Shown here piece by piece: positions 1 through 64,000 of a stretch of 64,000 bases of DNA. Position 1 is the first letter of the stretch, and every line of letters starts with the position of its first letter. The notes below the pieces were generated by a model. That model saw only the letters and a program-made list of their open reading frames with translations, made no database searches and was not told where the DNA came from. The DNA comes from Blastococcus sp. CT_GayMR19. Lineage in GTDB: Bacteria; Actinomycetota; Actinomycetes; Mycobacteriales; Geodermatophilaceae. The position numbers and the translations under genes are program-made. The stretch covers positions 248,001 through 312,000 of the forward strand of contig NZ_SPQL01000002.1 in NCBI RefSeq assembly GCF_004570385.1. The letters run 5' to 3'.

Positions 1-624
1 GCCGAGCACCGGATCAACGAGGCCCCCACCCTCTTCAGCCGCGACGGCCGGCACTACCTCGTCTACAGCACGGGCCACTATCGGGGCGAGTACGGGATGA
101 CGTACATGATGGGCGCCCAGGTGAGCGAGCTGACCTGGCAGCACCCGCAGCACTGGTCCTTCTCCTCGCCGCTCAGGGCGCACGACGGTCGGATGATCGA
201 GAATCATGGACACAACACCGTCACCGATCGTGGCGGCCAGCTCTACACGCTGTACCACGTCGGCAGGTTCACCTCGGCGGGGGTCTTCGCCGGCCGTGAC
301 GTCTACGTCCAGCCGCTGACCTTCAGGGGCGACGGCTTGCTGAACACCCTCAACACCGTCGCCCTGCGGTGGAGCGCGACAGGTGACAGCACGTATTCGC
401 TCGACGTGCAGACCAGGGACGGCGCCTGGATCACGAACTGCCTCGCTATCGGCGCCGCGTCCTCGGTGATCTTCAACGAGGTGTGCACGGGCGCCGGCGA
501 CACGGTCGTGCGCAAGGCCGATGCGGCCGCCTTCCGGATCAACCGTGTCGTGGCCGGCGAGACGGTAGCGACCACGACCCTGGCCTACGACGGCTACAGC
601 GACAGTCTCGACGCGACCGTCTGA
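1..624 (+). CDS. Glycoside hydrolase family 43-like protein, C-terminal part
   Basis: The reading frame is open from the first base, so the 5' end lies outside the window; 207 residues are visible. The start reads as a five-bladed-propeller glycosidase blade (NEAPTLFSRDGRHYLVYS), the usual GH43 pattern of an acidic residue before a W/Y-rich strand. After about residue 110 comes a beta-rich tail without catalytic motifs, probably an accessory beta-sandwich. Such enzymes are normally secreted and act on arabinan, xylan or similar plant sugars, but the substrate cannot be told from this fragment. The family call rests on motif appearance. Confidence 0.6.
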   Translation, partial: AEHRINEAPTLFSRDGRHYLVYSTGHYRGEYGMTYMMGAQVSELTWQHPQHWSFSSPLRAHDGRMIENHGHNTVTDRGGQLYTLYHVGRFTSAGVFAGRDVYVQPLTFRGDGLLNTLNTVALRWSATGDSTYSLDVQTRDGAWITNCLAIGAASSVIFNEVCTGAGDTVVRKADAAAFRINRVVAGETVATTTLAYDGYSDSLDATV

Positions 625-738
625 GCCGGGCAGCGGACGTCCCGCCGAGGGGCGATGCGGTAGGTGCCGACAACTCGACACCTGTGTGAGGTGCCTGGCC
701 ATTCGGCGCTCTGACACGAACGCCTCTGCACGCAGTCA

Positions 739-800
739 TCCAGCCGTCCATCGAGCGGTCGCGGTCGACGACGAACTCACCGGTGGCGGTCTCGACCGAG
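739..800 (-). pseudogene. Remnant of a tadE-like gene 3' end
   Basis: Read on the minus strand this segment gives TATGEFVVDRDRSMDG, which matches the C-terminus of the intact TadE-like gene at 10426-10893 (TATGQFVVERDRYIDG). The DNA is clearly related over about 55 bases, but no open frame continues upstream. It looks like a leftover of an old duplication or rearrangement of the tad pilus locus. Confidence 0.6.
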
Positions 801-809
801 GAAAGGTGC

Positions 810-1037
810 TTACTGACTCGGCTGTGGGAGTTGGGGGCACTCGACCTGCGGATTGAGGCCGAGGTAGTTCAGCGGCCCAGCCACCACCGTGACGATCACC
901 GTGGTCGCGGTCGCGCAACTGGTGTCCCCGCTCGTGAAGTATCCGCGCTGGAAGGCGGCCAATGCGCCGATCACCAGCCAGATCAGCAGCAGGACCGCTC
1001 CGATGCTGCCAGTCCTGCTTCTTCCACGGGTGCGCAT
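810..1037 (-). CDS. Small single-span membrane protein, conserved in actinobacteria
   Basis: About 75 residues: a basic N-terminus (MRTRGRSRTG), one hydrophobic helix (SIGAVLLLIWLVIGALAA) followed by QRGYFTSGD, then a segment with TVVAGPLNYLGLNP. This Q-R-G-Y-F plus AGPLNY pattern recurs in a small uncharacterised actinobacterial membrane protein family. The ATG at 1035-1037 is preferred over a TTG three codons upstream. Two cysteines in the exported part could form a disulfide. Function unknown. Confidence 0.65.
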   Translation of the reverse strand: MRTRGRSRTGSIGAVLLLIWLVIGALAAFQRGYFTSGDTSCATATTVIVTVVAGPLNYLGLNPQVECPQLPQPSQ

Positions 1038-1222
1038 ACGTGGCAACTACCCGGGGAGCAGCTCGAGCATGCCGGGCCTTCGATCTTCTGAGCCAGGCCG
1101 ATCAGCACGATGGCGGGGCTCAGTGCTGTGCACCCCGGAGGTATGCCCGGGACCTCACGACGCGAGCAGGCGCCGGTCGGATTGAGGCCACCCCCGTGAA
1201 CGCCGGAGGCTCCAGCGCCGCT

Positions 1223-1579
1223 CTACGCGGCTCGCAACTGTTTGCCTAGGTCGATCCAGTGTCGCTTCTCGACGGCCCCCATGTCCGCCCAATCCCACGG
1301 GATGATCCGGTCGGCCTGCGTGAAGCGCCACCCGTCGAAAGCTCTCCTGCCGGAGAACTCTTCGTCAGGTGTCCAGAGGTTCGCTGCATCGTGGGGGAGC
1401 ACCTCGCCCATGCTTCGTGGCGCGCATCCGCCTGTCGATACTCTTTCGTTACATTTCTGGTCGGCTTTGGGTTCGCTGGGACAGGTGAGGCTCAGTGGGT
1501 CGAAGAGGCTCTTCTCCAGGCACTCACTGATGGCGTCGCTCAGCCAGTGGAGTCCATCGACGTCCGTCCGGCGCCGCAT
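1223..1579 (-). CDS. Hypothetical protein, 118 aa
   Basis: The ATG follows directly on the stop codon of the gene at 1580-1891 (TGAATG), so the two could be co-translated. The product is tryptophan- and aspartate-rich near the C-terminus (PWDWADMG) and has a few cysteines, but no family I recognise. Base composition is less strongly GC at third positions than in neighbours, which suggests either acquired DNA or a non-coding frame. Kept as a gene mainly because of the tight junction. Confidence 0.4.
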   Translation of the reverse strand: MRRRTDVDGLHWLSDAISECLEKSLFDPLSLTCPSEPKADQKCNERVSTGGCAPRSMGEVLPHDAANLWTPDEEFSGRRAFDGWRFTQADRIIPWDWADMGAVEKRHWIDLGKQLRAA

Positions 1580-1891
1580 TCACTCACGACATGGGGCGTC
1601 GATCCGGCGCATCTGCCGCCGTTGCTCAGCCGGAACGGCGTCGGCGGAGCGGATGTTCTCGAGTTCGGCCCGGTGACTGCCGCCGATCCTGACGCCGTCA
1701 CGGCGGGCGAAGTGAGTCACGTGGCGGACGCGGCGGGGGCTTTGGCAGGACACGATCATGTGCGATCCGGCGACGCGGACAACAAGGCCGAGGGCGGCCG
1801 GGGTCGACTCGATGGTGACCTTGTCACCAGGGCGTAGGCCACTTAGCTCATCCCGGTTGTCGGCGGCCACGCCGATACTCCTTCCCTCCAT
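1580..1891 (-). CDS. Hypothetical protein, about 103 aa
   Basis: From the ATG at 1889-1891 the product runs MEGRSIGVAADNRDELSGL and continues with a compact beta-rich domain (GLRPGDKVTIES, VVRVAGSHMIV, RRVRHVTHFARRDGVRI) that looks like a small SH3-like barrel. The frame stays open upstream to 2026 but that part is low-complexity and overlaps the divergent gene. I do not recognise the family. It sits head-to-tail with the 1223-1579 gene. Confidence 0.45.
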   Translation of the reverse strand: MEGRSIGVAADNRDELSGLRPGDKVTIESTPAALGLVVRVAGSHMIVSCQSPRRVRHVTHFARRDGVRIGGSHRAELENIRSADAVPAEQRRQMRRIDAPCRE

Positions 1892-2070
1892 GGTCGGGGC
1901 CCGGAGGAAGGCGCCCTGCGATATGCGTACGCCACCTGCCCGGATGGGTTCCGACGTCTGAGCCCCTGGCGGGTGCGATGGGCTCGCCCGGTCGTGTGAC
2001 ATTCCGAGACGAGCCCGTGTCCTCACTCGCTCGGTGGGCGACCCTGACCCTCGTGTCCACGTTCCCGGCC

Positions 2071-2325
2071 ATGGCCGCGCTGCCGTACGAGCACCCCGTG
2101 CGTGCGAACGCTGGACGGCGGGCGGAACTGCGGCGGCTACTGCTCGTTGCGGACATCCACGAGGTGTCGACGCGGGAGATGCTGGACGTCACGGGCACTG
2201 CAACGTTCACCGACCTGCGCCCGCGCACCTGGTACGAGTACCGGGCGACCGTGGAGAGCCGCCGGCCGTTCGACGGCCTTACCGGAGTTCCGCCACCCGG
2301 TCACGTCCTGGCGGAGTCCGGGTGA
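2071..2325 (+). CDS. Hypothetical protein, about 84 aa
   Basis: The frame is open from 1978; the ATG at 2071 (MAALPYEHPVRANAG) is chosen as the more protein-like start. The end of the gene overlaps the next one by GTGA at 2322-2325, the standard coupled-translation arrangement in this genome, which argues that both are real. The C-terminal half (TWYEYRATVESRRPF) is mixed alpha/beta. No family recognised. Confidence 0.4.
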   Translation: MAALPYEHPVRANAGRRAELRRLLLVADIHEVSTREMLDVTGTATFTDLRPRTWYEYRATVESRRPFDGLTGVPPPGHVLAESG

Positions 2326-2531
2326 GCCGCCGCGCATGCCCTGCCTTCGTCACCGTTTCTCCGGGCCGGGACGTCCACTGCACGCACCGGGCCGGACACG
2401 GCCCGGCCGAGGACATGCACCAGGGACTGCTGCGCGTGACCCTGCCCGATGGACGGGAGCACGCCGCGTCGCTGGTCTGGAGCACGTCCCCGGTTCCCGG
2501 AGACCAGGAGCACCTGCGGCGCTCGGATTGA
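2322..2531 (+). CDS. Small Cys/His protein, 69 aa
   Basis: A GTG start overlaps the previous stop (GTGA). The product contains a CTHRAGHGPAEDMHQG motif followed by LLRVTLPDGREHAASLVW. The cysteine-histidine cluster could hold a metal, and the following strand pair looks like a small beta domain. The neat overlap and low noise in the motif make this a believable gene missed by length filters. Function unknown. Confidence 0.45.
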   Translation: MSRRACPAFVTVSPGRDVHCTHRAGHGPAEDMHQGLLRVTLPDGREHAASLVWSTSPVPGDQEHLRRSD

Positions 2532-2593
2532 CCGCTCGGGGAAACATCGTGGGAGGGTCACATCAGGCCGCCGAGCTGCCGATGACCATGTCT

Positions 2594-2860
2594 ATGAGCA
2601 CTGACCCCCAGACGCAAGCGATTGCCCGGGTTACGGCGGCCGTCGCCGCCGTAGGCAACGCCCCCGTCGCCGGTCCTGCACCCGACGCCGAGGCCGCCGC
2701 TTCGGCACCCGACGGCGAGATCGCCAGCGAGCGGTCGGTCGAGCACATGTACGAGGCCGGCCTGGCGAGGCTGGAAGCCCTGCACGACCACTGGGCGGCC
2801 GCCATGGCGGAGATCCGTGAGGTGCAGGCGAGCAGCGAACCGGGGACAGCCGCCGCCTGA
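2594..2860 (+). CDS. Hypothetical protein, about 88 aa
   Basis: Starts at one of three clustered ATG codons (2582, 2588, 2594); the last gives MSTDPQTQAIARVTAAVAAV. The first half is alanine/proline-rich and probably disordered; the second half is a helix (SVEHMYEAGLARLEALHDHW). No convincing ribosome binding site is seen directly upstream. No family recognised. Confidence 0.4.
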   Translation: MSTDPQTQAIARVTAAVAAVGNAPVAGPAPDAEAAASAPDGEIASERSVEHMYEAGLARLEALHDHWAAAMAEIREVQASSEPGTAAA

Positions 2861-2921
2861 GTCGGTCGACACCACGCGGCGCCACAGTGGCGACGCATCA
2901 CCGTCATCTGGCGTTGCCGCC

Positions 2922-3024
2922 ACCCGGAGTTCAGCGCGATGAGCAGGTCCAGGCACTCCTCCTGCCGCACCTCCCCGAGGTTGATCCGGGAGGGCCGCAC
3001 CCGCAGCGCCTGCTTGCGCACCAG
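2922..3024 (-). pseudogene. Internal fragment of a cpaF/tadA ATPase gene
   Basis: On the minus strand this reads VRPSRINLGEVRQEECLDLL and ends ALNSG, closely matching RMRPSRIIVGEVRQEECLDL in the split cpaF at 13409-14033. About 100 bases align almost without gaps; neither side continues as CpaF. With the tadE remnant at 739-800 it shows that tad-locus DNA has been copied or shuffled more than once in this region. Confidence 0.75.
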
Positions 3025-3204
3025 ACCTTCGGCCGTGACAGCGGTGCCCCAGCCGGCGCGTCGAAAGTCCCGTGCAGGACGCGCCGCGCCGTGATCGGCC
3101 ATGGCAGTTGCGGTCGTTCCTGCCGGTGGGCGAGCGGTCCGGTGGCGCCTCGTTCTGGGCGGTTCGGGCTGGTGATCGCACGTTCCGCGACCAGCGCCAT
3201 CGCG

Positions 3205-4578
3205 TCAGCCGCTCCTCTTGGCCAGGACCGCCATTCCCTCTCGCCGCGGGAGGACGGCGGCGCAGACGAGGCTCCCGACGAGCGTCACGGCGAAGACGGC
3301 CAGCACCGCCCGGTGCTCGGCGAGGACCTGCGCGCGGCTGCCGTCCAGGTCGAGCAACCGCCCCAGCAGGGCGATCCCGACGACCGCGCCCAGGTAGCGC
3401 ATCGTGGACGCGACACCAGCAGCCATCCCGCTCTGCCCGGGAGCGACGGCGGACAGTGACGCGCTCTGAGCTGCAGGGGAGGACAGCCCGAGCCCCGCAC
3501 CGAGCAGTACGAGGGGGATCCGGACGTCGCCCGGAGCGGAGAGGCCCGACCGGTCCAGGGCCAGCAGTCCCACCAGGCAGAGAAGTGCTCCTGCAAGGGC
3601 CACGGAGCGCGGACCCAACCGGTCGGTGAGCCGTCCGGCGAGCAGGGACATCGCGACCATCGCTCCCATGAGGAAGCTCAGCAGCTGCCCGATCACCTGG
3701 GCGTTCAGCTCGAAGAGGTCGCCCAGCACCAGCGGCAGCTCGAAGAGGAGCGCGTACATGACGAGGTTCTGCAGGGCGATCAGCAGCGATCCGGCGGCGA
3801 AGGGCACCGACCGGAACAGCCGGAAGTCGACGACGGGGTCCCGGGTACGGGTCTCCCACCAGCCGAACGAGATGAGCGCTGCCACCCCCACGGCGAGCAC
3901 CAGGACGGATGAGGCGCGCCCTCCCTGCGTTCCCACGACCACGAGTACGAGTCCGGACGTGAGCAGCGCGGATCCCCACCAGTCGAACCGGGTCGCCGTC
4001 GACGGTGGGACGGCGAGGGGCACGTTCGCGGCGACGAGGGCCGACACGGCGAGCACGGGCACGTTGGCGAGGAAGACGGCCTCCCACGAGAACGCCTCGA
4101 CCAGCACGCCGCCGAGGACGGGGCCGACGGCCGCTGCCAGGCCCATGATCGCCCCGAAGGTGCCGAACGCCCGACCGCGGCGCTCGGGCGGCAGTTCGAG
4201 GCGCATGAGGGAGACCGTGGCCGGAACGACCAGCGCCCCGCCGCAGGCCATCAGCACGCGAGCGACGGTGAGAGCGGCGAGGTTGGGCGCCACCAGGCCC
4301 AGCAGGGATCCCGTGGCGATCGCCGCCTGTCCGAACGAGACGACCCGCCACTGGCCGAACCGGTCCGCCAGCTTTCCGCCAGGGCTCTGCAGGGCGATCG
4401 CCGTGATGAGGTACGTCGCCACGAGGGCCTGCGTGACCGTCGTGACGGAGTAACCGAACTCCGCTGCGACGGCAGGCACCGCGACCGCGATCATGGTGGA
4501 GTTCAGCGGCATCAGGCTCGCCGTCAGCCGCGCCGCGAACAGCCTCCGCGCCACCCCGTGACCGGGGTGGTCAGCCAT
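3205..4578 (-). CDS. MFS drug efflux transporter, DHA2-like
   Basis: 457 residues from the ATG at 4576-4578, which overlaps the stop of the upstream gene (ATGGCTGA). The protein begins with a short soluble stretch and then MPLNSTMIAVAVPAVAAEFG, the motif D1-like region of the DHA2 multidrug family, and continues with about 14 hydrophobic segments; GGKLADRFGQWRV is the loop 2-3 motif A. Members export drugs by proton antiport. It is the last gene of a three-gene operon with a PEP-dependent phosphotransferase-like enzyme split over two genes, which suggests paired inactivation and efflux of one compound; the compound is unknown. Confidence 0.85.
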   Translation of the reverse strand: MADHPGHGVARRLFAARLTASLMPLNSTMIAVAVPAVAAEFGYSVTTVTQALVATYLITAIALQSPGGKLADRFGQWRVVSFGQAAIATGSLLGLVAPNLAALTVARVLMACGGALVVPATVSLMRLELPPERRGRAFGTFGAIMGLAAAVGPVLGGVLVEAFSWEAVFLANVPVLAVSALVAANVPLAVPPSTATRFDWWGSALLTSGLVLVVVGTQGGRASSVLVLAVGVAALISFGWWETRTRDPVVDFRLFRSVPFAAGSLLIALQNLVMYALLFELPLVLGDLFELNAQVIGQLLSFLMGAMVAMSLLAGRLTDRLGPRSVALAGALLCLVGLLALDRSGLSAPGDVRIPLVLLGAGLGLSSPAAQSASLSAVAPGQSGMAAGVASTMRYLGAVVGIALLGRLLDLDGSRAQVLAEHRAVLAVFAVTLVGSLVCAAVLPRREGMAVLAKRSG

Positions 4579-5401
4579 GCGTGATCGGCCGTCGCTGCAG
4601 CAGGAACAGGGTGTCACCCACGAAAGCGAACTCGATGTCGTGCGCGGTGTCGGCATAGACCTCGTTGCAGGCGCGCACGAGCCCGTGGAGCTTCCGCACC
4701 TGCTCATGGCCGAGGCAGGGCATCCCCGCGAGGTCCGACGGCACAGCCGTCTCCCGCGCGACGCCGTCGCGGGTCAGCCGGATCGCGACGTCCTTCTCGC
4801 CGATGACGGTCTCCAGGATCCTCCCGTCGGGGCTCGCTCGGATGTGGTCGGGAGTGACGAGGCCCGACACGACGGCCTCCCCGAGACCCCAGCTGGCCTC
4901 GATGACCAACTCGTCGGCTCCGGTGAGGGGATTGCGGGTGAACAGGACCCCTGCCATGTCGGCGTCGACCATCTCCTGCACCACGACACCCATGCGGATG
5001 GCCCCGTCGACCGCGAGCCTGTCCCGGTAGGCGAGAGCGCCCGGATGCACGGCCGAGGCGTGGACCTCGCGGACTCCGTGGACGACCGCGTCCCCACCTA
5101 CCAGTCCCAGGACCGTGAGGTGGGCGCCGGCGAAGGAGGCGTCGTGCGAGTCCTCGCCGACCGCGCTCGAGCGCACCGCGACAGGGCCGGAGCCGGCGAC
5201 CGTCGCGCGAAGCGCAGCCTCCACTTCCGGTCCGTCCCTGTCCCGCCGGACGAGCGCCTCGACCTCGTCCCACCCCAGGGCCCACCCGTCCGGCACGGGC
5301 AGTCCGGCTCGGCGTGCCGAGGCCAGCTGGGCGGCCTTGCCTCCGAAACGTCCGGCATCGCCGGCGGCCGAGAGCGGGCTCACGCGGGACAGGACGCTCA
5401 C
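4571..5401 (-). CDS. PEP/pyruvate-binding (PPDK_N) ATP-grasp domain protein
   Basis: 276 residues starting at a GTG that overlaps the previous stop (GTGA, 5398-5401). The protein is only the ATP-grasp nucleotide-binding half of a PEP synthase or rifampin phosphotransferase: GRFGGKAAQLASARRAGLPV at the N-terminus, VRSSAVGEDSHDASFAG as the phosphate-binding stretch, GVLFTRNP and ASWGLGEAVVSG in the middle, and DIEFAF plus LLQRRPIT at the end. It has no phosphohistidine domain of its own; that lies in the gene just upstream. The two products presumably form one enzyme that uses ATP to phosphorylate a small molecule through a His carrier. Confidence 0.85.
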   Translation of the reverse strand: MSVLSRVSPLSAAGDAGRFGGKAAQLASARRAGLPVPDGWALGWDEVEALVRRDRDGPEVEAALRATVAGSGPVAVRSSAVGEDSHDASFAGAHLTVLGLVGGDAVVHGVREVHASAVHPGALAYRDRLAVDGAIRMGVVVQEMVDADMAGVLFTRNPLTGADELVIEASWGLGEAVVSGLVTPDHIRASPDGRILETVIGEKDVAIRLTRDGVARETAVPSDLAGMPCLGHEQVRKLHGLVRACNEVYADTAHDIEFAFVGDTLFLLQRRPITHG

Positions 5402-7092
5402 GCCAGGAGCCGGACTTCGCCCGTCGTGCCGTCCACCCGTACCCGTGCGCCATCGGGAATCCTCGCGGTCGCCTCGCGCGTGCCGACGACCCCGGGGATG
5501 CCGTACTCCCGGGCGACGATCGCCGCATGGCTCAACTGCCCACCCCGGTCGGTCACGATCGCGCCCAACAGGGGCAGCACGACGTTGAAGTAGGGCGAGG
5601 TCATCCGCGTGACGAGCACGTCGCCCGGCTGGACGCGGTCGAACTCGGCCGCGGAACTCACGAGACGAGCCGGGCCCTCGTAGATGCCGGTGTTCACCGG
5701 CAGACCGCTCAGGACCGTCTCGGTGTTGGCGGTGTCCGGCACCTTGAACAAGTTGTCGACGAAGATGTCCATGGCACGAGCGCTGCGGTGGGCTCGCTTC
5801 GGCAGCCACTGCACCGGCGGGGGCGGCGCAGGAAGAGCGCGGAGGAACTTCGGTGCGTCGTCGATGGTGTGCGACTCCCACCACTGATGGCGCTCAGCCA
5901 CCTCTTCCGGACCGGGACCGGGCTGAGCGCGCAGCAGGGCGACCGCCTCGTCGGCGGTCAACTGCACGGCGTGCTCCGGATGGTTCAGTCGACCCGAGGC
6001 CGTGAGCCTGCGGCCGGCCTCCAGCAGGGCCCGACGGGCCAGCCCGGTCGCCCAGCCGTCGGAGTAGACGCCGCGCTCGTCGCGCAGCCGATACATGAGG
6101 CGGACCTCGCCGAGCCGGTCGTCGAAGTCTTCCCGGTGCTCCTCGGGCACCAGTTCACGGATGGTCTCCAGACCGGTGTCCTCGTCCGGGGAGCTGCTGA
6201 GGCCACCCACGGCGGCTCCGAGCGCCCCGACGAGCATGTCCGGCATCTCCCCGGCCGTCTTGTCCGCGACGTCGTACCCGACACTGCGCCAGCGGACGGC
6301 GTCCAGGTACACCGACACGGCGGGTCCGGCGACGGGGTCGGCGGCGAGGGCTGCCAGCTTCTCGCGGGCGGCGGCCGGAGCGGCCACGATCGCGCGGGCA
6401 GGGTCGGAGGAGGCGATCGCCTTGCCGGCGTCCTCGAGCTCGACGGCCGCGAACCCCCTCGAGATCGCCGAACGCCCGCGGAGCAGCCCGAGCAGCTCTC
6501 CGCTGGTCAGGCCGGTCCAGGCCGTGGCACCCGCCAGGAAGTCGCCCACAGGCAAGGCGGCGGGAACCGTGTACTTGTGGTGCAGGTAGACGCTCGACGT
6601 CATGTGCCTCGCGCGCATGACCAGGTGCTGCCCCAGGTCCTCGTCGGACAGCGCCGCCACGTCGACGTCCTGGACGGCCCGGTGCTCGGTGACCGCGGCC
6701 GGCTTGTCCACCTCGTCCCACCGCGCCAGGTCCTCCCGCCACAACTTTCTCTCGATCGCCTCCGCGGACCTGGCGATCCGCTTCCGCATCGCGGGGTGCA
6801 GCCGGGTCAGCAGCTGGAGCACCGGCTTGGGAGGTGGGCCCATGGCTCCTGGTGGCGCCCCGAACGCCACCGGCTGGACGTAGAGGAAGGCCGCGGCGTA
6901 GCCCGGCTCGAAGTGATCGAGCAGGAGGCCGTAGCGGGCGGTTCCTTCAGTGAAGCCCCTGACGAACCCCTCCGCGAACGAGGCCTGGGCGAAGGAGGTG
7001 ACGGGCCGGGAGAAGTGAGTGCTCTCGAGCTCCCACGGCCCCTTCCCGGGGGGCTCGAAGTCCAGCTCCGTGGACCTACCGACGGACGACAT
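5398..7092 (-). CDS. PEP-utilising enzyme: substrate-binding region plus phosphohistidine swivel domain
   Basis: 564 residues. The C-terminal 90 residues are a PEP-utiliser mobile domain with the phosphohistidine loop GGQLSHAAIVAREYGIPGVV. The long helical N-terminal part contains a stretch like the substrate-binding region of rifampin phosphotransferase (RLMYRLRDERGVY, then LTADEAVALL). In rifampin phosphotransferase the order is ATP-grasp, drug-binding, His domain in one chain of about 870 residues; here the ATP-grasp half is a separate downstream gene, so the domain order is split and permuted. First gene of the operon; a drug or metabolite phosphotransferase is inferred, not shown. Confidence 0.8.
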   Translation of the reverse strand: MSSVGRSTELDFEPPGKGPWELESTHFSRPVTSFAQASFAEGFVRGFTEGTARYGLLLDHFEPGYAAAFLYVQPVAFGAPPGAMGPPPKPVLQLLTRLHPAMRKRIARSAEAIERKLWREDLARWDEVDKPAAVTEHRAVQDVDVAALSDEDLGQHLVMRARHMTSSVYLHHKYTVPAALPVGDFLAGATAWTGLTSGELLGLLRGRSAISRGFAAVELEDAGKAIASSDPARAIVAAPAAAREKLAALAADPVAGPAVSVYLDAVRWRSVGYDVADKTAGEMPDMLVGALGAAVGGLSSSPDEDTGLETIRELVPEEHREDFDDRLGEVRLMYRLRDERGVYSDGWATGLARRALLEAGRRLTASGRLNHPEHAVQLTADEAVALLRAQPGPGPEEVAERHQWWESHTIDDAPKFLRALPAPPPPVQWLPKRAHRSARAMDIFVDNLFKVPDTANTETVLSGLPVNTGIYEGPARLVSSAAEFDRVQPGDVLVTRMTSPYFNVVLPLLGAIVTDRGGQLSHAAIVAREYGIPGVVGTREATARIPDGARVRVDGTTGEVRLLA

Positions 7093-7926
7093 GGTGCCCT
7101 CCCTGACCTGCGCACGAGGGATCGGGATGACGTCCCTCGGGGGGTGCTCGTGGCGTGTGGCTCGCGAGTCGGCTCACTATGGCGTCGCCGAGCGGACGAA
7201 TCCACCAGCCCGTGCGCGAGGGGTCATCCAGAATTCGACAACCGTTCCTGCGTCGTAGGTTGCGCACGTGCCGGGGATTCTCGGCCGGGAAGCGGGCGGC
7301 CGCCGTCCAGGATTCCTCCGGAACGCTGAGGGTCTCCTCGACGTCGGGCCGTCGAGGTGGCGCTGCAGGGGCACGAGCACGCGCACCGGCCCCGGTTCAG
7401 CCGGTGGCTGTGGTCTCGTCTAGCCGGCGCCGGAGCGCAGCCGAGGTCGCCACGGTGAGATCGTCGCCCACGGCGTCAACGGTGGGTTCCTGCCACGTTG
7501 GCAGGCGGCGCGGCAGCGTGTCGCCGAGGCGTTGCCAGTGGCGGCCCATCCGGCGACGCACGCCCGAGGCCACCCAACGTGCCTGCTTCAACACCCAGCG
7601 CAGCAAGCCAGCCTTGGCGGACGCGCGGCCTCGGCGGTACCGCTCCACGGCGACGACGTCCGCGCCACCCGGTCCGCGGGCCGTAGCATGACGACGACCT
7701 GGGCGTTCACCGCACGTGCCGCCTCGCGAAACGTGGCGTCGCTGGCAGTGCGAGCAGGTGGACCGCGATCTTCTGATTCGGCGCCGCGACCGAGAGACCC
7801 GACGCTGCGCGATGCTCGAGGCTGGGCGCGTCCTGACGTCACGTCGAACCCACTGCGGCCTGGCATCCGGCGATCGAACGCCCGTAGGCAGTCAGATGCG
7901 GACACGGTCGACCAGTCCGGCGCCGG
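7093..7926 (+). other. Long stretch without a clear gene
   Basis: No frame here looks like an intact protein. On the minus strand, 7700-7780 reads REAARAVNAQVVVMLRPADR, and 7397-7600 reads a basic helix-rich tail; together they faintly resemble the 3' part of a sulfotransferase gene broken by frameshifts. That resemblance is weak. The first 100 bases hold the upstream region of the PEP-enzyme operon. Confidence 0.3.
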
Positions 7927-9207
7927 TCAGGCACCTAGAGTGATTTCCGCGTGGTAATAGCGCCTGGTGTTCTTCTCGTCGCTGGCCACTACCACCAGAC
8001 CACTGGCCGACGTGATCGGGGCCTTGGCGGTCGTGGCGTTGTTGATCAGCGCACCGCTGAAAGCCAGCAGGGTTGCCCGAGGGGTGAACGACATGGTCGC
8101 GCCCAGCGGGGACCTCCTGAAGTACACCTGACCGCCGCTCTCCGTGGACATCACCACGTACAGACGCTTGAACGTGGCATCCAAGGCAAGTTGGGGCCGC
8201 GTGAGGCCCTCGGACACGGTGGCTGCCGTGCTGGCCGTCCAGGCACCGGCCGAGGAACGGGACAGCACCCGGATGCTGGGATCGGAGGGGAGATCGCTCG
8301 CGCCGTCGCCTCGCGACGTCTTGATGGCGGCATAGACCCTCCCGGAAGGGTCCGGCAGCAGGGATTTCAGATTGATGTGGTCGTCCGCGCTTCGCGTGCC
8401 GCTGAGCGCGGTCTCCATCGTCCAGCCGGTGTTGTCCGCGGCGCTGTCAGGGTGCACCGCGAAACGCACGACCTGGTTCTGCTGGTCGGACCACATCACC
8501 CCGACCTTGCCTCCGAAGGCCACCATCGAGGAGATGTCGTCTGCTCTGATGACATTGTCAGAGACCGGAACGAGGAAGGGTGCGGTCCACACGGTGTCGC
8601 TGGTCGTCGAGTGGGCGACCCAGACCTGGTCCAGCGTGCTGTCGGTCGGATGCGGCTTCGTGAACGTGATCCACAGCCGTCCCAGGCTGTCCCGAGTGAT
8701 GGTGACCGACTCGATGCTGCCCGAGGTGACTGACTTCGGGAAGCCGCTATCCATCGTGTACCTGTCGGTCGTCGCGTTGTAGGACATCCGAGCCGCATTG
8801 ATGGGCCCGCTGGTCACGCGACTGGCCACGTAGAGCTTGCTGCCCGTCCACAGCGCGTCGCCCGTGCTCGCGGCGCGCCCGTCCACAAGGGTCCCGGTGT
8901 TCAGCCATGTGTGATTGCTCTGGAGACGGTGAATCGTGATGTCCGGGTTGCCGTCGGCACCGTTGCTGTTGGTGCGCATCAGCGCCCACCAGATGCCGTC
9001 GTTGAACCACAGCTTGCTCTGCGGCTTGTCCTCAGTGGGTGACGTACCGGCCGCGAAAGTTTGCCCCTGATACATCCGGGGGGCCGAGTCGGCCCGGGCC
9101 TCCGCGGCCACCACCGTCTGCAACGCCAGCACACCGGCGAGCAGCGCCCCAATCAGAGCGATCGAACGACTACGAGTGAATGGGGACCGAGCCAAAATCA
9201 AGAGCAT
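7927..9207 (-). CDS. Secreted beta-propeller-like protein
   Basis: 426 residues from the ATG at 9205-9207, which is preceded by AAGAGG. A Sec signal peptide is present (SIALIGALLAGVLALQTVVA, cleavage near AEARA). The mature part repeats beta-strand blades with aromatic and Asp-box-like turns (KLWFNDGIWWALM, DSLGRLWITFTKP, DPSGRVYAAIKTS), typical of a six- or seven-bladed propeller such as BNR/sialidase-like folds. No catalytic residues can be assigned. The longer frame to 9342 is not used because the signal peptide fits the later start. Confidence 0.65.
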   Translation of the reverse strand: MLLILARSPFTRSRSIALIGALLAGVLALQTVVAAEARADSAPRMYQGQTFAAGTSPTEDKPQSKLWFNDGIWWALMRTNSNGADGNPDITIHRLQSNHTWLNTGTLVDGRAASTGDALWTGSKLYVASRVTSGPINAARMSYNATTDRYTMDSGFPKSVTSGSIESVTITRDSLGRLWITFTKPHPTDSTLDQVWVAHSTTSDTVWTAPFLVPVSDNVIRADDISSMVAFGGKVGVMWSDQQNQVVRFAVHPDSAADNTGWTMETALSGTRSADDHINLKSLLPDPSGRVYAAIKTSRGDGASDLPSDPSIRVLSRSSAGAWTASTAATVSEGLTRPQLALDATFKRLYVVMSTESGGQVYFRRSPLGATMSFTPRATLLAFSGALINNATTAKAPITSASGLVVVASDEKNTRRYYHAEITLGA

Positions 9208-9372
9208 GAAGACCTCTTGTTGGGTTGACACAGCCGAACATGGACCGGAAGGGCGTGACCGACCATATGGTCCGTCTGACCCGAACCGGCTCGCGGTTCT
9301 GCGTCTCGGAATCCCCCCGGCAGGTCGTGACCGTCGGTCCACGATCGCGGACTCTCATAGGACACGACCTGG

Positions 9373-10146
9373 TCAGTCGAACGCGCCCGACCTTCCCAGC
9401 GCAGTGACGAGGTCCGTCACGTGCGGGAACAGCAGGTCGGCGATCTGCTGCTGACTCGCCCCGCCCGGCCAGCCCTCCGCGACCGGGTCCACGTAGGTGA
9501 CGGCAACCACCGAGGCGTCCACCGCCGCCTGAACAGCGCTCCGGGCCCGCGAGTCGGGTTGGGGCGCCTCCGGAGCCGGCTGCCAGGGGGCTACCACCAC
9601 GACCAGCGCGTCCGGCGCCGCCTCCTCGACCGCGCTGAAGGCCTGTTCGGCGCTGCGGGACACCTCCGAGGCCCCGGCGAGGCCCCATCGGCTGTCGTAG
9701 AAGACCACCAGTTGGATGTCGTGGCTGACGGTGTCGACGACCAGATCGGTGAAGGCCGGACCGTTGGGTGCCTCCGCGGCGAATCCGGCGCCCTCGACAG
9801 CCACCGGCGTGAGGGCGAGCGGACTGCCGGCACTGCCCAGGCTCGCCGCCAGAAGACCGGGCCAGCTCCCTTCGGCCGACGGTCCGGCGGCCGCCACGGC
9901 GGGGTCGTCGGTGATCACCACGGTGGTGACCGGATGGACCGGGCTGGTCAGCGAAGCGGTAGCGGGGTCTGCCGGAGCCCCTGAGGAAGCCGTGAGACGC
10001 GAGGTGGGCGCGCCCTGACTGTGCGCTGTGGCACCGGTCGCGCAGGAGGTCAGCGCCACGCTGCCGCACAGGATGAGCCCGACAGCCAGTGCGACCCTGC
10101 ACCTGCTCGAGCCTGGCGACCGGCCGCGCACGTCGCGCTGTCCCAT
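9373..10146 (-). CDS. Lipoprotein with SGNH-hydrolase-like fold
   Basis: 257 residues from the ATG at 10144-10146. The N-terminus is a lipoprotein signal (VALAVGLILCGSVALTSC, lipobox LTSC). The rest alternates strands and helices as in SGNH/GDSL hydrolases: VTTVVITDDPAVAAAG near the start, LVVFYDSRW, ALVVVVAPWQP, and YVDPVAEGWPG near the end. The usual GDS serine motif is not evident, so activity is doubtful. A short isolated gene between secreted-protein genes and the tad locus. Confidence 0.6.
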   Translation of the reverse strand: MGQRDVRGRSPGSSRCRVALAVGLILCGSVALTSCATGATAHSQGAPTSRLTASSGAPADPATASLTSPVHPVTTVVITDDPAVAAAGPSAEGSWPGLLAASLGSAGSPLALTPVAVEGAGFAAEAPNGPAFTDLVVDTVSHDIQLVVFYDSRWGLAGASEVSRSAEQAFSAVEEAAPDALVVVVAPWQPAPEAPQPDSRARSAVQAAVDASVVAVTYVDPVAEGWPGGASQQQIADLLFPHVTDLVTALGRSGAFD

Positions 10147-10425
10147 CGACGCATCATGCTCCCGCCTGGGCACCAGTGCGAGACGTTCCGCCGCACGGAC
10201 CCCGCGCACTGAGCCGGCGGGGCGCAGGGTGCGCTTCCTGCTGGCGGAGATCACCGCGGTGCGAAGTCCTGGGTCGCGATCCCGTGATCCCGGCCGTGTG
10301 CCGACCAGACGAGCCGACTCGGAGACCTGCGCCGTGCTGCTCTCCCTGCTCTCGGTCCACACAGAAGGAGCCGTCATCACGGCCGCCGACGAGCCACTAC
10401 TCGTGCCGTGACCTGATCAATAATC

Positions 10426-10893
10426 TCAGCCGTCGATGTAGCGGTCGCGCTCGACGACGAACTGGCCGGTGGCGGTGTTGGCGTCGACGAACTCCGGCAG
10501 GAACGGGATCCGCACCGTCACGGTCACGCAGACGGAGAACTCCTCGCCCGGCGCCAACGTGGGTGTGAAGCCGCCCGCGTCCGCGCAGTCCACCCCGGCG
10601 GCCGCGTAGGCCACCCGCACGTCGCTGGCCGCCACCGACTGGTCCTCGACCGCGAGCTGCGCCGCCCGTGCCGCGCGGGCCAGACCCGTGGCGGGGTCGG
10701 GAGCCGTGCCGATCGCCCGGCCGGCCTCACGGGCCGCGGCCGTGGAGGCGAACACCCCGCGCTGCACGGCCGAGAAGCCGGCGAGGATGTAGATCAACGG
10801 CACGAAGACGACCAGGGCGATGAAGACGAACTCCACCAGCGCCGAGCCGCTCTCGTCGGCGAGCATGCCCAGCCGCCGGCGCAGCCGCCTCAC
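10426..10893 (-). CDS. TadE-like pilus assembly protein
   Basis: 155 residues, GTG start overlapping the previous gene by GTGA. A short basic N-terminus, ESGSALVEFVFIALVVFVPL as the pseudopilin-like cleavage/TM region (conserved Glu after the hydrophobic start), then an exported domain with two cysteines. TadE-type minor pseudopilins sit in the membrane and help Flp pilus assembly. Last gene of the cpaF-tadB-tadC-flp-tadE operon. Its 3' end has a degraded copy at 739-800. Confidence 0.85.
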   Translation of the reverse strand: MRRLRRRLGMLADESGSALVEFVFIALVVFVPLIYILAGFSAVQRGVFASTAAAREAGRAIGTAPDPATGLARAARAAQLAVEDQSVAASDVRVAYAAAGVDCADAGGFTPTLAPGEEFSVCVTVTVRIPFLPEFVDANTATGQFVVERDRYIDG

Positions 10894-11306
10894 GCGCCCT
10901 CCTTCACCGCGCGCCCGGTGACCTCCAGCGGCAGCAGGTTGCCCAGCACGGCCAGCAGCGAGGGCACCGACCCGGAGCAGCGCACCACCACCAGCGGGAG
11001 GCCCGTGCCGTCCACCTCCTCGGCCGACGTGCAGGCCAGCCCCCTGGCGGTCTGCGCCGTCGTCGCCCGCGCCACGACCTCGACGGTCCGGGCAGCCCCG
11101 GAGGAGGAGTCGACGTCGGCGTTGGCCGCGTACCGCGCGCCCGCCTGCGCGCTCGCCGTCACCACGTTGCGCACGTGCACGTACACCGCCACCTGCAGAA
11201 CCGCCAGCAGCAGCGTCACGATCAGGATCGAGACCAGCACGAAGTCGACGACGGCGCTGCCGCGCTCGCTGTCCTCACCCGACGCGAGGGGCCGCTCAGG
11301 GCGCAT
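10890..11306 (-). CDS. TadE/TadF-like pseudopilin
   Basis: 138 residues. ERGSAVVDFVLVSILIVTLL forms the pseudopilin-like membrane helix and is followed by a periplasmic-type domain with a pair of cysteines (ACTSAEE, VVRCSGS). It overlaps flp upstream by 11 bases and the next tadE by four, so the set is translationally coupled. The first 95 codons are duplicated almost perfectly at 24602-24897, where the copy is truncated. Confidence 0.85.
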   Translation of the reverse strand: MRPERPLASGEDSERGSAVVDFVLVSILIVTLLLAVLQVAVYVHVRNVVTASAQAGARYAANADVDSSSGAARTVEVVARATTAQTARGLACTSAEEVDGTGLPLVVVRCSGSVPSLLAVLGNLLPLEVTGRAVKEGA

Positions 11307-11502
11307 TCGTGACGGAGGCGAGGGCCGCGGTCACGGCGTCGAGGATCGCCGCCCGGAACGGGATGAGGATGGCCAGCACCAGAGCCGCCGTCATCACCGT
11401 GATCATCACCCAGCCCGGGACGTCGCCCCGCTCGGGATCCTCGCCCCGCACCCGGGCCGTCAGAGCGGCCAGCGCCGAGGTCACGAACGCGTATGCGCGC
11501 AT
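11296..11502 (-). CDS. Flp-type pilin or small Tad membrane protein
   Basis: 68 residues: a short N-terminus with RGEDPERGDVPGW, then one strongly hydrophobic helix (VMITVMTAALVLAILIPF) and a short tail. Size, position between tadC and tadE and the helix after a charged leader fit the small actinobacterial Flp-like subunit. A GGAAGGACGACG ribosome site precedes the ATG. An identical protein is encoded at 24887-25093. Confidence 0.7.
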   Translation of the reverse strand: MRAYAFVTSALAALTARVRGEDPERGDVPGWVMITVMTAALVLAILIPFRAAILDAVTAALASVTNAP

Positions 11503-11533
11503 CGTCGTCCTTCCTGTCGATCGCCGGCTGCGC

Positions 11534-12475
11534 TCATTGCGACAGCGAGACGATGCTGATCAACCCCGGGAACAGGGCGAAGAGAACGGTGACCGGGAGC
11601 ACCAGGAAGACGACCGGCACCATCATCCCGATCTCCTTCCGCCCGCCGGCCTCGAGCAGCCGGCGCTTGCCGGCCTCCCGGACGTCGGCCGCCTGGGCGC
11701 GCAGCACCTCGGCCAGCGGCGTGCCCCGCTCGATCGCGACGAGCAGCCCGTCGATGAACCGGGCCAGCGGGTCGAGCGACGTCCGGTCGGCCACCTGCTG
11801 CAGCGCGTCCACCAGCGGGGTCCCGGCGCGGGCACGGCCGAGAGCCGCCCCGAGCTCGCGGGCCAGCTCCCCGCCGGAGAGCCGGGTGACCCGGGCGATC
11901 GCAGCGGTCGGGCTCTCCCCCGCCGTCACCGCCAGCGCCAGCAACTCGGCCACGACGGGGAACTCGGCCAGCAGCAGCTCCTCGCGCTGCTGCACCTGCT
12001 GGGTCAGCCACCAGTCCCGGCCGAGGACGCCGCCGACGAGGCCGGCCAGGCACAGCAGGCCCCCGGACAGCACGTTGAGGCTGCCGGCCGCGATCGACCC
12101 GATCGTCGCGACCAACGCCCCTCCGGCCAGGCCGAGCCCGCCCCAGATCACCTGCTCGACGCGGAAGTCCTCGACGGTCGTGTCGGTGGCCAGCGCGTCC
12201 AGCCGCCGGCGCACCGCGGCCCGCCCGCCGAGCATCCGGTCGATCAGGCGGGCGCCGTCGCCGACGACCGGCCCGAAGACCCGGCGGACGGCGGTGAGCA
12301 GCCCGGCCTCGGTGGCGGTGCCCAGCAGCCGCGACGGCGGCGGGGTGTCGTGGACGTACGGGGCCAGCCGGTCGACCAGCCGCACCGACCGGAACGGCGG
12401 CGCGTACCGGAGCACCAGCACGAGCCCGAGAGCCACGCCGAGACCGAGGAGCATCCCGGTCAGCCCGGCGTTCAC
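11534..12475 (-). CDS. tadC: TadC-like type II secretion F-domain protein
   Basis: 313 residues, GTG start overlapping tadB (GTGA). A T2SS-F domain lies around residues 160-290 (LLLAEFPVVAELLALAVTAG, then a conserved helix set with DGLLVAIERGTPLAEVL), with hydrophobic helices before and at the C-terminus. TadB and TadC form the inner-membrane platform of the Tad pilus. The last 28 codons are duplicated at 25125-25213. Confidence 0.85.
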   Translation of the reverse strand: MNAGLTGMLLGLGVALGLVLVLRYAPPFRSVRLVDRLAPYVHDTPPPSRLLGTATEAGLLTAVRRVFGPVVGDGARLIDRMLGGRAAVRRRLDALATDTTVEDFRVEQVIWGGLGLAGGALVATIGSIAAGSLNVLSGGLLCLAGLVGGVLGRDWWLTQQVQQREELLLAEFPVVAELLALAVTAGESPTAAIARVTRLSGGELARELGAALGRARAGTPLVDALQQVADRTSLDPLARFIDGLLVAIERGTPLAEVLRAQAADVREAGKRRLLEAGGRKEIGMMVPVVFLVLPVTVLFALFPGLISIVSLSQ

Positions 12476-13335
12476 TGCAGCACCCGCACGTCCTGGGGCA
12501 GCCGCCCGATCCGCAGCATCAGCCGGTAGGCGACCACGCAGACGGCGCCGCCCCCGAGCAGGATCGCCGTTCCGAGCGGGGAGTCGTACGCGGCCAGCGT
12601 CGTCGACTGGGTCGCCAGCAGCAGGAGCACGGCCCAGGGCGCCGCCACGGCCAGCCGGGCCGCCGACACCACCCAGCCCTGGCGGGTCTCCAGCTCCGCA
12701 CGGGCCCGGGCGTCCTCGCGGAGGAACGTGGCCAGCGTGCGCAGCACGCGGCCGAGGTCGCTGCCGCCGACCTCGCGCGCCACCCGCAACGTCTCCACGA
12801 TGCGGTCACCCACCGGATCGGCAAGGTCGTCCTTCAGCCGGTCCAGGCAGGTGCTGAAACGACCGGTCGAGCGGTACTCCGCGCCGAACCGGGAGAACGC
12901 GGGCCGCAGCACCTCGGGGCCGCGCGTCGACAGTGCCGACAGGCCCTCGGGCAGCGAGAGCCCGGCCCGCACGGCCGACGCGAGATTGTCGACGACCTCC
13001 GGCCACACCTCGCGCAGATCGGCCTGCCGCCGACCGGCCAGCCGACGCACCTGCAGATAGGGCAGCGCGAACCCGAAGAGCCCGAACACCAGGCTGACCG
13101 TAACCGTGCTCGTCGTGAGCAGGACGACCACCGTCGCGACGAGGCCGAGGCCGACCTGCAGGGCCAGCAACTGGGCGCCGTTGATCCCGGTCAGACCCGC
13201 CGCGGACAGCGCCTGCTGCCGGCGCCCGAGCCGGCGCGGGCCGGTGCCTGGCTGCGGCGCCCGCGGGCCACTTCGCCAGATGAGCAGCAGGCCCACACCG
13301 AGGAGCAGCCCGAGCAGCGCTCCGGACTCGATCAC
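12472..13335 (-). CDS. tadB: TadB-like type II secretion F-domain protein
   Basis: 287 residues, GTG start. Two N-terminal membrane helices, then a T2SS-F domain (EVVDNLASAVRAGLSLPEGL, LRVAREVGGSDLGRVLRTLA) and two C-terminal helices. It lies 73 bases after cpaF and directly before tadC. Partner of TadC in the platform that the ATPase CpaF drives. Confidence 0.88.
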   Translation of the reverse strand: MIESGALLGLLLGVGLLLIWRSGPRAPQPGTGPRRLGRRQQALSAAGLTGINGAQLLALQVGLGLVATVVVLLTTSTVTVSLVFGLFGFALPYLQVRRLAGRRQADLREVWPEVVDNLASAVRAGLSLPEGLSALSTRGPEVLRPAFSRFGAEYRSTGRFSTCLDRLKDDLADPVGDRIVETLRVAREVGGSDLGRVLRTLATFLREDARARAELETRQGWVVSAARLAVAAPWAVLLLLATQSTTLAAYDSPLGTAILLGGGAVCVVAYRLMLRIGRLPQDVRVLQ

Positions 13336-13408
13336 TCGGTCTCCTCGCTGGCGCTCGTCACCCTCGTGCTCGACGATGCTGTGCCTCTGCGTGACCTTGC
13401 AAGCTCGG

Positions 13409-14033
13409 TCACGTGAAGCGTCCCGGCCCGTCCCCGAGCAGGGTCGGGAGGTCGAGGCCGAGTGCGGCGAACCGGTCGGGGTGCGGGGGATAGCCGTCGG
13501 CGCGCACGAGGCGGCCGTCCCGGGTGGTGAAGACGTCGGCGGTCTCGATCACGCCGCCCTCGGCACGGCCCGGCAGGGCCACGATCTCGCGCACGCGCCG
13601 GTGGCCCGAGGCGTCGGTACCGACGTGCACGACGAGGTCAACGCTGGACGCCACGGTGGGGACGACGAACGCCGTCCCGATGTTCTCGCCGGCCAGCAGC
13701 GGCAGGGTGCACATCTTCACCACGGCCTCGCGGGCACTGTTGGCGTGCAGCGTGCACATGCCCGGCAGCCCGGAGTTCAGCGCGATGAGCAGGTCGAGGC
13801 ACTCCTCCTGCCGCACCTCGCCGACGATGATCCGGGAGGGCCGCATCCGCAGCGCCTCCTTGACCAGGCGGCGCAGCGGGATCTCGCCCGTCCCCTCGAG
13901 GTTGGCTTGGCGGGTCTGCATGGAGACGACGTCGGGAAGCGGTACCCGGAGTTCGAACACCTCCTCGCAGGTGATCACCCGCTCCCGGGCGGGGATGGCC
14001 GCGGTGAGGCAGTTGAGCAGCGTCGTCTTCCCT
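13409..14033 (-). pseudogene. cpaF: cpaF/tadA pilus ATPase, 3' part, separated by the inserted element
   Basis: The frame begins inside the Walker A loop (GKTTLLNCLTAAIPARE) and continues through the Asp box (VITCEEVFEL), the Walker B region (RPSRIIVGEVRQEECLDLL) and the His box (MCTLHANSA). There is no start or promoter of its own; the missing first half is at 23696-24312. The two parts (617 + 625 bases) add to 1242 bases, 413 codons plus stop, in frame once joined at GCCTG. Without excision the ATPase cannot be made, so the Tad pilus should be inactive. Confidence 0.92.
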
Positions 14034-14058
14034 GCCTGCGTACAAGCCGGTAGTTACC
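14034..14058. other. Attachment site at the left element end
   Basis: The core GCCTG is followed inside the element by CGTACAAGCC and then GGTAGT. That last hexamer is the inverse of ACTACC at the other end, so in the circular form the two would form inverted arms around the core, as serine integrases require. Confidence 0.7.
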
Positions 14059-14147
14059 GGGCACGTTTGGTAGCGCGGTCCGCATCCGTGGGCTAGGTCT
14101 CGAGATCAGCCGGGCCAAAGGGGTCCGCACCACATAAGGAGCCAGCC

Positions 14148-14633
14148 ATGACCGCCGCCAAGAAGACCACCGCCACCCCCGCCACCGTCGACGAGGTCCC
14201 TGCCGAGATGCTGCCCGACGCCTCCGCTGCTGCGGACGACGCCGAGGTCGCCGACGCCATGGAGTCTGCCGGCATCACCGTTGCCAAGGCGGCTCCGGCC
14301 GCGAAGAAGGCTCCGGCCACCAAGGCTCAGGCGAAGGCCACCCCGGCGAAGGCCGCGACCAAGGCTCCGGCGAAGAAGGCGGACGAGCCGACCGTCAGCG
14401 TGTGGGTCGGCCGCAAGATCGCCGAGATGGCCAAGGCCCAGAAGCGGGGCTCCCTTGGGGCCAAGTTCCGGGCGGTCACCCCCAGCAAGGCGGGCGACCA
14501 CACGGTCCGGCTCAACAAGGCCGAGAGCGAGGCGCTCGCCGCGCTGGCCACGGAGGTCGAGAACCAGGGCGGCATGATGGCCCTGTCGGGTCGCACCCTC
14601 CGCGCTCGCCTCGACGCCGCCTGGAACGCCTGA
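14148..14633 (+). CDS. Lysine/alanine-rich histone-H1-like protein
   Basis: 161 residues with a good ribosome site (AAGGAG, 7 bases before ATG). The first half is acidic (EVPAEMLPDASAAADDAEVA), then a basic low-complexity tract rich in AKK/PAK repeats (residues 50-82) like bacterial histone-H1-like tails. The C-terminal 75 residues look folded (TVSVWVGRKIAEMAKAQKRG). The basic tract suggests nucleic-acid binding. First rightward gene inside the left end; a strong hairpin follows the stop. Role in the element unknown. Confidence 0.7.
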   Translation: MTAAKKTTATPATVDEVPAEMLPDASAAADDAEVADAMESAGITVAKAAPAAKKAPATKAQAKATPAKAATKAPAKKADEPTVSVWVGRKIAEMAKAQKRGSLGAKFRAVTPSKAGDHTVRLNKAESEALAALATEVENQGGMMALSGRTLRARLDAAWNA

Positions 14634-14647
14634 GCTCCACTACACAA

Positions 14648-14678
14648 CCAGCCCCGCCGGGATCACCGGCGGGGCTGG
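14648..14678 (+). terminator. Strong hairpin terminator
   Basis: A perfect 13-base-pair stem (CCAGCCCCGCCGG with its complement) and a 5-base loop GATCA, starting 15 bases after the stop of the 14148-14633 gene. No T-run follows, which is common in high-GC actinobacteria. Confidence 0.8.
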
Positions 14679-14732
14679 CGTGCGTCGTGGGGTCACCAGG
14701 GCCCAGCAACGCGCTCGCCGTGAAGACGGTTG

Positions 14733-15869
14733 ATGGGACACGATGCCTCGGTGAAGCGAGACGCACAGGTTCTCCACAGCAAGGCCATCGCCTCGATGCG
14801 GGTAGCCACCGCGGCGTTCAACTCACCGGATGACGTCGGCCGGGTGACGCAGGTGCTCCTGGCCCTTCAGCACTCGTTCGAAATGCTGCTCAAGGCCGCC
14901 CTCGTGCAACAGCGAGTGCGGGTCTTCGACAAGGACTCGGGCCGGTCCATCGGGATGGACAAGTGCATCAACCAGGCGCAGAACAACACCGTCATCAAGC
15001 TGACCGACGACGAGGCGGGCACTCTCCGCACCATCGACGCGATGCGGGACGACGAGCAGCATTGGTTCGCCGAGGTGTCGGAGCAGATCCTCTACCTGCA
15101 CGCCCGCGCCGGGATCACCCTCTTCGACGAGTTGCTGGACCGTGTGTTCGGGCAGCGACTGGCCACCTATCTGCCCCTTCGGGTCCTCCCCCTCTCGACG
15201 GACCCTCCGCGCGACCTCCACCTCCTCCTCGACGAGGAGTACAGCGCCATCGCCGACCTACTCAAGCCGAGGCGCCGGATGACCGAGCCCGCGAAGGCCA
15301 GGATCCGCACTCTGCTCGCGATGGAGGCTCACGAGGAGCCGGAGACCCGCGTCTCCGACAAAGACGTCAAACGAGTCGTCAAGGGGATTCGGGCGGGCAA
15401 GACCCGAGCCGAGGTCTTCCCCCGGCTGGAGAACCTGGCCACGGACGTGACCGGTGATGGGCCCAACGTGTCGGTGCACTTCAACAAGAAGGGCGAGGGT
15501 GCTGCCGTGCACTTCGTCGCCGAGGACGCCGACGTCGAGTCGGCCGCGATCCGCGAGGTCGACCTCAACGCTCGCTTCTCCCGCACGAAGGCAGAGCTGG
15601 CCGACGCGCTCGGGGTCAAGCAGCACATCGCGACCGCGCTCAGGGACCACCTCGCCGTCGACCAGGACCCCCGTTGCTACCGGGACATCACGTACAACAA
15701 CTCCGTCCTCCGCAAGTACTCGGATCGGGCCTTCGCTCCGATGCGAGAGGTCATCAAGGCCGGCAACGCCGAGGCGGTGAGGTCGGCGCACAGTCCCAAC
15801 AAGGGCATGCGCCACGAGCGTTGCTCGATCGAGGGCTGCAAGGCCGGAGCGGACCCCACCCCGGCGTGA
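14733..15869 (+). CDS. DUF3644-like protein, possible defence cargo
   Basis: 378 residues from ATG 14733 (a TTG lies one codon before). The N-terminal 60 residues (LHSKAIASMRVATAAFNSPD, then LLALQHSFEMLLKAALVQ) resemble the start of DUF3644 proteins: a helical domain with an E-x-L-L-K-A motif. The middle is helical and the C-terminal third has a winged-helix-like stretch (RTKAELADALGVKQHIATAL) and a final Cys-x-x-x-x-Cys. It stands alone between the hairpin at 14648 and the capsid operon that converges on it. Position at the element end is typical of accessory genes such as anti-phage functions; that role is inference. Confidence 0.6.
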   Translation: MGHDASVKRDAQVLHSKAIASMRVATAAFNSPDDVGRVTQVLLALQHSFEMLLKAALVQQRVRVFDKDSGRSIGMDKCINQAQNNTVIKLTDDEAGTLRTIDAMRDDEQHWFAEVSEQILYLHARAGITLFDELLDRVFGQRLATYLPLRVLPLSTDPPRDLHLLLDEEYSAIADLLKPRRRMTEPAKARIRTLLAMEAHEEPETRVSDKDVKRVVKGIRAGKTRAEVFPRLENLATDVTGDGPNVSVHFNKKGEGAAVHFVAEDADVESAAIREVDLNARFSRTKAELADALGVKQHIATALRDHLAVDQDPRCYRDITYNNSVLRKYSDRAFAPMREVIKAGNAEAVRSAHSPNKGMRHERCSIEGCKAGADPTPA

Positions 15870-16001
15870 CTCGGCGGCGGGCTTGGCCCTGCTCCAAGGT
15901 CACCGCCCGCAGGGCTGGAGAGGGGCGCTCGCTGCACCTCGAAGTGGGCACCGCACGCGAGCTCCTGCCGGGCCTGGAGTCCCGACAGGGGCGTAGCTCG
16001 G

Positions 16002-16853
16002 TCAGACCGTGGTCGTGATCTTGACCAGGGCGGAGGGCTGCGGGTACCCGAAGCCGACGCGCATGACCGCCTTGACGGCGATCCGGTCCGAGGTGAAGAA
16101 CACCGACTTGTCGGTCTCCATGGTCACGTCCTTGCGGATGACCACGACGACCCGCTCCCTCGGGATGCCCCAGATGGTGCCAGCGGGCACCGCCGAGCTG
16201 CGCAGCAGCGGCACGCCGCCGATGAGCCGACGGGTCGGCTGCGTCGGGTCGGCTCCGAGGAGCGGCCGGTTGGACCCGGTGGACTCCTTGAGCAGCGCCA
16301 GGGTCAGCGCGTCCGCCGGGTTGGCGACGAAGCTCGTGATGGCAGCGCCGACGCCCTCGGCGAGCGACTGCGCCTCGGCGAAGACGTCGAGCGAGTCGAA
16401 CGCCGTGACGGTCAGGCCCTGCACGTCGTCGGCGTTGGCGTTGACGGCCAGCGAGCCGAGGCCCTTCTGGGCGTTCGGGTTGGCGAGGTTGCCGAAGAAC
16501 GCCGCGTCCACCTTGCGGGCGATGTCGCGGGCCAGCCCGTTGCCGATCACGTCGGCGGCGTCGGGACCGGAGTCCTCGGACAGCTCACGGGTGATGGGCA
16601 CGACGCCCATGACCTTGGTCGGGGTGACGGTCACCTCGTCGAAGGTCATGTCAGAGAGGACGACCTCCTCGCCCTCCGCGACCCAGTCGGCCGACGGCTC
16701 GGAGCCGGGCACCGGGATGCGGTAGGAGTGCGAGTCGGTCCGGACGACGGTGGCGACCTGAGTGGCCAGCGCCTCCGCCTCGAAGGGGTCGAGCAGGTAG
16801 GTGTTGATCTCGTCCGGGGTCAGGATGGACGAGCCGGTGACAGTGGTGGTCAT
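16002..16853 (-). CDS. Phage major capsid protein, HK97 fold
   Basis: 283 residues with AAGGAG upstream of ATG. Typical HK97-capsid pattern: an extended N-arm region (SYRIPVPGSEPSADWVAEGE), then VTVTPTKVMGVVPITRELSE, the spine-helix stretch (DAADVIGNGLARDIARKVDA) with AFFGN, and a C-terminal P-domain strand (DRIAVKAVMRVGFGYPQP). Length is at the short end of the family and there is no long N-terminal delta domain, consistent with a separate scaffold gene upstream. Last gene of the leftward operon. Confidence 0.9.
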   Translation of the reverse strand: MTTTVTGSSILTPDEINTYLLDPFEAEALATQVATVVRTDSHSYRIPVPGSEPSADWVAEGEEVVLSDMTFDEVTVTPTKVMGVVPITRELSEDSGPDAADVIGNGLARDIARKVDAAFFGNLANPNAQKGLGSLAVNANADDVQGLTVTAFDSLDVFAEAQSLAEGVGAAITSFVANPADALTLALLKESTGSNRPLLGADPTQPTRRLIGGVPLLRSSAVPAGTIWGIPRERVVVVIRKDVTMETDKSVFFTSDRIAVKAVMRVGFGYPQPSALVKITTTV

Positions 16854-16929
16854 GGCAGGGCTCCTTCAGGAGGGCATCGGTTGGGATGGCGTCGCGGGCC
16901 CTGCCTCGCGTGCCGGTGCCCCCCTGGGG

Positions 16930-16988
16930 CTCGTCGCCAGGTCCGGTGGGAGGTGCCCCCTGGGCAACCGGCCGGACCTGGCGACGAG
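16930..16988. repeat. Perfect 17-bp inverted repeat between scaffold and capsid genes
   Basis: CTCGTCGCCAGGTCCGG at 16930-16946 and its exact complement at 16972-16988, with a 25-base spacer that itself can fold (TGCCC-CCT-GGGCA). It sits between the scaffold stop and the capsid start. It could attenuate or stabilise the capsid message, or be a protein-binding site. Confidence 0.85.
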
Positions 16989-17000
16989 ACGATAGCTCGG

Positions 17001-17510
17001 CTACGCGTCCCTGAGGATCTGCTGGAAGCTCCGCACGCCTCTGACGGGCTCGCCGCGCCCGCCCTGGCCCATGTCGCGGGGCACCCGCACCCGGGCCTGG
17101 CCCCAGTGCGGGTGGTCGGCCAGCACCTTCGTGACGGCGTCGGCCACCTTGGCGGAGTCCACGGTGCCGTCGTCGGCCAGCAGGTCCTTCAGCTCCGCTC
17201 CGGCGACCCACAGGTCGGAGGCGGACAGCAGCCTCTCCCCCACCAGGGCCTCGGCCTCACGGCGCTGGTAGGTGGCCACGGTCCCGACCAGCGCGTCCCG
17301 CTCGGCCTCGACCTCGCGCCGCTTCTCCCGCTGCTTGAAGTTCTCCGCCTGGAGGGCGGCCACGCCCGTCGACTCCTGCCCCTCTCCCGTCCCCTCAGGC
17401 GGGGTCGTGCCGTCGGCTGCGGTCGTGTCGGTCTGGCTGGCGTCGGTGATCTCAGTGCCCTCCTGGGTGGCGTCGGTGGTGCTGGTCGCGGTGGTGTCGG
17501 TCGTGGTCAT
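17001..17510 (-). CDS. Phage scaffold-like protein
   Basis: 169 residues; AGGAGG precedes the ATG at ideal distance. A Thr/Asp/Glu-rich low-complexity N-terminus (about 50 residues) leads to a charged coiled-coil stretch (LQAENFKQREKRREVEAERD) and a helical C-terminus. This composition and the position just before the capsid gene are characteristic of scaffolding proteins in small siphovirus-type capsid modules. No protease motif is seen. Confidence 0.75.
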   Translation of the reverse strand: MTTTDTTATSTTDATQEGTEITDASQTDTTAADGTTPPEGTGEGQESTGVAALQAENFKQREKRREVEAERDALVGTVATYQRREAEALVGERLLSASDLWVAGAELKDLLADDGTVDSAKVADAVTKVLADHPHWGQARVRVPRDMGQGGRGEPVRGVRSFQQILRDA

Positions 17511-17651
17511 GCGGGTCCTCCTGGGTCAGTTCGAGTGGATCGGTGAGGTCGGTCATCTCAGTGGGGCGTGATCTCGGAAGCCGTAAGGAATGGATTCGCC
17601 AGAACGGCGCGGGGGCCTTCACGACCCGGGGGGAGGGGTCACCCCCACCCC

Positions 17652-17987
17652 TCAGCTGCGGGGATGCTCACCACCTACACCACGGTCGGCGAACATCTGG
17701 TTGAGGTTGCAGGACCTGCACTGGCCCTTCAGGTTGTCGCGGACGTAGGCGCCACCACGGGCGAACGACACGATGTGTCCGGCCTCGGTGGCAGGAGCTC
17801 CGCAGTCCCGGCAGGTCGGCTCCTCGGCGAGGACCTGTGCACGGAGCTGCTTGTCCGCACGCGACCTCGTCGCGCCTGCTCGTGCGCTGCCCTGCCACGC
17901 TCGCGTGTGCGCGTCGCAGTACTTGCGCGCTCGCACCCGCTCCTCGCATTCCGGCTTGCCGCACTTCTTCGGTGCGCGCGGGCTCAC
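17652..17987 (-). CDS. HNH endonuclease
   Basis: 111 residues, GTG start overlapping the upstream stop (GTGA). Two zinc pairs flank the HNH core: CGKPECEER and KYCDAH at the N-terminus, then CRDCGAPATEAGHIVSFARG and LKGQCRSCNLNQ. In phages such small HNH proteins usually lie near terminase genes and assist packaging; here no terminase follows, so it may serve the terminase of a helper phage or act alone. Confidence 0.85.
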   Translation of the reverse strand: MSPRAPKKCGKPECEERVRARKYCDAHTRAWQGSARAGATRSRADKQLRAQVLAEEPTCRDCGAPATEAGHIVSFARGGAYVRDNLKGQCRSCNLNQMFADRGVGGEHPRS

Positions 17988-18313
17988 GCCGCCAGCCAGG
18001 TGCGACGGCGGATGCCCGGCGACAGGTAGTCCACGAGGCAGGTTGCGTCCTCGTCCACCGTGATGCCGGCAGTCGCGAGGAGGGTCCGCTCGGTGGGGGT
18101 GGTGGGGCGCTCGAACGGCCAGCCCCGGACGTCGGCCAGGGACCGGTCAGCCACCAGCCGGGTGTCCTCGGCGTCCTGGAGCGAGCAGCCGCCCAAGGTG
18201 TGGTGTCGGAACACCAGGCCAGCCGGGTGGGGCACCAACTGCTCCCCGCCGCACTCGGGGCAGACGGCTGCGGCGAGGGGGTCGCTGAAGACCGGGGTCA
18301 GGTTGTCGGGCAT
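17984..18313 (-). CDS. Small zinc-binding hypothetical phage protein
   Basis: 109 residues with AAGGAGCTCCG before the ATG. The N-terminal part has CPECGGEQLVPHP and FRHHTLGGC, a probable zinc ribbon of CxxC plus later Cys/His; the C-terminal half contains a helix-rich segment (PTTPTERTLLATAGI). Similar small proteins occur in actinophage and satellite operons beside HNH genes. Function unknown. Confidence 0.6.
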   Translation of the reverse strand: MPDNLTPVFSDPLAAAVCPECGGEQLVPHPAGLVFRHHTLGGCSLQDAEDTRLVADRSLADVRGWPFERPTTPTERTLLATAGITVDEDATCLVDYLSPGIRRRTWLAA

Positions 18314-18424
18314 CGGAGCTCCTTGTTGGGTCGGCGGGTGGGCCGGTCTGTGGGTTGAGGGAGAAGGGGTCGCAACCCCGCCCCCGGACTTTCTGTAGCG
18401 GGCAGCCCTCCGGGCCCGCCCCGC

Positions 18425-18453
18425 CCGCGCCCCCCTGAAGGGAGGGGGCGCGG
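18425..18453 (-). terminator. GC-rich hairpin between replication and capsid genes
   Basis: CCGCGCCCCC at 18425-18434 pairs with GGGGGCGCGG at 18444-18453 around a 9-base loop. It lies in the 200-base gap after the primase-helicase gene and could separate the replication and structural transcripts. Confidence 0.6.
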
Positions 18454-18514
18454 GGCGTGGTTGGAGCGACCAAGCCGGGGCGTGGTCGGGGCGTGGTAGG
18501 GCGTGGGGGCGTGG
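18453..18514. repeat. Five GGGCGTGG iteron-like repeats
   Basis: The octamer GGGCGTGG occurs at 18453, 18478, 18489, 18499 and 18507, all on the same strand and ending directly at the stop codon of the primase-helicase gene. Spacings are 25, 11, 10 and 8 bases. Iterated sites beside a replication gene are typical of plasmid and satellite origins; no AT-rich melting region is visible, so the origin role is a proposal. Confidence 0.55.
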
Positions 18515-20620
18515 TCAGTCACCGTCGTCCCCGAACTCCACGACGTACGGACGGACCAGCTTGTGAAGCAGAGCCTGGCCCTTCGTGGAACGGGACACCC
18601 AGCCGTCCGCCACCAGGGCGTTGAGGGCCGCGTCGATGTCGTCGTTCTTGCCGGTGACTCCCTTACGCACCAGCGTGGCGCTCGCCCCGTCGTGGTCAGG
18701 CCCGAGCTCACCGAGGAACTCGGCGACCCGCTCCTTCATCCGCTCGGCCTTCTCGTCGGGGGCGGTGACAGGAGCCGGAGCCAGCACCGAGAACTGCAGC
18801 CAGTCGCCCGTCGAGTCCACGACGATGCGCGCGGCCTCCTGGGTGCGGTCGGCACCCGCCGCGCCCGACTTGCCACGGACGAAGCCCGGCCGGTCCTTGG
18901 CGACCCGCATCACGAGCTCTCCCCGGAGACCACGCCCTACCGGGGAGCGCACGTCCAGGGCGTAGGCCGCGCCCGTCAGGACGGACATCTTGGCCTGACC
19001 GCCGATGGCGAACCGGCCACGGCTCTCGGCGTTCTTGGTGACGTGGTCGATCTGCACCACCGCCGCGCCGGTCCGGTCGGCCACGAACCGGGGCAGCTTG
19101 CGCGCCCACTCGGTTGCGGAGGCGTTGGGATCCTTGACGTCCATGCCCAGCGCGTCCATCGACTCGGACACCCCGTCGATCACCACCAGGGAGTACGGGT
19201 GGCGGTCCAGCGTGGCCAGGAACGCTGCGTGCTCGGCCTTGCCCACGTGCGGGTCGCTGGCGGGCTGGAGGTAGACGAAGCGCTCAGCCGCAGCCGCCAT
19301 GTCCGCGCCCAGCACACGCAGCCGCTCGACGATGCTCGCCGGGTCCGACTCGAAGTCGAGGTACAGCACCGCCTCGCCCGCCCGGAGCCGCTGCACGCAC
19401 TCGTACTGCGCCACCATCGACTTGCCGGACTCCGACTCGCCGTGGATCGAGTGGGTGAGGCCCGGGTACAGCAGGGCCACGCCGTCGTCCCGCAGCAGCA
19501 GCTCGGGCTCCACTGGCTTGTGGGTGCCGTCGATGAAGCCGCTGAGGTCGAGCCCCGTCCACGTGGAGGGCGTGCCCGGGTCGCTGAAGTCGTCGGCCGC
19601 GCTCGGCCGGTCCCCACAGCAGCCCCGGTCGGCCTCGGGGGTGATCGTGGCGCTGGCGATGCCCACAGCCCCCGTGAGGCCCCTCTCCCATTCCCTCTGC
19701 GCGTCGTCCACGCCACCCGGCCGCTCGGGTGCCACGGCCTTGACGAAGGCGTTCTCCAGCATCTCGAGGGCCTGGCCGGCCCCGTCGTGCCCCTGCTCCC
19801 CCATGCGGATGAGGTTCAGCTGGGCCTTGCTGGCGACCTCGTGACGACCGCCCGGCTCGCCCAGGTTCCCGAGCACCCGGTCGAGCGACCGCTGCATGGC
19901 ACGGCAGGGCTCCCCGCCGGGCAGCTCAGCGATCCACGCGTGGGCCTTGCTGGCGGTGACGCTGGCCTTGGCGTCCACGTCATCCGCGGAGCCGTTGTCC
20001 AGCTCGGCGACCCACGCCTCGGGCAGTGCAGGCAGCTCGTCGATGTGCGGCGGGCCACCCATCGGTAGGCCGACATCGTCGGTCCAGCCGTAGACCATGC
20101 CCTCGGGGTGCACGGACGGGCCCACGACGGCGTAGCGGTGGCCGTGGTGCACGATCTCGACCCCAGCACCGAGCTGGCCCTTCCACTTCCGACCGGCCGG
20201 AACCCGGAACCACAGGATGCCGGAGCCGTCCTCGCGAGCCGACGACCGGAAGGTGGCGGGCAGCTCGCCCAGCCGGGCCTGCGCCTCGGCGATGGTCTCC
20301 GCCCCGGCGTCCTTGTAGGAGTCGACGTCGATGCCGAGCACGGTCTCCCCCGCCCGGACAGCGATGTTGTGGGCGCCACCGGCGGACCACCGAGCGGCGT
20401 CCTCCGCCGTGACCCAGCGGCCGGAGTAGCCGGTCCACCCGGTGGGCGGCGGGGCCTTCTCCTTGTGCGGGAGCGGGATCGGCGACCACCCGGCGTCGAT
20501 GTACTCCTGGGCCGCGTGCGCGTACGGGGTATCCTGAGCCTCGGTCTTGTCCTGCCTGGCAGCGGTTCGGACCTCAGACGGGCTCTCCTTGTGGGGGCCC
20601 GTTCGTTCGTTGTCAGCCAT
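18515..20620 (-). CDS. Bifunctional primase-polymerase / RecA-like helicase
   Basis: 701 residues from the ATG at 20618-20620, which overlaps the previous gene by eight bases. Residues 35-190 form a prim-pol domain (YIDAGWSPIPLPHKEKAP, then VLGIDVDSY with the catalytic aspartates, GILWFRVP, HHGHRYAVVGPSVHP). Around residue 390 a RecA-like ATPase begins (IHGESESGKSMVA Walker A, YLDFESD, LVVIDGVSESMD Walker B, VVQIDHVTKN). The end is a winged-helix-like tail. Such proteins replicate plasmids, prophages and satellites. Longer frames toward 20797 are not needed. Confidence 0.88.
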   Translation of the reverse strand: MADNERTGPHKESPSEVRTAARQDKTEAQDTPYAHAAQEYIDAGWSPIPLPHKEKAPPPTGWTGYSGRWVTAEDAARWSAGGAHNIAVRAGETVLGIDVDSYKDAGAETIAEAQARLGELPATFRSSAREDGSGILWFRVPAGRKWKGQLGAGVEIVHHGHRYAVVGPSVHPEGMVYGWTDDVGLPMGGPPHIDELPALPEAWVAELDNGSADDVDAKASVTASKAHAWIAELPGGEPCRAMQRSLDRVLGNLGEPGGRHEVASKAQLNLIRMGEQGHDGAGQALEMLENAFVKAVAPERPGGVDDAQREWERGLTGAVGIASATITPEADRGCCGDRPSAADDFSDPGTPSTWTGLDLSGFIDGTHKPVEPELLLRDDGVALLYPGLTHSIHGESESGKSMVAQYECVQRLRAGEAVLYLDFESDPASIVERLRVLGADMAAAAERFVYLQPASDPHVGKAEHAAFLATLDRHPYSLVVIDGVSESMDALGMDVKDPNASATEWARKLPRFVADRTGAAVVQIDHVTKNAESRGRFAIGGQAKMSVLTGAAYALDVRSPVGRGLRGELVMRVAKDRPGFVRGKSGAAGADRTQEAARIVVDSTGDWLQFSVLAPAPVTAPDEKAERMKERVAEFLGELGPDHDGASATLVRKGVTGKNDDIDAALNALVADGWVSRSTKGQALLHKLVRPYVVEFGDDGD

Positions 20621-21188
20621 CACTCGGCTCCCCGGTGAGGTCCCCGAGCACGACGAGGTCGTGGTAGCTCTCGCACGTGCCGTTGGCGCCGAACGGGTGC
20701 ATCCGTCCCAGGGCTGCCCGAGCCTCCGCCTCCGTGGGGTGCAGCAGGACGGTGATGCCGCCACAGCCCCGCACGGTGGCGTACCGGCCCTCGCCACGGA
20801 TCCACAGCGCCTCGGGCCAGGTGCGCCGGGCGAGGTCGGGGTAGGTCGTGGGCATGCAAGTCGGGGCCGGTCCCGGGCCTGCCATCAGGTAGACGACCCG
20901 GCCGTCGTTGCGCTCCATGCGGGCAGCCCGGGGAGGCTCCTCCCACAGCGACAGCGCATCGACGTCCGGCACCACCGCGATGGCGCCCGGCCGACGGATG
21001 CAGCAGTAGTTGCCGCACAGAACCAGCTCGTTCCTGGCCGACTGCCCAACGATCACGATGGTGACGTTGTTGTGGAGCGCCAGGTCGGCCGCGAGCCGGT
21101 AGACACCAGCCCTGGTCGCAGCGGCGAGGTTGCCGGGCAGGACGGCCACAGAGGTTGTGGCGCACTTGGCGTCGCCGATGCCGCTCAT
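20613..21188 (-). CDS. Hypothetical element protein, 191 aa
   Basis: Starts at an ATG overlapping the upstream stop (ATGA) and ends eight bases into the primase-helicase gene, so it belongs to the same operon. It has alternating strands and helices (NNVTIVIVGQSARNELVLCG) and several cysteines (NYCCIRRPG, GCGGITVLLHP). The N-terminal half might be a small nucleotide-binding fold. No family recognised. Confidence 0.6.
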   Translation of the reverse strand: MSGIGDAKCATTSVAVLPGNLAAATRAGVYRLAADLALHNNVTIVIVGQSARNELVLCGNYCCIRRPGAIAVVPDVDALSLWEEPPRAARMERNDGRVVYLMAGPGPAPTCMPTTYPDLARRTWPEALWIRGEGRYATVRGCGGITVLLHPTEAEARAALGRMHPFGANGTCESYHDLVVLGDLTGEPSDG

Positions 21189-21406
21189 CGGGCGGTGCCC
21201 GAGAGCAGCAGAACGGCCAGCCGCTTGCGCTGGGCTGTGGTGAGGGGCGGGGCAGCGTCGAGCGCCTTCTGGATGGCGCGCTCGCAGTTGGCTGCGGTCA
21301 GCTCCCGCTTAGCGGCGGCGAGCTGGTCGGGCGTTCCGCAGCGGGCAGCGACACCGACTCGGCTGACTGCATTACGGACGGGGTCGACCGTCGACGGCTG
21401 GGACAA
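21185..21406 (-). CDS. Small helical phage-type protein, 73 aa
   Basis: TTG start supported by GGAGG six bases upstream. The product ends in IQKALDAAPPLTTAQRKRLA and then LLL, a pattern often seen in small proteins of actinophage and integrated elements. First gene of the leftward operon, so a regulatory or replication-accessory role is possible. Function unknown. Confidence 0.6.
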   Translation of the reverse strand: MSQPSTVDPVRNAVSRVGVAARCGTPDQLAAAKRELTAANCERAIQKALDAAPPLTTAQRKRLAVLLLSGTAR

Positions 21407-21711
21407 GGGGAGCCTCCAGAACAGTGAAGTCCTGGTACGGCTCCTCCCTGCTGACCAATCCGGTTCTCCGGTCAGTCAGGGTGGTGTACCCCCACGGCCA
21501 AGTCGAAGTCCGACCCCGTGGTGCCGAGCGCGTCCCTGCTACGTTCCCGCCGTGGTCGTGCCGAGGTCCGGATCAGACCTCCCCAAAGCGCTACTTCCGC
21601 ATTGCGATGAACGATAGCTCACCCGGACATCGGGTGGCCGTGGAGTGGCCCCTGACCAGGCCCCTTAGCGGCCCACCTAGGGACATCCCCCTGATCTACT
21701 CCATCCGGGGG

Positions 21712-22152
21712 ATGTGGGTCCAGGCCGACCGGAGTGACGATGCGCAGGTGAGTTCCCTCCGCTGGACAGGGCTTCGGCTGGCAGTCGTGGCGATTGCCTG
21801 CTGGGCAGTTGTCGTGGTGGCGATCATCACGACCGAGCCTGCGGAAGGGGTCCCCATTGGGGCCGGTTTCTTCTACATCGTTGCGGTGCCGCTCTCGGTG
21901 GCCGCGTCGCTAGTCCTGCTCAGCTCTCTACGCACAACGGCGGCGGGGGCCGGGTGGCCCTCCAGACGGAAGGCGAAGGCCACGCTCTCCGTGGCCGCGG
22001 CCTTGGCCGTCGGAACGGTGGTCATCCTGCCGGTTCTCTTCGTGGGCGGGGCGACGGACTCGATCCCAGCGAACATCCTCGATGTGCTGCTGTTCTCGGG
22101 TCTAGGTGCGTTCGTGATCTCCACGCTCTTGTTCGGATTGATGCGTCCCTGA
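21712..22152 (+). CDS. Small integral membrane protein
   Basis: About 146 residues with four hydrophobic segments (LAVVAIACWAVVVVAIIT, FFYIVAVPLSVAASLVLL, AALAVGTVVILPVLFV, VLLFSGLGAFVISTLLFG). The frame is open from 21424; the start is uncertain (ATG at 21607 or 21712, GTG at 21748). It converges on the integrase gene and shares its hairpin. As the only membrane protein of the element it could be a superinfection-exclusion or toxin-like factor, which is speculative. Confidence 0.5.
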   Translation: MWVQADRSDDAQVSSLRWTGLRLAVVAIACWAVVVVAIITTEPAEGVPIGAGFFYIVAVPLSVAASLVLLSSLRTTAAGAGWPSRRKAKATLSVAAALAVGTVVILPVLFVGGATDSIPANILDVLLFSGLGAFVISTLLFGLMRP

Positions 22153-22166
22153 AGCCGCCTTCAGGG
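22147..22166. terminator. Bidirectional hairpin between converging genes
   Basis: CCCTGAAG and CTTCAGGG around a CCGC loop; the stem includes the stop of the membrane protein gene and ends two bases before the integrase stop. Confidence 0.7.
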
Positions 22167-22167
22167 G

Positions 22168-23667
22168 CTACACCCCTTGGAAGTCCGCCGCCTGCTGGTC
22201 CGCGTCGATCGGGCCCAGATCCTCGGGCACCTTCCAGTCGAACGTCAGCCGGGCGAGCACCTGCGCGGGTGTGCGTCGGCCGGTGCCGCCGCGCCGCACC
22301 CAGATGCGCTCCATGGCGTCGTCCAGCACCGCCCGCTGCTGCTCGACGTCCTCCCCCGCGCTCGCCCAGTCGTCTTCGAACCACCCGGCGTCCTCGTACC
22401 GGAGCGACACGATCGGCGCCTCCTCGCGCTTGGCGTCCCGCAGGTCAAGGAGGGTGCTCTGCTGCTCTTGAAGCTCGCGCCGCTGCTCGCGGTCGGTAAC
22501 CTGACGGATGAGCTGGTCGAGCTCGTCCAGCCGGTGCTCGATCTCGGGCAGGAGGGCCGCGCCTCCCTCGTAGACCTTCTCGACGCGCGTCCACCGCACC
22601 CGCTCGCCCTTCTGCCGCAGGAACTCTTCAACCACGAGGGGCTCGAAGTTCGAGATCGACTGCGAGCACTCGGGGCAGGTGTAGCCCGGCCGTCCGTTCA
22701 CCGTGCACCGGTGCATCCGCACCCCGTCGGCCCCATGCTCGCCGCACCACAGCAGGCCCGACAGGAGCGCCGAGGTCTTCGACCGCAGTGCACGCGGCTT
22801 GGACTGCGCGCTGTCGTTGTCGTCTAGCTTCGCCACCAGGGCGCGCCAGTCCGCCACCGGCAGGATCGCCACCGACTCGACCACCACGGGCAGGCCGTCG
22901 CTGTCGCGCAGGACGTTGGTGCCGCGCTCCTTGGTCGTATTGCCGGGGTTGAAGGGAGTCATGCCGGCGAGGATCGGGTGCCGCAGGATGCGCTCCACGG
23001 AGTTGTAGGCCCAGCCGCCGCGCCCAGTCGGCGTCGGCGCGCCGACCTCGTCCAGCCACTGGACGACGCTGTAGATGGAGTTGCCGCGCCGCACCCGCTC
23101 GGCCATGCCCCGCACGTAGTCGATGCGGTCAGGGTTGTGAGCGAGCACCAGCCCTGGACCGTCGGGGTTGCGCACGCTCTGCCAGCCATAGGGCACCGTG
23201 CCGCCGACCACGCGCCCCGCAGTCAGCAGGTGGGTCCGGGCAGCCGCGACGCGAGCGCTGATGGCGTCGGCCTCGTACTCGGCGAAACTGGCGAGAACGT
23301 TGGCAACGAACCGACCGTCGCCGGTCGTCAGGTCCAGCGAGTTCTCCACTGCGACCAGCCCCGCGCCTCGCCCGCGCAGAGCCTCGTTCGCCAGGTGGAA
23401 GTCGAGGACACGGCGGGCCAGCCGGTCCAGCTTCCAGATGATGACGGCCTCGAACTGAAGCGGCGAGGCAAGCAGCTCGCGCCACCCGGCACGGTCCACG
23501 GGCTTGTTGTGGCTGGCCGAGACGCCGTCGTCGGTGAAGGTGCCGACCACCTGCCACCCCCGGGCAGCGGCGTACTGCTCCGCTGCTTCTCGCTGGCGGT
23601 CGATGCTGACTGAGGCCTCTTGGGCGACGCTGATGCGGGCGTAGATCACTGCACGGCGGGTGGGCAT
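22168..23667 (-). CDS. int: Large serine recombinase (integrase)
   Basis: 499 residues from the ATG at 23665-23667. The resolvase domain opens with VIYARISVAQEASVSIDRQR, with Ser13 as the catalytic serine, and includes WKLDRLARR. A recombinase domain follows (PYGWQSV, SVERILRHPILAG), then a zinc ribbon (LLWCGEHGADGVRMHRC, PGYTCPEC) and a coiled coil (EIEHRLDELDQLIRQVTDRE) near residues 375-430. This is the layout of phage-type integrases. The start is only 29 bases from the right attachment core, as is usual. No recombination directionality factor is recognised. Confidence 0.95.
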   Translation of the reverse strand: MPTRRAVIYARISVAQEASVSIDRQREAAEQYAAARGWQVVGTFTDDGVSASHNKPVDRAGWRELLASPLQFEAVIIWKLDRLARRVLDFHLANEALRGRGAGLVAVENSLDLTTGDGRFVANVLASFAEYEADAISARVAAARTHLLTAGRVVGGTVPYGWQSVRNPDGPGLVLAHNPDRIDYVRGMAERVRRGNSIYSVVQWLDEVGAPTPTGRGGWAYNSVERILRHPILAGMTPFNPGNTTKERGTNVLRDSDGLPVVVESVAILPVADWRALVAKLDDNDSAQSKPRALRSKTSALLSGLLWCGEHGADGVRMHRCTVNGRPGYTCPECSQSISNFEPLVVEEFLRQKGERVRWTRVEKVYEGGAALLPEIEHRLDELDQLIRQVTDREQRRELQEQQSTLLDLRDAKREEAPIVSLRYEDAGWFEDDWASAGEDVEQQRAVLDDAMERIWVRRGGTGRRTPAQVLARLTFDWKVPEDLGPIDADQQAADFQGV

Positions 23668-23685
23668 GGACAACTAACGTAGCTG

Positions 23686-23700
23686 TTGACTACCCGCCTG
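23686..23700. other. Attachment site at the right element end
   Basis: ACTACC at 23689-23694 followed by one base and the core GCCTG at 23696-23700, after which the cpaF frame continues. The hexamer mirrors GGTAGT at 14049-14054. Confidence 0.7.
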
Positions 23701-24312
23701 GGTGCCGCCGGAGACCAGGATGTTGAGCCCGGAGGCGACGGCGGCCTCCAGGAAGCGGGCCGCCTGCGCGGTGAGGGTGCCGAGCGCGACCAGTTCGTCG
23801 AGGTGGTGGGCCTGCAGCACGAACTTCCGGATGTTGATCGCCATATGGCGGCGGGTGATGTCGGGGATGACGACGTGCAGCCGGGAGCCGTCGGGCATGG
23901 TCGCGTCGACGAACGGTGTGCTCATGTCGATCCGGCGTCCCGACGTGCGGAGCATCCGCTCGACCAGCTCGGCCAGCTCGCCCGGGCCCAGGATCGTCGT
24001 GGTGAGCTCGCTGCGGCCGCGCCGGGCGACGAACACCCGCCCGGGCTCGTTGACCCAGATCTCCTCGACGTCGGGGTCGTCGAGGTAGCGCTGCAGCGGC
24101 CCGAACCCGGCCACCCGGTCCAGCACGTCACGGACGATCGACTCGGCGTCCCCGATCGGCGGCAGCGCCGAGTTCAGCGACCGTTCGGAGTACTCGGCGA
24201 TGACGTCGCGCACGAGCACGCGGACCGGGCCCGGATCGGTGAAGGGGTCGAGGCCGCGACGCCGGATGAGCTCACGGACCTCGCCGTCCACGACGTCCAG
24301 AGCGGTCGGCAC
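23696..24312 (-). pseudogene. cpaF: cpaF/tadA pilus ATPase, 5' part, cut at Walker A
   Basis: From the ATG at 24310-24312 the product begins MPTALDVVDGEVRELIRRRG and carries the CpaF N-terminal domain (FGPLQRYLDDPDVEEIWVNE) and the start of the ATPase core up to ILVSGGTQAG, the first half of the Walker A loop. Into the element the frame runs only six more codons (SQQLR, stop). As it stands it would give a 212-residue protein without an ATP site. Excision of 14034-23695 rejoins it with 13409-14033. Confidence 0.92.
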
Positions 24313-24495
24313 GGCACCCCTTTGAGCTGGCGATCAGTCGGCAAATCGCCCGGACTGTAAGGGAACGAAACAGTCCGTGGGCCGCGCAGCGGTCCTTCTG
24401 TGGACAACCCGACGTCGTGCGGGGCCACTACCACCCACCCGGGTGAACGCGCGCGCATCAATTCCAATCCCGGGCGCCGGGCCACGCTCCAGCCC

Positions 24496-24545
24496 GGTGC
24501 GGTGCGGTGCGGTGCGGTGCGGTGCGGTGCGGTGCGGTGCGGTGC
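24496..24545. repeat. Ten tandem GGTGC pentamers
   Basis: GGTGC is repeated ten times without error upstream of cpaF and next to the tad duplication. Such a short perfect array is prone to slippage. On the minus strand it would extend the truncated tadE copy with TAPHR repeats. Confidence 0.95.
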
Positions 24546-24601
24546 GGAAGCCTGACGGGCTGCGACAACCCACCTCACGCGAGCTGGTCTCTCTCCGGTG
24601 A

Positions 24602-24897
24602 TTCATCCCCTCGGCTGACGTGCACGCCAGGCCCCTGGCGGTCTGCGCCGTCGTCGCCCGCGCCACGACCTCGACGGTCCGGGCAGCCCCGGAGGAGGAG
24701 TCGACGTCGGCGTTGGCCGCGTACCGCGCGCCCGCCTGCGCGCTCGCCGTCACCACGTTGCGCACGTGCACGTACACCGCCACCTGCAGAACCGCCAGCA
24801 GCAGCGTCACGATCAGGATCGAGACCAGCACGAAGTCGACGACGGCGCTGCCGCGCTCGCTGTCCTCACCCGACGCGAGGGGCCGCTCAGGGCGCAT
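24602..24897 (-). pseudogene. Truncated second copy of the tadE/F-like pseudopilin
   Basis: The first about 95 residues equal those of the gene at 10890-11306, including ERGSAVVDFVLVSILIVTLL. After LACTSAE the sequence diverges and the open frame runs on to 24334 through unrelated DNA and the GGTGC array. The exported domain with its second cysteine is lost, so a working pseudopilin is unlikely. Confidence 0.85.
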
Positions 24898-25093
24898 TCG
24901 TGACGGAGGCGAGGGCCGCGGTCACGGCGTCGAGGATCGCCGCCCGGAACGGGATGAGGATGGCCAGCACCAGAGCCGCCGTCATCACCGTGATCATCAC
25001 CCAGCCCGGGACGTCGCCCCGCTCGGGATCCTCGCCCCGCACCCGGGCCGTCAGAGCGGCCAGCGCCGAGGTCACGAAGGCGTATGCGCGCAT
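24887..25093 (-). CDS. Second copy of the Flp-like small pilin
   Basis: 68 residues with the same protein sequence as the gene at 11296-11502. The DNA has at least one silent change (GCG to GCC at codon 5), and the GGAAGGACGACG ribosome site is kept. The gene is therefore intact and could add a second source of the subunit, provided it is transcribed; no promoter is obvious because the upstream tadC is only a fragment. Confidence 0.75.
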   Translation of the reverse strand: MRAYAFVTSALAALTARVRGEDPERGDVPGWVMITVMTAALVLAILIPFRAAILDAVTAALASVTNAP

Positions 25094-25124
25094 CGTCGTC
25101 CTTCCAGTCGATCGCCGGCTGCGC

Positions 25125-25213
25125 TCATCGCGACAGCGAGACGATGCTGATCAACCCCAGGAACAGGGCGAAGAGAACGGTGACCGGGAGCACCAGGAAG
25201 ACGACCGGCACCA
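25125..25213 (-). pseudogene. C-terminal fragment of tadC
   Basis: Reads VPVVFLVLPVTVLFALFLGL and on to the stop, matching the last 28 residues of the TadC at 11534-12475 with small changes (for example Pro to Leu, final Gln to Arg). The upstream part of tadC is absent. Confidence 0.85.
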
Positions 25214-25660
25214 AAAGCGTCATGGCTCCCTGTTCTTATGCAACGGTCCTCGTCCTAGGCGGCGAACACCGGACGGGACCGTTGACTCTCATTCCAGCGC
25301 TGGGAGGAGACGGTGATCGCCCGCTCTGACCAGCGACGACATGGATCAGGCTATTTCACGCCGGGAACAGGGACCTAAGCCTCTGGCGGCCGAGAGTTGC
25401 GCAGGGTGCAGACTTATTTGCTGGCGGCGGATTCTAGACCGGCGATAGCCCCCTACCGAAATCTGTGCCGTTATTCCCGGCAACTATCTATGCCCAGCCC
25501 AGCTGTGTTCGCGAAGTGACAGACCCGCCGGACCAGGATTCGGTTGTCCCGCGGCGATGACGGCGGAAGTGGTGGGGTTTCGCGAAGAATGCCCCTCATC
25601 TTTCGGGATCGAGCCCTTTCCCACCTGTTTTACCCCATCTAGCGGTTAGGGAGCTGCACC
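25214..25660. other. Intergenic region before the phytase-like gene
   Basis: Nothing that looks coding. Base composition is clearly less GC-rich than the surroundings around 25400-25640, as expected for a promoter/leader region or imported DNA. A GGTTAGGGAGCTGCACC stretch ends just before the phytase ATG and supplies a weak ribosome site (GGGAG). Confidence 0.5.
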
Positions 25661-26734
25661 ATGTATCGAAAGACTCTCGCACGGCTACCCATCGCGGTGG
25701 TCACTCTGCTGACCGCGGTGGTGACCCTGGCCGGTCCTGCGTCGGCGGTCCCCGTCCTGCCCGGTAGCGGCCCCGTCCCCGCCAATTATGAGACGCAGGC
25801 GTTTTCCAGCGGCAGCGGCGACATCGCTGACGATGCCGCCATTTGGGTGAACACTGCCGACCCGGCGCGGTCCGTGGTCATCGGCAGCAAGAAGGCTTCC
25901 TCCGATGGTGGGCTAGCGGTCTACGACCTGGCCGGCGATCAGATCCAGTTTCTGTCCGCCGGTGAGCTGAACAACGTCGACATTCGCAGCAACGTGTTCG
26001 GCGGCAAGGTTTTCTTGACCGCCACCAACCGCACAAACAACAGCCTGCAGTTCTTCTTCCTTGACCCGGCTACCCGCACGCTGACCACCGCCGGGTCGAC
26101 CCCCGTCGGCTTCGAGCCCTACGGCGGCTGCCTGTACGTCAGCGTCACCGACGGCCAGATGTACGCCTTCGTCACGAACCGCAACAGCCCCTATGACTTC
26201 GACCAGTACCGGCTGAGCGCCTCCGGATCCACCGTCAGCGGCACCAAGGTCCGCGACATGCAGACCTCGACCCTGTCCGAGGGGTGCGTGGCCAGCGACC
26301 CCGTCGGCCAGAGCGTCTTCCTCAGCGAAGAGGACAAGGGTGTGTACCTATACAGCGCCGAGCCGACCGGCGGGACCTCCCGTAGCACCGTCGCCAGGGT
26401 GGGCACCAACGGGCTGACCGCCGACGCCGAGGGCCTGGCCATCGCCCGTGACCGCACCACAGGCGCCGCGTACCTCATCGTGTCCAGCCAGGGGAGCAAC
26501 AACGAGAAGGTGTATGACACCGCGACCCCGTTCACGTTCAGGAAGACCTTCAACGTCGCCGCCAGCGGCTCCGTGGACGCCGCCACCGGCACCGACGGTC
26601 TGGACGTGACGCGCGCCAACCTGGGGCCGCTGTACCCGAACGGTCTCTTGGTCGTGCACGACACCAACAACACCGGCGGCTCCGCATCGAACTTCAAGTA
26701 CGTGGACGCCGGGCTCGTCCTCGGCAAGTACTGA
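25661..26734 (+). CDS. Secreted beta-propeller phytase-like protein
   Basis: 357 residues. A clear Sec signal (VTLLTAVVTLAGPASAVPV, cut near ASA) is followed by the opening of 3-phytase propellers: DIADDAAIWVNTADPARSVV with IGSKK, GLAVYDLAG, ELNNVDIRSN. Later blades contain FEPYGGCLYV, EGCVASDP, FLSEEDKGVYLY, DAEGLAIARD and GTDGLDVTRANLG, which match the calcium- and phosphate-binding side chains of this fold. Such enzymes release phosphate from phytate outside the cell. Single gene; downstream is a damaged IS. Confidence 0.85.
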   Translation: MYRKTLARLPIAVVTLLTAVVTLAGPASAVPVLPGSGPVPANYETQAFSSGSGDIADDAAIWVNTADPARSVVIGSKKASSDGGLAVYDLAGDQIQFLSAGELNNVDIRSNVFGGKVFLTATNRTNNSLQFFFLDPATRTLTTAGSTPVGFEPYGGCLYVSVTDGQMYAFVTNRNSPYDFDQYRLSASGSTVSGTKVRDMQTSTLSEGCVASDPVGQSVFLSEEDKGVYLYSAEPTGGTSRSTVARVGTNGLTADAEGLAIARDRTTGAAYLIVSSQGSNNEKVYDTATPFTFRKTFNVAASGSVDAATGTDGLDVTRANLGPLYPNGLLVVHDTNNTGGSASNFKYVDAGLVLGKY

Positions 26735-27125
26735 GGTCCGCCGCTAGCCCTCTCGCGCTCTCGGTAAGAGCATCCTCGGATCCGTTGGCCGGAGCGCTGC
26801 TCCTCGGCCTGCTGTCCGGCAATGCCAGCGCCGCCCCATGTGTAGTCGCTGCAATGACGGATGTGGTCGGGCGGATGACTACAAGACCAGGGCGAACAGG
26901 ACCGGGTTCTGGTCGGCATCGGGTGCCTGCAATTTGAACTCGTACCGATGCCCACTACGAGCCCGGATCTTTCGTCCGCCCGTCGGTGATCGTCGGAACA
27001 CGACTTCGTGGGCCGCCGGTGCGTGATTCTGGCATTGGGGTGTGACGGTCCGGCCGAGGTCGCTCGGGTGGGCGCCGGTGCCACGGTCCGGGGTGGTGCA
27101 GGTCGTCGGGACGAGGACGTGTGGG
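26735..27125. other. Non-coding stretch left of the IS1380-like element
   Basis: No gene. At 26770-26840 a plus-strand frame reads DPLAGALLLGLLSGNASAAP, like a leftover signal peptide without a following protein. The IS left terminus probably lies here, but I could not match it to an inverted partner at the other side. Confidence 0.35.
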
Positions 27126-28530
27126 TCAGCCGGGAGCCGGTGCCGGGCCGGCGATCAAGGCGCGTAGCCGGACGACGGCGTCGCGGACGACGGCCGCCCA
27201 CGGGTGGTGCTCGGCGAGGTGCAGCAGCCGGCGGCGTCCGCTGCGAGCGAGGGTGGCCGGGACGGTGAACAGCCTGGTCCGCAGCCGTTGGGCTCCCACC
27301 GTCGGGCGTCGGTGTCGGTGAGGGCGAGCATCTGCATCCAGGCGGTGAGCTCGCAGGCGAGCGCGACGATGGCGCACGAGATCTGGTTCTGGGCGAAGTC
27401 GTGCAGCGGCAGGTTGGTCAGCCCGGTGTCCTTGGCGCAGCGGATCCGGTCCTCGGCGCGGGCTCGGCGGCGGTGCCGGAGCTCGAGGTCGGGCAGCTGG
27501 CCGCGGGTGCTGTCGGTGGCGAACGCGGTGACTCGCAGCCCATCGGCGTCGGTGATCCGCAGCTGCGCCGCGGGATGGGGCCGTTCCTTGCGGGCGATAA
27601 CCCGCATTACCGGCGGCCAGCCGGTGAGGTCGAGCAGGCCGGTGAGTTCGGCGACCCAGGCTCCGTCGCGGACCTGGTCGTGAGCGTCGTAGGCCGGCGT
27701 CCACGCCTCGGCGGGGACCTGCTTCAGCAGCTGCGGGGTGTTGTCGGGCAGGCCGAAGCCGATCGAGTAGGACAACCGCTGCCCGTGGCACCAGGCCACG
27801 AAGGCGTGGGTGGCCCCGGCTCCGTCGGTGCGGATCAGGATCTTCCGGCCCGGTCGGCCGCCCGGCCGGTGACCGGGCAGCTGGGCCAGCGCGGCGCGGG
27901 CAACGGTGATGTGGTCGGCGGCGGTGTTGGAGCCGGCGTTACCCGCCCGCAGCAGCACCGCCAGCGGCTCGCCGCCGCCCTCGGGCCCGTGGTCGACGAA
28001 CGCGCACAGCGGATGGTGGCCGAACCCGCGCTTGAACGTCGGCGCGGCCTGCTCCTTCTCCGAGTGTGCGGTGATCAGGGTGGCATCGATGTCGATGGTC
28101 AGCGGTGCCGCAGCGTCGGCGGCGTGGTCGGGAGCGTGCTCACCGGCCAGCGCCCACACCGCGGCCCGGGCCGTCGCCCGGGCGGTGTTGATGGCCTTGA
28201 GCGCGGCGGAGGCGTCGGCGGCCAGGGCGTCGATCGTGCGGGAGACCGTCGGATCCGACGCCACCCGGCCGTAGACGCCGGACTCGGCGCGCAGCAGCGC
28301 AATGTCGGCCAGGCAGTCCCCACCCAACGCCAGGGTCAGTGCCAGACGACCTTGCCCGGATCGTGGACCGCGAGCGGCTTGCGCCACGACGCCAACGCCG
28401 ACGAGAGCGCGGCGTCCAGCCCGGCGGCCGCGATCGTGTCGGTCAGCAGTACCCCGCCGGCCTGGCCGACCGCCGGGACGTCGGCCGTGTCGACCTGGAC
28501 GCGGGGATAGAACCGGCCACGCTTCTTCAC
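27126..28530 (-). mobile_element. IS1380-family transposase, broken by two frameshifts
   Basis: Three frames joined give a typical IS1380-type DDE transposase. Frame 1 from the GTG at 28530: KKRGRFYPRVQVDTADVPAV to VHDPGKV. It then stops, and frame 2 resumes with LALTLALGGDCLADIALL and carries most of the core (DIDATLITAHSEKEQA, LIRTDGAGATHAFV). Near 27285 one base seems missing; the expected tail (RLRTRLFTVPATLARSGRRR) continues in a third frame to the stop at 27126. A few codons are lost at the first break. Probably inactive. Ends and target repeat not resolved. Confidence 0.85.
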
Positions 28531-28650
28531 CTGGAAGGTGCTCCTCGATTGGCTCGGACTGGTCCCTAGACAAGACCCATCCCTGCTGGTCAAGAGCACT
28601 TTTCGGTTGATCAACACCCGGTCACGCTGCTCTGCCGTGAAGGCCCCGGG

Positions 28651-28952
28651 CTAGGCAACGACGTCATCGGCCTCGGGGCGATCGACGCCGCCCAGTCGCT
28701 GGGCGTCGCCGTGCCGGAGGCGGTCTCCGTCCTCGGCTTCGACGACGTCCCGAGGGCCTCCTGGGAGGTGTTCCAGCTGACCACGGTGCGCCAGCCCCTG
28801 AGCGAGATCGCCAGGGCAGCGGCCCGCAAGCTCGCCGAGCGGATCGAGTGCGCCGGGGACATCGGCCCTGGGCGCGCGAGCAGGTCTTCGCCACCAGCCT
28901 CGTCAAGCGCTCGACGACCGATCCGGTGTACACCTCTGCAGCGCGAGCCTGA
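28651..28952 (+). pseudogene. LacI-family regulator, C-terminal remnant
   Basis: Reads GNDVIGLGAIDAAQSLGVAV, SVLGFDDVPRASW and LTTVRQPLSEIARAAARKLA, the end of a LacI-type sugar-binding domain. The N-terminal DNA-binding part is missing, where the IS1380-like element lies. After ERIE the frame shifts; the expected end (EQVFATSLVKRST) continues in another frame to the stop at 28950-28952. Confidence 0.8.
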
Positions 28953-29218
28953 CGTATCGCCCGCTGCGGCCTCAGGCCGTCGGCAGCCCGCCCGCGCCCT
29001 CACGGTGGCAGGCGTTCTGGTCGACCGTTCCGCGGTCGTGGGGCGAGGCGCACAGCCCTCGGGCAGTCGGGACCCATCCCCTCGACCGGGGCGCCCGGAG
29101 CACGCGCATGGCCCTCGCGCGAGGGCACGATTAGCCGACAGTGACGGCTACGCAGAGTCTCCGGAGTCCCCACGTGTACCGGTATTCGTATGTTCGGCGG
29201 GACCGGACCCCGATCCGG

Positions 29219-30925
29219 TCAGTCCCCCACTGCCGCCGATGCGCTGACGATGCCCTCGCCGTACAGGCCGTTGACATCGGTCGTGCCCTCGCACGGCGCA
29301 TCGAAGTCCGGGGTCCGGCCCTCGTCGGTGTAGACCTCGACGCCACCCGCCGGACAGGCGTGGTCCACGGCGGAGCCCAGGAGGACGCCGGCCACGTCCT
29401 CGGGGGCCAGCGCGCGTCCGCCGTCGCTCTCCTCGCCGTCCGCCTCGACGATCAGCGCGGCAACCCCGGCGGCGTGGGGGGAGGCCATCGAGGTGCCCTG
29501 GAGGTAGGTGTAGAAACCGCAGACGTCGCCGTCGCAGAACTTCACGGAGCGGGCGTCCACCGGGTCGCCGTTGGGGTCGGCCAGACCCGCGTCGATCGCC
29601 GCCTGCACCGGGTACGACGACAGCACGAGGTTCGCCGGCGTCTGGAACTCCGGCGTGCCGACGAAGTCGCGGGCCCAGCCGCCCGGGGCGGAGACCTCGA
29701 CGTCGCCGAGCCCGTAGTTGGAGTAGTCCGCCTTCGTCCCCGACGGGCCGACGGCCGACACCGAGATGACCTCCGGTGCCTCGCTCGGCAGGTTCAGGCA
29801 GGTGTTCTGGACCGTCCTCGGCCGGGCGATCCCCACCGGGTAGTTCGGGCTCGTTCCGTCGACGCGCGTCGCTGCGGCCAGGTCCTGGTGCTCGTTGCCG
29901 GCGGCGCCCACGAGCGTGACGCCCCGGTCGTGGGCATAGGAGACAGCGCCCAGCACCAGGTCGTGGACGAGCCGCTGCTGCGTGAGCTCCTCGTCGGTCA
30001 CGGTGCCGTCGACGTACTCGTCACGCGAGGTGCAGTTGAAGCGCCACGGGTCGGTGAAGAAGCTCATGTTGACGACGTCGAGGCGGAGGTCGCCCGCGTA
30101 GACGAGTGCCCGCACCGTCTCGTACAAGAAGAAGTAGCCGGAGTCCTGTCCCGCGCGCACGTTGACCAGGGTCGCCTCCGGGGCCACGCCGGCGATCCCG
30201 AAGTCGTTGCTCGCGGCCGCGACGGTGCCGGCCACGTGCGTGCCGTGCCCGTTGTCGTCCACGTCGGCCGGATCGACACAGCTCTCGACCTCGCACGGGC
30301 CGTCGATCGCCGGGATGTCGGTCGTGAAGTTGCGGGACCGCTCCGCGTCGAAGTTCGGCGCGAGGTCCGGGTGCTCGGCGTCGATGCCGGAGTCGATGAT
30401 CCCGACGTCGACGCCCTCGCCGGTGGCCTCCTGGTGGGCGCCGTCGGCCGTCGCTCCGATCATCTCCATGTCCCACTGGAGGTCCGCCAGGGGCTCGGCG
30501 GCGATGGTGGCCCCGGAGGAGCCGTTCCCCTGAGCCGTCCGGGCCGCGCCGTCGGTTTCTGTCCGGAACAGCCGCTCCTCGGCGAAGCGGTGCGGCATGC
30601 CCGGTCGGGCGATGCCGACCGAGTGGTTCCGGGCCGCGCCGCTGATCTCGTCCTGTGCGCGCACGCTGTCGAGGAACGCGCCGTCAGCGGAGACGACCAG
30701 CGCGAGGCCGACCTGCTCCGTCACGTCGACCACGCTGCCGCCCGCCGCCTGGATCGCGGCAGCCGCCGCCTCGGGGCTGCCGCTGAACGAGACGACGTAC
30801 TCCGCGGAGACGGAGTCCTCCGCCGCCCGGGTCGCCGTGGCCGACGCGGCGACCACCGCCGTGGTCCCGACGAGAACTCCGAGCGCCCGCAGAGCGGCGC
30901 GGCAGCCAGATCGACGAGACCACAT
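29219..30925 (-). CDS. Secreted subtilisin-like serine protease (S8)
   Basis: 568 residues from the ATG at 30923-30925, before a signal peptide (ALRALGVLVGTTAVVAASAT). A pro-region with an inhibitor-I9-like strand (YVVSFSGSPEAAAAAIQAAG) precedes the catalytic domain. The triad is visible: Asp in VGIIDSGIDAEHP, His in DNGHGTHVAGT, Ser in GTSMASPHAAG; the oxyanion Asn is in GAAGNEH. Pairs of cysteines (PCEVESC, KFCDGDVC) suggest disulfides. Exported, probably processed to a mature protease. Stands alone. Confidence 0.93.
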   Translation of the reverse strand: MWSRRSGCRAALRALGVLVGTTAVVAASATATRAAEDSVSAEYVVSFSGSPEAAAAAIQAAGGSVVDVTEQVGLALVVSADGAFLDSVRAQDEISGAARNHSVGIARPGMPHRFAEERLFRTETDGAARTAQGNGSSGATIAAEPLADLQWDMEMIGATADGAHQEATGEGVDVGIIDSGIDAEHPDLAPNFDAERSRNFTTDIPAIDGPCEVESCVDPADVDDNGHGTHVAGTVAAASNDFGIAGVAPEATLVNVRAGQDSGYFFLYETVRALVYAGDLRLDVVNMSFFTDPWRFNCTSRDEYVDGTVTDEELTQQRLVHDLVLGAVSYAHDRGVTLVGAAGNEHQDLAAATRVDGTSPNYPVGIARPRTVQNTCLNLPSEAPEVISVSAVGPSGTKADYSNYGLGDVEVSAPGGWARDFVGTPEFQTPANLVLSSYPVQAAIDAGLADPNGDPVDARSVKFCDGDVCGFYTYLQGTSMASPHAAGVAALIVEADGEESDGGRALAPEDVAGVLLGSAVDHACPAGGVEVYTDEGRTPDFDAPCEGTTDVNGLYGEGIVSASAAVGD

Positions 30926-31207
30926 GGCGCGGCCCTTCCGGGAGTGCCCAGACCCAGGTGCCGGCGGCCCCGTCCCGGCCTCGCACTGCCTCGTGCAGTA
31001 AACCCAGCCGGGGCCCCCCTGTCGAGGCGAAGGATGCCCGTCCGACGGTGGCCAAGCAGGCGCACCGGCCCCGAGCTCGACCGGTCGCTTCCCGGGGGAT
31101 CTCGGCCTGTCCCGAGACCGGCGGGGCCCCGGGAACACCGCTCGATCTGCCGGCCGGATGCGCGTAGCGTCCGCTCATCCGATCGGCCCCTGTCGAGGGA
31201 GTTCGCC

Positions 31208-31369
31208 ATGGGTGACAAGTCCCCGCACGACGCGCACCACTCACAGAAGTCGGCCAAGTCGATCAAGGAGAAGAGGGCCGAACGCAAGGCGAAGGACGAG
31301 CGGACGCTGTCACAGATGGCGCCGTCGGCGATGGCCCGGCTGACCGCGGACCACAGACGCAGCAGCTGA
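31208..31369 (+). CDS. Tiny basic protein of the MGDKSP family
   Basis: 53 residues; GAGGGAG lies before the ATG. It begins MGDKSPHDAHHSQKSAKSIK and continues with EKRAERKAKDER, then a short tail. A sister gene at 33961-34095 shares the MGDKSP start and the KSIKEKR core. The lysine-rich helix suggests nucleic acid or ribosome contact; function unknown. Confidence 0.75.
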   Translation: MGDKSPHDAHHSQKSAKSIKEKRAERKAKDERTLSQMAPSAMARLTADHRRSS

Positions 31370-31415
31370 TCAGCTCCACCGCGCTCCGCCTGCGGGGCGA
31401 TGGACGCCCGAGCGG

Positions 31416-31805
31416 CTAGCCCGACAGCCAGCCGGGACCCCAGGAGGCCTCGCCTTTGTCCCGACCACAGCGTCGGCAGACGAGGTAGCGGCCACCGTCC
31501 TCGGTGCTGCGCGACACCCAGGCGTGCGTGCGGAACACGCGGCAGCGCCAGTAGAAGGTCGTCCTGGTGAGCGTCATCGCGTCCTCCTCGGCGCGAGTGG
31601 GCGAGGAGCCCAGCGCGGCGCGCAGGGCGAAGGTCTGCGACAGCACGCCCGCCGTGAACCGGAGCTGACCGGCCGGCGGGAGGTCGTGCAGCTCGGCGAG
31701 GAACTCGGCCCGGTACCGCGCCCGGTCACCGGGCCTTCGCAGTGCGCGCGCGGCCAGGCCCACGCCGAGGCGCGCGACCGGGTGCGGAGCTCGTGCAGTG
31801 GTCAT
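31416..31805 (-). CDS. Two-domain protein with C-terminal zinc ribbon (paralogue A)
   Basis: 129 residues. The N-terminal part (RARYRAEFLAELHDLPPAGQ and following helices) equals that of the gene at 31886-32293. The C-terminal part has WRCRVFRTHAWVSRSTEDGG and CRRCGRDKG, a probable zinc ribbon. At the join the DNA reads GAGGAGGACGCG-ATG in frame, a perfect ribosome site before Met77, so a 53-residue zinc-ribbon protein could also be made separately. Last gene of the PadR operon. Function unknown. Confidence 0.7.
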   Translation of the reverse strand: MTTARAPHPVARLGVGLAARALRRPGDRARYRAEFLAELHDLPPAGQLRFTAGVLSQTFALRAALGSSPTRAEEDAMTLTRTTFYWRCRVFRTHAWVSRSTEDGGRYLVCRRCGRDKGEASWGPGWLSG

Positions 31806-31885
31806 GCGGGCCGGTCCTCTGCGGCACGGGCGACGGAGCGCACGATCGGGAAGCCGTCGGCCCCGTCAGCCTGGGTCGAGCCTGA

Positions 31886-32293
31886 TCAGATGTCTCCTGG
31901 CCACGGCGGGGTGGACGCCGGGCCTGCGGAGATCGGGCCGCGGTCGAGGCTGCAGCGGGCGCATGCCTGGTACCGACCGCCGTCCTCCGTGCTGCGGCCG
32001 ACCCAGTCGTGCCAGTGGAAGACCCGGCACCGCCAGAAGGGCACCGGGGTCGAGGTGAGGGTCATCGCGTCCTCCTCGGCGCGCCGCGGGGAAGCGCCCT
32101 GCGCGGCGCGCAGGGCAATCGTCCGGGACAGCACCCCGGCGGTGAACCGCAGCTGGCCGAGAGGGGGGAGATCGTGCAGGTCGGCGAGGAACTCGGCCCG
32201 GTAGCGGATCCGGTCCGCGGGGGTCGGCAGCGGCCACGTGGCGAGGGCGATCCCGGCGCGCGCCACCCGCATTGGGGCGCGCGGGCCGGTCAT
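31886..32293 (-). CDS. Two-domain protein with C-terminal zinc ribbon (paralogue B)
   Basis: 135 residues; ATG overlaps the padR stop (ATGA). Same layout as paralogue A: helical N-terminal domain (RIRYRAEFLADLHDLPPLGQ) and then WRCRVFHWHDWVGRSTEDGG with CARCSLD. It too has an in-frame GAGGAGGACGCG-ATG before the ribbon (Met83). The tandem copies probably arose by duplication. Confidence 0.7.
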   Translation of the reverse strand: MTGPRAPMRVARAGIALATWPLPTPADRIRYRAEFLADLHDLPPLGQLRFTAGVLSRTIALRAAQGASPRRAEEDAMTLTSTPVPFWRCRVFHWHDWVGRSTEDGGRYQACARCSLDRGPISAGPASTPPWPGDI

Positions 32294-32613
32294 GCCTCGC
32301 CCAGCTGCGGCCGGAGCCGGCGCGACGGCGCGGGCCGGTAGGCACGGGCGAGCGCGGCGCGTGCGGCCTGGACGCCGTCCGCCGTCAGCGCGTAGTACCG
32401 ACGGGCAGGCCTGCCTTGGGCACCGGTGTCGATGTCCTCCCACCTCGAGGCCAGCCACCCGTAGCCCTCGAGCCGGGCAAGGATCGGGTGCACCGTGCCG
32501 CTGCGCAGCCCCGCAGCCTCGCCGATCTCCAGGCCGTAGAGCTCCCGCTGCGGATCGTCCAGCAGCGCCTCGAGCACACGCTGCGTCGGGATGGTCATCC
32601 GCGGTTCGGGCAT
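32290..32613 (-). CDS. PadR-family transcriptional regulator
   Basis: 107 residues. A winged-helix domain (VLEALLDDPQRELYGLEIGE, SGTVHPILARLEGYGWLAS, GRPARRYYALTADG) covers almost the whole protein; the C-terminal dimer helix is short. It overlaps paralogue B and follows the small zinc-ribbon gene. The palindrome at 32851-32874 in front of the operon is its probable operator, so autorepression is likely. The signal is unknown. Confidence 0.9.
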   Translation of the reverse strand: MPEPRMTIPTQRVLEALLDDPQRELYGLEIGEAAGLRSGTVHPILARLEGYGWLASRWEDIDTGAQGRPARRYYALTADGVQAARAALARAYRPAPSRRLRPQLGEA

Positions 32614-32640
32614 GTCGGGGTCTCCCTCGGTCGGGACGGG

Positions 32641-32820
32641 TCAGGCCCCTCCGGGCCACGGCGGCGTCGTCATCAGGCCGCGCGCCGCCGGCGGACGGTC
32701 CAGCCCGCAGCGGGCGCAGATCTGGAATCGGCCCCCGTCGGCGGTGCTGCGGGACACGAAGTCGTGCCACTGGAACACCCGGCACCGCCAGAACGGGACA
32801 CGGATCGCAGGACGGGTCAT
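32641..32820 (-). CDS. Small zinc-ribbon protein (paralogue C)
   Basis: 59 residues from an ATG with an excellent ribosome site (AAGGAGGACGCC). WRCRVFQWHDFVSRSTADGG and CARCGLDRP are the same ribbon as in paralogues A and B, here as an independent gene without the helical domain. First gene of the padR operon. Too short for most gene callers. It supports the idea that the internal starts in A and B are used. Confidence 0.75.
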   Translation of the reverse strand: MTRPAIRVPFWRCRVFQWHDFVSRSTADGGRFQICARCGLDRPPAARGLMTTPPWPGGA

Positions 32821-32850
32821 GGCGTCCTCCTTGGCCTGACAACAGTCGTA

Positions 32851-32874
32851 CTCTACCTAGCCCCCTAGGTAGAG
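32851..32874. promoter_or_regulatory. Palindromic operator, probably for PadR
   Basis: CTCTACCTAG-CCCC-CTAGGTAGAG, a perfect 10-base inverted repeat 30 bases before the first gene of the padR operon. CTACCTAG/CTAGGTAG half-sites fit operators of actinobacterial PadR regulators. It would overlap the promoter and so block transcription. Confidence 0.75.
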
Positions 32875-32882
32875 AACAAGTG

Positions 32883-33350
32883 TCACTCACGTGCGAGGTC
32901 ACGGACCACGGGCACGAGCGGCTCGATGCTCAGCGGCTGCCGCTGCCGCCGCTCGACGCGGCCACGGAGCCACAGTCCCCCGAGCAGACCGACGAGGACG
33001 ACGAGGCCGTAGAGCCCGCCGGTCGTCGTCATCACGACCGTCATGCCAGGGCACGTGGCGCCGACCCCGAAGCCGACCCCGAACACCGCACCGCCGTAGA
33101 CGTGCCGGCGCTCGATGCGCGCGTGCGGCAACGCCAGCGGGCCGGCGAAACGCGTCCGGCCGAGCCGGCGGAGAACGGCGAGGCCGGCGAACGCGACGGC
33201 CATCGCGCTGGCCATCATTCCGAAGATGTAGGGGTTCTCCAGCAGCAGCCCGTCGTGGATGGTGTCGTAGTCGCCCAGGCCGCTGACCGTGAGCAGGAAC
33301 CCGAAGGCGGCGCCGACGGCGAGCACCGACCAGCGGGCCCCCCGGCTCAC
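32883..33350 (-). CDS. YeeE/YedE-family membrane protein, second half
   Basis: 155 residues, GTG start overlapping its partner (GTGA). Four membrane helices; the signature GFGVGATCPGM holds the conserved cysteine of the thiosulfate/sulfur-transport family, preceded by HVYGGAVFG. With the gene at 33347-33817 it makes a split two-gene YeeE/YedE pair (PmpA/PmpB-like), thought to move sulfur compounds. Confidence 0.8.
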   Translation of the reverse strand: MSRGARWSVLAVGAAFGFLLTVSGLGDYDTIHDGLLLENPYIFGMMASAMAVAFAGLAVLRRLGRTRFAGPLALPHARIERRHVYGGAVFGVGFGVGATCPGMTVVMTTTGGLYGLVVLVGLLGGLWLRGRVERRQRQPLSIEPLVPVVRDLARE

Positions 33351-33817
33351 AGGGCCCCGCCGGTGACGGCGTTCAGCGCCAGCGTCACGACGACCGCGAC
33401 GGTGAAGAACGTCGCCGTCATGACGAGACTGTCCGGGGAACCGGCCGCACAGCCCGACATCCCGTGCCCGGACGTGCACCCACCCGCCCAGCGGGCGCCG
33501 TAGCCCAGCGCTCCTCCCACCAGCAGCAGGACCGGGATCAGAGCGACCGGCGGCAGGAGCTCCGACAGCCGGCCGTACCCGTGGACCACGACCGGCGGGC
33601 CGAGCAGCGCCGCGACGATCGAGCCGCCGACCAGGGCGAGGAGGAAGGTCTTCCGCCACGGCTCGGGCCGCCAGCCCTCCATCGGCGCGATCGTCGCCAG
33701 CCATGCGCCGGACACCCCCAGGCGCGCGTTGACCAGCCCGTACAGGGCGACGACGCAGAGGCCGACCCCCGGCCCGGTGATCCACCACGGGAGCTGACCA
33801 TCGATCCAGCCGAGCAC
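33347..33817 (-). CDS. YeeE/YedE-family membrane protein, first half
   Basis: 156 residues from a GTG at 33815-33817 with GAAGGGG upstream. Hydrophobic helices surround the motif ARWAGGCTSGHGMSG, with the conserved Cys and the G-H-G turn of this transporter family. The frame to 33886 adds only a basic, unlikely N-terminus. Coupled to the next gene. Confidence 0.8.
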   Translation of the reverse strand: MLGWIDGQLPWWITGPGVGLCVVALYGLVNARLGVSGAWLATIAPMEGWRPEPWRKTFLLALVGGSIVAALLGPPVVVHGYGRLSELLPPVALIPVLLLVGGALGYGARWAGGCTSGHGMSGCAAGSPDSLVMTATFFTVAVVVTLALNAVTGGAL

Positions 33818-33960
33818 GGCGAACCCCTTCGACGACGGGCGCACATGCTGCCATCCCCGGCCGCGGTGCGACGGTCCTCCGGACACGCCGGAAACGGACC
33901 TCCTCGGCGTAGCGTCCGCGCCACGGAGCCGTTCGGGCTCCCGACGAGGGAGCGCACACC

Positions 33961-34095
33961 ATGGGTGACAAGTCCCCGAAACAGACGAACGCCAAGAAGC
34001 CGCACGGGAAGTCGATCAAGGAGAAGCGGCTGGAGAAGAAGTCGAAGGCCGACACCAGCTCCCAGATGGACAACCTGACCCACGGCAGGAAGTAG
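33961..34095 (+). CDS. Tiny basic protein of the MGDKSP family, second copy
   Basis: 44 residues: MGDKSPKQTNAKKPHGKSIK, EKRLEKKSKAD and a short end. GAGGGAG stands before the ATG, as in the copy at 31208. Both lie on the plus strand between leftward genes. Lysine-rich; function unknown. Confidence 0.75.
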   Translation: MGDKSPKQTNAKKPHGKSIKEKRLEKKSKADTSSQMDNLTHGRK

Positions 34096-34102
34096 CCGCC
34101 CG

Positions 34103-34624
34103 CTAGGCCCTCGCTGCCCGCCGGATCGTGAGGTGCGGCGGGCGGGCGAGGGTCTGGGCGACGACGCAGTAGCGCTCGGTCAGCTCCGCCAGCTTGGCGA
34201 GCGTCGCATCGTCCGCGTCGGTGTCCAGCTCCGCGACGACGTCGATCTCGCCCAGGCCGACCCGTGCCTCGCGGGCGACGCCGAGCGTGCCGCGGGCGTC
34301 CATCTCGGTGTCGGCGCGCAGCCGGCCGCCGCGGATCTCGATGCCCATGGCCGTCGCCACGCTGCGCATCGTCACGCCCGCACAGGCCAGCAGCGCCTGG
34401 AGCAGCATGTCGCCGGAACAGGCATCGCTGCCGTCGCCCCCGGTGAACGGGTGGAAGCCGGCGCGCGCCGGGCCTGCCCAGGTGCCCACGGTGCAGGTGA
34501 TCCCGGCGTCGGAGAAGTCGGCCTTCGCGTGCAGCTTCGCCCGAGCGGACTCCGGGTCGTCGCGGTACCTCTGCTTCAGCGGGGCCTGCAGCTCACGCAG
34601 CGCGGTGGCGTCCATGGGGGTCAT
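34103..34624 (-). CDS. OsmC-family protein
   Basis: 173 residues; ATG at 34624 (a second at 34615). OsmC/Ohr fold with the first active cysteine in MLLQALLACAGVTMRSVA and the second in ERYCVVAQTL, plus the strand ARVGLGEIDVVAELDTDADD. Such proteins reduce organic peroxides. The region between the two cysteines and the N-terminal extension fit the non-Ohr subgroup. Follows the TPP enzyme gene on the same strand. Confidence 0.85.
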   Translation of the reverse strand: MTPMDATALRELQAPLKQRYRDDPESARAKLHAKADFSDAGITCTVGTWAGPARAGFHPFTGGDGSDACSGDMLLQALLACAGVTMRSVATAMGIEIRGGRLRADTEMDARGTLGVAREARVGLGEIDVVAELDTDADDATLAKLAELTERYCVVAQTLARPPHLTIRRAARA

Positions 34625-34697
34625 GGAAGCACCGGGACGCGGCCGACGGCGGTGTCGACCGCCTGCGACACCTCCGTCGGGCGCAGCTCGGCGTCCA

Positions 34698-36245
34698 TCA
34701 GCGAAGCACCGCGACGACGAGGTGCGGGCCGGGCTCGGCCAGCGCCGTCCGCAGCTGGTCGGCCAGCTCGTCCGCCGTCGTCGCCCGGGTGGCCGGCACA
34801 CCCATCCCGGTTGCGAGCGCCACGAAGTCCAGGTCCGGCGCCCCCAGGTCGAGCAGCCGGCCCGCACGCTCGCCGTCGCCCTGCGCCCCGACGCGCGACA
34901 GTTCGTGCTCGAGGATCGCGTACGAGCCGTTGTCGCAGACGATCGTGGTGACGTCGCACCGCTCGCGCGCGTAGCTCCACAGTGCCGAGATCGTGTACAT
35001 CGCGCTGCCGTCGGCCTGGATGCCGATCACCGGCCGGTCGGGGCAGGCGACCGCCGCGCCCAGCGCCATGGGCAGCCCGGCCCCGATCGCACCGCCGGTG
35101 AGGGTGAGCCAGTCGTGCCGCGGCGCACCCGAGGTCAGCTCGTTCAGACCGACGCCCGACGTCAGCGCCTCGTCCACCACGATCGCGTCCTCGGGCAGCA
35201 GCGCCCCGATGACGGCCGCCATCGTCCGGGGGGTCAGCTCGCCCGACGGCAGCTCGGGCCGCGACGCCTCCAGCAGCTCGGGGACGGCGTCGGGGGCGGC
35301 GAGGTCGGCCAGCGCGCGCAGTGCGGCGACGCCGTCCTCCCCCGGTGCGCTCAGGACGTGCACCGTGCAGTCCTCGGGAACGGGGGAACCGGGCACGTCC
35401 GGGTACCCGAAGAAGTGCACCGGCGCCTGGGCTCCGGCGAGGACCAGGTGCTTGGTGCCGGCGAGCGCGGCGATCGCCGTCTCCGGCGGGTAGGGCAGGC
35501 GGGTGAGGTCGGGCAGCCCGGCGCCGCGGGCCGTCCGCGCCGGGAAGGTCTCGGTCATCAGGCGCGCCCCGGTGCCCGCCGCGATCTGCCCGGCCGCGAG
35601 CTGGCCCTCCTCCCCCACGACGACGTCGCCGCCGAGGAACAGGACCGTCGGCTCACCGGCCCCGAGCACCGCCGCGACGTCCTCGATGACCGACGGCGCC
35701 ACCCGGGGCGCGGGGCGGCCGGGCAGCGCGTCGGCGACCGCGGCGCCGTCCTCCCAGGACACGTCCGCGGGCAGGATCAGCGTCGCGATCGTCCCGGGCG
35801 ACGCCGCGGCGGCGGCGACCGCCTCGGCCGCGTCGGCCGCCACGTCGGCGGGGGTCAGCGACCGCCGGACCCACCCCGAGACCGTGCCGGCCACGGCGTC
35901 GATGTCGGACTCCAGCGGCGCGTCCAGCCGCTTGTGCGACCGGGAGTGGTCGCCGACGACGTTGACCATCGGTGTCCGGCCGCGGCGCGCGTTGTGCAGG
36001 TTGGCGAGGCCGTTGCCCATGCCCGGCCCGAGGTGCAGCAGCGTCGCCGCCGGGCGGCCGGCCATCCGGGCGTACCCGTCGGCCGCGCCGGTGGCCACGC
36101 CCTCGAAGAGGGTCAGGACAGCCCGCATGTCGGCGACGTCGTCCAGCGCGGCGACGAAGTGCATCTCCGAGGTGCCGGGGTTGGCGAAGCACACGTCCAC
36201 GCCCGCGCCGACGAGCGTCCGGATCAGCGCCTGCGCCCCGTTCAC
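34698..36245 (-). CDS. Thiamine-diphosphate enzyme, acetolactate-synthase-like
   Basis: 515 residues. The N-terminal PYR domain carries the catalytic Glu (VLTLFEGVATGAADGYARMA) and GRPAATLLHLGPGMGNGLAN. The C-terminal PP domain has GLPMALGAAVACPDRPVIGI and QADGSAMYTISALWSYARER with the GDGS-x-N like metal motif (Asp in QADGS, Asn in CDNGSYAI). Shorter than catabolic acetolactate synthases and like the 'acetolactate synthase large subunit-like' or benzoylformate decarboxylase group. Substrate unknown. Confidence 0.85.
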   Translation of the reverse strand: MNGAQALIRTLVGAGVDVCFANPGTSEMHFVAALDDVADMRAVLTLFEGVATGAADGYARMAGRPAATLLHLGPGMGNGLANLHNARRGRTPMVNVVGDHSRSHKRLDAPLESDIDAVAGTVSGWVRRSLTPADVAADAAEAVAAAAASPGTIATLILPADVSWEDGAAVADALPGRPAPRVAPSVIEDVAAVLGAGEPTVLFLGGDVVVGEEGQLAAGQIAAGTGARLMTETFPARTARGAGLPDLTRLPYPPETAIAALAGTKHLVLAGAQAPVHFFGYPDVPGSPVPEDCTVHVLSAPGEDGVAALRALADLAAPDAVPELLEASRPELPSGELTPRTMAAVIGALLPEDAIVVDEALTSGVGLNELTSGAPRHDWLTLTGGAIGAGLPMALGAAVACPDRPVIGIQADGSAMYTISALWSYARERCDVTTIVCDNGSYAILEHELSRVGAQGDGERAGRLLDLGAPDLDFVALATGMGVPATRATTADELADQLRTALAEPGPHLVVAVLR

Positions 36246-36270
36246 CGGCAGCCGTCCGCGCCCCGAACGG

Positions 36271-36582
36271 TCACGTCGCCTCGTGCACGTCGAAGTGCAG
36301 CAACGTGAAGCCGCCGGTGGCGAAGTTGGCGAGATCGCCGCCCGCGGCCTTGCCCTCCGGTGACGCGAGCGACTCGCCCATGGCCTGCTCCGACTCGAAG
36401 TCGAGCTCGGCGACGAGGTAGGGCGGCGACTCCGCCGTGCCCATCACCTGGGGGTGCCCGAAGGTCAGCCGGAGGAGGCCCGGCTGCTTCAGCGCCAGGG
36501 GGGTGTGGGTGTCCCGGTAGTAGGCGTCGAACGCCTCGGGATCCTCGGGCCGGCCGTAGTTGACGACGAGTCGATGCACCAT
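36271..36582 (-). CDS. EthD-like dimeric alpha-beta barrel protein
   Basis: 103 residues. HRLVVNYGRPEDPEAFDAYY, HTPLALKQPGL and a C-terminal strand fit the EthD family of small ferredoxin-like proteins linked to degradation pathways. It lies 25 bases before the TPP enzyme gene, so co-expression is likely. Confidence 0.85.
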   Translation of the reverse strand: MVHRLVVNYGRPEDPEAFDAYYRDTHTPLALKQPGLLRLTFGHPQVMGTAESPPYLVAELDFESEQAMGESLASPEGKAAGGDLANFATGGFTLLHFDVHEAT

Positions 36583-36667
36583 GGAAGAACCTCCCGACGG
36601 GCGCCGGAACTCCGCTGTCCCACGCCGTGCGTCCTACCCAATCAGGTGCCGGCGGCCCGGCGCGAGT

Positions 36668-37603
36668 TCAGAAGGTGAGCACCAGGCGGCCCCGGACCCC
36701 GCCGCGCGCGAGCGACCGGTGTGCCGAGGCCGCCTCCTCCGCCGGGAACGTCTGCGCGACCCGCAGGGTGAGCACGCAGTCCTCGACCTGCTGCCGCAGC
36801 CGGTCCAGGGCGGCCCGGTCCTCCGCCGCCCGGCTCACCCGCGTGGGGAGCACCCGCAAGCCCCGCTGTCCGTCCCCGCGGTAGCCCCGCACCGTCGCGA
36901 CCGCTCCCCCGTCGCGCACCGCCGGCAGCACGAGCGCCTCCTGCACCGAGCCGTCGGCCAGCCCGTCCACACCAGCCGGGAAGTGCTCGCGGATCCGGTC
37001 GGCCACGTCGTCCCCGCGGGGGACGACGACGTCGGCACCCAGCTCCCGCACCAGCTGCTCGTCGGCCTCGGAGGCATCGGCGACGACGGTCAGCCCGTCG
37101 GCCTTGGCCAGCTGGACGACGTAGCCCCCGAAGGCCCCGGCGGCGCCCGTCACCGCGACCACCTGCCCCGGGTCCAGGCCCATCCGGTCGAGTGCCATCC
37201 GGGCGGTGAGGCCGTTCATCGGGAGGGTCGAGGCCGCCGCGGCGTCCGATCCGGCCGGCGCACGCACGACCGAGCCCCCGGGGAGGACGAGATCCTCCCG
37301 GTACGCCCCGTGCGCACCCGTCGGGACGACGATGCCCATCGCGGGATCACCGACGCGCAGGTGGTCGACGCCGTCCCCCACCTCGGCGACCACCCCGGCG
37401 ACGTCCATCCCCGGGACCCACGGCGGCTGCTTCACCGTGTCGCGCGCGGCGTAGGCCCCCAGGACCAGGTGGGTGTCGGTCGGGCTCACCGCGGCCGCGG
37501 CCACCCGCAGCCGCACCTGCCCGGGGCCCAGCGGCTCCTCGGGCACATCCACCACGTGCAGGGCCTCCGGCCCGCTGAATTCGGTGACTCCGACCGCGCG
37601 CAT
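36668..37603 (-). CDS. NADPH:quinone reductase-like MDR protein
   Basis: 311 residues. A GroES-like N-terminal domain (GPGQVRLRVAAAAVSPTDTH, VPGMDVAGVVAEVGDGV) and a Rossmann domain with VAVTGAAGAFGGYVVQLAKA. The zinc ligands of alcohol dehydrogenases are missing, so this is the zinc-free quinone oxidoreductase type. Monocistronic between EthD and a divergent gene. Confidence 0.9.
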   Translation of the reverse strand: MRAVGVTEFSGPEALHVVDVPEEPLGPGQVRLRVAAAAVSPTDTHLVLGAYAARDTVKQPPWVPGMDVAGVVAEVGDGVDHLRVGDPAMGIVVPTGAHGAYREDLVLPGGSVVRAPAGSDAAAASTLPMNGLTARMALDRMGLDPGQVVAVTGAAGAFGGYVVQLAKADGLTVVADASEADEQLVRELGADVVVPRGDDVADRIREHFPAGVDGLADGSVQEALVLPAVRDGGAVATVRGYRGDGQRGLRVLPTRVSRAAEDRAALDRLRQQVEDCVLTLRVAQTFPAEEAASAHRSLARGGVRGRLVLTF

Positions 37604-37719
37604 GGCTCCTGCCTACACGGCCCGTCGTGTTCCCCGCGTGTCGGGAATGACCGCGGCTCCTCCGCCGCTGTAACCGGTGAGCACCGCCCCTCCCCCTTTC
37701 CCGGCACGAGAGGTCGCGC

Positions 37720-38424
37720 ATGCCCACGCTGCTGTTCTCCCGCCCCGCCCCCGTCGTCGAGTCGGCCCCGCGTCGCCGGCGGCGGGTCCCCTTCCGGCTC
37801 CTGGCGGCGGGCGCCGGCCTGGCCGTGCTCGTGCCGGTCGGCGTGACGGTGGCGGGCTGGCTGCCCGACGAGCCGTTCGCCCAGGACGTCGTCGACCGGA
37901 GCACGACCCCCCTGGTGCTCGCCCTGCAGGACCTGCACGAGTACCACGCGGCGACCGGCACCTTCCAGATCGTCGTCGAGCGTGAGGTGGACACCCGCTA
38001 CGTGCCGTCGGTCATCAGCGGTGAGCGCGTCGAGTTCCTCGCCACCGGGACCGCCGACGCCTACGTCGACTTCGCGGGCCTGGACGCCGGCCGGGTCACC
38101 CTCTCCGCCGACGGCACGTCGGCGACGATCGCGTTGCCCGCGCCGCGCGTGGACGAGGTCCGGATCGACCCCGAGCAGAGCCACGTCCTCGACCGCGACC
38201 GGGGCCTGGTCGAGCGGATCGGCGACGCCCTGGGCGACAACCCGGTCGACGACAGCGAGCTCTACGCCCTGGCCGAGGACCGGCTCGCCGCGGCCGCCGC
38301 GGAGAGCGACCTGCGGGACCGCGCCGAGACCAACACCCGGGCCATGCTGACCGGTCTCGCCGGGTCGCTCGGCGTGGACGAGGTCGAGGTCCGCTTCGCC
38401 GAGCCCACCGGGAACGCCGGCTGA
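37720..38424 (+). CDS. DUF4230 membrane-anchored protein
   Basis: 234 residues: one N-terminal membrane helix (LLAAGAGLAVLVPVGVTVAG) and an extracytoplasmic domain with LQDLHEYHAATGTFQIVVER, VISGERVEFLATGTADAYVD, LPAPRVDEVRIDPEQSHVLD, the DUF4230 pattern. The C-terminal helix (NTRAMLTGLAGSLGVDEVEV) is also typical. Function unknown. Confidence 0.85.
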   Translation: MPTLLFSRPAPVVESAPRRRRRVPFRLLAAGAGLAVLVPVGVTVAGWLPDEPFAQDVVDRSTTPLVLALQDLHEYHAATGTFQIVVEREVDTRYVPSVISGERVEFLATGTADAYVDFAGLDAGRVTLSADGTSATIALPAPRVDEVRIDPEQSHVLDRDRGLVERIGDALGDNPVDDSELYALAEDRLAAAAAESDLRDRAETNTRAMLTGLAGSLGVDEVEVRFAEPTGNAG

Positions 38425-38427
38425 TCG

Positions 38428-39627
38428 TCAGCGCTTGAGCGCGTACTCCTTGAGCAGGCCGCGGCTGATGATCGTCTTCTGGATCTCGCTCGTGCCCTCG
38501 CCGATCAGCAGGAACGGCGCCTCGCGCATGAGCCGCTCGATCTCGTACTCCTTCGAGTAGCCGTAGCCGCCGTGGATCCGGAAGGACTGGGTGGTTACCT
38601 CCGCGCAGAACTCGCTGGCGATCAGCTTGGCCATGCCGGACTCGACGTCGTTGCGCTCACCGGAGTCCTTCATCCGGGCGGCGCGGACCATCATCGTGTG
38701 GGCGGCCTCGACCTTGGTGGCCATCTCGGCGAGCTGGAAGGCGATCGCCTGGTGCTGGGCGATCGGCTTGCCGAAGGTCTCCCGCTGCTGGGCGTAGGCG
38801 ATCGCGAGCTCGAAGGCACGGATCGAGATCCCGCAGGCCCGGGCGGCGACGTTGACCCGCCCCACCTCGACGCCGTCCATCATCTGCGAGAAGCCGCGGC
38901 CCGGCGCCCCACCGAGGATGTCGCCGGCGTCGGCGGAGTAGCCGTCGAACACCAGCTCGGTGGTGTCGACGCCCTTGTAGCCCATCTTGTCGATCTTCCC
39001 GGGGATGGTGAGGCCGGGAAGCACCTCGCCGAAGCCGGCGGGCTTCTCGATCAGGAACGTCGTGAGGTTCTGGTGGGCCTTCTCGGCGCCCTCGTCGGTG
39101 CGCACCAGCGCGGCCACGAGCGTGGAGCTGCCGCCGTTGGTCAGCCACATCTTCTGGCCGTCGATCGTGTAGTTCCCGTCCGCGCCCTTGGTGGCCTTGG
39201 TGCGGATGCCGGCGACGTCGGACCCGAGCCCGGGCTCCGACATCGAGAACGCCCCGCGCACCTCACCGGTCGCCATGCGCGGCAGGAGGCGTTCCTTCTG
39301 CTCCTGGGTGCCGTGCTGGATGATCATGTAGGCGACGATGAAGTGGGTGTTGATGACGCCCGAGACGCTCATCCAGCCGCGGGCGATCTCCTCGACCACG
39401 AGCGCGTAGGTCAGCAGCGACTCACCGAGGCCGCCGAACTCCTCGGGGATGGTGAGGCCGAAGATCCCGAGCTCCTTGAGCCCGTCGACGATCTTCTGGG
39501 GATAGATGTCGCCGTGCTCGAGCTCCTGCGCGTTCGGGATGATCTCCCGGTCCACGAAGCTCCGGACGGTCGACAGGATCTCCCGCTGGATGTCGGTCAG
39601 GTCGGCGGTCTGGGCGAGACGGGGCAT
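38428..39627 (-). CDS. Acyl-CoA dehydrogenase
   Basis: 399 residues from the ATG at 39625-39627 (MPRLAQTADLTDIQREILST). All ACAD parts are present: helical N-domain, AFSMSEPGLGSDVAGIRTKA (FAD/substrate), WLTNGGSSTLVAALVRTDEG, and the C-terminal helical domain with the end pattern IHGGYGYSKEYEIERLMREA and IGEGTSEIQ. Catalytic Glu likely in the REAP region. Oxidises acyl-CoA in fatty- or branched-acid breakdown. Upstream in-frame extension is an antisense shadow and excluded. Confidence 0.95.
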   Translation of the reverse strand: MPRLAQTADLTDIQREILSTVRSFVDREIIPNAQELEHGDIYPQKIVDGLKELGIFGLTIPEEFGGLGESLLTYALVVEEIARGWMSVSGVINTHFIVAYMIIQHGTQEQKERLLPRMATGEVRGAFSMSEPGLGSDVAGIRTKATKGADGNYTIDGQKMWLTNGGSSTLVAALVRTDEGAEKAHQNLTTFLIEKPAGFGEVLPGLTIPGKIDKMGYKGVDTTELVFDGYSADAGDILGGAPGRGFSQMMDGVEVGRVNVAARACGISIRAFELAIAYAQQRETFGKPIAQHQAIAFQLAEMATKVEAAHTMMVRAARMKDSGERNDVESGMAKLIASEFCAEVTTQSFRIHGGYGYSKEYEIERLMREAPFLLIGEGTSEIQKTIISRGLLKEYALKR

Positions 39628-39855
39628 CGGCGCAACTCTCCTCAGGGGACTCCGGCGTCCGTGGTTACCGGGGAGTATGGGCCACCCCGCTCGCGCGTCC
39701 GGCGTGTCCCTGCTCCCGCAGCCGTCCGGGGCGATCGGCGCGCCGGAATGGCCGATGATGACCGCACGGCCGCTCGCCCGTGATGGAGTACCCCGGACCG
39801 GGAAGTCCCGGTATCGCGTGGGCCGTGCGAACGGCCGCTGGACAGGGAGGCCTCG

Positions 39856-40512
39856 ATGAGCACTTCGGACAAGGACGCCGAGGGGACGCAGCCGCTCTCC
39901 GGGAGCTCCGCGGCGCCGACGCCGTCCGGCGGCGGGTACGACCCGAACCAGGAACAGCCCGGCTACGGGCAGCAGCCCTACGGCCAGGAGCCGTCCGGGC
40001 AGGGCTACGGACAGCAGCCGTACGGCCAGGAGCCGTCCGGGCAGGGCTACGGACAGCAGCCCTACGGCGAACAGCCGTCCGGGCAGGGCCACGATCAGCA
40101 GTCCTACGGCCAGCAGCCGTCCGGGCAGGGCTACGGGCAGCAGTCCTACGGCCAGCAGGGATACGGGCAGCACTACGGCCAGCCCGCATACGGGCAGCAG
40201 CCCTACGGACAGCCCGCGTACGGACAGCAGATGCCGGGCTACGGGCCGCCGGTCGGCTACGCGCCCCCGCAGTACGGCCGGCCGACCAACACGATGGCGA
40301 TCCTGGCGCTGGTGATGGCGTTCGTCTTCGCTCCCGCCGGTCTGATCCTGGGCATCATCGCCCGCAAGCAGATCGCGCGGACGGGCGAGGACGGTGACGG
40401 CCTGGCGCTGGCCGGGATCATCGTCGGCGGCCTGATCACCGCGTTCTTCGTCGTCATGATCATTTTCATGATCATCGCGTTCGCCGGGATGTCGAGCTAC
40501 TCGACGTACTAG
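39856..40512 (+). CDS. DUF4190 membrane protein with YGQQPYGQ repeats
   Basis: 218 residues. Residues 35-135 are a low-complexity Tyr/Gly/Gln/Pro tract with about a dozen variants of GYGQQPYGQ; four near-perfect 15-residue units ([14 protein letters not shown]) sit at the front. Then two membrane helices of a DUF4190 domain ([37 protein letters not shown]). The repeat tract is probably cytoplasmic and disordered. GGGAGG precedes the ATG. Function unknown. Confidence 0.85.
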
Positions 40513-40544
40513 GCCTGCTCGACGTCGCAGGCGCGGACGGACGA

Positions 40545-40580
40545 CGCGGCGGCTCCCCGGATCCCCGGGGAGCCGCCGCG
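40545..40580. terminator. Strong bidirectional terminator
   Basis: CGCGGCGGCTCCCCGG and its complement, 16 pairs with a 4-base loop ATCC, between two genes that converge on it. Confidence 0.85.
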
Positions 40581-40598
40581 TCCGCGTTCAGACCAGGC

Positions 40599-41552
40599 TC
40601 ACTCCTCCGGCGGCGTGAACGACGACGACCGCTCCATGCCCGCGGCGCGGCCCTTGCCGGCGATGACCAGCGCCATCTTGCGGCTGGCCTCGTCGATCAT
40701 CTCGTCGCCCAGCATCGCCGAGCCCTTCTTGCCACCGGCCTCCGACGTCGCCCAGTCGTAGGCGTCGAGGATCAGCTCGGCGTGGTCGTAGTCCTCCTGC
40801 GACGGCGAGTAGATCTCGTTGGCAGCGTCGACCTGACCCGGGTGCAGCACCCACTTGCCGTCGAAACCGAGCATCGCCGAGCGCTTGGCGACCTCCTCGA
40901 AGGCCGGGACGTCGCGCACCTGCAGGAAGGGGCCGTCGATGGCCTGCACGCCGCGGGCGCGGGCGGCCATGAGGATCTGCATGAGGATGTAGTGGAACGG
41001 GTCGCCCGGGTAGTCCGGGTGCAGCGCGCCCACGACCAGCGACTTCATGTTGATGCTGGCCATGAAGTCGGCCGGCCCGAAGATGATCGTCTCGATGCGG
41101 TCGCTGGCGAACGCGATGTCGTTGACGTTGATCAGGCCCTGCGCCGTCTCGATCTGCGCCTCGATGCCGATCCGGCCGACCTCCAGACCGTTGGCCTTCT
41201 CGATCTGGGTGAGCAGCAGATCCAGCGCCTTGACCTGGGCGGCGTCCTGCACCTTCGGCAGCATGATGGCGTCGAGCTCGGCACCCGCGCCGCCGACGAC
41301 CTCGACGACGTCCTGGAAGGTCCACTCCGTCGTCCAGTCGTTGACGCGGACGGTGCGGATCTTGTCGCCCCAGCCGCCCTCGTTCAGCGCCGCCACGATG
41401 TTCTTGCGCGCACCGGGCTTGGCCAGCGGCGCGCAGGCGTCCTCGAGGTCGAGGAAGACCTGGTCGGCGGGCAGGCCCTTCGCCTTCTCGAGGAACCGCG
41501 GGTTGCTGCCCGGGACGGCGAGGTTGGAACGACGGGATCGGAGCTCGGCCAC
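40599..41552 (-). CDS. HpcH/HpaI (CitE-like) CoA-ester lyase
   Basis: 317 residues of the CitE/Mcl family. PADQVFLDLEDACAP holds the LEDA metal motif; RTVRVNDWTTEW, AQIETAQGLINVNDI (metal Glu), FGPADFMASI and WVLHPGQVDAANEIYSP follow. The length fits L-malyl-CoA/beta-methylmalyl-CoA lyases. Substrate not deducible. Alone after a terminator. Confidence 0.9.
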   Translation of the reverse strand: MAELRSRRSNLAVPGSNPRFLEKAKGLPADQVFLDLEDACAPLAKPGARKNIVAALNEGGWGDKIRTVRVNDWTTEWTFQDVVEVVGGAGAELDAIMLPKVQDAAQVKALDLLLTQIEKANGLEVGRIGIEAQIETAQGLINVNDIAFASDRIETIIFGPADFMASINMKSLVVGALHPDYPGDPFHYILMQILMAARARGVQAIDGPFLQVRDVPAFEEVAKRSAMLGFDGKWVLHPGQVDAANEIYSPSQEDYDHAELILDAYDWATSEAGGKKGSAMLGDEMIDEASRKMALVIAGKGRAAGMERSSSFTPPEE

Positions 41553-41715
41553 GGTGCCTCCGCTGGGGGATCGATCGGGAAGGTCGGTTACCGGAGGGTA
41601 GCGACGACCGTTTCCCGCTGCTTCGCCGCGTTGATCACCGGGTTGATGCCGCCCGGTGCGGCATGTCCTCGCGTGTCTGCGGCAACAACTCGATGATCAA
41701 CCGGGACGTCGGCCG

Positions 41716-42639
41716 TCAGGTGCCGGGCTCGACCAGCGTTGTGGGGCGGCTGGCCCGCACCACGAGCGCGACGCCGACGACGACGAGGGCCACGCCCGGC
41801 AGCGCCAGCAGCGGCGGGACCTGCCCGAGCAGCACCAGGGCGAACAGCAGCGCGCCGGGCACCTCGAGCAGGACGGCGAGGCTCACCACGGTCGGCCCGA
41901 CGGTCGAGAGCACCAGGTTGAGCAGCGTGTGCCCGAACAACTGGGCCGCCACGGTGATGGCCGCGATCAGCCACCAGTTGCGGGCCGTGAACCCGCCGAG
42001 CGGGGCATCGACGACCACCGCCGAGACCGCGATCATCGCCGCGCAGACGGAGTAGCAGATGACGGCGTAGGCCGACGTGGCCAGCCGCTGCCGCGCACGG
42101 GCACCGGCCAGCACGTAGCCGCCGGCGCAGATGGCGCCGAGCAGGGCCAGCCCGTCCCCCTTCAGCGCCTCTTCGCTGACCTGGATGTCCACCCCGACGA
42201 TCAGCGCGACGCCGACGACCGCGAGCAGCAGCCCCCACCAGACGGCGGCCGGCAGCCGCACCCCGGAGATCCGCGCGGCCAGCGCCGTCCAGATCGGCGT
42301 CGTCGTGACCAGTGCGATGGAGGCCGCGACGCTGGTCATGGAGATGCTCGGCAGCCAGGTGGCGAAGTGGGCCGCCAGGAAGAGGCCCGCCACGACGGAG
42401 CTGCGCAGGTCCCGCCAGCGCAGCCCGGCCAGCGTGGCGCGCTCGCGGGTGAGCAGCACCGGCAGGAGGGCGGCGGCGCCCGCGGCGTTGCGCCAGAACG
42501 CGAGCGCCAGCATCGGCGCGGTCACCATCGCCGTCAGCGGTGCGGAGAGCGAGACGCCCACGACGGCGAGGGAGAGCAGGCCGACGTCGCGCGTGCCGGG
42601 GCGGTGCAGCGCCCACGCCTCGGCAGAGGCGGTCGTCAC
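41716..42639 (-). CDS. EamA-family transporter
   Basis: 307 residues and ten hydrophobic helices in two EamA repeats (first FLAAHFATWLPSISMTSVAA, second LFGHTLLNLVLSTVGPTVVS). GTG start overlapping the PhzF gene (GTGA). Drug/metabolite transporter superfamily; exported compound unknown. The coupling to a PhzF protein may mean a shared substrate. Confidence 0.9.
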   Translation of the reverse strand: MTTASAEAWALHRPGTRDVGLLSLAVVGVSLSAPLTAMVTAPMLALAFWRNAAGAAALLPVLLTRERATLAGLRWRDLRSSVVAGLFLAAHFATWLPSISMTSVAASIALVTTTPIWTALAARISGVRLPAAVWWGLLLAVVGVALIVGVDIQVSEEALKGDGLALLGAICAGGYVLAGARARQRLATSAYAVICYSVCAAMIAVSAVVVDAPLGGFTARNWWLIAAITVAAQLFGHTLLNLVLSTVGPTVVSLAVLLEVPGALLFALVLLGQVPPLLALPGVALVVVGVALVVRASRPTTLVEPGT

Positions 42640-43508
42640 GCCGGGACGCGGATGCGGCCGCTCGCGATCGGCACGACCGCACCTCCCACGGTCACCGACA
42701 CGGCCGTCCCGCCGGCCGCGGTGACCGTGCAGGACAGCACCGAGGGCCGGCCAAGCCGCTCGCCCTGCCGCACGGTGTAGGACGACGTCCCCTCCCCCGG
42801 CAGCAGGCGGCCGGCGACGAGCCAGACGCCGAGGCCGAGGGCGGCCGCGCCGGTCGCGGGGTCCTCACCCCAGCGCAGATCGCCGGCGAAGACGCGGGCG
42901 TAGGCGGTCGAGGTCGCCGCGTCCCAGGACAGGACGGAGACGCCCTCCCCCACCCCGAGCCCGTCGAGCGCCGGCTGGACGGGCGTGGCTCGGTCCACGA
43001 CGGAGCGTGGCACCGACAGGTACGCGAAGGGCAGCCCGCACCCGGCGAGCCGGGACGGCGGACCGATCGCGTCGGCCGTGGTGAGCCCGACGGCGGCGGC
43101 GAGGGCGGCGTCGTCGGGCCCGGACTCCAGCGTCGGCGGGCCGCCCGTCAGCGTCGCGCCGTCGTCGTCCACCGCCAGCTCCAGGACGCCGGCGCCGCAC
43201 TCCTGGTGGAGCGTGCCCGCGGCCAGCCGACCGGTGCGGACCAGCGTGTGCGCGGCCCCGACGCTCGGGTGCCCGGCGAACGGCAGCTCGGCGAACGGCG
43301 TGAAGATCCGCACGCGGTAATCGGCGCCGGGCTCGGTGGGCGCCGAGAGGAACGAGGTCTCGGAGAGGTGGAACTCGAATGCCAGGGCCTGGCACTGCTC
43401 CGTGCTCAGGGCGTCGGCGTCGAACACCACGGCCAGCGGATTGCCCGCGAAGGCCCGCGGGGCGAACACGTCGACGACCTCGTAGTCAAGAGATTCCGGG
43501 GACCCCAC
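42636..43508 (-). CDS. PhzF-family isomerase/epimerase
   Basis: 290 residues from a GTG at 43506-43508 (MGSPESLDYEVVDVFAPRAF). The fold's landmarks are AGNPLAVVFDA, EFHLSETSFL (catalytic Glu), RIFTPFAELPFAGHPSVGAA, and near the end GEDPATGAAALGLGVWL. PhzF-type enzymes isomerise amino-acid-like compounds. The divergent MgtE-like gene begins about 105 bases away. Confidence 0.9.
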   Translation of the reverse strand: MGSPESLDYEVVDVFAPRAFAGNPLAVVFDADALSTEQCQALAFEFHLSETSFLSAPTEPGADYRVRIFTPFAELPFAGHPSVGAAHTLVRTGRLAAGTLHQECGAGVLELAVDDDGATLTGGPPTLESGPDDAALAAAVGLTTADAIGPPSRLAGCGLPFAYLSVPRSVVDRATPVQPALDGLGVGEGVSVLSWDAATSTAYARVFAGDLRWGEDPATGAAALGLGVWLVAGRLLPGEGTSSYTVRQGERLGRPSVLSCTVTAAGGTAVSVTVGGAVVPIASGRIRVPA

Positions 43509-43613
43509 GGCTCCGACGGTAACGTTCACGCCGGCGACCGAGCTTGCGAGGTCGCCCAGAGACAGGGCACCCCGGGTCACGGGGACCGACGAGCGTCAGC
43601 GAGGAGGGTCCCC

Positions 43614-44852
43614 GTGACCACGGCGAGCAGGGCGTACGTCTCCCGGCTCGCCGGATTGACCGTGTTCGACCCCAACGGCGACCGCGTCGGGAAGGTCCGG
43701 GACGTCGTGGTCGCCCTGCGCGTCGGGACGGCGCCGCCGCGCGTGCTGGGCATCGTCGTCGAGGTGGTCGCCCGCCGCCGCATCTTCGTGCCGATGGGCC
43801 GCGTGACCGCGGTCGACCCGGGCGCGGTGATGCTGGCCTCGGGCACGCTCAACCTCAAGCGCTTCGAGCAGCGGGCCGGCGAGACGCTCGTCCTCGGCGA
43901 GCTGCTCGACCGCACGGTGCGGATCCTCGAGTCGGGCAAGCCCGCGCACGTCGTCGACGCAGGGATCGAGCAGACCCGCACCGGCGACTGGGTGCTCTCC
44001 CGCCTCGCCGTCCAGGAGCCGGGCCGGATCGGCCGTCGCGGGCAGCTGCACCAGCTCTCCTGGGCCGAGGTGGAGGGCCTGGCCCTGCCGCAGGTCGGTC
44101 AGGGCGCGGAGACGCTGATCGCCACCTATCGCGAGCTGAACGCGGCCGACGTCGCCCACGCGCTGCAGGAGCTGCCGATCAAGCGGCGGCACGAGGTCGC
44201 CGAGGCGATGGACGACGAGCGGCTGGCCGACGTGCTCGGAGAGCTGCCCGAAGCCGAGCAGATCGTGATCCTCGGGACCCTGGAGGAGCGCCGGGCCGCC
44301 GACGTCCTCGAGGCCATGGACCCCGACGACGCCGCTGACCTGCTCGCCGAGCTGTCGAACGTCGACCGGAACCGGCTGCTCGAGCTGATGGAACCCGACG
44401 AGGCCGAGCCGGTCCGGCAGCTGCTCAAGTACTCCGAGGACACCGCCGGCGGCATGATGACCAGCGAGCCGGTCATCCTCACCCCGGACGCCACCATCGC
44501 CGAGGCGCTGGCCCGGGTCCGTGACCCCGAGCTGACCCCGGCGCTGGCCAGCCAGGTCTACGTCTGCCGGCCGCCGTCGGCCACGCCGACGGGGCGCTAT
44601 CTCGGCCTCGCCCACATCCAGCGGCTGCTGCGCGAGCCGCCGTCCACCCTGGTCAGCGGCGTGCTGGACGACCTCGAGCCGCTCAAGCCCGAGGCGCCGC
44701 TCGCCGAGGTCACCCGCTACTTCGCTACCTACAACCTGGTCGCCGCGCCCGTGGTGGACGTGCAGGGCCGGCTGGTGGGCGCGGTCAGCGTGGACGACGT
44801 CCTCGACCACCTGCTGCCGGACGACTGGCGCGAGCGGTCGCGTCGTGGCTGA
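43614..44852 (+). CDS. PRC-barrel / MgtE-N / CBS protein without a transport domain
   Basis: 412 residues from a GTG with GAGGAGGG upstream. Two PRC-barrel-like units (GLTVFDPNGDRVGKVRDVVV; IVVEVVARRRIFVPMGRVTA) lead to an MgtE N-terminal superhelix (LPIKRRHEVAEAMDDERLAD, MDPDDAADLLAELS) and a CBS pair (MMTSEPVILTPDATIAEALA; AAPVVDVQGRLVGAVSVDDV). The MgtE membrane domain is absent. It probably senses Mg2+ or nucleotides and acts on a partner, perhaps the DUF1003 protein that overlaps it. Order MgtE-like, DUF1003, Mrp is kept in mycobacteria. Confidence 0.9.
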   Translation: MTTASRAYVSRLAGLTVFDPNGDRVGKVRDVVVALRVGTAPPRVLGIVVEVVARRRIFVPMGRVTAVDPGAVMLASGTLNLKRFEQRAGETLVLGELLDRTVRILESGKPAHVVDAGIEQTRTGDWVLSRLAVQEPGRIGRRGQLHQLSWAEVEGLALPQVGQGAETLIATYRELNAADVAHALQELPIKRRHEVAEAMDDERLADVLGELPEAEQIVILGTLEERRAADVLEAMDPDDAADLLAELSNVDRNRLLELMEPDEAEPVRQLLKYSEDTAGGMMTSEPVILTPDATIAEALARVRDPELTPALASQVYVCRPPSATPTGRYLGLAHIQRLLREPPSTLVSGVLDDLEPLKPEAPLAEVTRYFATYNLVAAPVVDVQGRLVGAVSVDDVLDHLLPDDWRERSRRG

Positions 44853-45375
44853 CCGGCAGCGGCTCGACGTCCCCCGTGGGCGGACCCGTGGCCTCGCGAG
44901 CTACCTCCGGCTGAACAACGACGCCGTCGGCCGGTTCGCCGAGGGCATCGCGCGCTTCCTGGGGACGGGCCGGTTCCTGGCCGTGCAGACGATCCTGGTG
45001 ATCGCCTGGATCGCGCTGAACGTCTTCGCCGTGCGGCTGCGCTGGGACCCGTACCCCTTCATCCTGCTCAACCTGGCCTTCTCGACCCAGGCCGCCTACG
45101 CGGCGCCGCTGATCCTGCTGGCGCAGAACCGGCAGGCCGACCGCGACCGCGTCCAGGCCGAGGAGGACCGCGCCCGGGCGGCGTCCACGCGGGCCGACAC
45201 CGAGTACCTGGCCCGCGAGCTGGCCGCCCTGCGGGTGGCGATCGGCGAGCTGGCCACGCGCGACTTCATCCGCGGCGAGCTCAACCGGCTGACCGACGAC
45301 GGCGGCGACGACGGCGAGAAACGGGAGAAGAAGGCCAAGAAGCGCCGCGAGGCAACCGCCGGGGACATCAGCTGA
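44845..45375 (+). CDS. DUF1003 membrane protein
   Basis: 176 residues; GTG overlaps the previous gene by eight bases. Two membrane helices (FLAVQTILVIAWIALNVFAV and FILLNLAFSTQAAYAAPLIL) with the DUF1003 signature between (RWDPYPFILLNL), followed by a long charged coiled coil and a lysine-rich end (EKREKKAKKRREA). Function unknown; partner of the MgtE-like protein is likely. Confidence 0.9.
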   Translation: MADRQRLDVPRGRTRGLASYLRLNNDAVGRFAEGIARFLGTGRFLAVQTILVIAWIALNVFAVRLRWDPYPFILLNLAFSTQAAYAAPLILLAQNRQADRDRVQAEEDRARAASTRADTEYLARELAALRVAIGELATRDFIRGELNRLTDDGGDDGEKREKKAKKRREATAGDIS

Positions 45376-46127
45376 CCAGCCGGCGACCGGTCACGATCGT
45401 CACCGGCGGAAGCCGCGGGATCGGGGCGGCGACCGCGGTGCGGCTGGCCCGGGCGGGTCACGACGTGGCGATCAGCTCGCGGACCGGCGGGACCGAGGCG
45501 CAGCGCGTCGGGGAGCTGGCGGATGCCGCCGGTGCCCGGTTCCTCGCGGTCACGGCGGACGTGACCCAGGAGGCCGATGTCGAACGGCTCTTCGCTGAGG
45601 TCGGCGAGCAGCTGGGGCCCGTCACCGGCCTCGTGAACAACGCCGGCGCCACGCTGCACATCGGCGACCTCGCGGACACGCCGGTCGCGATCGTGCGCCA
45701 GGTCCTCGACGTCAATCTTCTCGGCACCGTCCTCTGCGCCCGGCAGGCCGCGCGCCAGATGTCCACCTCCCGCGGCGGTGCCGGTGGCGCGATCGTGAAC
45801 GTCTCCTCCGCCGCGGCGACGCTGGGTTCCGCGCACGAGTACGTGCACTACGCCGCGGCCAAAGCCGGGGTGGACGCCCTCACCGTCGGGCTGGCCAGGG
45901 AGCTCGGTGGCCAGGGGATCCGGGTGAACGCGGTCGCGCCCGGGATCATCCGCACCGGCATCCACGCCGACGCGGGCGACCCCGGTCGGCCGGACCGCGT
46001 CGCCGGCAGGGTCCCCGCCGGGCGGGCAGGGGAGGTCGATGAGGTGACGCCCGCCATCGCCTGGCTCCTGGGCCCCGAGGCCGCCTACGTCACGGGCGCC
46101 GTCCTCCGTGTGTCCGGCGGGCTCTGA
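45372..46127 (+). CDS. Short-chain dehydrogenase/reductase, apparent CTG start
   Basis: 251 residues if read from CTG 45372, which overlaps the DUF1003 stop (CTGA). This start is needed because the nucleotide-binding motif (VTIVTGGSRGIGAATAVRLA) lies before the first ATG/GTG/TTG of the frame (GTG 45438), and no other usual start exists upstream. Other landmarks: LVNNAGATLHIGD, VNVSSAAATLG, Tyr-x-x-x-Lys in YVHYAAAKAGVDAL, VNAVAPGIIRTGIHADAG. Classical NAD(P)H SDR, substrate unknown. Confidence 0.85.
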   Translation: MTSRRPVTIVTGGSRGIGAATAVRLARAGHDVAISSRTGGTEAQRVGELADAAGARFLAVTADVTQEADVERLFAEVGEQLGPVTGLVNNAGATLHIGDLADTPVAIVRQVLDVNLLGTVLCARQAARQMSTSRGGAGGAIVNVSSAAATLGSAHEYVHYAAAKAGVDALTVGLARELGGQGIRVNAVAPGIIRTGIHADAGDPGRPDRVAGRVPAGRAGEVDEVTPAIAWLLGPEAAYVTGAVLRVSGGL

Positions 46128-46133
46128 CCAGCG

Positions 46134-46790
46134 TCAGCGGAGGATGCCCGTCCCGTAGAGCGCGACGGCGATCAGCCGGTCGGCCAGCCACCACATGGGC
46201 AGGACCAGCGCCAGCCCCCAGACCCGGGTGCTCCGGTGCCGCGGCAGCAGCAGGGTGAGGACCAGCACGGCGACCACCTCAACCACCGCCTGAACGGGCT
46301 GCAGCGCCGTCGCGGGGTACGAGTCGGCCCACCACAGGTACAGCCCGCGCAGCGCGCCGCCGACCAGTGCGGTCCCGGCGACCAGGGCCACCAGCCCGCC
46401 GGCGACCAGCCCCGGGCGCCGCGTCGCCCACCAGGTCGCCGCGGCGACGGCGGCGACGGCGGTGGCCGACAGGGCGAGCCAGGTGACGACCAGGCCGGGT
46501 TCGTAGCCGAAGCCCAGCACCCACACCGCCCACGCGTAGTAGGCGAGGGTCATCGCGGCGAAGAAGGTCGCCGCACGACCGGCGGCGAGCGGCAGCGTGG
46601 GCGAGCAGCGGCCGATCAGCGCGACCGCCAGCACCCAGGCCGCCGGGAGAGTGCCCAGCTCGGCCGCCCAGGTCAGGCCCGACTCGTCCGCGGCCTTCGC
46701 CGCGATGCCGGCGAGCACGCCGAGCGCGGCGAACCCGCAGAGGAGCACGATCTGCGGCGGGCGCCCGCGCGTACGGGTGTCGGTGGTCAT
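46134..46790 (-). CDS. Polytopic membrane protein (DUF6518-like)
   Basis: 218 residues and six to seven hydrophobic helices (IVLLCGFAALGVLAGIAAKA; AATFFAAMTLAYYAWAVWVL; VVEVVAVLVLTLLLP). Ends in a conserved-looking WWLADRLIAVALYGTGILR. No catalytic motif. Converges on the SDR gene. The family name is tentative. Confidence 0.7.
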   Translation of the reverse strand: MTTDTRTRGRPPQIVLLCGFAALGVLAGIAAKAADESGLTWAAELGTLPAAWVLAVALIGRCSPTLPLAAGRAATFFAAMTLAYYAWAVWVLGFGYEPGLVVTWLALSATAVAAVAAATWWATRRPGLVAGGLVALVAGTALVGGALRGLYLWWADSYPATALQPVQAVVEVVAVLVLTLLLPRHRSTRVWGLALVLPMWWLADRLIAVALYGTGILR

Positions 46791-46844
46791 CGGAACCCCG
46801 ATGGTGGCGGAAGGTCGGGCCTTGCGTAGCGCGGACGCGCCCGT

Positions 46845-47162
46845 TCAGCCGGTGACGACGTGCGCCAGGGCACCGGCAGCGCCGGCCAGCAGCAGGACGA
46901 CGATGAACGGCGCCCGCAAGGCCAGCGCGACCGCGGCCACAGCGAGCCCGGCCAGCTGGCCGTCGACCACCAGTTCGTGCCCGCTGGTGACGGCCTGCAC
47001 CGCGACCAGCGCGGCCAGCAGAGCGGCAGGGACGAAGTCGACGACCCGGGCCACCCACGGCTGCTCCACCCACGTGGCGGGCACCGACAGCCCGGCCAGT
47101 TTGAGCAGGTAGCAGCCCAGCGACCCGGCGATCACCGTCGCCCACAGCGCCGTCCCGCTCAC
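46845..47162 (-). CDS. azlD: AzlD-family branched-chain amino acid exporter subunit
   Basis: 105 residues, GTG overlapping azlC (GTGA). Four short hydrophobic helices, starting with ALWATVIAGSLGCYLLKLAG and with FVPAALLAALVAVQAV, typical of AzlD. Works with AzlC as an exporter of branched-chain amino acids or their analogues. Confidence 0.85.
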   Translation of the reverse strand: MSGTALWATVIAGSLGCYLLKLAGLSVPATWVEQPWVARVVDFVPAALLAALVAVQAVTSGHELVVDGQLAGLAVAAVALALRAPFIVVLLLAGAAGALAHVVTG

Positions 47163-47854
47163 GGCGCGACCGCCGTGCGCCGGGGCCGGCCGGCCAGTGC
47201 CACCGCGACGACGGCGGCGATCACCTGCACGCCCGGCGGCACGAACGGGGTCAGCGCCAGCGCCACGACCGCGCCGCCGACGGCGACCCGGCGCTGGACC
47301 GCCGCCTCGGGGAAGGCCCGCTGCAGGCGCGGCCACAACAGGGCGAGGAACGCAGCGGGGACGACGGCGTCGAGCGCCGCCTGGGCCGGACCGCCGAGGG
47401 CTCCCGCCCCGAGGGCACCGAGCACCGTGGTGGCGTTCCAGACGACGAAGATCGAGGCGCCGCCGGCGAGGAAGGCCAGCCGGGCCAGCGCGCGGTCGGG
47501 CGCGGCGATGGACAGCGCGGTCGTCTCGTCGATGACCCAGTGCGCCGACCCCAGCCGGCGCAGGATCCCGCGCGTCGGCAGCAGCTGCACCAGCCGGACG
47601 CCGTAGACGGTGTTGCGCGTGCCCAGCAGCAGCGCGCTGCCGACCGCGGCCAGCGCGCTTCCCCCGGCCCCGAGGACGCCGACCAGGGCGAACTGGGAAG
47701 CGCCGGTGAACATCAGCAGTGACATCGCCGAGGCCTGCCAGACGTCGAGTCCGGCCGCGACGGCCGCGGCACCGAAGGCCGCCCCGTAGAGGCCGACGGC
47801 CAGGCCCAGCCCGACGGCGTCGCGGAGCACCCGGGAACGGACGGGAGAGGACAC
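47159..47854 (-). CDS. azlC: AzlC-family branched-chain amino acid exporter subunit
   Basis: 231 residues from the GTG at 47852-47854; an ATG 11 codons earlier is possible. AzlC landmarks: SLLMFTGASQFALVGVLGAG, LLLGTRNTVYGVRL, HWVIDETTAL. Large subunit of the exporter, with the small AzlD directly after it. Confidence 0.88.
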   Translation of the reverse strand: MSSPVRSRVLRDAVGLGLAVGLYGAAFGAAAVAAGLDVWQASAMSLLMFTGASQFALVGVLGAGGSALAAVGSALLLGTRNTVYGVRLVQLLPTRGILRRLGSAHWVIDETTALSIAAPDRALARLAFLAGGASIFVVWNATTVLGALGAGALGGPAQAALDAVVPAAFLALLWPRLQRAFPEAAVQRRVAVGGAVVALALTPFVPPGVQVIAAVVAVALAGRPRRTAVAP

Positions 47855-48006
47855 TCCCGCGACCCTAATCACGCCTCCGTTGCGCATTGAACGACCCTCG
47901 GCGGCCGGACCGGGCCGTTGTCCGCCGTACAGTGGCAGGCGACCCGATCGCGCAGGTCCAAGCCCCTGCGCCCGGGGTCCACCGTCGAAGGAGACAGACG
48001 CACACG

Positions 48007-49158
48007 ATGTCCGACACCCTGACCGGCTCCCCGGCGCTCGACGCCATCAATGCCGCTCTGGCCACCGTCCAGGACCCCGAGATCAACCGCCCGCTGACCG
48101 AGCTGGGCATGGTCAAGGACGTGCAGATCGCCGCCGACGGCTCCGTCCGCGTCGACGTCTACCTCACCGTCTCGGGCTGCCCGATGCGCGAGACGATCAC
48201 CAATCGGGTCACGCAGGCGGTCTCCGCCGTCCCCGGTGTCACCTCGGTGTCGGTCGTCCTCGACGTGATGAGCGACGAGCAGCGCGCCGAGCTGCGGCGC
48301 ACCGTCCGCGGCAGCGACACCGCGGAGCCGGTGATCCCGTTCGCGCAGCCCGGCTCGATGACGCGCGTCTACGCCGTCGCCTCCGGCAAGGGCGGCGTCG
48401 GCAAGTCCAGCGTCACCGTGAACCTCGCCGCGTCGCTCTCGAGGCGCGGCCTGTCGGTCGGCGTCGTGGACGCCGACATCTACGGGCACTCCGTGCCGCG
48501 CATGCTCGGTGTCGACGACAAGCCGACCCAGGTCGACAACATGATCATGCCGCCGCAGTCCTACGGCGTGAAGGTCATCTCCATCGGCATGTTCACCCCG
48601 GGCAACACCCCGGTCGTGTGGCGCGGGCCGATGCTGCACCGCGCGCTGCAGCAGTTCCTCGCCGACGTCTGGTGGGGCGACCTCGACGTCCTGCTCCTGG
48701 ACCTCCCCCCGGGCACGGGTGACGTCGCGATCTCGGTGGCCCAGCTGGTGCCCAACGCCGAGATTCTCGTCGTGACGACGCCTCAGCTCGCCGCCGCCGA
48801 GGTGGCGGAGCGGGCCGGCGCGATCGCGACGCAGACCCACCAGCAGGTGGTCGGCGTCATCGAGAACATGTCCTGGCTCGAGCTGCCGGACGGCTCCCGC
48901 ATGGAGATCTTCGGCTCCGGCGGTGGTCAGGCGGTCTCCGACGCGCTGACCACGACCCTCGGCGCCCGGGTCCCGCTGCTCGGGCAGATCCCGCTGGACA
49001 CCCGCCTGCGCGAGGCCGGGGACGCCGGCGCGCCGATCGTCCTGGCCGAGCCCGACTCCCCCGCCGCGCAGGCGCTGGAGAAGATCGCCGACGGCCTCGC
49101 CGTCCGGTCGCGCGGCCTCGCGGGCATGTCGCTGGGGCTCACCCCGGTCAAGAGGTGA
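48007..49158 (+). CDS. mrp: Mrp/ApbC-type iron-sulfur cluster carrier ATPase
   Basis: 383 residues; AAGGAG stands 13 bases before the ATG. Residues 1-95 are an MIP18/DUF59 domain (VQDPEINRPLTELGMVKDVQ, VYLTVSGCPMRETI), then the deviant Walker A (ASGKGGVGKSSVTVNLAASL), DADIYGHSVPRMLG, DLPPGTGDVAIS and GVIENMSW. The C-x-x-C pair that many Mrp proteins carry after ENMS is not present; actinobacterial members often lack it. Helps assemble or move Fe-S clusters. Confidence 0.93.
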   Translation: MSDTLTGSPALDAINAALATVQDPEINRPLTELGMVKDVQIAADGSVRVDVYLTVSGCPMRETITNRVTQAVSAVPGVTSVSVVLDVMSDEQRAELRRTVRGSDTAEPVIPFAQPGSMTRVYAVASGKGGVGKSSVTVNLAASLSRRGLSVGVVDADIYGHSVPRMLGVDDKPTQVDNMIMPPQSYGVKVISIGMFTPGNTPVVWRGPMLHRALQQFLADVWWGDLDVLLLDLPPGTGDVAISVAQLVPNAEILVVTTPQLAAAEVAERAGAIATQTHQQVVGVIENMSWLELPDGSRMEIFGSGGGQAVSDALTTTLGARVPLLGQIPLDTRLREAGDAGAPIVLAEPDSPAAQALEKIADGLAVRSRGLAGMSLGLTPVKR

Positions 49159-49610
49159 GTGGGCAGGCGGTCTCCGAGACGATCACGGTCGCCGCCCCGC
49201 CGGCCGTCGTGTTCGACATCCTGGCCGACCCCCGGCAGCACTCCCGCATCGACGGGTCGGGCTCGGTCGGCTCGGTGCTCGCCGGCCCCGAGCGGCTCAC
49301 CGCCACGGGCCAGACGTTCACCGTGCGGATGAAGCTCTTCGGGGTGCCGTACCTGATCCGCAACCGCGTCGTCGAGTTCGAGCCGGAGCGGCGGATCGCG
49401 TGGCGGCACTTCACCGCCAACCGGTGGCGCTACGAGCTGTCCCCCACGGCGGACGGCGGCACGACGGTCACCGAGACCTTCGACAGATCGCGCGCCAACG
49501 GGGTCACCGACGCCGTCGTCCGCTGGGCGGAGTTCCCGGAGCGCAACCGGCAGGGCATCGCCGACACGCTGCAGCGCTTGAAGCAGGCCGCCGAGGCGGA
49601 TGCCACATGA
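49155..49610 (+). CDS. SRPBCC-family (polyketide cyclase-like) protein
   Basis: 151 residues; GTG overlaps the mrp stop (GTGA). Helix-grip fold: ITVAAPPAVVFDILADPRQH at the N-terminus, ERRIAWRHFTANRWRYEL in the middle, a long C-terminal helix. Binds a hydrophobic small molecule; function unknown. Followed by a hairpin repeat. Confidence 0.88.
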   Translation: MSGQAVSETITVAAPPAVVFDILADPRQHSRIDGSGSVGSVLAGPERLTATGQTFTVRMKLFGVPYLIRNRVVEFEPERRIAWRHFTANRWRYELSPTADGGTTVTETFDRSRANGVTDAVVRWAEFPERNRQGIADTLQRLKQAAEADAT

Positions 49611-49618
49611 TCCGTCGA

Positions 49619-49662
49619 TGACTCTGTCGTCCTCCGGACGACACCGCGGCCAACTGCCGTCC
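49619..49662. repeat. Intergenic hairpin repeat, copy 1
   Basis: GTCGTCC-TCC-GGACGAC at 49626-49642, followed by ACCGCGGCCAACTGCCGTC. The same layout with a different stem sequence occurs twice at 59488-59560. Sits just after the stop of the SRPBCC gene, so may act as terminator. Confidence 0.75.
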
Positions 49663-49734
49663 CCCGGAGCGTTGAGCGCGCCGGCGCCCACCTGCGGGAC
49701 CCCTCCGGGGGCCCACTCGGCGTGACAAGACTCC

Positions 49735-50103
49735 TTACGTCGCGTCGGGATCGAACGGCGGTGGGGTGCCGCGGTCGCGGGACCTGGCCACCACCGGCGC
49801 GGCAGCGGTCGCACCGGCTGCCGTGGCACTGCCCCGGTGCACCGTAGGGGCGTCGTCGTCGAGCAGCTGGCTGCGGATGAAGGTCCTCGGGTGGTACTTG
49901 CGCAGGTCCAGGTCGCGCAGCTCCGGCAGTTCGTCACCGAAGGACTCGTTCACCTGCTCGCGCACGCCGGTGATCGCCGTCCTGACCCGCTTGAGCCCGG
50001 CGGCCGCCTCCTTCGCGAGGTCCGGCAGCCGCTCCGGGCCGAAGATGAACATGGCGATCAGGGCGAGGACGACGATCTCGCCCCAGCCGATCGAGTCGAA
50101 CAC
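49735..50103 (-). CDS. tatB: Sec-independent protein translocase TatB
   Basis: 122 residues. MFDSIGWGEIVVLALIAMFI is the single N-terminal helix, followed by FGPERLPDLAKEAAAGLKRV, the amphipathic helix, and a disordered tail. Part of the twin-arginine export receptor. Last gene of the sigE-rseA-htrA-tatB set, as in Mycobacterium tuberculosis. Confidence 0.95.
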   Translation of the reverse strand: MFDSIGWGEIVVLALIAMFIFGPERLPDLAKEAAAGLKRVRTAITGVREQVNESFGDELPELRDLDLRKYHPRTFIRSQLLDDDAPTVHRGSATAAGATAAAPVVARSRDRGTPPPFDPDAT

Positions 50104-50167
50104 CGCCCCTCCTCATCCCTGCGTGGCCGCGCGCGCGACCGGCCTCCCAGCGTAGGTGGGCGGTTGA

Positions 50168-51763
50168 TCAGGCGGCGTCGAGCGTGACCTCGAGCTCCTG
50201 GGAGGTACCCCCGCCACGCACGATCTCGATGGTCACCGTCTCGCCGGGGTCGTAGGCGTCGACCGCGACGACGAGCTCCTCCGAGCTGCGGACCTGCTTG
50301 CCCTCGACGGCGATGACGATGTCCTGCTCACGGATGCCGGCCTCGGCCGCGGCGCTGCCCGGCTCGACGTTGAGCACCAGCGCCCCGTTGCGGACGACGT
50401 CGGTCACCGAGCGGGCGCTGACCCCGAGCGACGCGTGCACCGCCGTCCCGGTGGAGATGAGCTGCTCGGCGATGTCGCGCACGGTGTCGATCGAGATGGC
50501 GAACCCGAGACCCACGCTGCCCCCGCCGACCGACGCGATGGCGGTGTTGATGCCGATGACGGCGCCGGTGGCGTCGACCAGCGCTCCGCCGGAGTTGCCC
50601 GGGTTGATCGGCGCGTCGGTCTGCACCGCGCTGATCACGGCGTTGGTGTCGCTGCCCTCCCCGGCCAGCCGCACCGGGCGCTCCAGGGCGCTGACGATGC
50701 CGGTGGTGACCGTGCCGGCCAGGCCGAGCGGGGAGCCGATGGCGACGACGGGGTCGCCGACGACGACGTTCTCGGACTTGCCGAGCGCGGCGGGCACCAG
50801 CCCGGGCTTCTCGACCTTGAGGACGGCGATGTCGCTGGCCGGGTCGCGCCCGACGATGCGGGCCGCCGAGCCGCTGCCGTCGGAGAACACCGCCCGGATC
50901 TCGGCGCCGTCGATCCCGTCGGCGCCGGAGACCACGTGGTTGTTGGTCACGATGTAACCGTCGTCGGCCTCGATGACGACGCCGGAGCCGGTCGCCCCCG
51001 ACTGACCGACGCGCACCTCGATGGAGACCACCGCCGGGGTGACCCGGGCGGCGATGTCGGACACCGAGCCCGGCTCCCGGTCGATGGCCGCGTCGACCTC
51101 GGACAGCTCCGTCCCGGGTGCGAGCAGCGGCGACTCCGACGCCGTGCGGGTGAAGAACCAGCCGAGGCCTCCGCCCACGGCGCCGACCAGCAGGACGGCG
51201 AGCAGCACCAGCGCGGAGACCCGCACCGAGAGGTCGCGCAGCCGCAGCTTCTTCCGGCCGCGGGCGTCGACGATCACCGGACCCGGCTGGGTCTCCTCGT
51301 CGTAGACCGCGGGTCCGCCCAGCGCCACGGGGGCGTCGGGATCGCGCCAGGGATCGCTGCGGGCGTCGGACTTCCACCACGGTCCCGTGGCGGTGCGCCG
51401 CCGGCCGGGGCGGCCGCCGGGAGGGTCCTGCAGCCCGGACAGCCCGGCGGCGGTCGGCCGGAAGGCCCGGAGCACCGCCTCGGGGGGCGGCGGCGGTGCG
51501 GGCGGGGACGGCACTGTCGGGCGGCCGCCGGCGAACCCGGCGTCGACGGTCGCCGGGCGCCCGAAGGCGGCCTGCTGTCCCGGTGAGGGTCGAGGCGCAG
51601 TTACCGGACGCGGCGCCAGCCGGTCGGGGACGTCCGCGAACGGCCCCGTCCTGCCCGCCGGCCGTGCGAACAGACCGTCGGGCGGACCGGCCGCGGCGGG
51701 CCCGTCCGGCCCGGGTCCCGAGGAGATCGTCTCGTCGCCGGGCGGCCCGCCCGGGCTGCTCAG
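50168..51763 (-). CDS. htrA: HtrA/DegP-like membrane serine protease with PDZ domain
   Basis: About 531 residues. A proline-rich cytoplasmic part (about 170 residues), one membrane helix (VSALVLLAVLLVGAVGGGLG), then a trypsin-like domain: His in GYIVTNNHVVSG, Asp in DPASDIAVLKVEK, Ser in APINPGNSGGALVD; and a C-terminal PDZ domain (GALVLNVEPGSAAAEAGI). The start is uncertain: no ATG exists and the first codon may be CTG 51763 overlapping the rseA stop (CTGA), or a later GTG. Envelope quality-control protease. Confidence 0.88.
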   Translation of the reverse strand: MSSPGGPPGDETISSGPGPDGPAAAGPPDGLFARPAGRTGPFADVPDRLAPRPVTAPRPSPGQQAAFGRPATVDAGFAGGRPTVPSPPAPPPPPEAVLRAFRPTAAGLSGLQDPPGGRPGRRRTATGPWWKSDARSDPWRDPDAPVALGGPAVYDEETQPGPVIVDARGRKKLRLRDLSVRVSALVLLAVLLVGAVGGGLGWFFTRTASESPLLAPGTELSEVDAAIDREPGSVSDIAARVTPAVVSIEVRVGQSGATGSGVVIEADDGYIVTNNHVVSGADGIDGAEIRAVFSDGSGSAARIVGRDPASDIAVLKVEKPGLVPAALGKSENVVVGDPVVAIGSPLGLAGTVTTGIVSALERPVRLAGEGSDTNAVISAVQTDAPINPGNSGGALVDATGAVIGINTAIASVGGGSVGLGFAISIDTVRDIAEQLISTGTAVHASLGVSARSVTDVVRNGALVLNVEPGSAAAEAGIREQDIVIAVEGKQVRSSEELVVAVDAYDPGETVTIEIVRGGGTSQELEVTLDAA

Positions 51764-52350
51764 GGCGTCCCGTCCTGACGGTTGGTCGTGCCGACGCTGA
51801 GGGTGCGGACGACGGGGGGCACGACCTCGGTGTGCCGGTCGGACACCGTGGCGCCCGCGACGGGGCCGCCCACGGGAGTCCGGGGAACCGCCGTGTCCGG
51901 GGGAAGGTTCAGGGCCAGCGCGGTGACGCCCATGCCCAGGCCGACGAGCGTGCCGACCAGGCCGCGCCGCAGCCAGCGTGCCGTGTGCTCGGACGTGTCG
52001 GGCCGGTCCTCCGGGGACAGGTCGACCGACCACGAACCCGAGGCGCCGGTGACGGTGAGCTCCCCGGGCCCGGCGGACAGCGTGCCGGATCCCGGACCGC
52101 CCGCGCCGGGCACCTCGGCCGTGAACGGGATCGCACACAGCCGCGACAGCAGGTCACCGGGGACGACGACGTCCTGGGATGCGTGCAGCGCCTCCTTGGC
52201 CTCCCGCTGGGCCTCGACCGCCAGCCGGCACTGCAGGCAGCCGGCGAGGTGGCGGGCGGCGCGGCCGGCCGGCCCGGCGGGCAGTTCGCCGTCGACGAGG
52301 GCGGCGATCGCCTCCTGGGCGAGGTGGGTGGCGGGGATGCTCAGGCTCAT
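51760..52350 (-). CDS. rseA: Anti-sigma factor with zinc-finger domain (RseA-like)
   Basis: 196 residues; ATG overlaps the sigE stop (ATGA). N-terminal ZAS domain: [20 protein letters not shown] with the H-x-x-x-C-x-x-C motif (HLAGCLQC). A weak membrane helix near residue 135-150 ([19 protein letters not shown]). Holds SigE inactive; directly after its sigma gene. Confidence 0.9.
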
Positions 52351-52931
52351 GCGCCGGCCTCGCCCGCGATGGCCGGGAGCGCACCGACGCGGCCGGGCGC
52401 CAGGTGCGCGAGGGCCTGCCGCAGCTGCACGCGGCCCCGGTGGATGCGGCTGCGGACGGTGCCCAGCTTGATGCCGAGGGTCGCCGCGATCTCCTCGTAG
52501 GTCAGGCCCTCGATGTCGCAGAGGACGACCGCGACGCGGAACTCCGGGGAGAGCGCGTCGAGCGCGGCCTGGATCTGGGGATCGAGGTGGGTGTCGGCGT
52601 ACACCTGCTCGGGGCTGGGCGAGGTGCCGGGCAGCCGCTCGGTGTCCTCGGGCAGCGCGTCGAACCGGATCCGCGCGCGGCGCCGGACCATGTCGAGGAA
52701 CAGGTTGGTCGTGATCCGGTGCAGCCAGCCCTCGAAGGTGCCGGGCGAGAAGTCGGCCAGCGAGCGGAAGACCCGGACGAAGGTCTCCTGGGTCAGGTCC
52801 TCGGCGTCCTGCGGGTTGCCGGAGAGGCGGTAGGCCAGCCGGTACACCCGCGCGGAGTGGTCGCGCACGACCTGCTCCCACGTGGGCGCGACCCAGCCCT
52901 CGAGGGCGGGGCGGACGGCGGGCTCGGACAC
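52347..52931 (-). CDS. sigE: ECF sigma factor SigE
   Basis: 194 residues from the GTG at 52929-52931; longer starts are possible. Region 2: [37 protein letters not shown]; region 4: [40 protein letters not shown]. Order methyltransferase (divergent), sigE, anti-sigma, htrA, tatB equals the M. tuberculosis Rv1220c-Rv1224 region, so an envelope-stress role is likely. Confidence 0.93.
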
Positions 52932-53020
52932 GTCAACAGGATCGCAGACAGCAGCCCCCGTGACCTCCCCGGCGTCGACGGGGTGGGCGGAGGCGGCTCG
53001 CTTCAGGCGCACATCGTGAT

Positions 53021-53049
53021 CAACGGCCGGGAACCCGGGCGGTGTTCCC
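53021..53049 (-). promoter_or_regulatory. Possible SigE-type promoter before sigE
   Basis: On the minus strand GGGAAC is followed after 18 bases by CGTTG, close to the GGGAAC/CGTT consensus of mycobacterial SigE promoters. It lies about 90 bases before the sigE start, which would give autoregulation. Confidence 0.4.
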
Positions 53050-53222
53050 GTCCGGCACGGCTCCCAGGGAACCCACAGGGAACCCATCGGCCGCAGCCGC
53101 CACCCGACACCCCGGCCGCGCTCCGCGCGATCCGGGGGCGGCGCCGCCGGCCACTACCCTCGGCCGGTGATGACCTTCGGAGCACGGCGCAGCCGTTCCG
53201 CTCCGCCACCGGAGGTGTGTTG

Positions 53223-53879
53223 ATGAGCGCCGAGCAACCGCCGTCGCGGGGCGGCGCCGAGGGTGCCGCCTACGCCGACCGCTTCGCCGTGGAGACCCCG
53301 GAGATGGCGGCGGCCCGGGCCCGCGCCGTCCAGCTGCCCGGCCCGCCTCCCGTCGAGCCGGCCGTGGGTGCCCTGCTCGCCGTGCTCGCCGCCGGATCGG
53401 CTGCCCGCTCGGTCGTCTCGATCGGCAGCGGCGGAGGTCTCGTCGGGCTGTGGCTGCTGCGCGGCATGCGGACCGACGGCGTCCTCACCGCGCTCGACGG
53501 CGATCCCGAGCAGCTCCGGGCCGCGAAGAAGGCCTTCGCCGACGCCGGCATCGCCCCGAGCCGGACCCGGCTGATCTTCGGCACGCCCGGCGAGGTGCTC
53601 CCCCGGTTCTCCCCCGGCGCCTACGACCTGGTCGTCTGCGCGGGTCCGCCGCGCGAGTACTCCCCCCACCTGCAGGAGCTGCTCGGGCTGGTGCGGGTGG
53701 GCGGCACGCTGGCCTGCCACGGGGTGCTCGAGGCCGGCCGGGTCGCCGACCGCACGGCCCGGGACCCGCAGACCGTCGCCTGGCGGGAGATGGCCCGCAC
53801 GATCAGGGACGACGAGACGCTGCTCCCCGCCGTCCTGCCCATCGGCGCCGGTCTCCTGGTCGCGACGAAACGCGCCTGA
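53223..53879 (+). CDS. O-methyltransferase
   Basis: 218 residues. Rossmann-type SAM domain: SVVSIGSGGGLVGLWLLRGM (motif I), LTALDGDPEQLRAAKKAFAD, YDLVVCAGPP, LLGLVRVGGTLACHGVLEAG. The neighbour of sigE in mycobacteria (Rv1220c) is of the same family. Substrate unknown. Confidence 0.9.
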   Translation: MSAEQPPSRGGAEGAAYADRFAVETPEMAAARARAVQLPGPPPVEPAVGALLAVLAAGSAARSVVSIGSGGGLVGLWLLRGMRTDGVLTALDGDPEQLRAAKKAFADAGIAPSRTRLIFGTPGEVLPRFSPGAYDLVVCAGPPREYSPHLQELLGLVRVGGTLACHGVLEAGRVADRTARDPQTVAWREMARTIRDDETLLPAVLPIGAGLLVATKRA

Positions 53880-53917
53880 CCCCAAGGCCCAAGAGCACGT
53901 TTTGGCCGGTCAGGGCC

Positions 53918-55138
53918 TCAGATGAGGGCGCGGGCGCCCTTGCCGAGGACGGTCACTCCACCCGCGCTGACGTGGTACCGCTCCTTGTCGGACGCGAGTT
54001 CCACCCCGACGCGAGCCCATGGCGGGACGACGGCGTTCTTGTCGAGGATCGCCCGCCGGACGTAGGCGCCCTCGCCGATGACCACGCCGTCCATGAGCAC
54101 GCTGTCCTCCACCCGGGCGCCGCGCTCGACGCGGACCCCCGGCGAGATGACCGAGTTGTGCACCGACCCGCCGCCGATGATCGCGCCGGCGCTGACCATC
54201 GACTCCTCCGCCCGGCCGCCGAGCACGAACTTCGCCGGCGGCTGCTGAGGCGGCAGCGAGTAGATCGGCCAGCGGTCGTTGTAGAGGTTGAACACCGGGG
54301 TCACCGACACGAGGTCCATGTGCGCGTCGAAGTAGGCGTCGATCGTCCCCACGTCGCGCCAGTAGCCGTGGTCGCGCTCGGAGGCCCCCGGGACGACGTT
54401 GGTCGAGAAGTCGTAGACCCACGCGTCCCCGGCGTCCGCGAGCATCGGCATGATCGAGCCGCCCATGTCGTGCACCGATTCCTCGTCCTCGGCGTCCTTG
54501 CGCAGCGCCTCGAGCAGGGCCTCGGTGGTGAAGACGTAGTTCCCCATGGAGGCGAAGCTCTCCTCCGGGGAGTCCGGGAGCCCCGGCGGGTCGGCCGGCT
54601 TCTCGAGGAAACCGCGCACCTTGCCCTCGGCGGTGGCGTCGATGACGCCGAACTCCGTCGCCTCCCGGCGGGGCACGCGCAGGCCCGCGATGGTCACGCC
54701 GGCACCGGTCTGCAGGTGCTGGTCGACCATCTGGCCCGGGTCCATCCGGTAGACGTGGTCGGCCCCGAAGACGACGACGATCTCGGGCCGCTCGTCGTAG
54801 ATGAGGTTCAGGCTCTGGAAGATCGCGTCGGCGCTGCCGGTGTACCAGCGGGGGCCGAGCCGCTGCTGCGCCGGTACCGGGGTGACGTAGTTGCCGAGGA
54901 GCGAGGACATCCGCCAGGTCTGGGTGATGTGCCGGTCCAGGCTGTGGCTCTTGTACTGCGTCAGGACGGCGATCTGCCGGATCTCGGCGTTGACCAGGTT
55001 GGAGAGCACGAAATCGATCAGGCGGTAGTTGCCGCCGAAGGGAACGGCCGGTTTCGCGCGGTCATCGGTGAGCGGCGCCAGCCGCTTGCCGGCTCCACCC
55101 GCCAGGACGATGCCGAGTACTCGTGGGCCGCCGCGCAT
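53918..55138 (-). CDS. glgC: Glucose-1-phosphate adenylyltransferase
   Basis: 406 residues, the normal length. [20 protein letters not shown] is the nucleotide-binding start, followed by [60 protein letters not shown], and a C-terminal left-handed beta helix. Makes ADP-glucose for glycogen and trehalose. Divergent from glgA 64 bases away. Confidence 0.96.
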
Positions 55139-55201
55139 GTCCAGAAACTAGCCGGTGGGCTGCGCTTCCGCGCCCTGCCGCGTCCTGATGCGCCCCCTAG
55201 G

Positions 55202-56383
55202 GTGACGATCGTGCGCATCGGCATAGCAACACGGGAGTGGCCGCCGGACGTCTACGGCGGCGCGGGAGTCCATGTGGAACACCTCGTGGCGGCGCTCCGG
55301 TCGCTGCCGGCGGGGCCGGAGATCGACGTCCACTGCTTCGGCGGGCCGCGCGACGACGCCACCGCGCACGGCGTCCCGGAGGAGCTGCGCGGTGCGAACG
55401 GCGCCCTGCAGGCGTTGGGGGTCGACGTCGCGATGGCCGCCGCGCTGGGCGACGCCGATCTCGTGCACACCCACACCTGGTACGCCAACGCCGCCGGCCT
55501 CCTGGCCTCGATCGTGCACGGCGCGCCGCACGTGGTCACCGCGCACTCCCTGGAACCGCGCCGGCCGTGGAAGGCCGAGCAGCTGGGCGGCGGCTACCGG
55601 CTGTCCTCCTGGGTGGAGCGGACGGCGTACCTCGCCGCGGACGCGGTGATCGCGGTCAGCCACGGCATGCGGGCCGACGTGCTCGACGCCTATCCCGAGC
55701 TGGACCCCGTGCGGGTGCACGTCGTCGGCAACGGCGTCGACGCCGAGGCCTACCGGCCGATCGAGGCCCCGGACGTCGTCCGCGGGCTCGGCGTGGACCC
55801 CGACCGGCCCTACGCACTGTTCGTCGGCCGGATCACCCGGCAGAAGGGCGTGGTCCACCTGCTGGCCGCGGCGGAGCAACTGCCGCCCGAGGCGGGCCTG
55901 GTCCTCTGCGCGGGCGCCGCCGACACCCCCGGCGAGCGGCAGCAGGTGGCGGACGCGGTTGCCGAACTGCAGGCCCGGCGCAGCGGCGTGGTCTGGATCG
56001 AGGAGATGCTGCCCCGCGACAGGCTGGTCCCGTTGATCACCGGGGCGACCGTGTTCGTCGTCCCGTCGGTGTACGAGCCGCTGGGCATCGTCAACCTCGA
56101 GGCCGCCGCCTGCGGCACCGCGGTCGTCGCCAGCGACGTCGGGGGCATCCCGGAGGTCGTGGCCGACGGGCGGACCGGCCTGCTGGTGCACTACGACGCC
56201 GACGACACCGCGGCCTTCGAGTCAGGGCTGGCCGCGCGGATCGCGGAGCTGCTGGCCGACCCGGCGCGGGCCGCCGCCATGGGGGCCGCCGGCCGCGAGC
56301 GCGTGCTGGCGGAGTTCGGCTGGCCCGCGATCGCCCAGCAGACCGTCGAGGTCTACTCGGCGATCCTCGCCGCCCGCGGCTGA
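55202..56383 (+). CDS. glgA: Glycogen synthase / maltose-1-phosphate synthase, actinobacterial GT4 type
   Basis: 393 residues from a GTG at 55202 (another at 55211). GT-B fold: REWPPDVYGGAGVHVEHLVA, VHTHTWYANAAG, HVVGNGVDAEAY, YALFVGRITRQKGVVHLLAA, and the donor site EPLGIVNLEAAACGTAVVAS with DVGGIPEVV. This GT4 type of GlgA corresponds to mycobacterial GlgM. Uses ADP-glucose from the divergent glgC. Confidence 0.92.
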   Translation: MTIVRIGIATREWPPDVYGGAGVHVEHLVAALRSLPAGPEIDVHCFGGPRDDATAHGVPEELRGANGALQALGVDVAMAAALGDADLVHTHTWYANAAGLLASIVHGAPHVVTAHSLEPRRPWKAEQLGGGYRLSSWVERTAYLAADAVIAVSHGMRADVLDAYPELDPVRVHVVGNGVDAEAYRPIEAPDVVRGLGVDPDRPYALFVGRITRQKGVVHLLAAAEQLPPEAGLVLCAGAADTPGERQQVADAVAELQARRSGVVWIEEMLPRDRLVPLITGATVFVVPSVYEPLGIVNLEAAACGTAVVASDVGGIPEVVADGRTGLLVHYDADDTAAFESGLAARIAELLADPARAAAMGAAGRERVLAEFGWPAIAQQTVEVYSAILAARG

Positions 56384-56404
56384 CGGCGGCCCGCCGCCTC
56401 CCTG

Positions 56405-56530
56405 GTACTTTCCCGTCGCCGGCCCGTGCGCCGGTGACGCAACGGCAGCGAAGTCCGGTGGAACCCCGGCGCTGTCCCGCAACTGTGAGGGTCGCTCGCG
56501 ACCTGAGCCAGATCGCCTGCCCTGCGTCAT
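56405..56530 (+). promoter_or_regulatory. Cobalamin riboswitch
   Basis: Consensus parts in order: GTGCGCCGGTGACGCAACGG, AAGTCCGGTGGAACCCCGGC with GCTGTCCCGCAACTGTGA (B12-box core), and GAGCCAGATCGCCTGCCC at the end. It stands before the BtuF-like gene and should lower expression of the importer when cobalamin is plentiful. Confidence 0.93.
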
Positions 56531-56614
56531 GTCACCGACCCTCGCGGCAAGGGTCGCGCATCGAGCGCTGGGTCCGCTCATGAGCGATTTCGCCGCCTCC
56601 ACCACGGAGGCCTC

Positions 56615-57592
56615 GTGTTCCACTCCATCCCCCGGCCGGCACGGCCGACGCCCCCGAAGCTGCGCCTGGCCGCGCTGGGCGCCCTTCTCCTCTCCGTCCT
56701 TCTGGTGCTGACCGCCTGCGGCGGATCGTCCGACGCCGGCGGCAGCAGTGCCTCGAGCACCACCGGCGCCGACGCCGGGGGCTGGCCGGTCACCGTCACC
56801 GGGGACAACGGCGAGCTCACCCTGGACGAACAGCCCGAGGCCATCGTCTCGCTCTCGGCCACCGCGACCGAGATGCTGTTCGCCATCGGCGCCGGCCCGC
56901 AGGTCGAGGCCGTCGACGACACCTCGAACTACCCCGAGGACGCCCCGGTCACGGACCTGTCCGCGTTCACGCCGAACGCGGAGGCGATCGCCGGCTACAA
57001 CCCCGACCTGGTCGTGCTCAGCGACGACATGAACGGGGTCGTCGACGCCCTCGGCGCCCTCGAGATCCCCGTGCTGCAGCTGACCGCCGCCCAGACCCTG
57101 GACGACAGCTACGAGCAGCTGGAGACCCTCGGCACCGCCACCGGGCACGCCGACGACGCCGCGAAGGTCATCACCGACATGCAGGACCGGATCGAGGCGG
57201 CCGTGGAGTCGGCCGGGGACAGCGGCCAGGGCCTGCGCGTCTACCACGAGCTCGACCCCACCTTCTACTCCGCGGCCAGCTCGACGTTCATCGGCAGCGT
57301 CTACGAGCTCTTCGGCCTGGAGAACATCGCCGACGGCGCCGAGGACGCCTCCGGCGGCTACCCGCAGCTGTCGGCCGAGTACGTCGTCGGCCAGGCACCC
57401 GACCTCGTGGTGCTCGCGGACACCCTGTGCTGCGAGCAGTCCGCCGAGACCCTCGCCCAGCGGCCGGCGTTCGACACCCTCCCCGCCGTCCAGGAGGGCC
57501 GGGTGCTCGAGGCGAGCGACGACATCGCGTCCCGCTGGGGCCCGCGCGTGGCCGACTTCGCCGAGTCGGTCGCCGGGACGCTGGCCGGCTGA
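56615..57592 (+). CDS. btuF: Cobalamin ABC transporter substrate-binding lipoprotein
   Basis: 325 residues, GTG with GGAGG upstream. Lipoprotein signal (LGALLLSVLLVLTACGGSS, lipobox LTAC). Class III binding protein: PEAIVSLSATATEMLFAIGA, NPDLVVLSDD, a long linker helix, and YVVGQAPDLVVLAD. Vitamin B12 specificity is inferred from the riboswitch. Confidence 0.9.
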   Translation: MFHSIPRPARPTPPKLRLAALGALLLSVLLVLTACGGSSDAGGSSASSTTGADAGGWPVTVTGDNGELTLDEQPEAIVSLSATATEMLFAIGAGPQVEAVDDTSNYPEDAPVTDLSAFTPNAEAIAGYNPDLVVLSDDMNGVVDALGALEIPVLQLTAAQTLDDSYEQLETLGTATGHADDAAKVITDMQDRIEAAVESAGDSGQGLRVYHELDPTFYSAASSTFIGSVYELFGLENIADGAEDASGGYPQLSAEYVVGQAPDLVVLADTLCCEQSAETLAQRPAFDTLPAVQEGRVLEASDDIASRWGPRVADFAESVAGTLAG

Positions 57593-57605
57593 CGACGTCC
57601 GGACG

Positions 57606-58706
57606 ATGACGGTGACCACCGGCAGCACGCGGGCGGGCGAGGCGCATGTCGACCGCGTCCGCGTCCGGTCGCGGCGCCGTCCCGCCCTGGTGCTGGGCGG
57701 CGCGCTGCTGGCGCTGGTGGCCGCCGTCCTCGCCGGCATCTGGGTCGGTGCGTTCCCGCTCCCGCCGGGGGCCGTCGTCCTCACCCTGGTCGACCGGGTG
57801 GCGACGGCCCTCGGCGGGGGGCACGTGTCCGGCGGCCTGGACGCGACCGGGACGGCGGTGCTGCTCCAGCTCCGCCTCCCCCGGGTGCTGCTCGCGGTCC
57901 TCGTCGGGGCCGGCCTGGCCGTCTCCGGCGCGGCCTTCCAGGGCGTCTTCCGCAACCCGCTGGCCGACCCGTACCTCCTGGGCGCTGCCGCGGGCGCGGG
58001 CCTCGGTGCCACCCTGGTGATCGCGTACTCGCCGGCGCAGGAGATCGGACCGTTCGGGATCGTCCCGCTCGCCGCGTTCGCCGGCGCCCTGGTCGGCGTC
58101 GGCTGCGCACTGGCGCTGGGCACCGCGGCCGGCGGCTCCCAGAGCGCGACGCTGCTGCTCGCCGGCATCGCCGTCGCCTCGTTCCTCGCCGCCGGGCAGA
58201 CGCTGGTCCAGCAGCAGAACACCGAGGACCTGCGGGAGGTCTACGGCTGGCTGCTCGGCCAGCTCGGGCGCTCGCAGTGGTCCGACGTCGGCATGGTGCT
58301 GCCCTACCTGGGGGCGGCCGTCGTCGTCCTGCTGCTCTGCGGCCGCGCGCTCGACGTGCTCGCCGTCGGCGACGACGAGGCGTCGTCCCTGGGCGTGCAC
58401 CCCGGCCGGGTGCGGCTCCTCGTCATCCTCGCCGCCTCGCTCGCCACGGCCAGCGCCGTCGCGGTCAGCGGCCTGATCGGCTTCGTCGGGCTGGTCGTTC
58501 CGCACATCGCCCGCCGGCTGATCGGCAGCTCGTACCACCTCGTGCTGCCGGCCTCCCTGCTCATCGGCGGCGCATTCCTCGTGCTCTGCGACCTCGTGGC
58601 GCGGGTCGTCCTCTCCCCCGCCGAGCTGCCCATCGGGGTGGTGACGGCGTTCATCGGCGCCCCCTTCTTCGCGGGCCTGCTGTGGGTGGGGGCGCGACGA
58701 CGATGA
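57606..58706 (+). CDS. btuC: Cobalamin ABC transporter permease (FecCD family)
   Basis: 366 residues and about ten membrane helices. FecCD pattern: LRLPRVLLAVLVGAGLAVSG, AFQGVFRNPLADPYLLGAAA, GLIGFVGLVVPHIARRLIGS. 14 bases after btuF and overlapping the ATPase gene (ATGA). Confidence 0.93.
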   Translation: MTVTTGSTRAGEAHVDRVRVRSRRRPALVLGGALLALVAAVLAGIWVGAFPLPPGAVVLTLVDRVATALGGGHVSGGLDATGTAVLLQLRLPRVLLAVLVGAGLAVSGAAFQGVFRNPLADPYLLGAAAGAGLGATLVIAYSPAQEIGPFGIVPLAAFAGALVGVGCALALGTAAGGSQSATLLLAGIAVASFLAAGQTLVQQQNTEDLREVYGWLLGQLGRSQWSDVGMVLPYLGAAVVVLLLCGRALDVLAVGDDEASSLGVHPGRVRLLVILAASLATASAVAVSGLIGFVGLVVPHIARRLIGSSYHLVLPASLLIGGAFLVLCDLVARVVLSPAELPIGVVTAFIGAPFFAGLLWVGARRR

Positions 58707-59491
58707 CGACGGCCACCACGACCGGCGCCCGCGTCGAGATCATCGACCTCTCGGCCTCCTACGGCCGGACCCGCGTGCTCGACGGCGTCCGGCTGACCGT
58801 CGAGCCGGGCGGCTGGCTGGCGGTCATCGGTCCGAACGGCTCGGGCAAGTCCACCCTGCTGCGCTGCGCGCTCGGCCTGCACACCCACGACGGGATGGTG
58901 CGCATCGACGGCGTCCCGGCCGCCGGGATGCCCCGCCGGGAACGGGCCCGCCAGGTGGCCTACGCCCCGCAGTCGCCGGTCCTCCCGGAGGCGGTGTCCA
59001 CCCGTGACTACGTGCTGCTGGGGCGCACCCCGCACCGGGCGCTGCTCGCCGCTCCCCGCGCGTCGGACCGGCGGGTCGTCGCCGACGTCATGGAGCGGCT
59101 GGAGATCGGCGACCTGGCCGACCGGCAGCTGCGCACCCTCTCCGGCGGCGAGCAGCAGCGCGCCGTCCTGGCCCGGGCGCTGGCCCAGCAGCCGCGGGTG
59201 CTGCTGCTCGACGAGCCGACGGCCGCCCTGGACCTCGGGCACGCCCAGCAGGTCCTCGACCTCGTCGACGGGCTCCGGCGCCAAGACGGGCTGACCGTGC
59301 TCAGCTCCCTGCACGACCTGACGCTGGCCGGGCAGTACGCCGACCGGCTCGCCCTGCTCTCGGCGGGCCGGGTCGCGGCGGAGGGCCCGCCGGACGAGGT
59401 CCTCACCGCGGCGGCTCTGCGGACCCACTACGGCGCCCGGGCGGAGGTGGTCCGCGGTCCGGACGGGCCCGCCGTCCTCCCGGTGCGGTGA
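58703..59491 (+). CDS. btuD: Cobalamin ABC transporter ATP-binding protein
   Basis: 262 residues. Walker A GPNGSGKSTLLR, Q-loop YAPQSPVLP, signature LSGGEQQRAVLARAL, Walker B VLLLDEPTAALDLGH, H-loop SSLHDLTLA. Last gene of the btuFCD operon; two tandem hairpins begin at its stop. Confidence 0.94.
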   Translation: MTTATTTGARVEIIDLSASYGRTRVLDGVRLTVEPGGWLAVIGPNGSGKSTLLRCALGLHTHDGMVRIDGVPAAGMPRRERARQVAYAPQSPVLPEAVSTRDYVLLGRTPHRALLAAPRASDRRVVADVMERLEIGDLADRQLRTLSGGEQQRAVLARALAQQPRVLLLDEPTAALDLGHAQQVLDLVDGLRRQDGLTVLSSLHDLTLAGQYADRLALLSAGRVAAEGPPDEVLTAAALRTHYGARAEVVRGPDGPAVLPVR

Positions 59492-59560
59492 CACTGCGAT
59501 CCTCCGGATCGCACCGCGGCCGTGACACTGCGATCCTCCGGATCGCACCGCGGTCAATTG
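59488..59560. repeat. Intergenic hairpin repeat, two tandem copies
   Basis: A 34-base unit (GTGACACTGCGATCCTCCGG...) starts at 59488 and again at 59522. Each holds GCGATCC-TCC-GGATCGC. The second is followed by ACCGCGGTCAATTGCCATC, like ACCGCGGCCAACTGCCGTC at 49643. Placed right after btuD. Confidence 0.85.
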
Positions 59561-59666
59561 CCATCCTCGGGTGCGCTGAGCCGTTTCGTCGCTCGATCGC
59601 GGGACGCTCCGCGCCCCACTCCTCACGACACGTCGCCGTTCGGGGGCCCACTCGGGACGATCATGC

Positions 59667-60518
59667 TCAGCGCGCGATCCTGAACCTCACGGTGTCGCCG
59701 GGCCGGAGCTGGGCGACCGCCGGCAGGTCGGCGGTGACCACGACGGCCGGCACGGGGTAGCCGCCGGTCACCGGATGATCGGCGAGGAACAGCACCGGGG
59801 CACCGTCGGGCGGCACCTGGATCGCCCCGGGCAGCAGGCCCTCGCTGGGCAGCTCGTCGGTCCGTGCCCGATCCAGCCGGGGGCCGGTCAACCGCAGACC
59901 GACCCGGTCGCTGTCGGCCGAGACGGTCCACGCCGTGGAGGTCAGCGTCGACCAGGCGGCCGGCAGCAGCCAGTCGCGGCGGGGACCGGGCAGGACGCGG
60001 ACGACCGGGTCCGCCGACGGGGGGCGCACCGCCGCGACGTCCACGACCGGCTCGGCGGCGCCCAGCGAGCCGATCCGGAGGACGGTGCCCGCGCGCAGCG
60101 GCTCCGGCCCCAGGCCGGACAGGGTGTCGGTGCTGCGCGAGCCGAGGACCTCCGGCACGTCGATGCCACCGCGGACGGCGAGGTAGCTGCGCAGCCCCAC
60201 CGCCGGCAGGCCGAGCGCCAGCTCCGCACCCGGGCGCAGCGTCACGGGGGAGTTCAGCGGTGCGGGACGGCCGTCGACCGCCAGCGGCGCCGGTGCCCCG
60301 GTGACCGCCACCAGCACGGTGCGTTCCGCGCGCACCCGGAGGCCACCCGCCGTTCCTTCGATCACCGCGGCCGACGGGCCGTTGCCGACCAGCCGGTTGG
60401 CCAGGGCGGCGGCGGCGCGGTCGGCCGCGCCCGAGCGGGTCACCCCGATCGACGCCCATCCCGGACGGCCACGGTCCTGCACCGTCGCCAGCGGGCCGGA
60501 GGCCAGCACCGTCAGCAC
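59667..60518 (-). CDS. pxpC: 5-oxoprolinase subunit C (KipA-like)
   Basis: 283 residues, GTG start directly after the pxpB stop. Family marks: GPLATVQDRGRPGWASIGVT, SGAADRAAAALANRLVGN, YLAVRGGIDVPEVLGSRSTD and ILFLADHPVTGGYP-like end. With PxpB and PxpA it opens 5-oxoproline with ATP. Confidence 0.9.
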   Translation of the reverse strand: MLTVLASGPLATVQDRGRPGWASIGVTRSGAADRAAAALANRLVGNGPSAAVIEGTAGGLRVRAERTVLVAVTGAPAPLAVDGRPAPLNSPVTLRPGAELALGLPAVGLRSYLAVRGGIDVPEVLGSRSTDTLSGLGPEPLRAGTVLRIGSLGAAEPVVDVAAVRPPSADPVVRVLPGPRRDWLLPAAWSTLTSTAWTVSADSDRVGLRLTGPRLDRARTDELPSEGLLPGAIQVPPDGAPVLFLADHPVTGGYPVPAVVVTADLPAVAQLRPGDTVRFRIAR

Positions 60519-61157
60519 TCAGCTCACCTGCCGGAACCGCACGCGGATGCCGGGGGCCAGCAGCGCCGGGGGATCCCGGTCCACGTCGAACAGCACCGCG
60601 TCGGTGCGGCCGACGAGCTGCCAGCCGCCGGGCGAGGCGCGCGGGTACGCGCCGGCGAAGGGTCCGGCCAGGCCGACCGCCCCCGCCGGGACGCGGGTGC
60701 GGGGGGTCTCCCGCCGCGGCACGTGCAGCTCCGGCGGTAGCCCGGTGAGGTAGGCGAAGCCGGGGGCGAAGCCGACGAACGCGACCGTGAGCTCGGGCGT
60801 CGTGAGGGCCTCCACCAGCGCCGGCACCGACCGGCCGGTCAGGCCGGCGACCTGGGCGAGGTCGGGTCCGTCGAACACCACGCCCAGGTCGACCACCCGT
60901 GCCGATCCCGCCGCGGCGTCCGCGTCCACGCGCATCCGGCGCAGGCTTGCGACATCGGTCTCCGACGGCGGTCGGTCCAGGACGACGAGCACCGTCCGCG
61001 CTGCCGCGACCAGATCCCGCTGACCGGGCAGCGGCGAGCGCTCCAGCGCCAGCCGCACGGCCGCGACGGTCGCGAGGTCGGGCACCTCGACCAGCAACGC
61101 GCGGTCGCCGTACGGCAGGACGCGCACCGGCTCGCGCTGCGTCTCGCGGCCGGGCAT
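60519..61157 (-). CDS. pxpB: 5-oxoprolinase subunit B (KipI-like)
   Basis: 212 residues. LPYGDRALLVEVPDLATVAA at the start, VAFVGFAPGFAYLTGLPPEL and VPAGAVGLAGPFAGAYPRAS, GGWQLVGRT as in KipI/PxpB. First of the pxpBC pair. Confidence 0.92.
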   Translation of the reverse strand: MPGRETQREPVRVLPYGDRALLVEVPDLATVAAVRLALERSPLPGQRDLVAAARTVLVVLDRPPSETDVASLRRMRVDADAAAGSARVVDLGVVFDGPDLAQVAGLTGRSVPALVEALTTPELTVAFVGFAPGFAYLTGLPPELHVPRRETPRTRVPAGAVGLAGPFAGAYPRASPGGWQLVGRTDAVLFDVDRDPPALLAPGIRVRFRQVS

Positions 61158-61243
61158 GTCCTCATCGTCGCAGCGCCCGGAGCGCGGCGCGTTCAGGACC
61201 TCCGGCCCGGTTCGGGAGGGACATCCGGGGGCACGGGTGTCCT

Positions 61244-61975
61244 GTGACCATCGCCGGGCGCTTCCAGGAGGCCCTGCTCGAGGCGGACGAGCCCGGACTC
61301 GGCGGCCCCGAGCTGCTGCCCGTCCGGCTGGCCGGGGCAGCCGCCCGGATGCTGAGGGTGGACGGCGCCGGCCTCAGCCTGCTCGACGGCACGGGCAGGC
61401 GCGTCCCCCTGGGCGCCAGCTCGGAGCAGGCGTCGACCGCGGAGCGGCTCCAGTTCACCACCGGTGAGGGCCCCTGTACGACCGCCCAGGAGACGCGCCA
61501 GCCGGTGTTCGCCATCGAAGAGGACCTCATGCGCCGGTGGCCGGCCTTCGCCGACCTGCTGCTCGGGGCGACCCCGTTCCGCGCGGTCGTCGCGCTGCCC
61601 CTGCTGCCGGCGCTGCCCGGCGACGGCGCGATGGACCTCTTCTTCATCCGCCCGGACGAGGTGACCGACCTCGACATCTTCGAGGCCATGGCGGTCGGCG
61701 AGCTGGTCACGACCACCCTGAGCGATGCCGCCGTCTGGTCGACCTGGTCGCCCGATGCCGGCCCGGAGTGGCTGCACGGCCCCGTGCCCCGACGGCGCGC
61801 CGCGGTGTGGACGGCCATTGCCACGCTCGGTGTCGACCTCGATCTCACCGCACCCGCCGCGCTCGCCCTGATGCGGGCGCAGGCCTACGGCAGCGGCCGC
61901 TCCGTGGACGACGTCGCGGCAGACCTCCTCGCCGGCCGGCTGCGCCCTGACCAGCTGCGGGATCCGGACACCTGA
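61244..61975 (+). CDS. GAF-ANTAR regulator
   Basis: 243 residues from a GTG. Residues 15-155 are a GAF sensor (RVPLGASSEQASTAERLQFT, GEGPCTTAQ, FRAVVALPLLP). The C-terminal 60 residues (RAAVWTAIATLGVDLDLTAP, ALALMRAQAYGSGRSVDDVA) form a three-helix ANTAR domain, which binds RNA and prevents termination. Lies between pxpB and pxpA on the other strand. Target RNA unknown. Confidence 0.8.
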   Translation: MTIAGRFQEALLEADEPGLGGPELLPVRLAGAAARMLRVDGAGLSLLDGTGRRVPLGASSEQASTAERLQFTTGEGPCTTAQETRQPVFAIEEDLMRRWPAFADLLLGATPFRAVVALPLLPALPGDGAMDLFFIRPDEVTDLDIFEAMAVGELVTTTLSDAAVWSTWSPDAGPEWLHGPVPRRRAAVWTAIATLGVDLDLTAPAALALMRAQAYGSGRSVDDVAADLLAGRLRPDQLRDPDT

Positions 61976-61980
61976 CCGGC

Positions 61981-62757
61981 TCAGCCGCCGAGCGCGGTGA
62001 CGGTCAGCCCCGCGGACTCGAGCGCCGTCCGCACCGTCCGCGCCAGCTCGACGGCACCGGGGGTGTCGCCGTGCACGCAGATCGACTCGACCGGCATGAG
62101 CAGGGCCGTCCCGTCCACCGTCTCGACGACGCCGTCGGCCGCCATCCGCACCGCGCGCGCGGCGACCACGGCGGGCTCGTGCACCAGGGCGCCGGGCTGC
62201 GTGCGGGGCACCAGGGTGCCCTCCGCCGTGTATCCACGGTCGGCGAACCCCTCGGCGACGGGGCGCATCCCGGCCGCCTCCGCGGCCCGCAGCAGCGCCG
62301 ATCCGGGCAGCCCGAGCACCGGCAGCCTGCGGTCGAAGGCGAGGACGGCGTCGACGACCGCCCGCGCGTGGCCCTCGTGGGTGACCGCCGCGTTGTACAG
62401 CGCCCCGTGCGGCTTGACGTAGGACACCCGGCCGCCGGTGGTCCGCGCGATCCCGTCCAGCGCGGCCAGTTGGTAGAGCAGGTCGTCGGCCAGCTCGGCG
62501 GGCTCGACGTCCAGGAAGCGGCGGCCGAACCCGGCCAGGTCGCGGTAGGACACCTGCGCGCCGACCGCGACGCCCCCGGCCGCGGCGCGGGCGCAGACCC
62601 GGCGCATGGTGGAGGGATCCCCCGCGTGGAAGCCGCAGGCCACGTTCGCGCTGCTCACGATGCCGAGCAGGGCGTCGTCGTCGCCGAGCCGCCAGACCCC
62701 GAAGCCCTCGCCGAGGTCGGCGTTCAGGTCGATCCGGCGGGTTACTGGCGCGCTCAC
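61981..62757 (-). CDS. pxpA: 5-oxoprolinase subunit A (LamB/YcsF family)
   Basis: 258 residues from the GTG at 62755-62757. [20 protein letters not shown] is the family start; [32 protein letters not shown] and [18 protein letters not shown] follow. Works with PxpB and PxpC; separated from them only by the GAF-ANTAR gene. Confidence 0.94.
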
Positions 62758-62923
62758 CGGGGCAGTCTCGCACCCGGGGCCGGGGACCTGAACGACGAAC
62801 GGAGACGACGGATCGAGGTCTCGACTTGGCGACATGTCGACAATCCGTGGCCGCAGTAACACTTTCCGCATGCGATCGTTGAGCAGCGGCAGGACGGGCC
62901 TGCCGGGGGGACAGGGGGTGCGG

Positions 62924-64000
62924 ATGCCGACGTCAGGAGTCGCCGCCACCGCCCTCCTGGAGGCGCTGCCCGACGTCGTGGTCGTCGCCGACGCCCACGG
63001 CTGCATCGTCTACACCAATCCGGCGGTCCGCTCGCTCCTGGGCCGGGACCCCGCCGCGCTGCGCGGCGAGCCGCTGACCGTGCTCGTGCCCGAGCGCTTC
63101 CGCTCCGCCCACGTGCAGGGGTTCCACCGCTTCCTGGCCACCGGTGTCGGACGGCTGGTCGGTGCGACGACCCAGGTGCCGGCCCTGCACGCGGACGGTT
63201 CCGAGGTCGCGGTCGAGCTGACCCTCTCGCGCCTGGACGGCGTCGCCGACGGCACGGTTCCCGCGCCCGAGCAGGCGGCGTCCGGTGGCGTCGTCGTCGC
63301 CGTCCTCCGGGACGCCAGCACCCTGATCCGGCTGGAGCGTCAGCTGGAGGTCGGCCGCTACCTCGCGGCGACCCTCCGGGTGACCGCCGCGCTGACGGAG
63401 GCGCGGGACGCCGAGGTCGCCTTCCGGCAGCTCCTGCCCACCCTGTGCGCCGAGCTCGACTGGGACGCCGCGACGCTGTGGCAGCCGGACGGGTTCGGCG
63501 GCCCGCTCGTCCGCACCGGCGCGTGGACCCCGCCCGGAGCGCCCGTGCCCGCCCTGCACGACGACGTCCGCCGCCGGTCGTTCGCCCGCGGAGAGGGGCT
63601 GCCGGGCCTGGCCTGGCAGCGCGGTGCGCCCGTGGTGATGGAGGACCTCTGGGCAGATCCGGACTTCCTCCGCACCGACGCCGCCCGGGCCGACGCCCTG
63701 CGCACCGGCATCGCCTTCCCCGTCCTCCGCGGCGACGACCTGCTGGCCGTGTGCGAGTTGTTCTCCCGCGAGCCGCGTCCGGTCCCGCAGGAGCTCGTCG
63801 ACGTGCTGGCGAGCGCCGGCCGGCAGATCGGCCAGTTCCTGGCCCGGCTCCGTGCCGAGTCCGAGGTCCGCGAGCTCGCCGACACGCTGCAGCGCAGCCT
63901 GCTGCCCTCCCACCTGCCCGCGATCCCGGGGGTCCAGCTCGCCGCCCGCTACCGGGCGGGCGCCGAGGGCGTCTTCGTCGGCGGCGACACCTACGACGTG
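62924..64000 (+). CDS. PAS-GAF-SpoIIE protein phosphatase, partial
   Basis: 359 residues are visible and the frame is open at the window end. PAS domain about 1-130 ([40 protein letters not shown]), a GAF domain about 150-310 ([60 protein letters not shown]), then the start of a SpoIIE-type PP2C domain ([28 protein letters not shown]; usually VGGDWYD). ATG at 62924; another at 62870 in frame. Probably a sensor acting on an anti-sigma antagonist. Confidence 0.88.

What the first reader, a model, noticed from the sequence alone, without database searches (positions are those of the whole stretch)
14034..23695. A 9.66-kb element splits the Tad pilus ATPase gene exactly in its Walker A codons
The 5' part (23696-24312, 617 bases) ends in GGTQA and the 3' part (13409-14033, 625 bases) starts in GKTTLLN. 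Joined at the shared GCCTG they give 1242 bases, a perfect 413-codon cpaF. Integration into a highly conserved P-loop codon stretch gives a target present in many hosts. Because excision restores the gene exactly, the element could act as a switch for the Tad pilus (active lysogeny), or shut off a pilus that helper phages use as receptor. The switch idea is inference; the junction arithmetic is seen directly.
Basis: partly seen in the sequence, partly recalled or inferred. Interest (0 to 1): 0.92.

Follow-up and report, generated by a model that had tools for sequence, protein, structure and literature searches.

The report
Satellite-like element inside pilus motor gene
A small virus-satellite-like DNA element sits inside a bacterial pilus motor gene, and across this bacterial family that same gene is split again and again by unrelated mobile elements, possibly because breaking it stops the cell from taking up DNA that could delete them.

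Summary
A 9.66-kb element (14034-23695) splits cpaF at the Walker A codons; the flanks join into 413 codons plus stop. It encodes a large serine recombinase (LSR), primase-polymerase/helicase, HNH, scaffold-like protein, HK97 major capsid protein and a candidate defence gene (PDC-S19). No clear terminase, portal or tail gene was recognised, so it is satellite-like, not a whole prophage. The three nearest LSR relatives found (68-83% identical) also sit in the cpaF P-loop.

The larger result lies outside the coordinates. In 96 good genomes of this family, cpaF is broken in 27, unbroken in 61 and undetermined in 8. Breaks fall at six or more positions. Adjacent recombinases form four LSR groups plus tyrosine integrases, and several genes carry two insertions. 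Controls: tadB 0 of 86 broken, glgC no clear insertion in 96, comM up to 4 of 96, comEC up to 4 of 94.

Tad genes are required for DNA uptake in Micrococcus luteus, and mobile elements are known to disrupt competence genes. My preferred explanation is that cpaF is a competence-pilus target. The hub is shown; the reason is inferred. Neutral safe-site, receptor-loss and active-lysogeny readings remain open.

The parts
23696..24312 (-). cpaF (tad ATPase) 5' half, 205 codons plus 2 bases, ends ...GGTQ
13409..14033 (-). cpaF 3' half, starts GKTTLLN after one joining base
14031..14041 (-). left (3'-junction) att core ACGCAGGCAGG
23693..23703 (-). right (5'-junction) att core ACCCAGGCGGG
22168..23667 (-). 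large serine recombinase (Resolvase and Recombinase domains; zinc ribbon below cut-off), 499 aa
   Evidence: 83% identical enzyme at the same site in G042
18515..20620 (-). primase-polymerase (Prim-Pol) fused to an AAA domain, 701 aa
17652..17987 (-). HNH endonuclease, 111 aa; also a weak small-terminase profile match (phrog_4581, 2.3e-5), probably through its HNH part
17001..17510 (-). head scaffolding-like protein (phrog_4708, E 4e-7), 169 aa
   Evidence: 54% identical in L013
16002..16853 (-). HK97-type major capsid protein, 283 aa
14751..15869 (+). DUF3644 protein, PADLOC candidate defence family PDC-S19
   Evidence: PF12358; E 2.8e-151
14148..14633 (+). 161-aa protein, no family found
17984..18313 (-). 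109-aa protein, no family; 60% identical homologue in L013
20613..21188 (-). 191-aa protein, no family; homologues in L013 and L010
21185..21406 (-). 73-aa protein, no family; homologues in L013 and L009
21634..22152 (+). predicted 172-aa protein; DUF4229 match below cut-off
   Evidence: (on a longer frame)
12472..13335 (-). tadB-like gene (T2SSF domain), uninterrupted; 'tadB' is by position
   Evidence: control search
11534..12475 (-). tadC-like gene (T2SSF domain), uninterrupted; 'tadC' is by position
10890..11306 (-). TadE-like protein
   Evidence: PF07811
11296..11502 (-). small ORF in the position of flp pilin (name by position only; no Pfam match)

Best explanation
The 9.66-kb element is an integrated, capsid-encoding, satellite-like element. 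Its serine recombinase recombined an attP with an attB in the Walker A codons of cpaF, splitting the gene but leaving it exactly restorable on excision (anatomy shown; recombination chemistry inferred from LSR family knowledge). It would replicate with its own primase-helicase and make its own capsid, but would need a helper for terminase, portal and tail (inferred from absence). In this bacterial family cpaF is an insertion hub: at least six positions are hit, next to four LSR groups and tyrosine integrases (shown). The most likely selective reason is that CpaF drives a Tad/Flp pilus that takes up DNA. An element that breaks it stops homologous recombination with imported empty-site DNA from deleting it, as proposed for elements in comM, comYC and comFA elsewhere (inferred).
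For: Element genes. Same site in the three nearest LSR relatives found: G042 (83%), Intrasporangiaceae MAG (69%), Nocardioides zg-DK7169 (68%). cpaF in 96 good genomes: 61 unbroken, 27 broken, 8 undetermined; in 19 of the 27 pieces from both sides of a break lie on one contig. Controls: tadB 0 of 86; glgC no clear insertion in 96; comM up to 4 of 96; comEC up to 4 of 94. One-sided Fisher for 27 of 88: P 1e-9 against tadB, 3e-8 against glgC (2 of 96 counted as broken), about 1e-6 against comM and comEC; with only the 19 two-sided cases 3e-7, 7e-6 and about 1e-4. Genomes are related, so these are indicative. Recombinases group by site: 64-83% identical within the 206 group, 62-75% within 211, 52-78% within 234, and 22-28% between the 206 group and the other two; a further LSR at about 86 in G062; tyrosine integrases at about 150 and 86. 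Double insertions, e.g. G030, G056, G024. Literature: deletion of tad genes other than tadB abolishes transformation in M. luteus (PMC4322843: abstract and passages); elements disrupt competence genes (PMC4774983: abstract and passages); LSR target genes are enriched for DNA competence genes (PMC10083194: passages).
Against: No transformation, excision or virion data for this host were found. That this cpaF belongs to a DNA-uptake pilus rests on analogy with M. luteus only. tadB, whose deletion there still cuts transformation more than 100-fold, is never hit, so 'any competence gene will do' does not hold. comM and comEC are hit much less often than cpaF. Neutral use of a dispensable gene is not excluded. 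The 8 remaining broken cases are one-sided, on different contigs or rearranged. In the draft G104 a cpaF paralogue also appears in pieces on two contigs and another has two stops, so damage is not strictly confined to cpaF there.
Confidence: 0.5

Rival explanations
1. Neutral safe harbour: cpaF is conserved, dispensable and present in most hosts, so integrases of many kinds have settled there without any benefit from breaking it.
For: Recombinase lineage clearly tracks the site. Break sites lie in somewhat conserved DNA (mean percentile 67, P 0.06).
Against: glgC, similar in length and conservation and presumably dispensable (recalled), shows no clear insertion in 96 genomes; tadB in the same gene row 0 of 86. 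Only two such control genes were tested. Conservation within cpaF explains little of the site choice.
Confidence: 0.25
2. Active lysogeny: the element is a switch that excises under set conditions to turn the Tad pilus on, as prophages do in comK-like systems (recalled).
For: Exact restoration of the frame; the downstream tadB is kept in 21 of 27 good genomes with broken cpaF.
Against: tadB not found in 6 of 27 broken genomes; several genes carry two different insertions, which one excision would not restore. No excisionase was recognised in the window element.
Confidence: 0.1
3. Superinfection exclusion: loss of the Tad pilus removes the receptor of helper or competing phages.
For: The element also carries a candidate defence gene, PDC-S19. 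Pili are common phage receptors (recalled).
Against: No evidence on phages that use this pilus was obtained here; a satellite that needs a helper would not gain from excluding it (inference).
Confidence: 0.1
4. Dead remnant: a decayed prophage piece fixed in a pseudogene.
For: No clear terminase, portal or tail genes found.
Against: The recognised genes look full length. A relative with a similar layout sits at the same site in another genus. The 24 best viral-contig matches of this capsid lineage are all on contigs of 4.2-13.5 kb (some may be fragments); 10 show neither portal nor large terminase by tblastn, 7 of those with a TerS-like match.
Confidence: 0.05

Closest known systems
Capsid-forming PICIs (cfPICI)
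   Same: Small integrated element with its own major capsid protein and scaffold-like protein, primase-type replication gene and candidate defence cargo
   Different: No clear terminase and no portal; serine recombinase (cfPICI definition recalled, not read here)
Mycolicibacterium aichiense 11-kb phages (Alyssa1, WillG and others, GenBank)
   Same: About 11 kb with a capsid protein of the same lineage (33-34% identical); Alyssa1 also has a serine integrase
   Different: Alyssa1 carries annotated terminase, head-to-tail adaptor and tape measure genes; integration site not examined
Mobile elements in comM, comYC, comFA and radC (PMC4774983, abstract and passages seen)
   Same: Site-specific elements splitting competence-linked genes
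   Different: Target here is the Tad/Flp pilus motor; six or more sites, four LSR groups plus tyrosine integrases in one gene
LSR target-gene enrichment in competence genes (PMC10083194, passages seen)
   Same: Distantly related LSRs converging on one gene
   Different: Words pilus, tad and ATPase are absent from its main text; its supplement was not seen and may list this gene

Membership tests
Large serine recombinase integrative element | LSR with resolvase and recombinase domains next to one attachment site | tested here: met
Large serine recombinase integrative element | Flanking gene restored on joining; empty site in relatives | tested here: met
Large serine recombinase integrative element | Excision and circular form | not testable with these tools
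   needs PCR or reads
cfPICI | Own major capsid protein and scaffold (definition recalled) | tested here: met
cfPICI | Own terminase and portal (definition recalled) | tested here: not met
   none among the element ORFs scanned, apart from a weak small-terminase profile match in the HNH ORF; the G042 sister has a TerS only
Classical PICI | Relies on helper capsid, no own capsid gene (definition recalled) | tested here: not met
   major capsid protein at 16002-16853
Complete prophage | Terminase, portal and tail genes | tested here: not met
Competence-disrupting mobile element | Insertion inactivates a gene needed for transformation | tested here: inconclusive
   Gene is split; need for transformation known only for M. 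luteus tad genes

The most novel reading that the evidence does not exclude
This actinobacterial family is naturally transformable through its Tad/Flp pilus, and unrelated mobile elements (satellites, larger LSR elements, tyrosine-integrase elements) have independently converged on its motor gene cpaF to block transformation and so their own deletion. The hub would be a genomic record of an arms race in which about three in ten lineages are currently shut off.
Probability: 0.42. Interest if true: 0.85.

Novelty: new variant of a known kind. Interest (0 to 1): 0.7.

Why it matters
It turns one odd insertion into a quantified insertion hub that exceeds the magnesium-chelatase (comM-like) gene in this family, the gene class singled out as a leading LSR target in PMC10083194 (passages; the comM name is recalled). 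It gives a direct, testable prediction that these actinobacteria take up DNA through a Tad pilus. It also supplies three sets of site-faithful recombinases (206, 211, 234) with readable attachment sites, and points to a recurrent small element type that has its own capsid but no recognised portal or large terminase.

Tried and rejected
Rejected or left open: (1) Inverted integration through a palindromic core. In L007 and L008 the recombinase gene sits at the other end relative to cpaF, but by eye the element arm at the 3' junction is alike in all four, so the recombinase gene, not the insertion, appears flipped. (2) P-loop chosen because its DNA is exceptionally conserved: not supported. (3) L009 (52-53% LSR, 127-bp terminal repeat) as a free form of a cpaF element: cpaF did not match it and no core was seen by eye just upstream of its recombinase. 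(4) The class-wide survey (299 of 394 genomes matched) shows partial matches such as G444 and G506, but the list is cut off and natural length variants occur, so no break count is claimed outside the family. (6) tRNA scan of the window: none. (7) Literature searches touching cpaF, tad or pilus genes as insertion sites (listings and abstract openings only) showed no such report; the library is open-access only and supplements could not be read. (8) One search was a script that failed on a missing match and was replaced.

Counting rules for cpaF: good genomes are those at least 90% complete and at most 5% contaminated (96 of 112); the 16 poorer genomes were dropped. Undetermined, 8: G027, G038, G060, G070, G072, G073, G074, G090. 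Broken, 27: G000, G010, G016, G019, G021, G022, G024, G030, G032, G039, G040, G042, G044, G047, G050, G051, G053, G055, G056, G062, G076, G079, G084, G101, G104, G107, G108. G103 was counted as unbroken although it also holds a second, partial copy (residues 3-251). I made these counts by eye from the tables, whose match lists are partly cut off at the weak end. A first Fisher run used 28 broken and was replaced after G038 was moved to undetermined. For glgC, G017 (pieces adjacent, frameshift-like) and G090 (one-sided) were counted as broken in the test. For comM only G007 has both sides on one contig (83 kb apart); G043 and G032 lie on several contigs, G056 is one-sided, and a frameshift-like case in G086 was not counted. 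For comEC, G105 and G086 are on one contig, G040 on two, G008 one-sided. One tadB match (G012) holds a stop.
Full report
OBSERVATION. The window holds a tad-type gene row on the minus strand: cpaF, two T2SSF-domain genes (tadB- and tadC-like by position), a small ORF in the flp position and a TadE-like gene. cpaF is interrupted by 9,662 bases. Its halves are 89% and 88% identical at DNA level to an intact same-genus cpaF, hold no internal stop, and join to 1,242 bases, 413 codons plus stop, reading GGTQAGKTT. Intact relatives show an unbroken site. The shared core is an imperfect 11 bp, so the crossover is ambiguous by about ten bases, without effect on the protein.

THE ELEMENT. Recognised genes: serine recombinase, Prim-Pol/AAA protein, HNH endonuclease, scaffold-like protein, HK97 capsid protein and a DUF3644 protein that matches PADLOC candidate defence family PDC-S19 at E 2.8e-151. 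No portal or tail gene was recognised; the only terminase signal is a weak small-terminase profile match in the HNH ORF. The sister element in G042 (another genus, same family) has a similar layout: recombinase 83%, capsid 61-63%, scaffold-like protein 54% identical, a related but divergent primase, plus a small terminase gene; the window's HNH and PDC-S19 genes found no match in it. The capsid lineage was traced in viral contigs: 58 loci, of which the 24 best matches lie on contigs of 4.2-13.5 kb (some may be fragments). Of those 24, 14 carry a portal-like gene, 13 of them with a large-terminase match as well, and 10 show neither by tblastn; 7 of the 10 match the G042 small terminase. The lineage also occurs in 11-kb Mycolicibacterium phages. 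This layout lies between classical and capsid-forming PICIs; I do not file it in either.

SAME SITE ELSEWHERE. The three nearest recombinase relatives found (G042, an Intrasporangiaceae MAG, Nocardioides sp. zg-DK7169) all lie in the cpaF P-loop. The latter two elements have a different capsid family, phrog_3990. Within the family only G000 and G042 of 112 genomes have this recombinase at E 1e-100 or better, and no others among 397 genomes of the order at E 1e-120. It is a rare but site-faithful lineage.

THE HUB. A full-length cpaF search of all 112 family genomes, with detail from 24 genomes and fetched loci, gives for the 96 good genomes 61 unbroken, 27 broken and 8 undetermined. In 19 of the 27, pieces from both sides of a break lie on one contig, with inserts of about 7 to 60 kb. 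Break positions in CpaF numbering: about 86 (G016, G024, G062, G084), about 150 (G010, G019, G021, G022, G024, G030, G044, G051, G055, G108), 206 (G000, G042, and G084 with a recombinase frame broken in two), about 211 (G030, G047, G050, G079, G104, G107), about 234 (G039, G053, G056, G076, G101), about 288-298 (G021, G032, G040, G056). G030, G056 and G024 each carry two insertions, and G021 and G084 have several breaks. At about 150 the two fragments overlap by several codons, as a tyrosine-integrase core would give; such an integrase (PF00589) abuts the 3' half in G044, and the motif is at the same place in G108 and G030 (motif only). In G024 a tyrosine integrase lies next to the break at about 86.

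RECOMBINASES. LSRs next to breaks were found at 206 (window, G042, L007, L008), 211 (G030, G047, G050, G104, G107), 234 (G053, G056, G076, G101) and 86 (G062); none was found by this profile at G039 or G079. They group by site: 64-83% identity within the 206 group, 62-75% within 211, 52-78% within 234; 22-28% between the 206 group and the other two; 40-45% between 211 and 234. The LSR of the second insertion in G030 is 78% identical to the 211 enzyme of G107 and lies at that site, and the G062 enzyme is 39% identical to a 211 enzyme. Among the ORFs scanned, cargo differs: G107 has a TerS-like gene and helicase, G056 a capsid protein, G050 a methyltransferase and repressor but no capsid match, G053 a helicase-primase.

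CONTROLS. tadB, next door: 86 good genomes have a match and each is one near full-length match (93 of 93 over all genomes; one, G012, with a stop). glgC, similar length and not a competence gene: one near full-length match in 94 of 96 good genomes; G017 has adjacent pieces and G090 is one-sided. comM domain PF01078: up to 4 of 96 split (G007, G032, G043, G056), only G007 with both sides on one contig. comEC domain PF03772: up to 4 of 94 (G086 and G105 on one contig, G040 on two, G008 one-sided); in G105 an LSR lies next to the split. The cpaF paralogues (32-43% identity) in the 24 genomes are listed as single long matches, except in the draft G104, where one is in pieces on two contigs and another has stops. 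One-sided Fisher tests are; shared ancestry makes them indicative only.

MEANING. In M. luteus, deletion of any ORF of the two tad clusters except tadB abolished transformation, and tadB loss cut it more than 100-fold (PMC4322843, abstract and passages). Croucher and colleagues argue that elements break competence genes to avoid deletion by transformation; the words tad and cpaF do not occur in their main text (PMC4774983, abstract and passages). Durrant and colleagues found LSR targets enriched in competence genes (PMC10083194, passages). Competence-gene homologues are nearly universal in this family: comEC domain in 107 of 112, comM domain in 110 of 112, though these proteins alone do not prove transformability. 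The competence reading fits, but no experiment on this family was found. Signs of decay: tadB is not found in 6 of 27 broken and 0 of 61 unbroken good genomes, and stops were reported within pieces from G010, G016 and G051. Signs of recency or upkeep: the other listed broken pieces show no internal stop (the stop reported for G000 lies past the junction), and tadB is kept in 21 of 27.

VERDICT. The finding is real. The element is a new member of a satellite-like kind. The cpaF hub is, as far as the searches here show, a new target within a known kind of conflict.

Noticed in passing
11018-11622 and 24609-25213: 605-bp duplication at 98.8% identity (end of tadC-like gene, flp-position ORF, start of TadE-like gene), the second copy just upstream of cpaF, beside a tandem pentamer array around 24495-24547
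   Followed up: partly
2924-3016: 93-bp fragment of cpaF (codons about 263-294) at 88% identity on the minus strand, several kb beyond the tad genes; covers the region of the 288 break site
   Followed up: partly
14751-15869: Gene in the element matches PADLOC candidate defence family PDC-S19 at E 2.8e-151
   Followed up: partly
L091 (G105): comEC split with a serine recombinase next to the break
   Followed up: partly
L095 (G051): A second cpaF 5' fragment (residues 3-86) lies just upstream of the longer 5' half, hinting at successive insertions
   Followed up: no
27155-28573: DDE transposase gene upstream of the tad row
   Followed up: no
phage records MT836307 and MT836248: Unannotated 12-kb 'Bacteriophage sp.' records from human faeces encode near full-length CpaF relatives (71% and 63%); may be host DNA
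   Followed up: no
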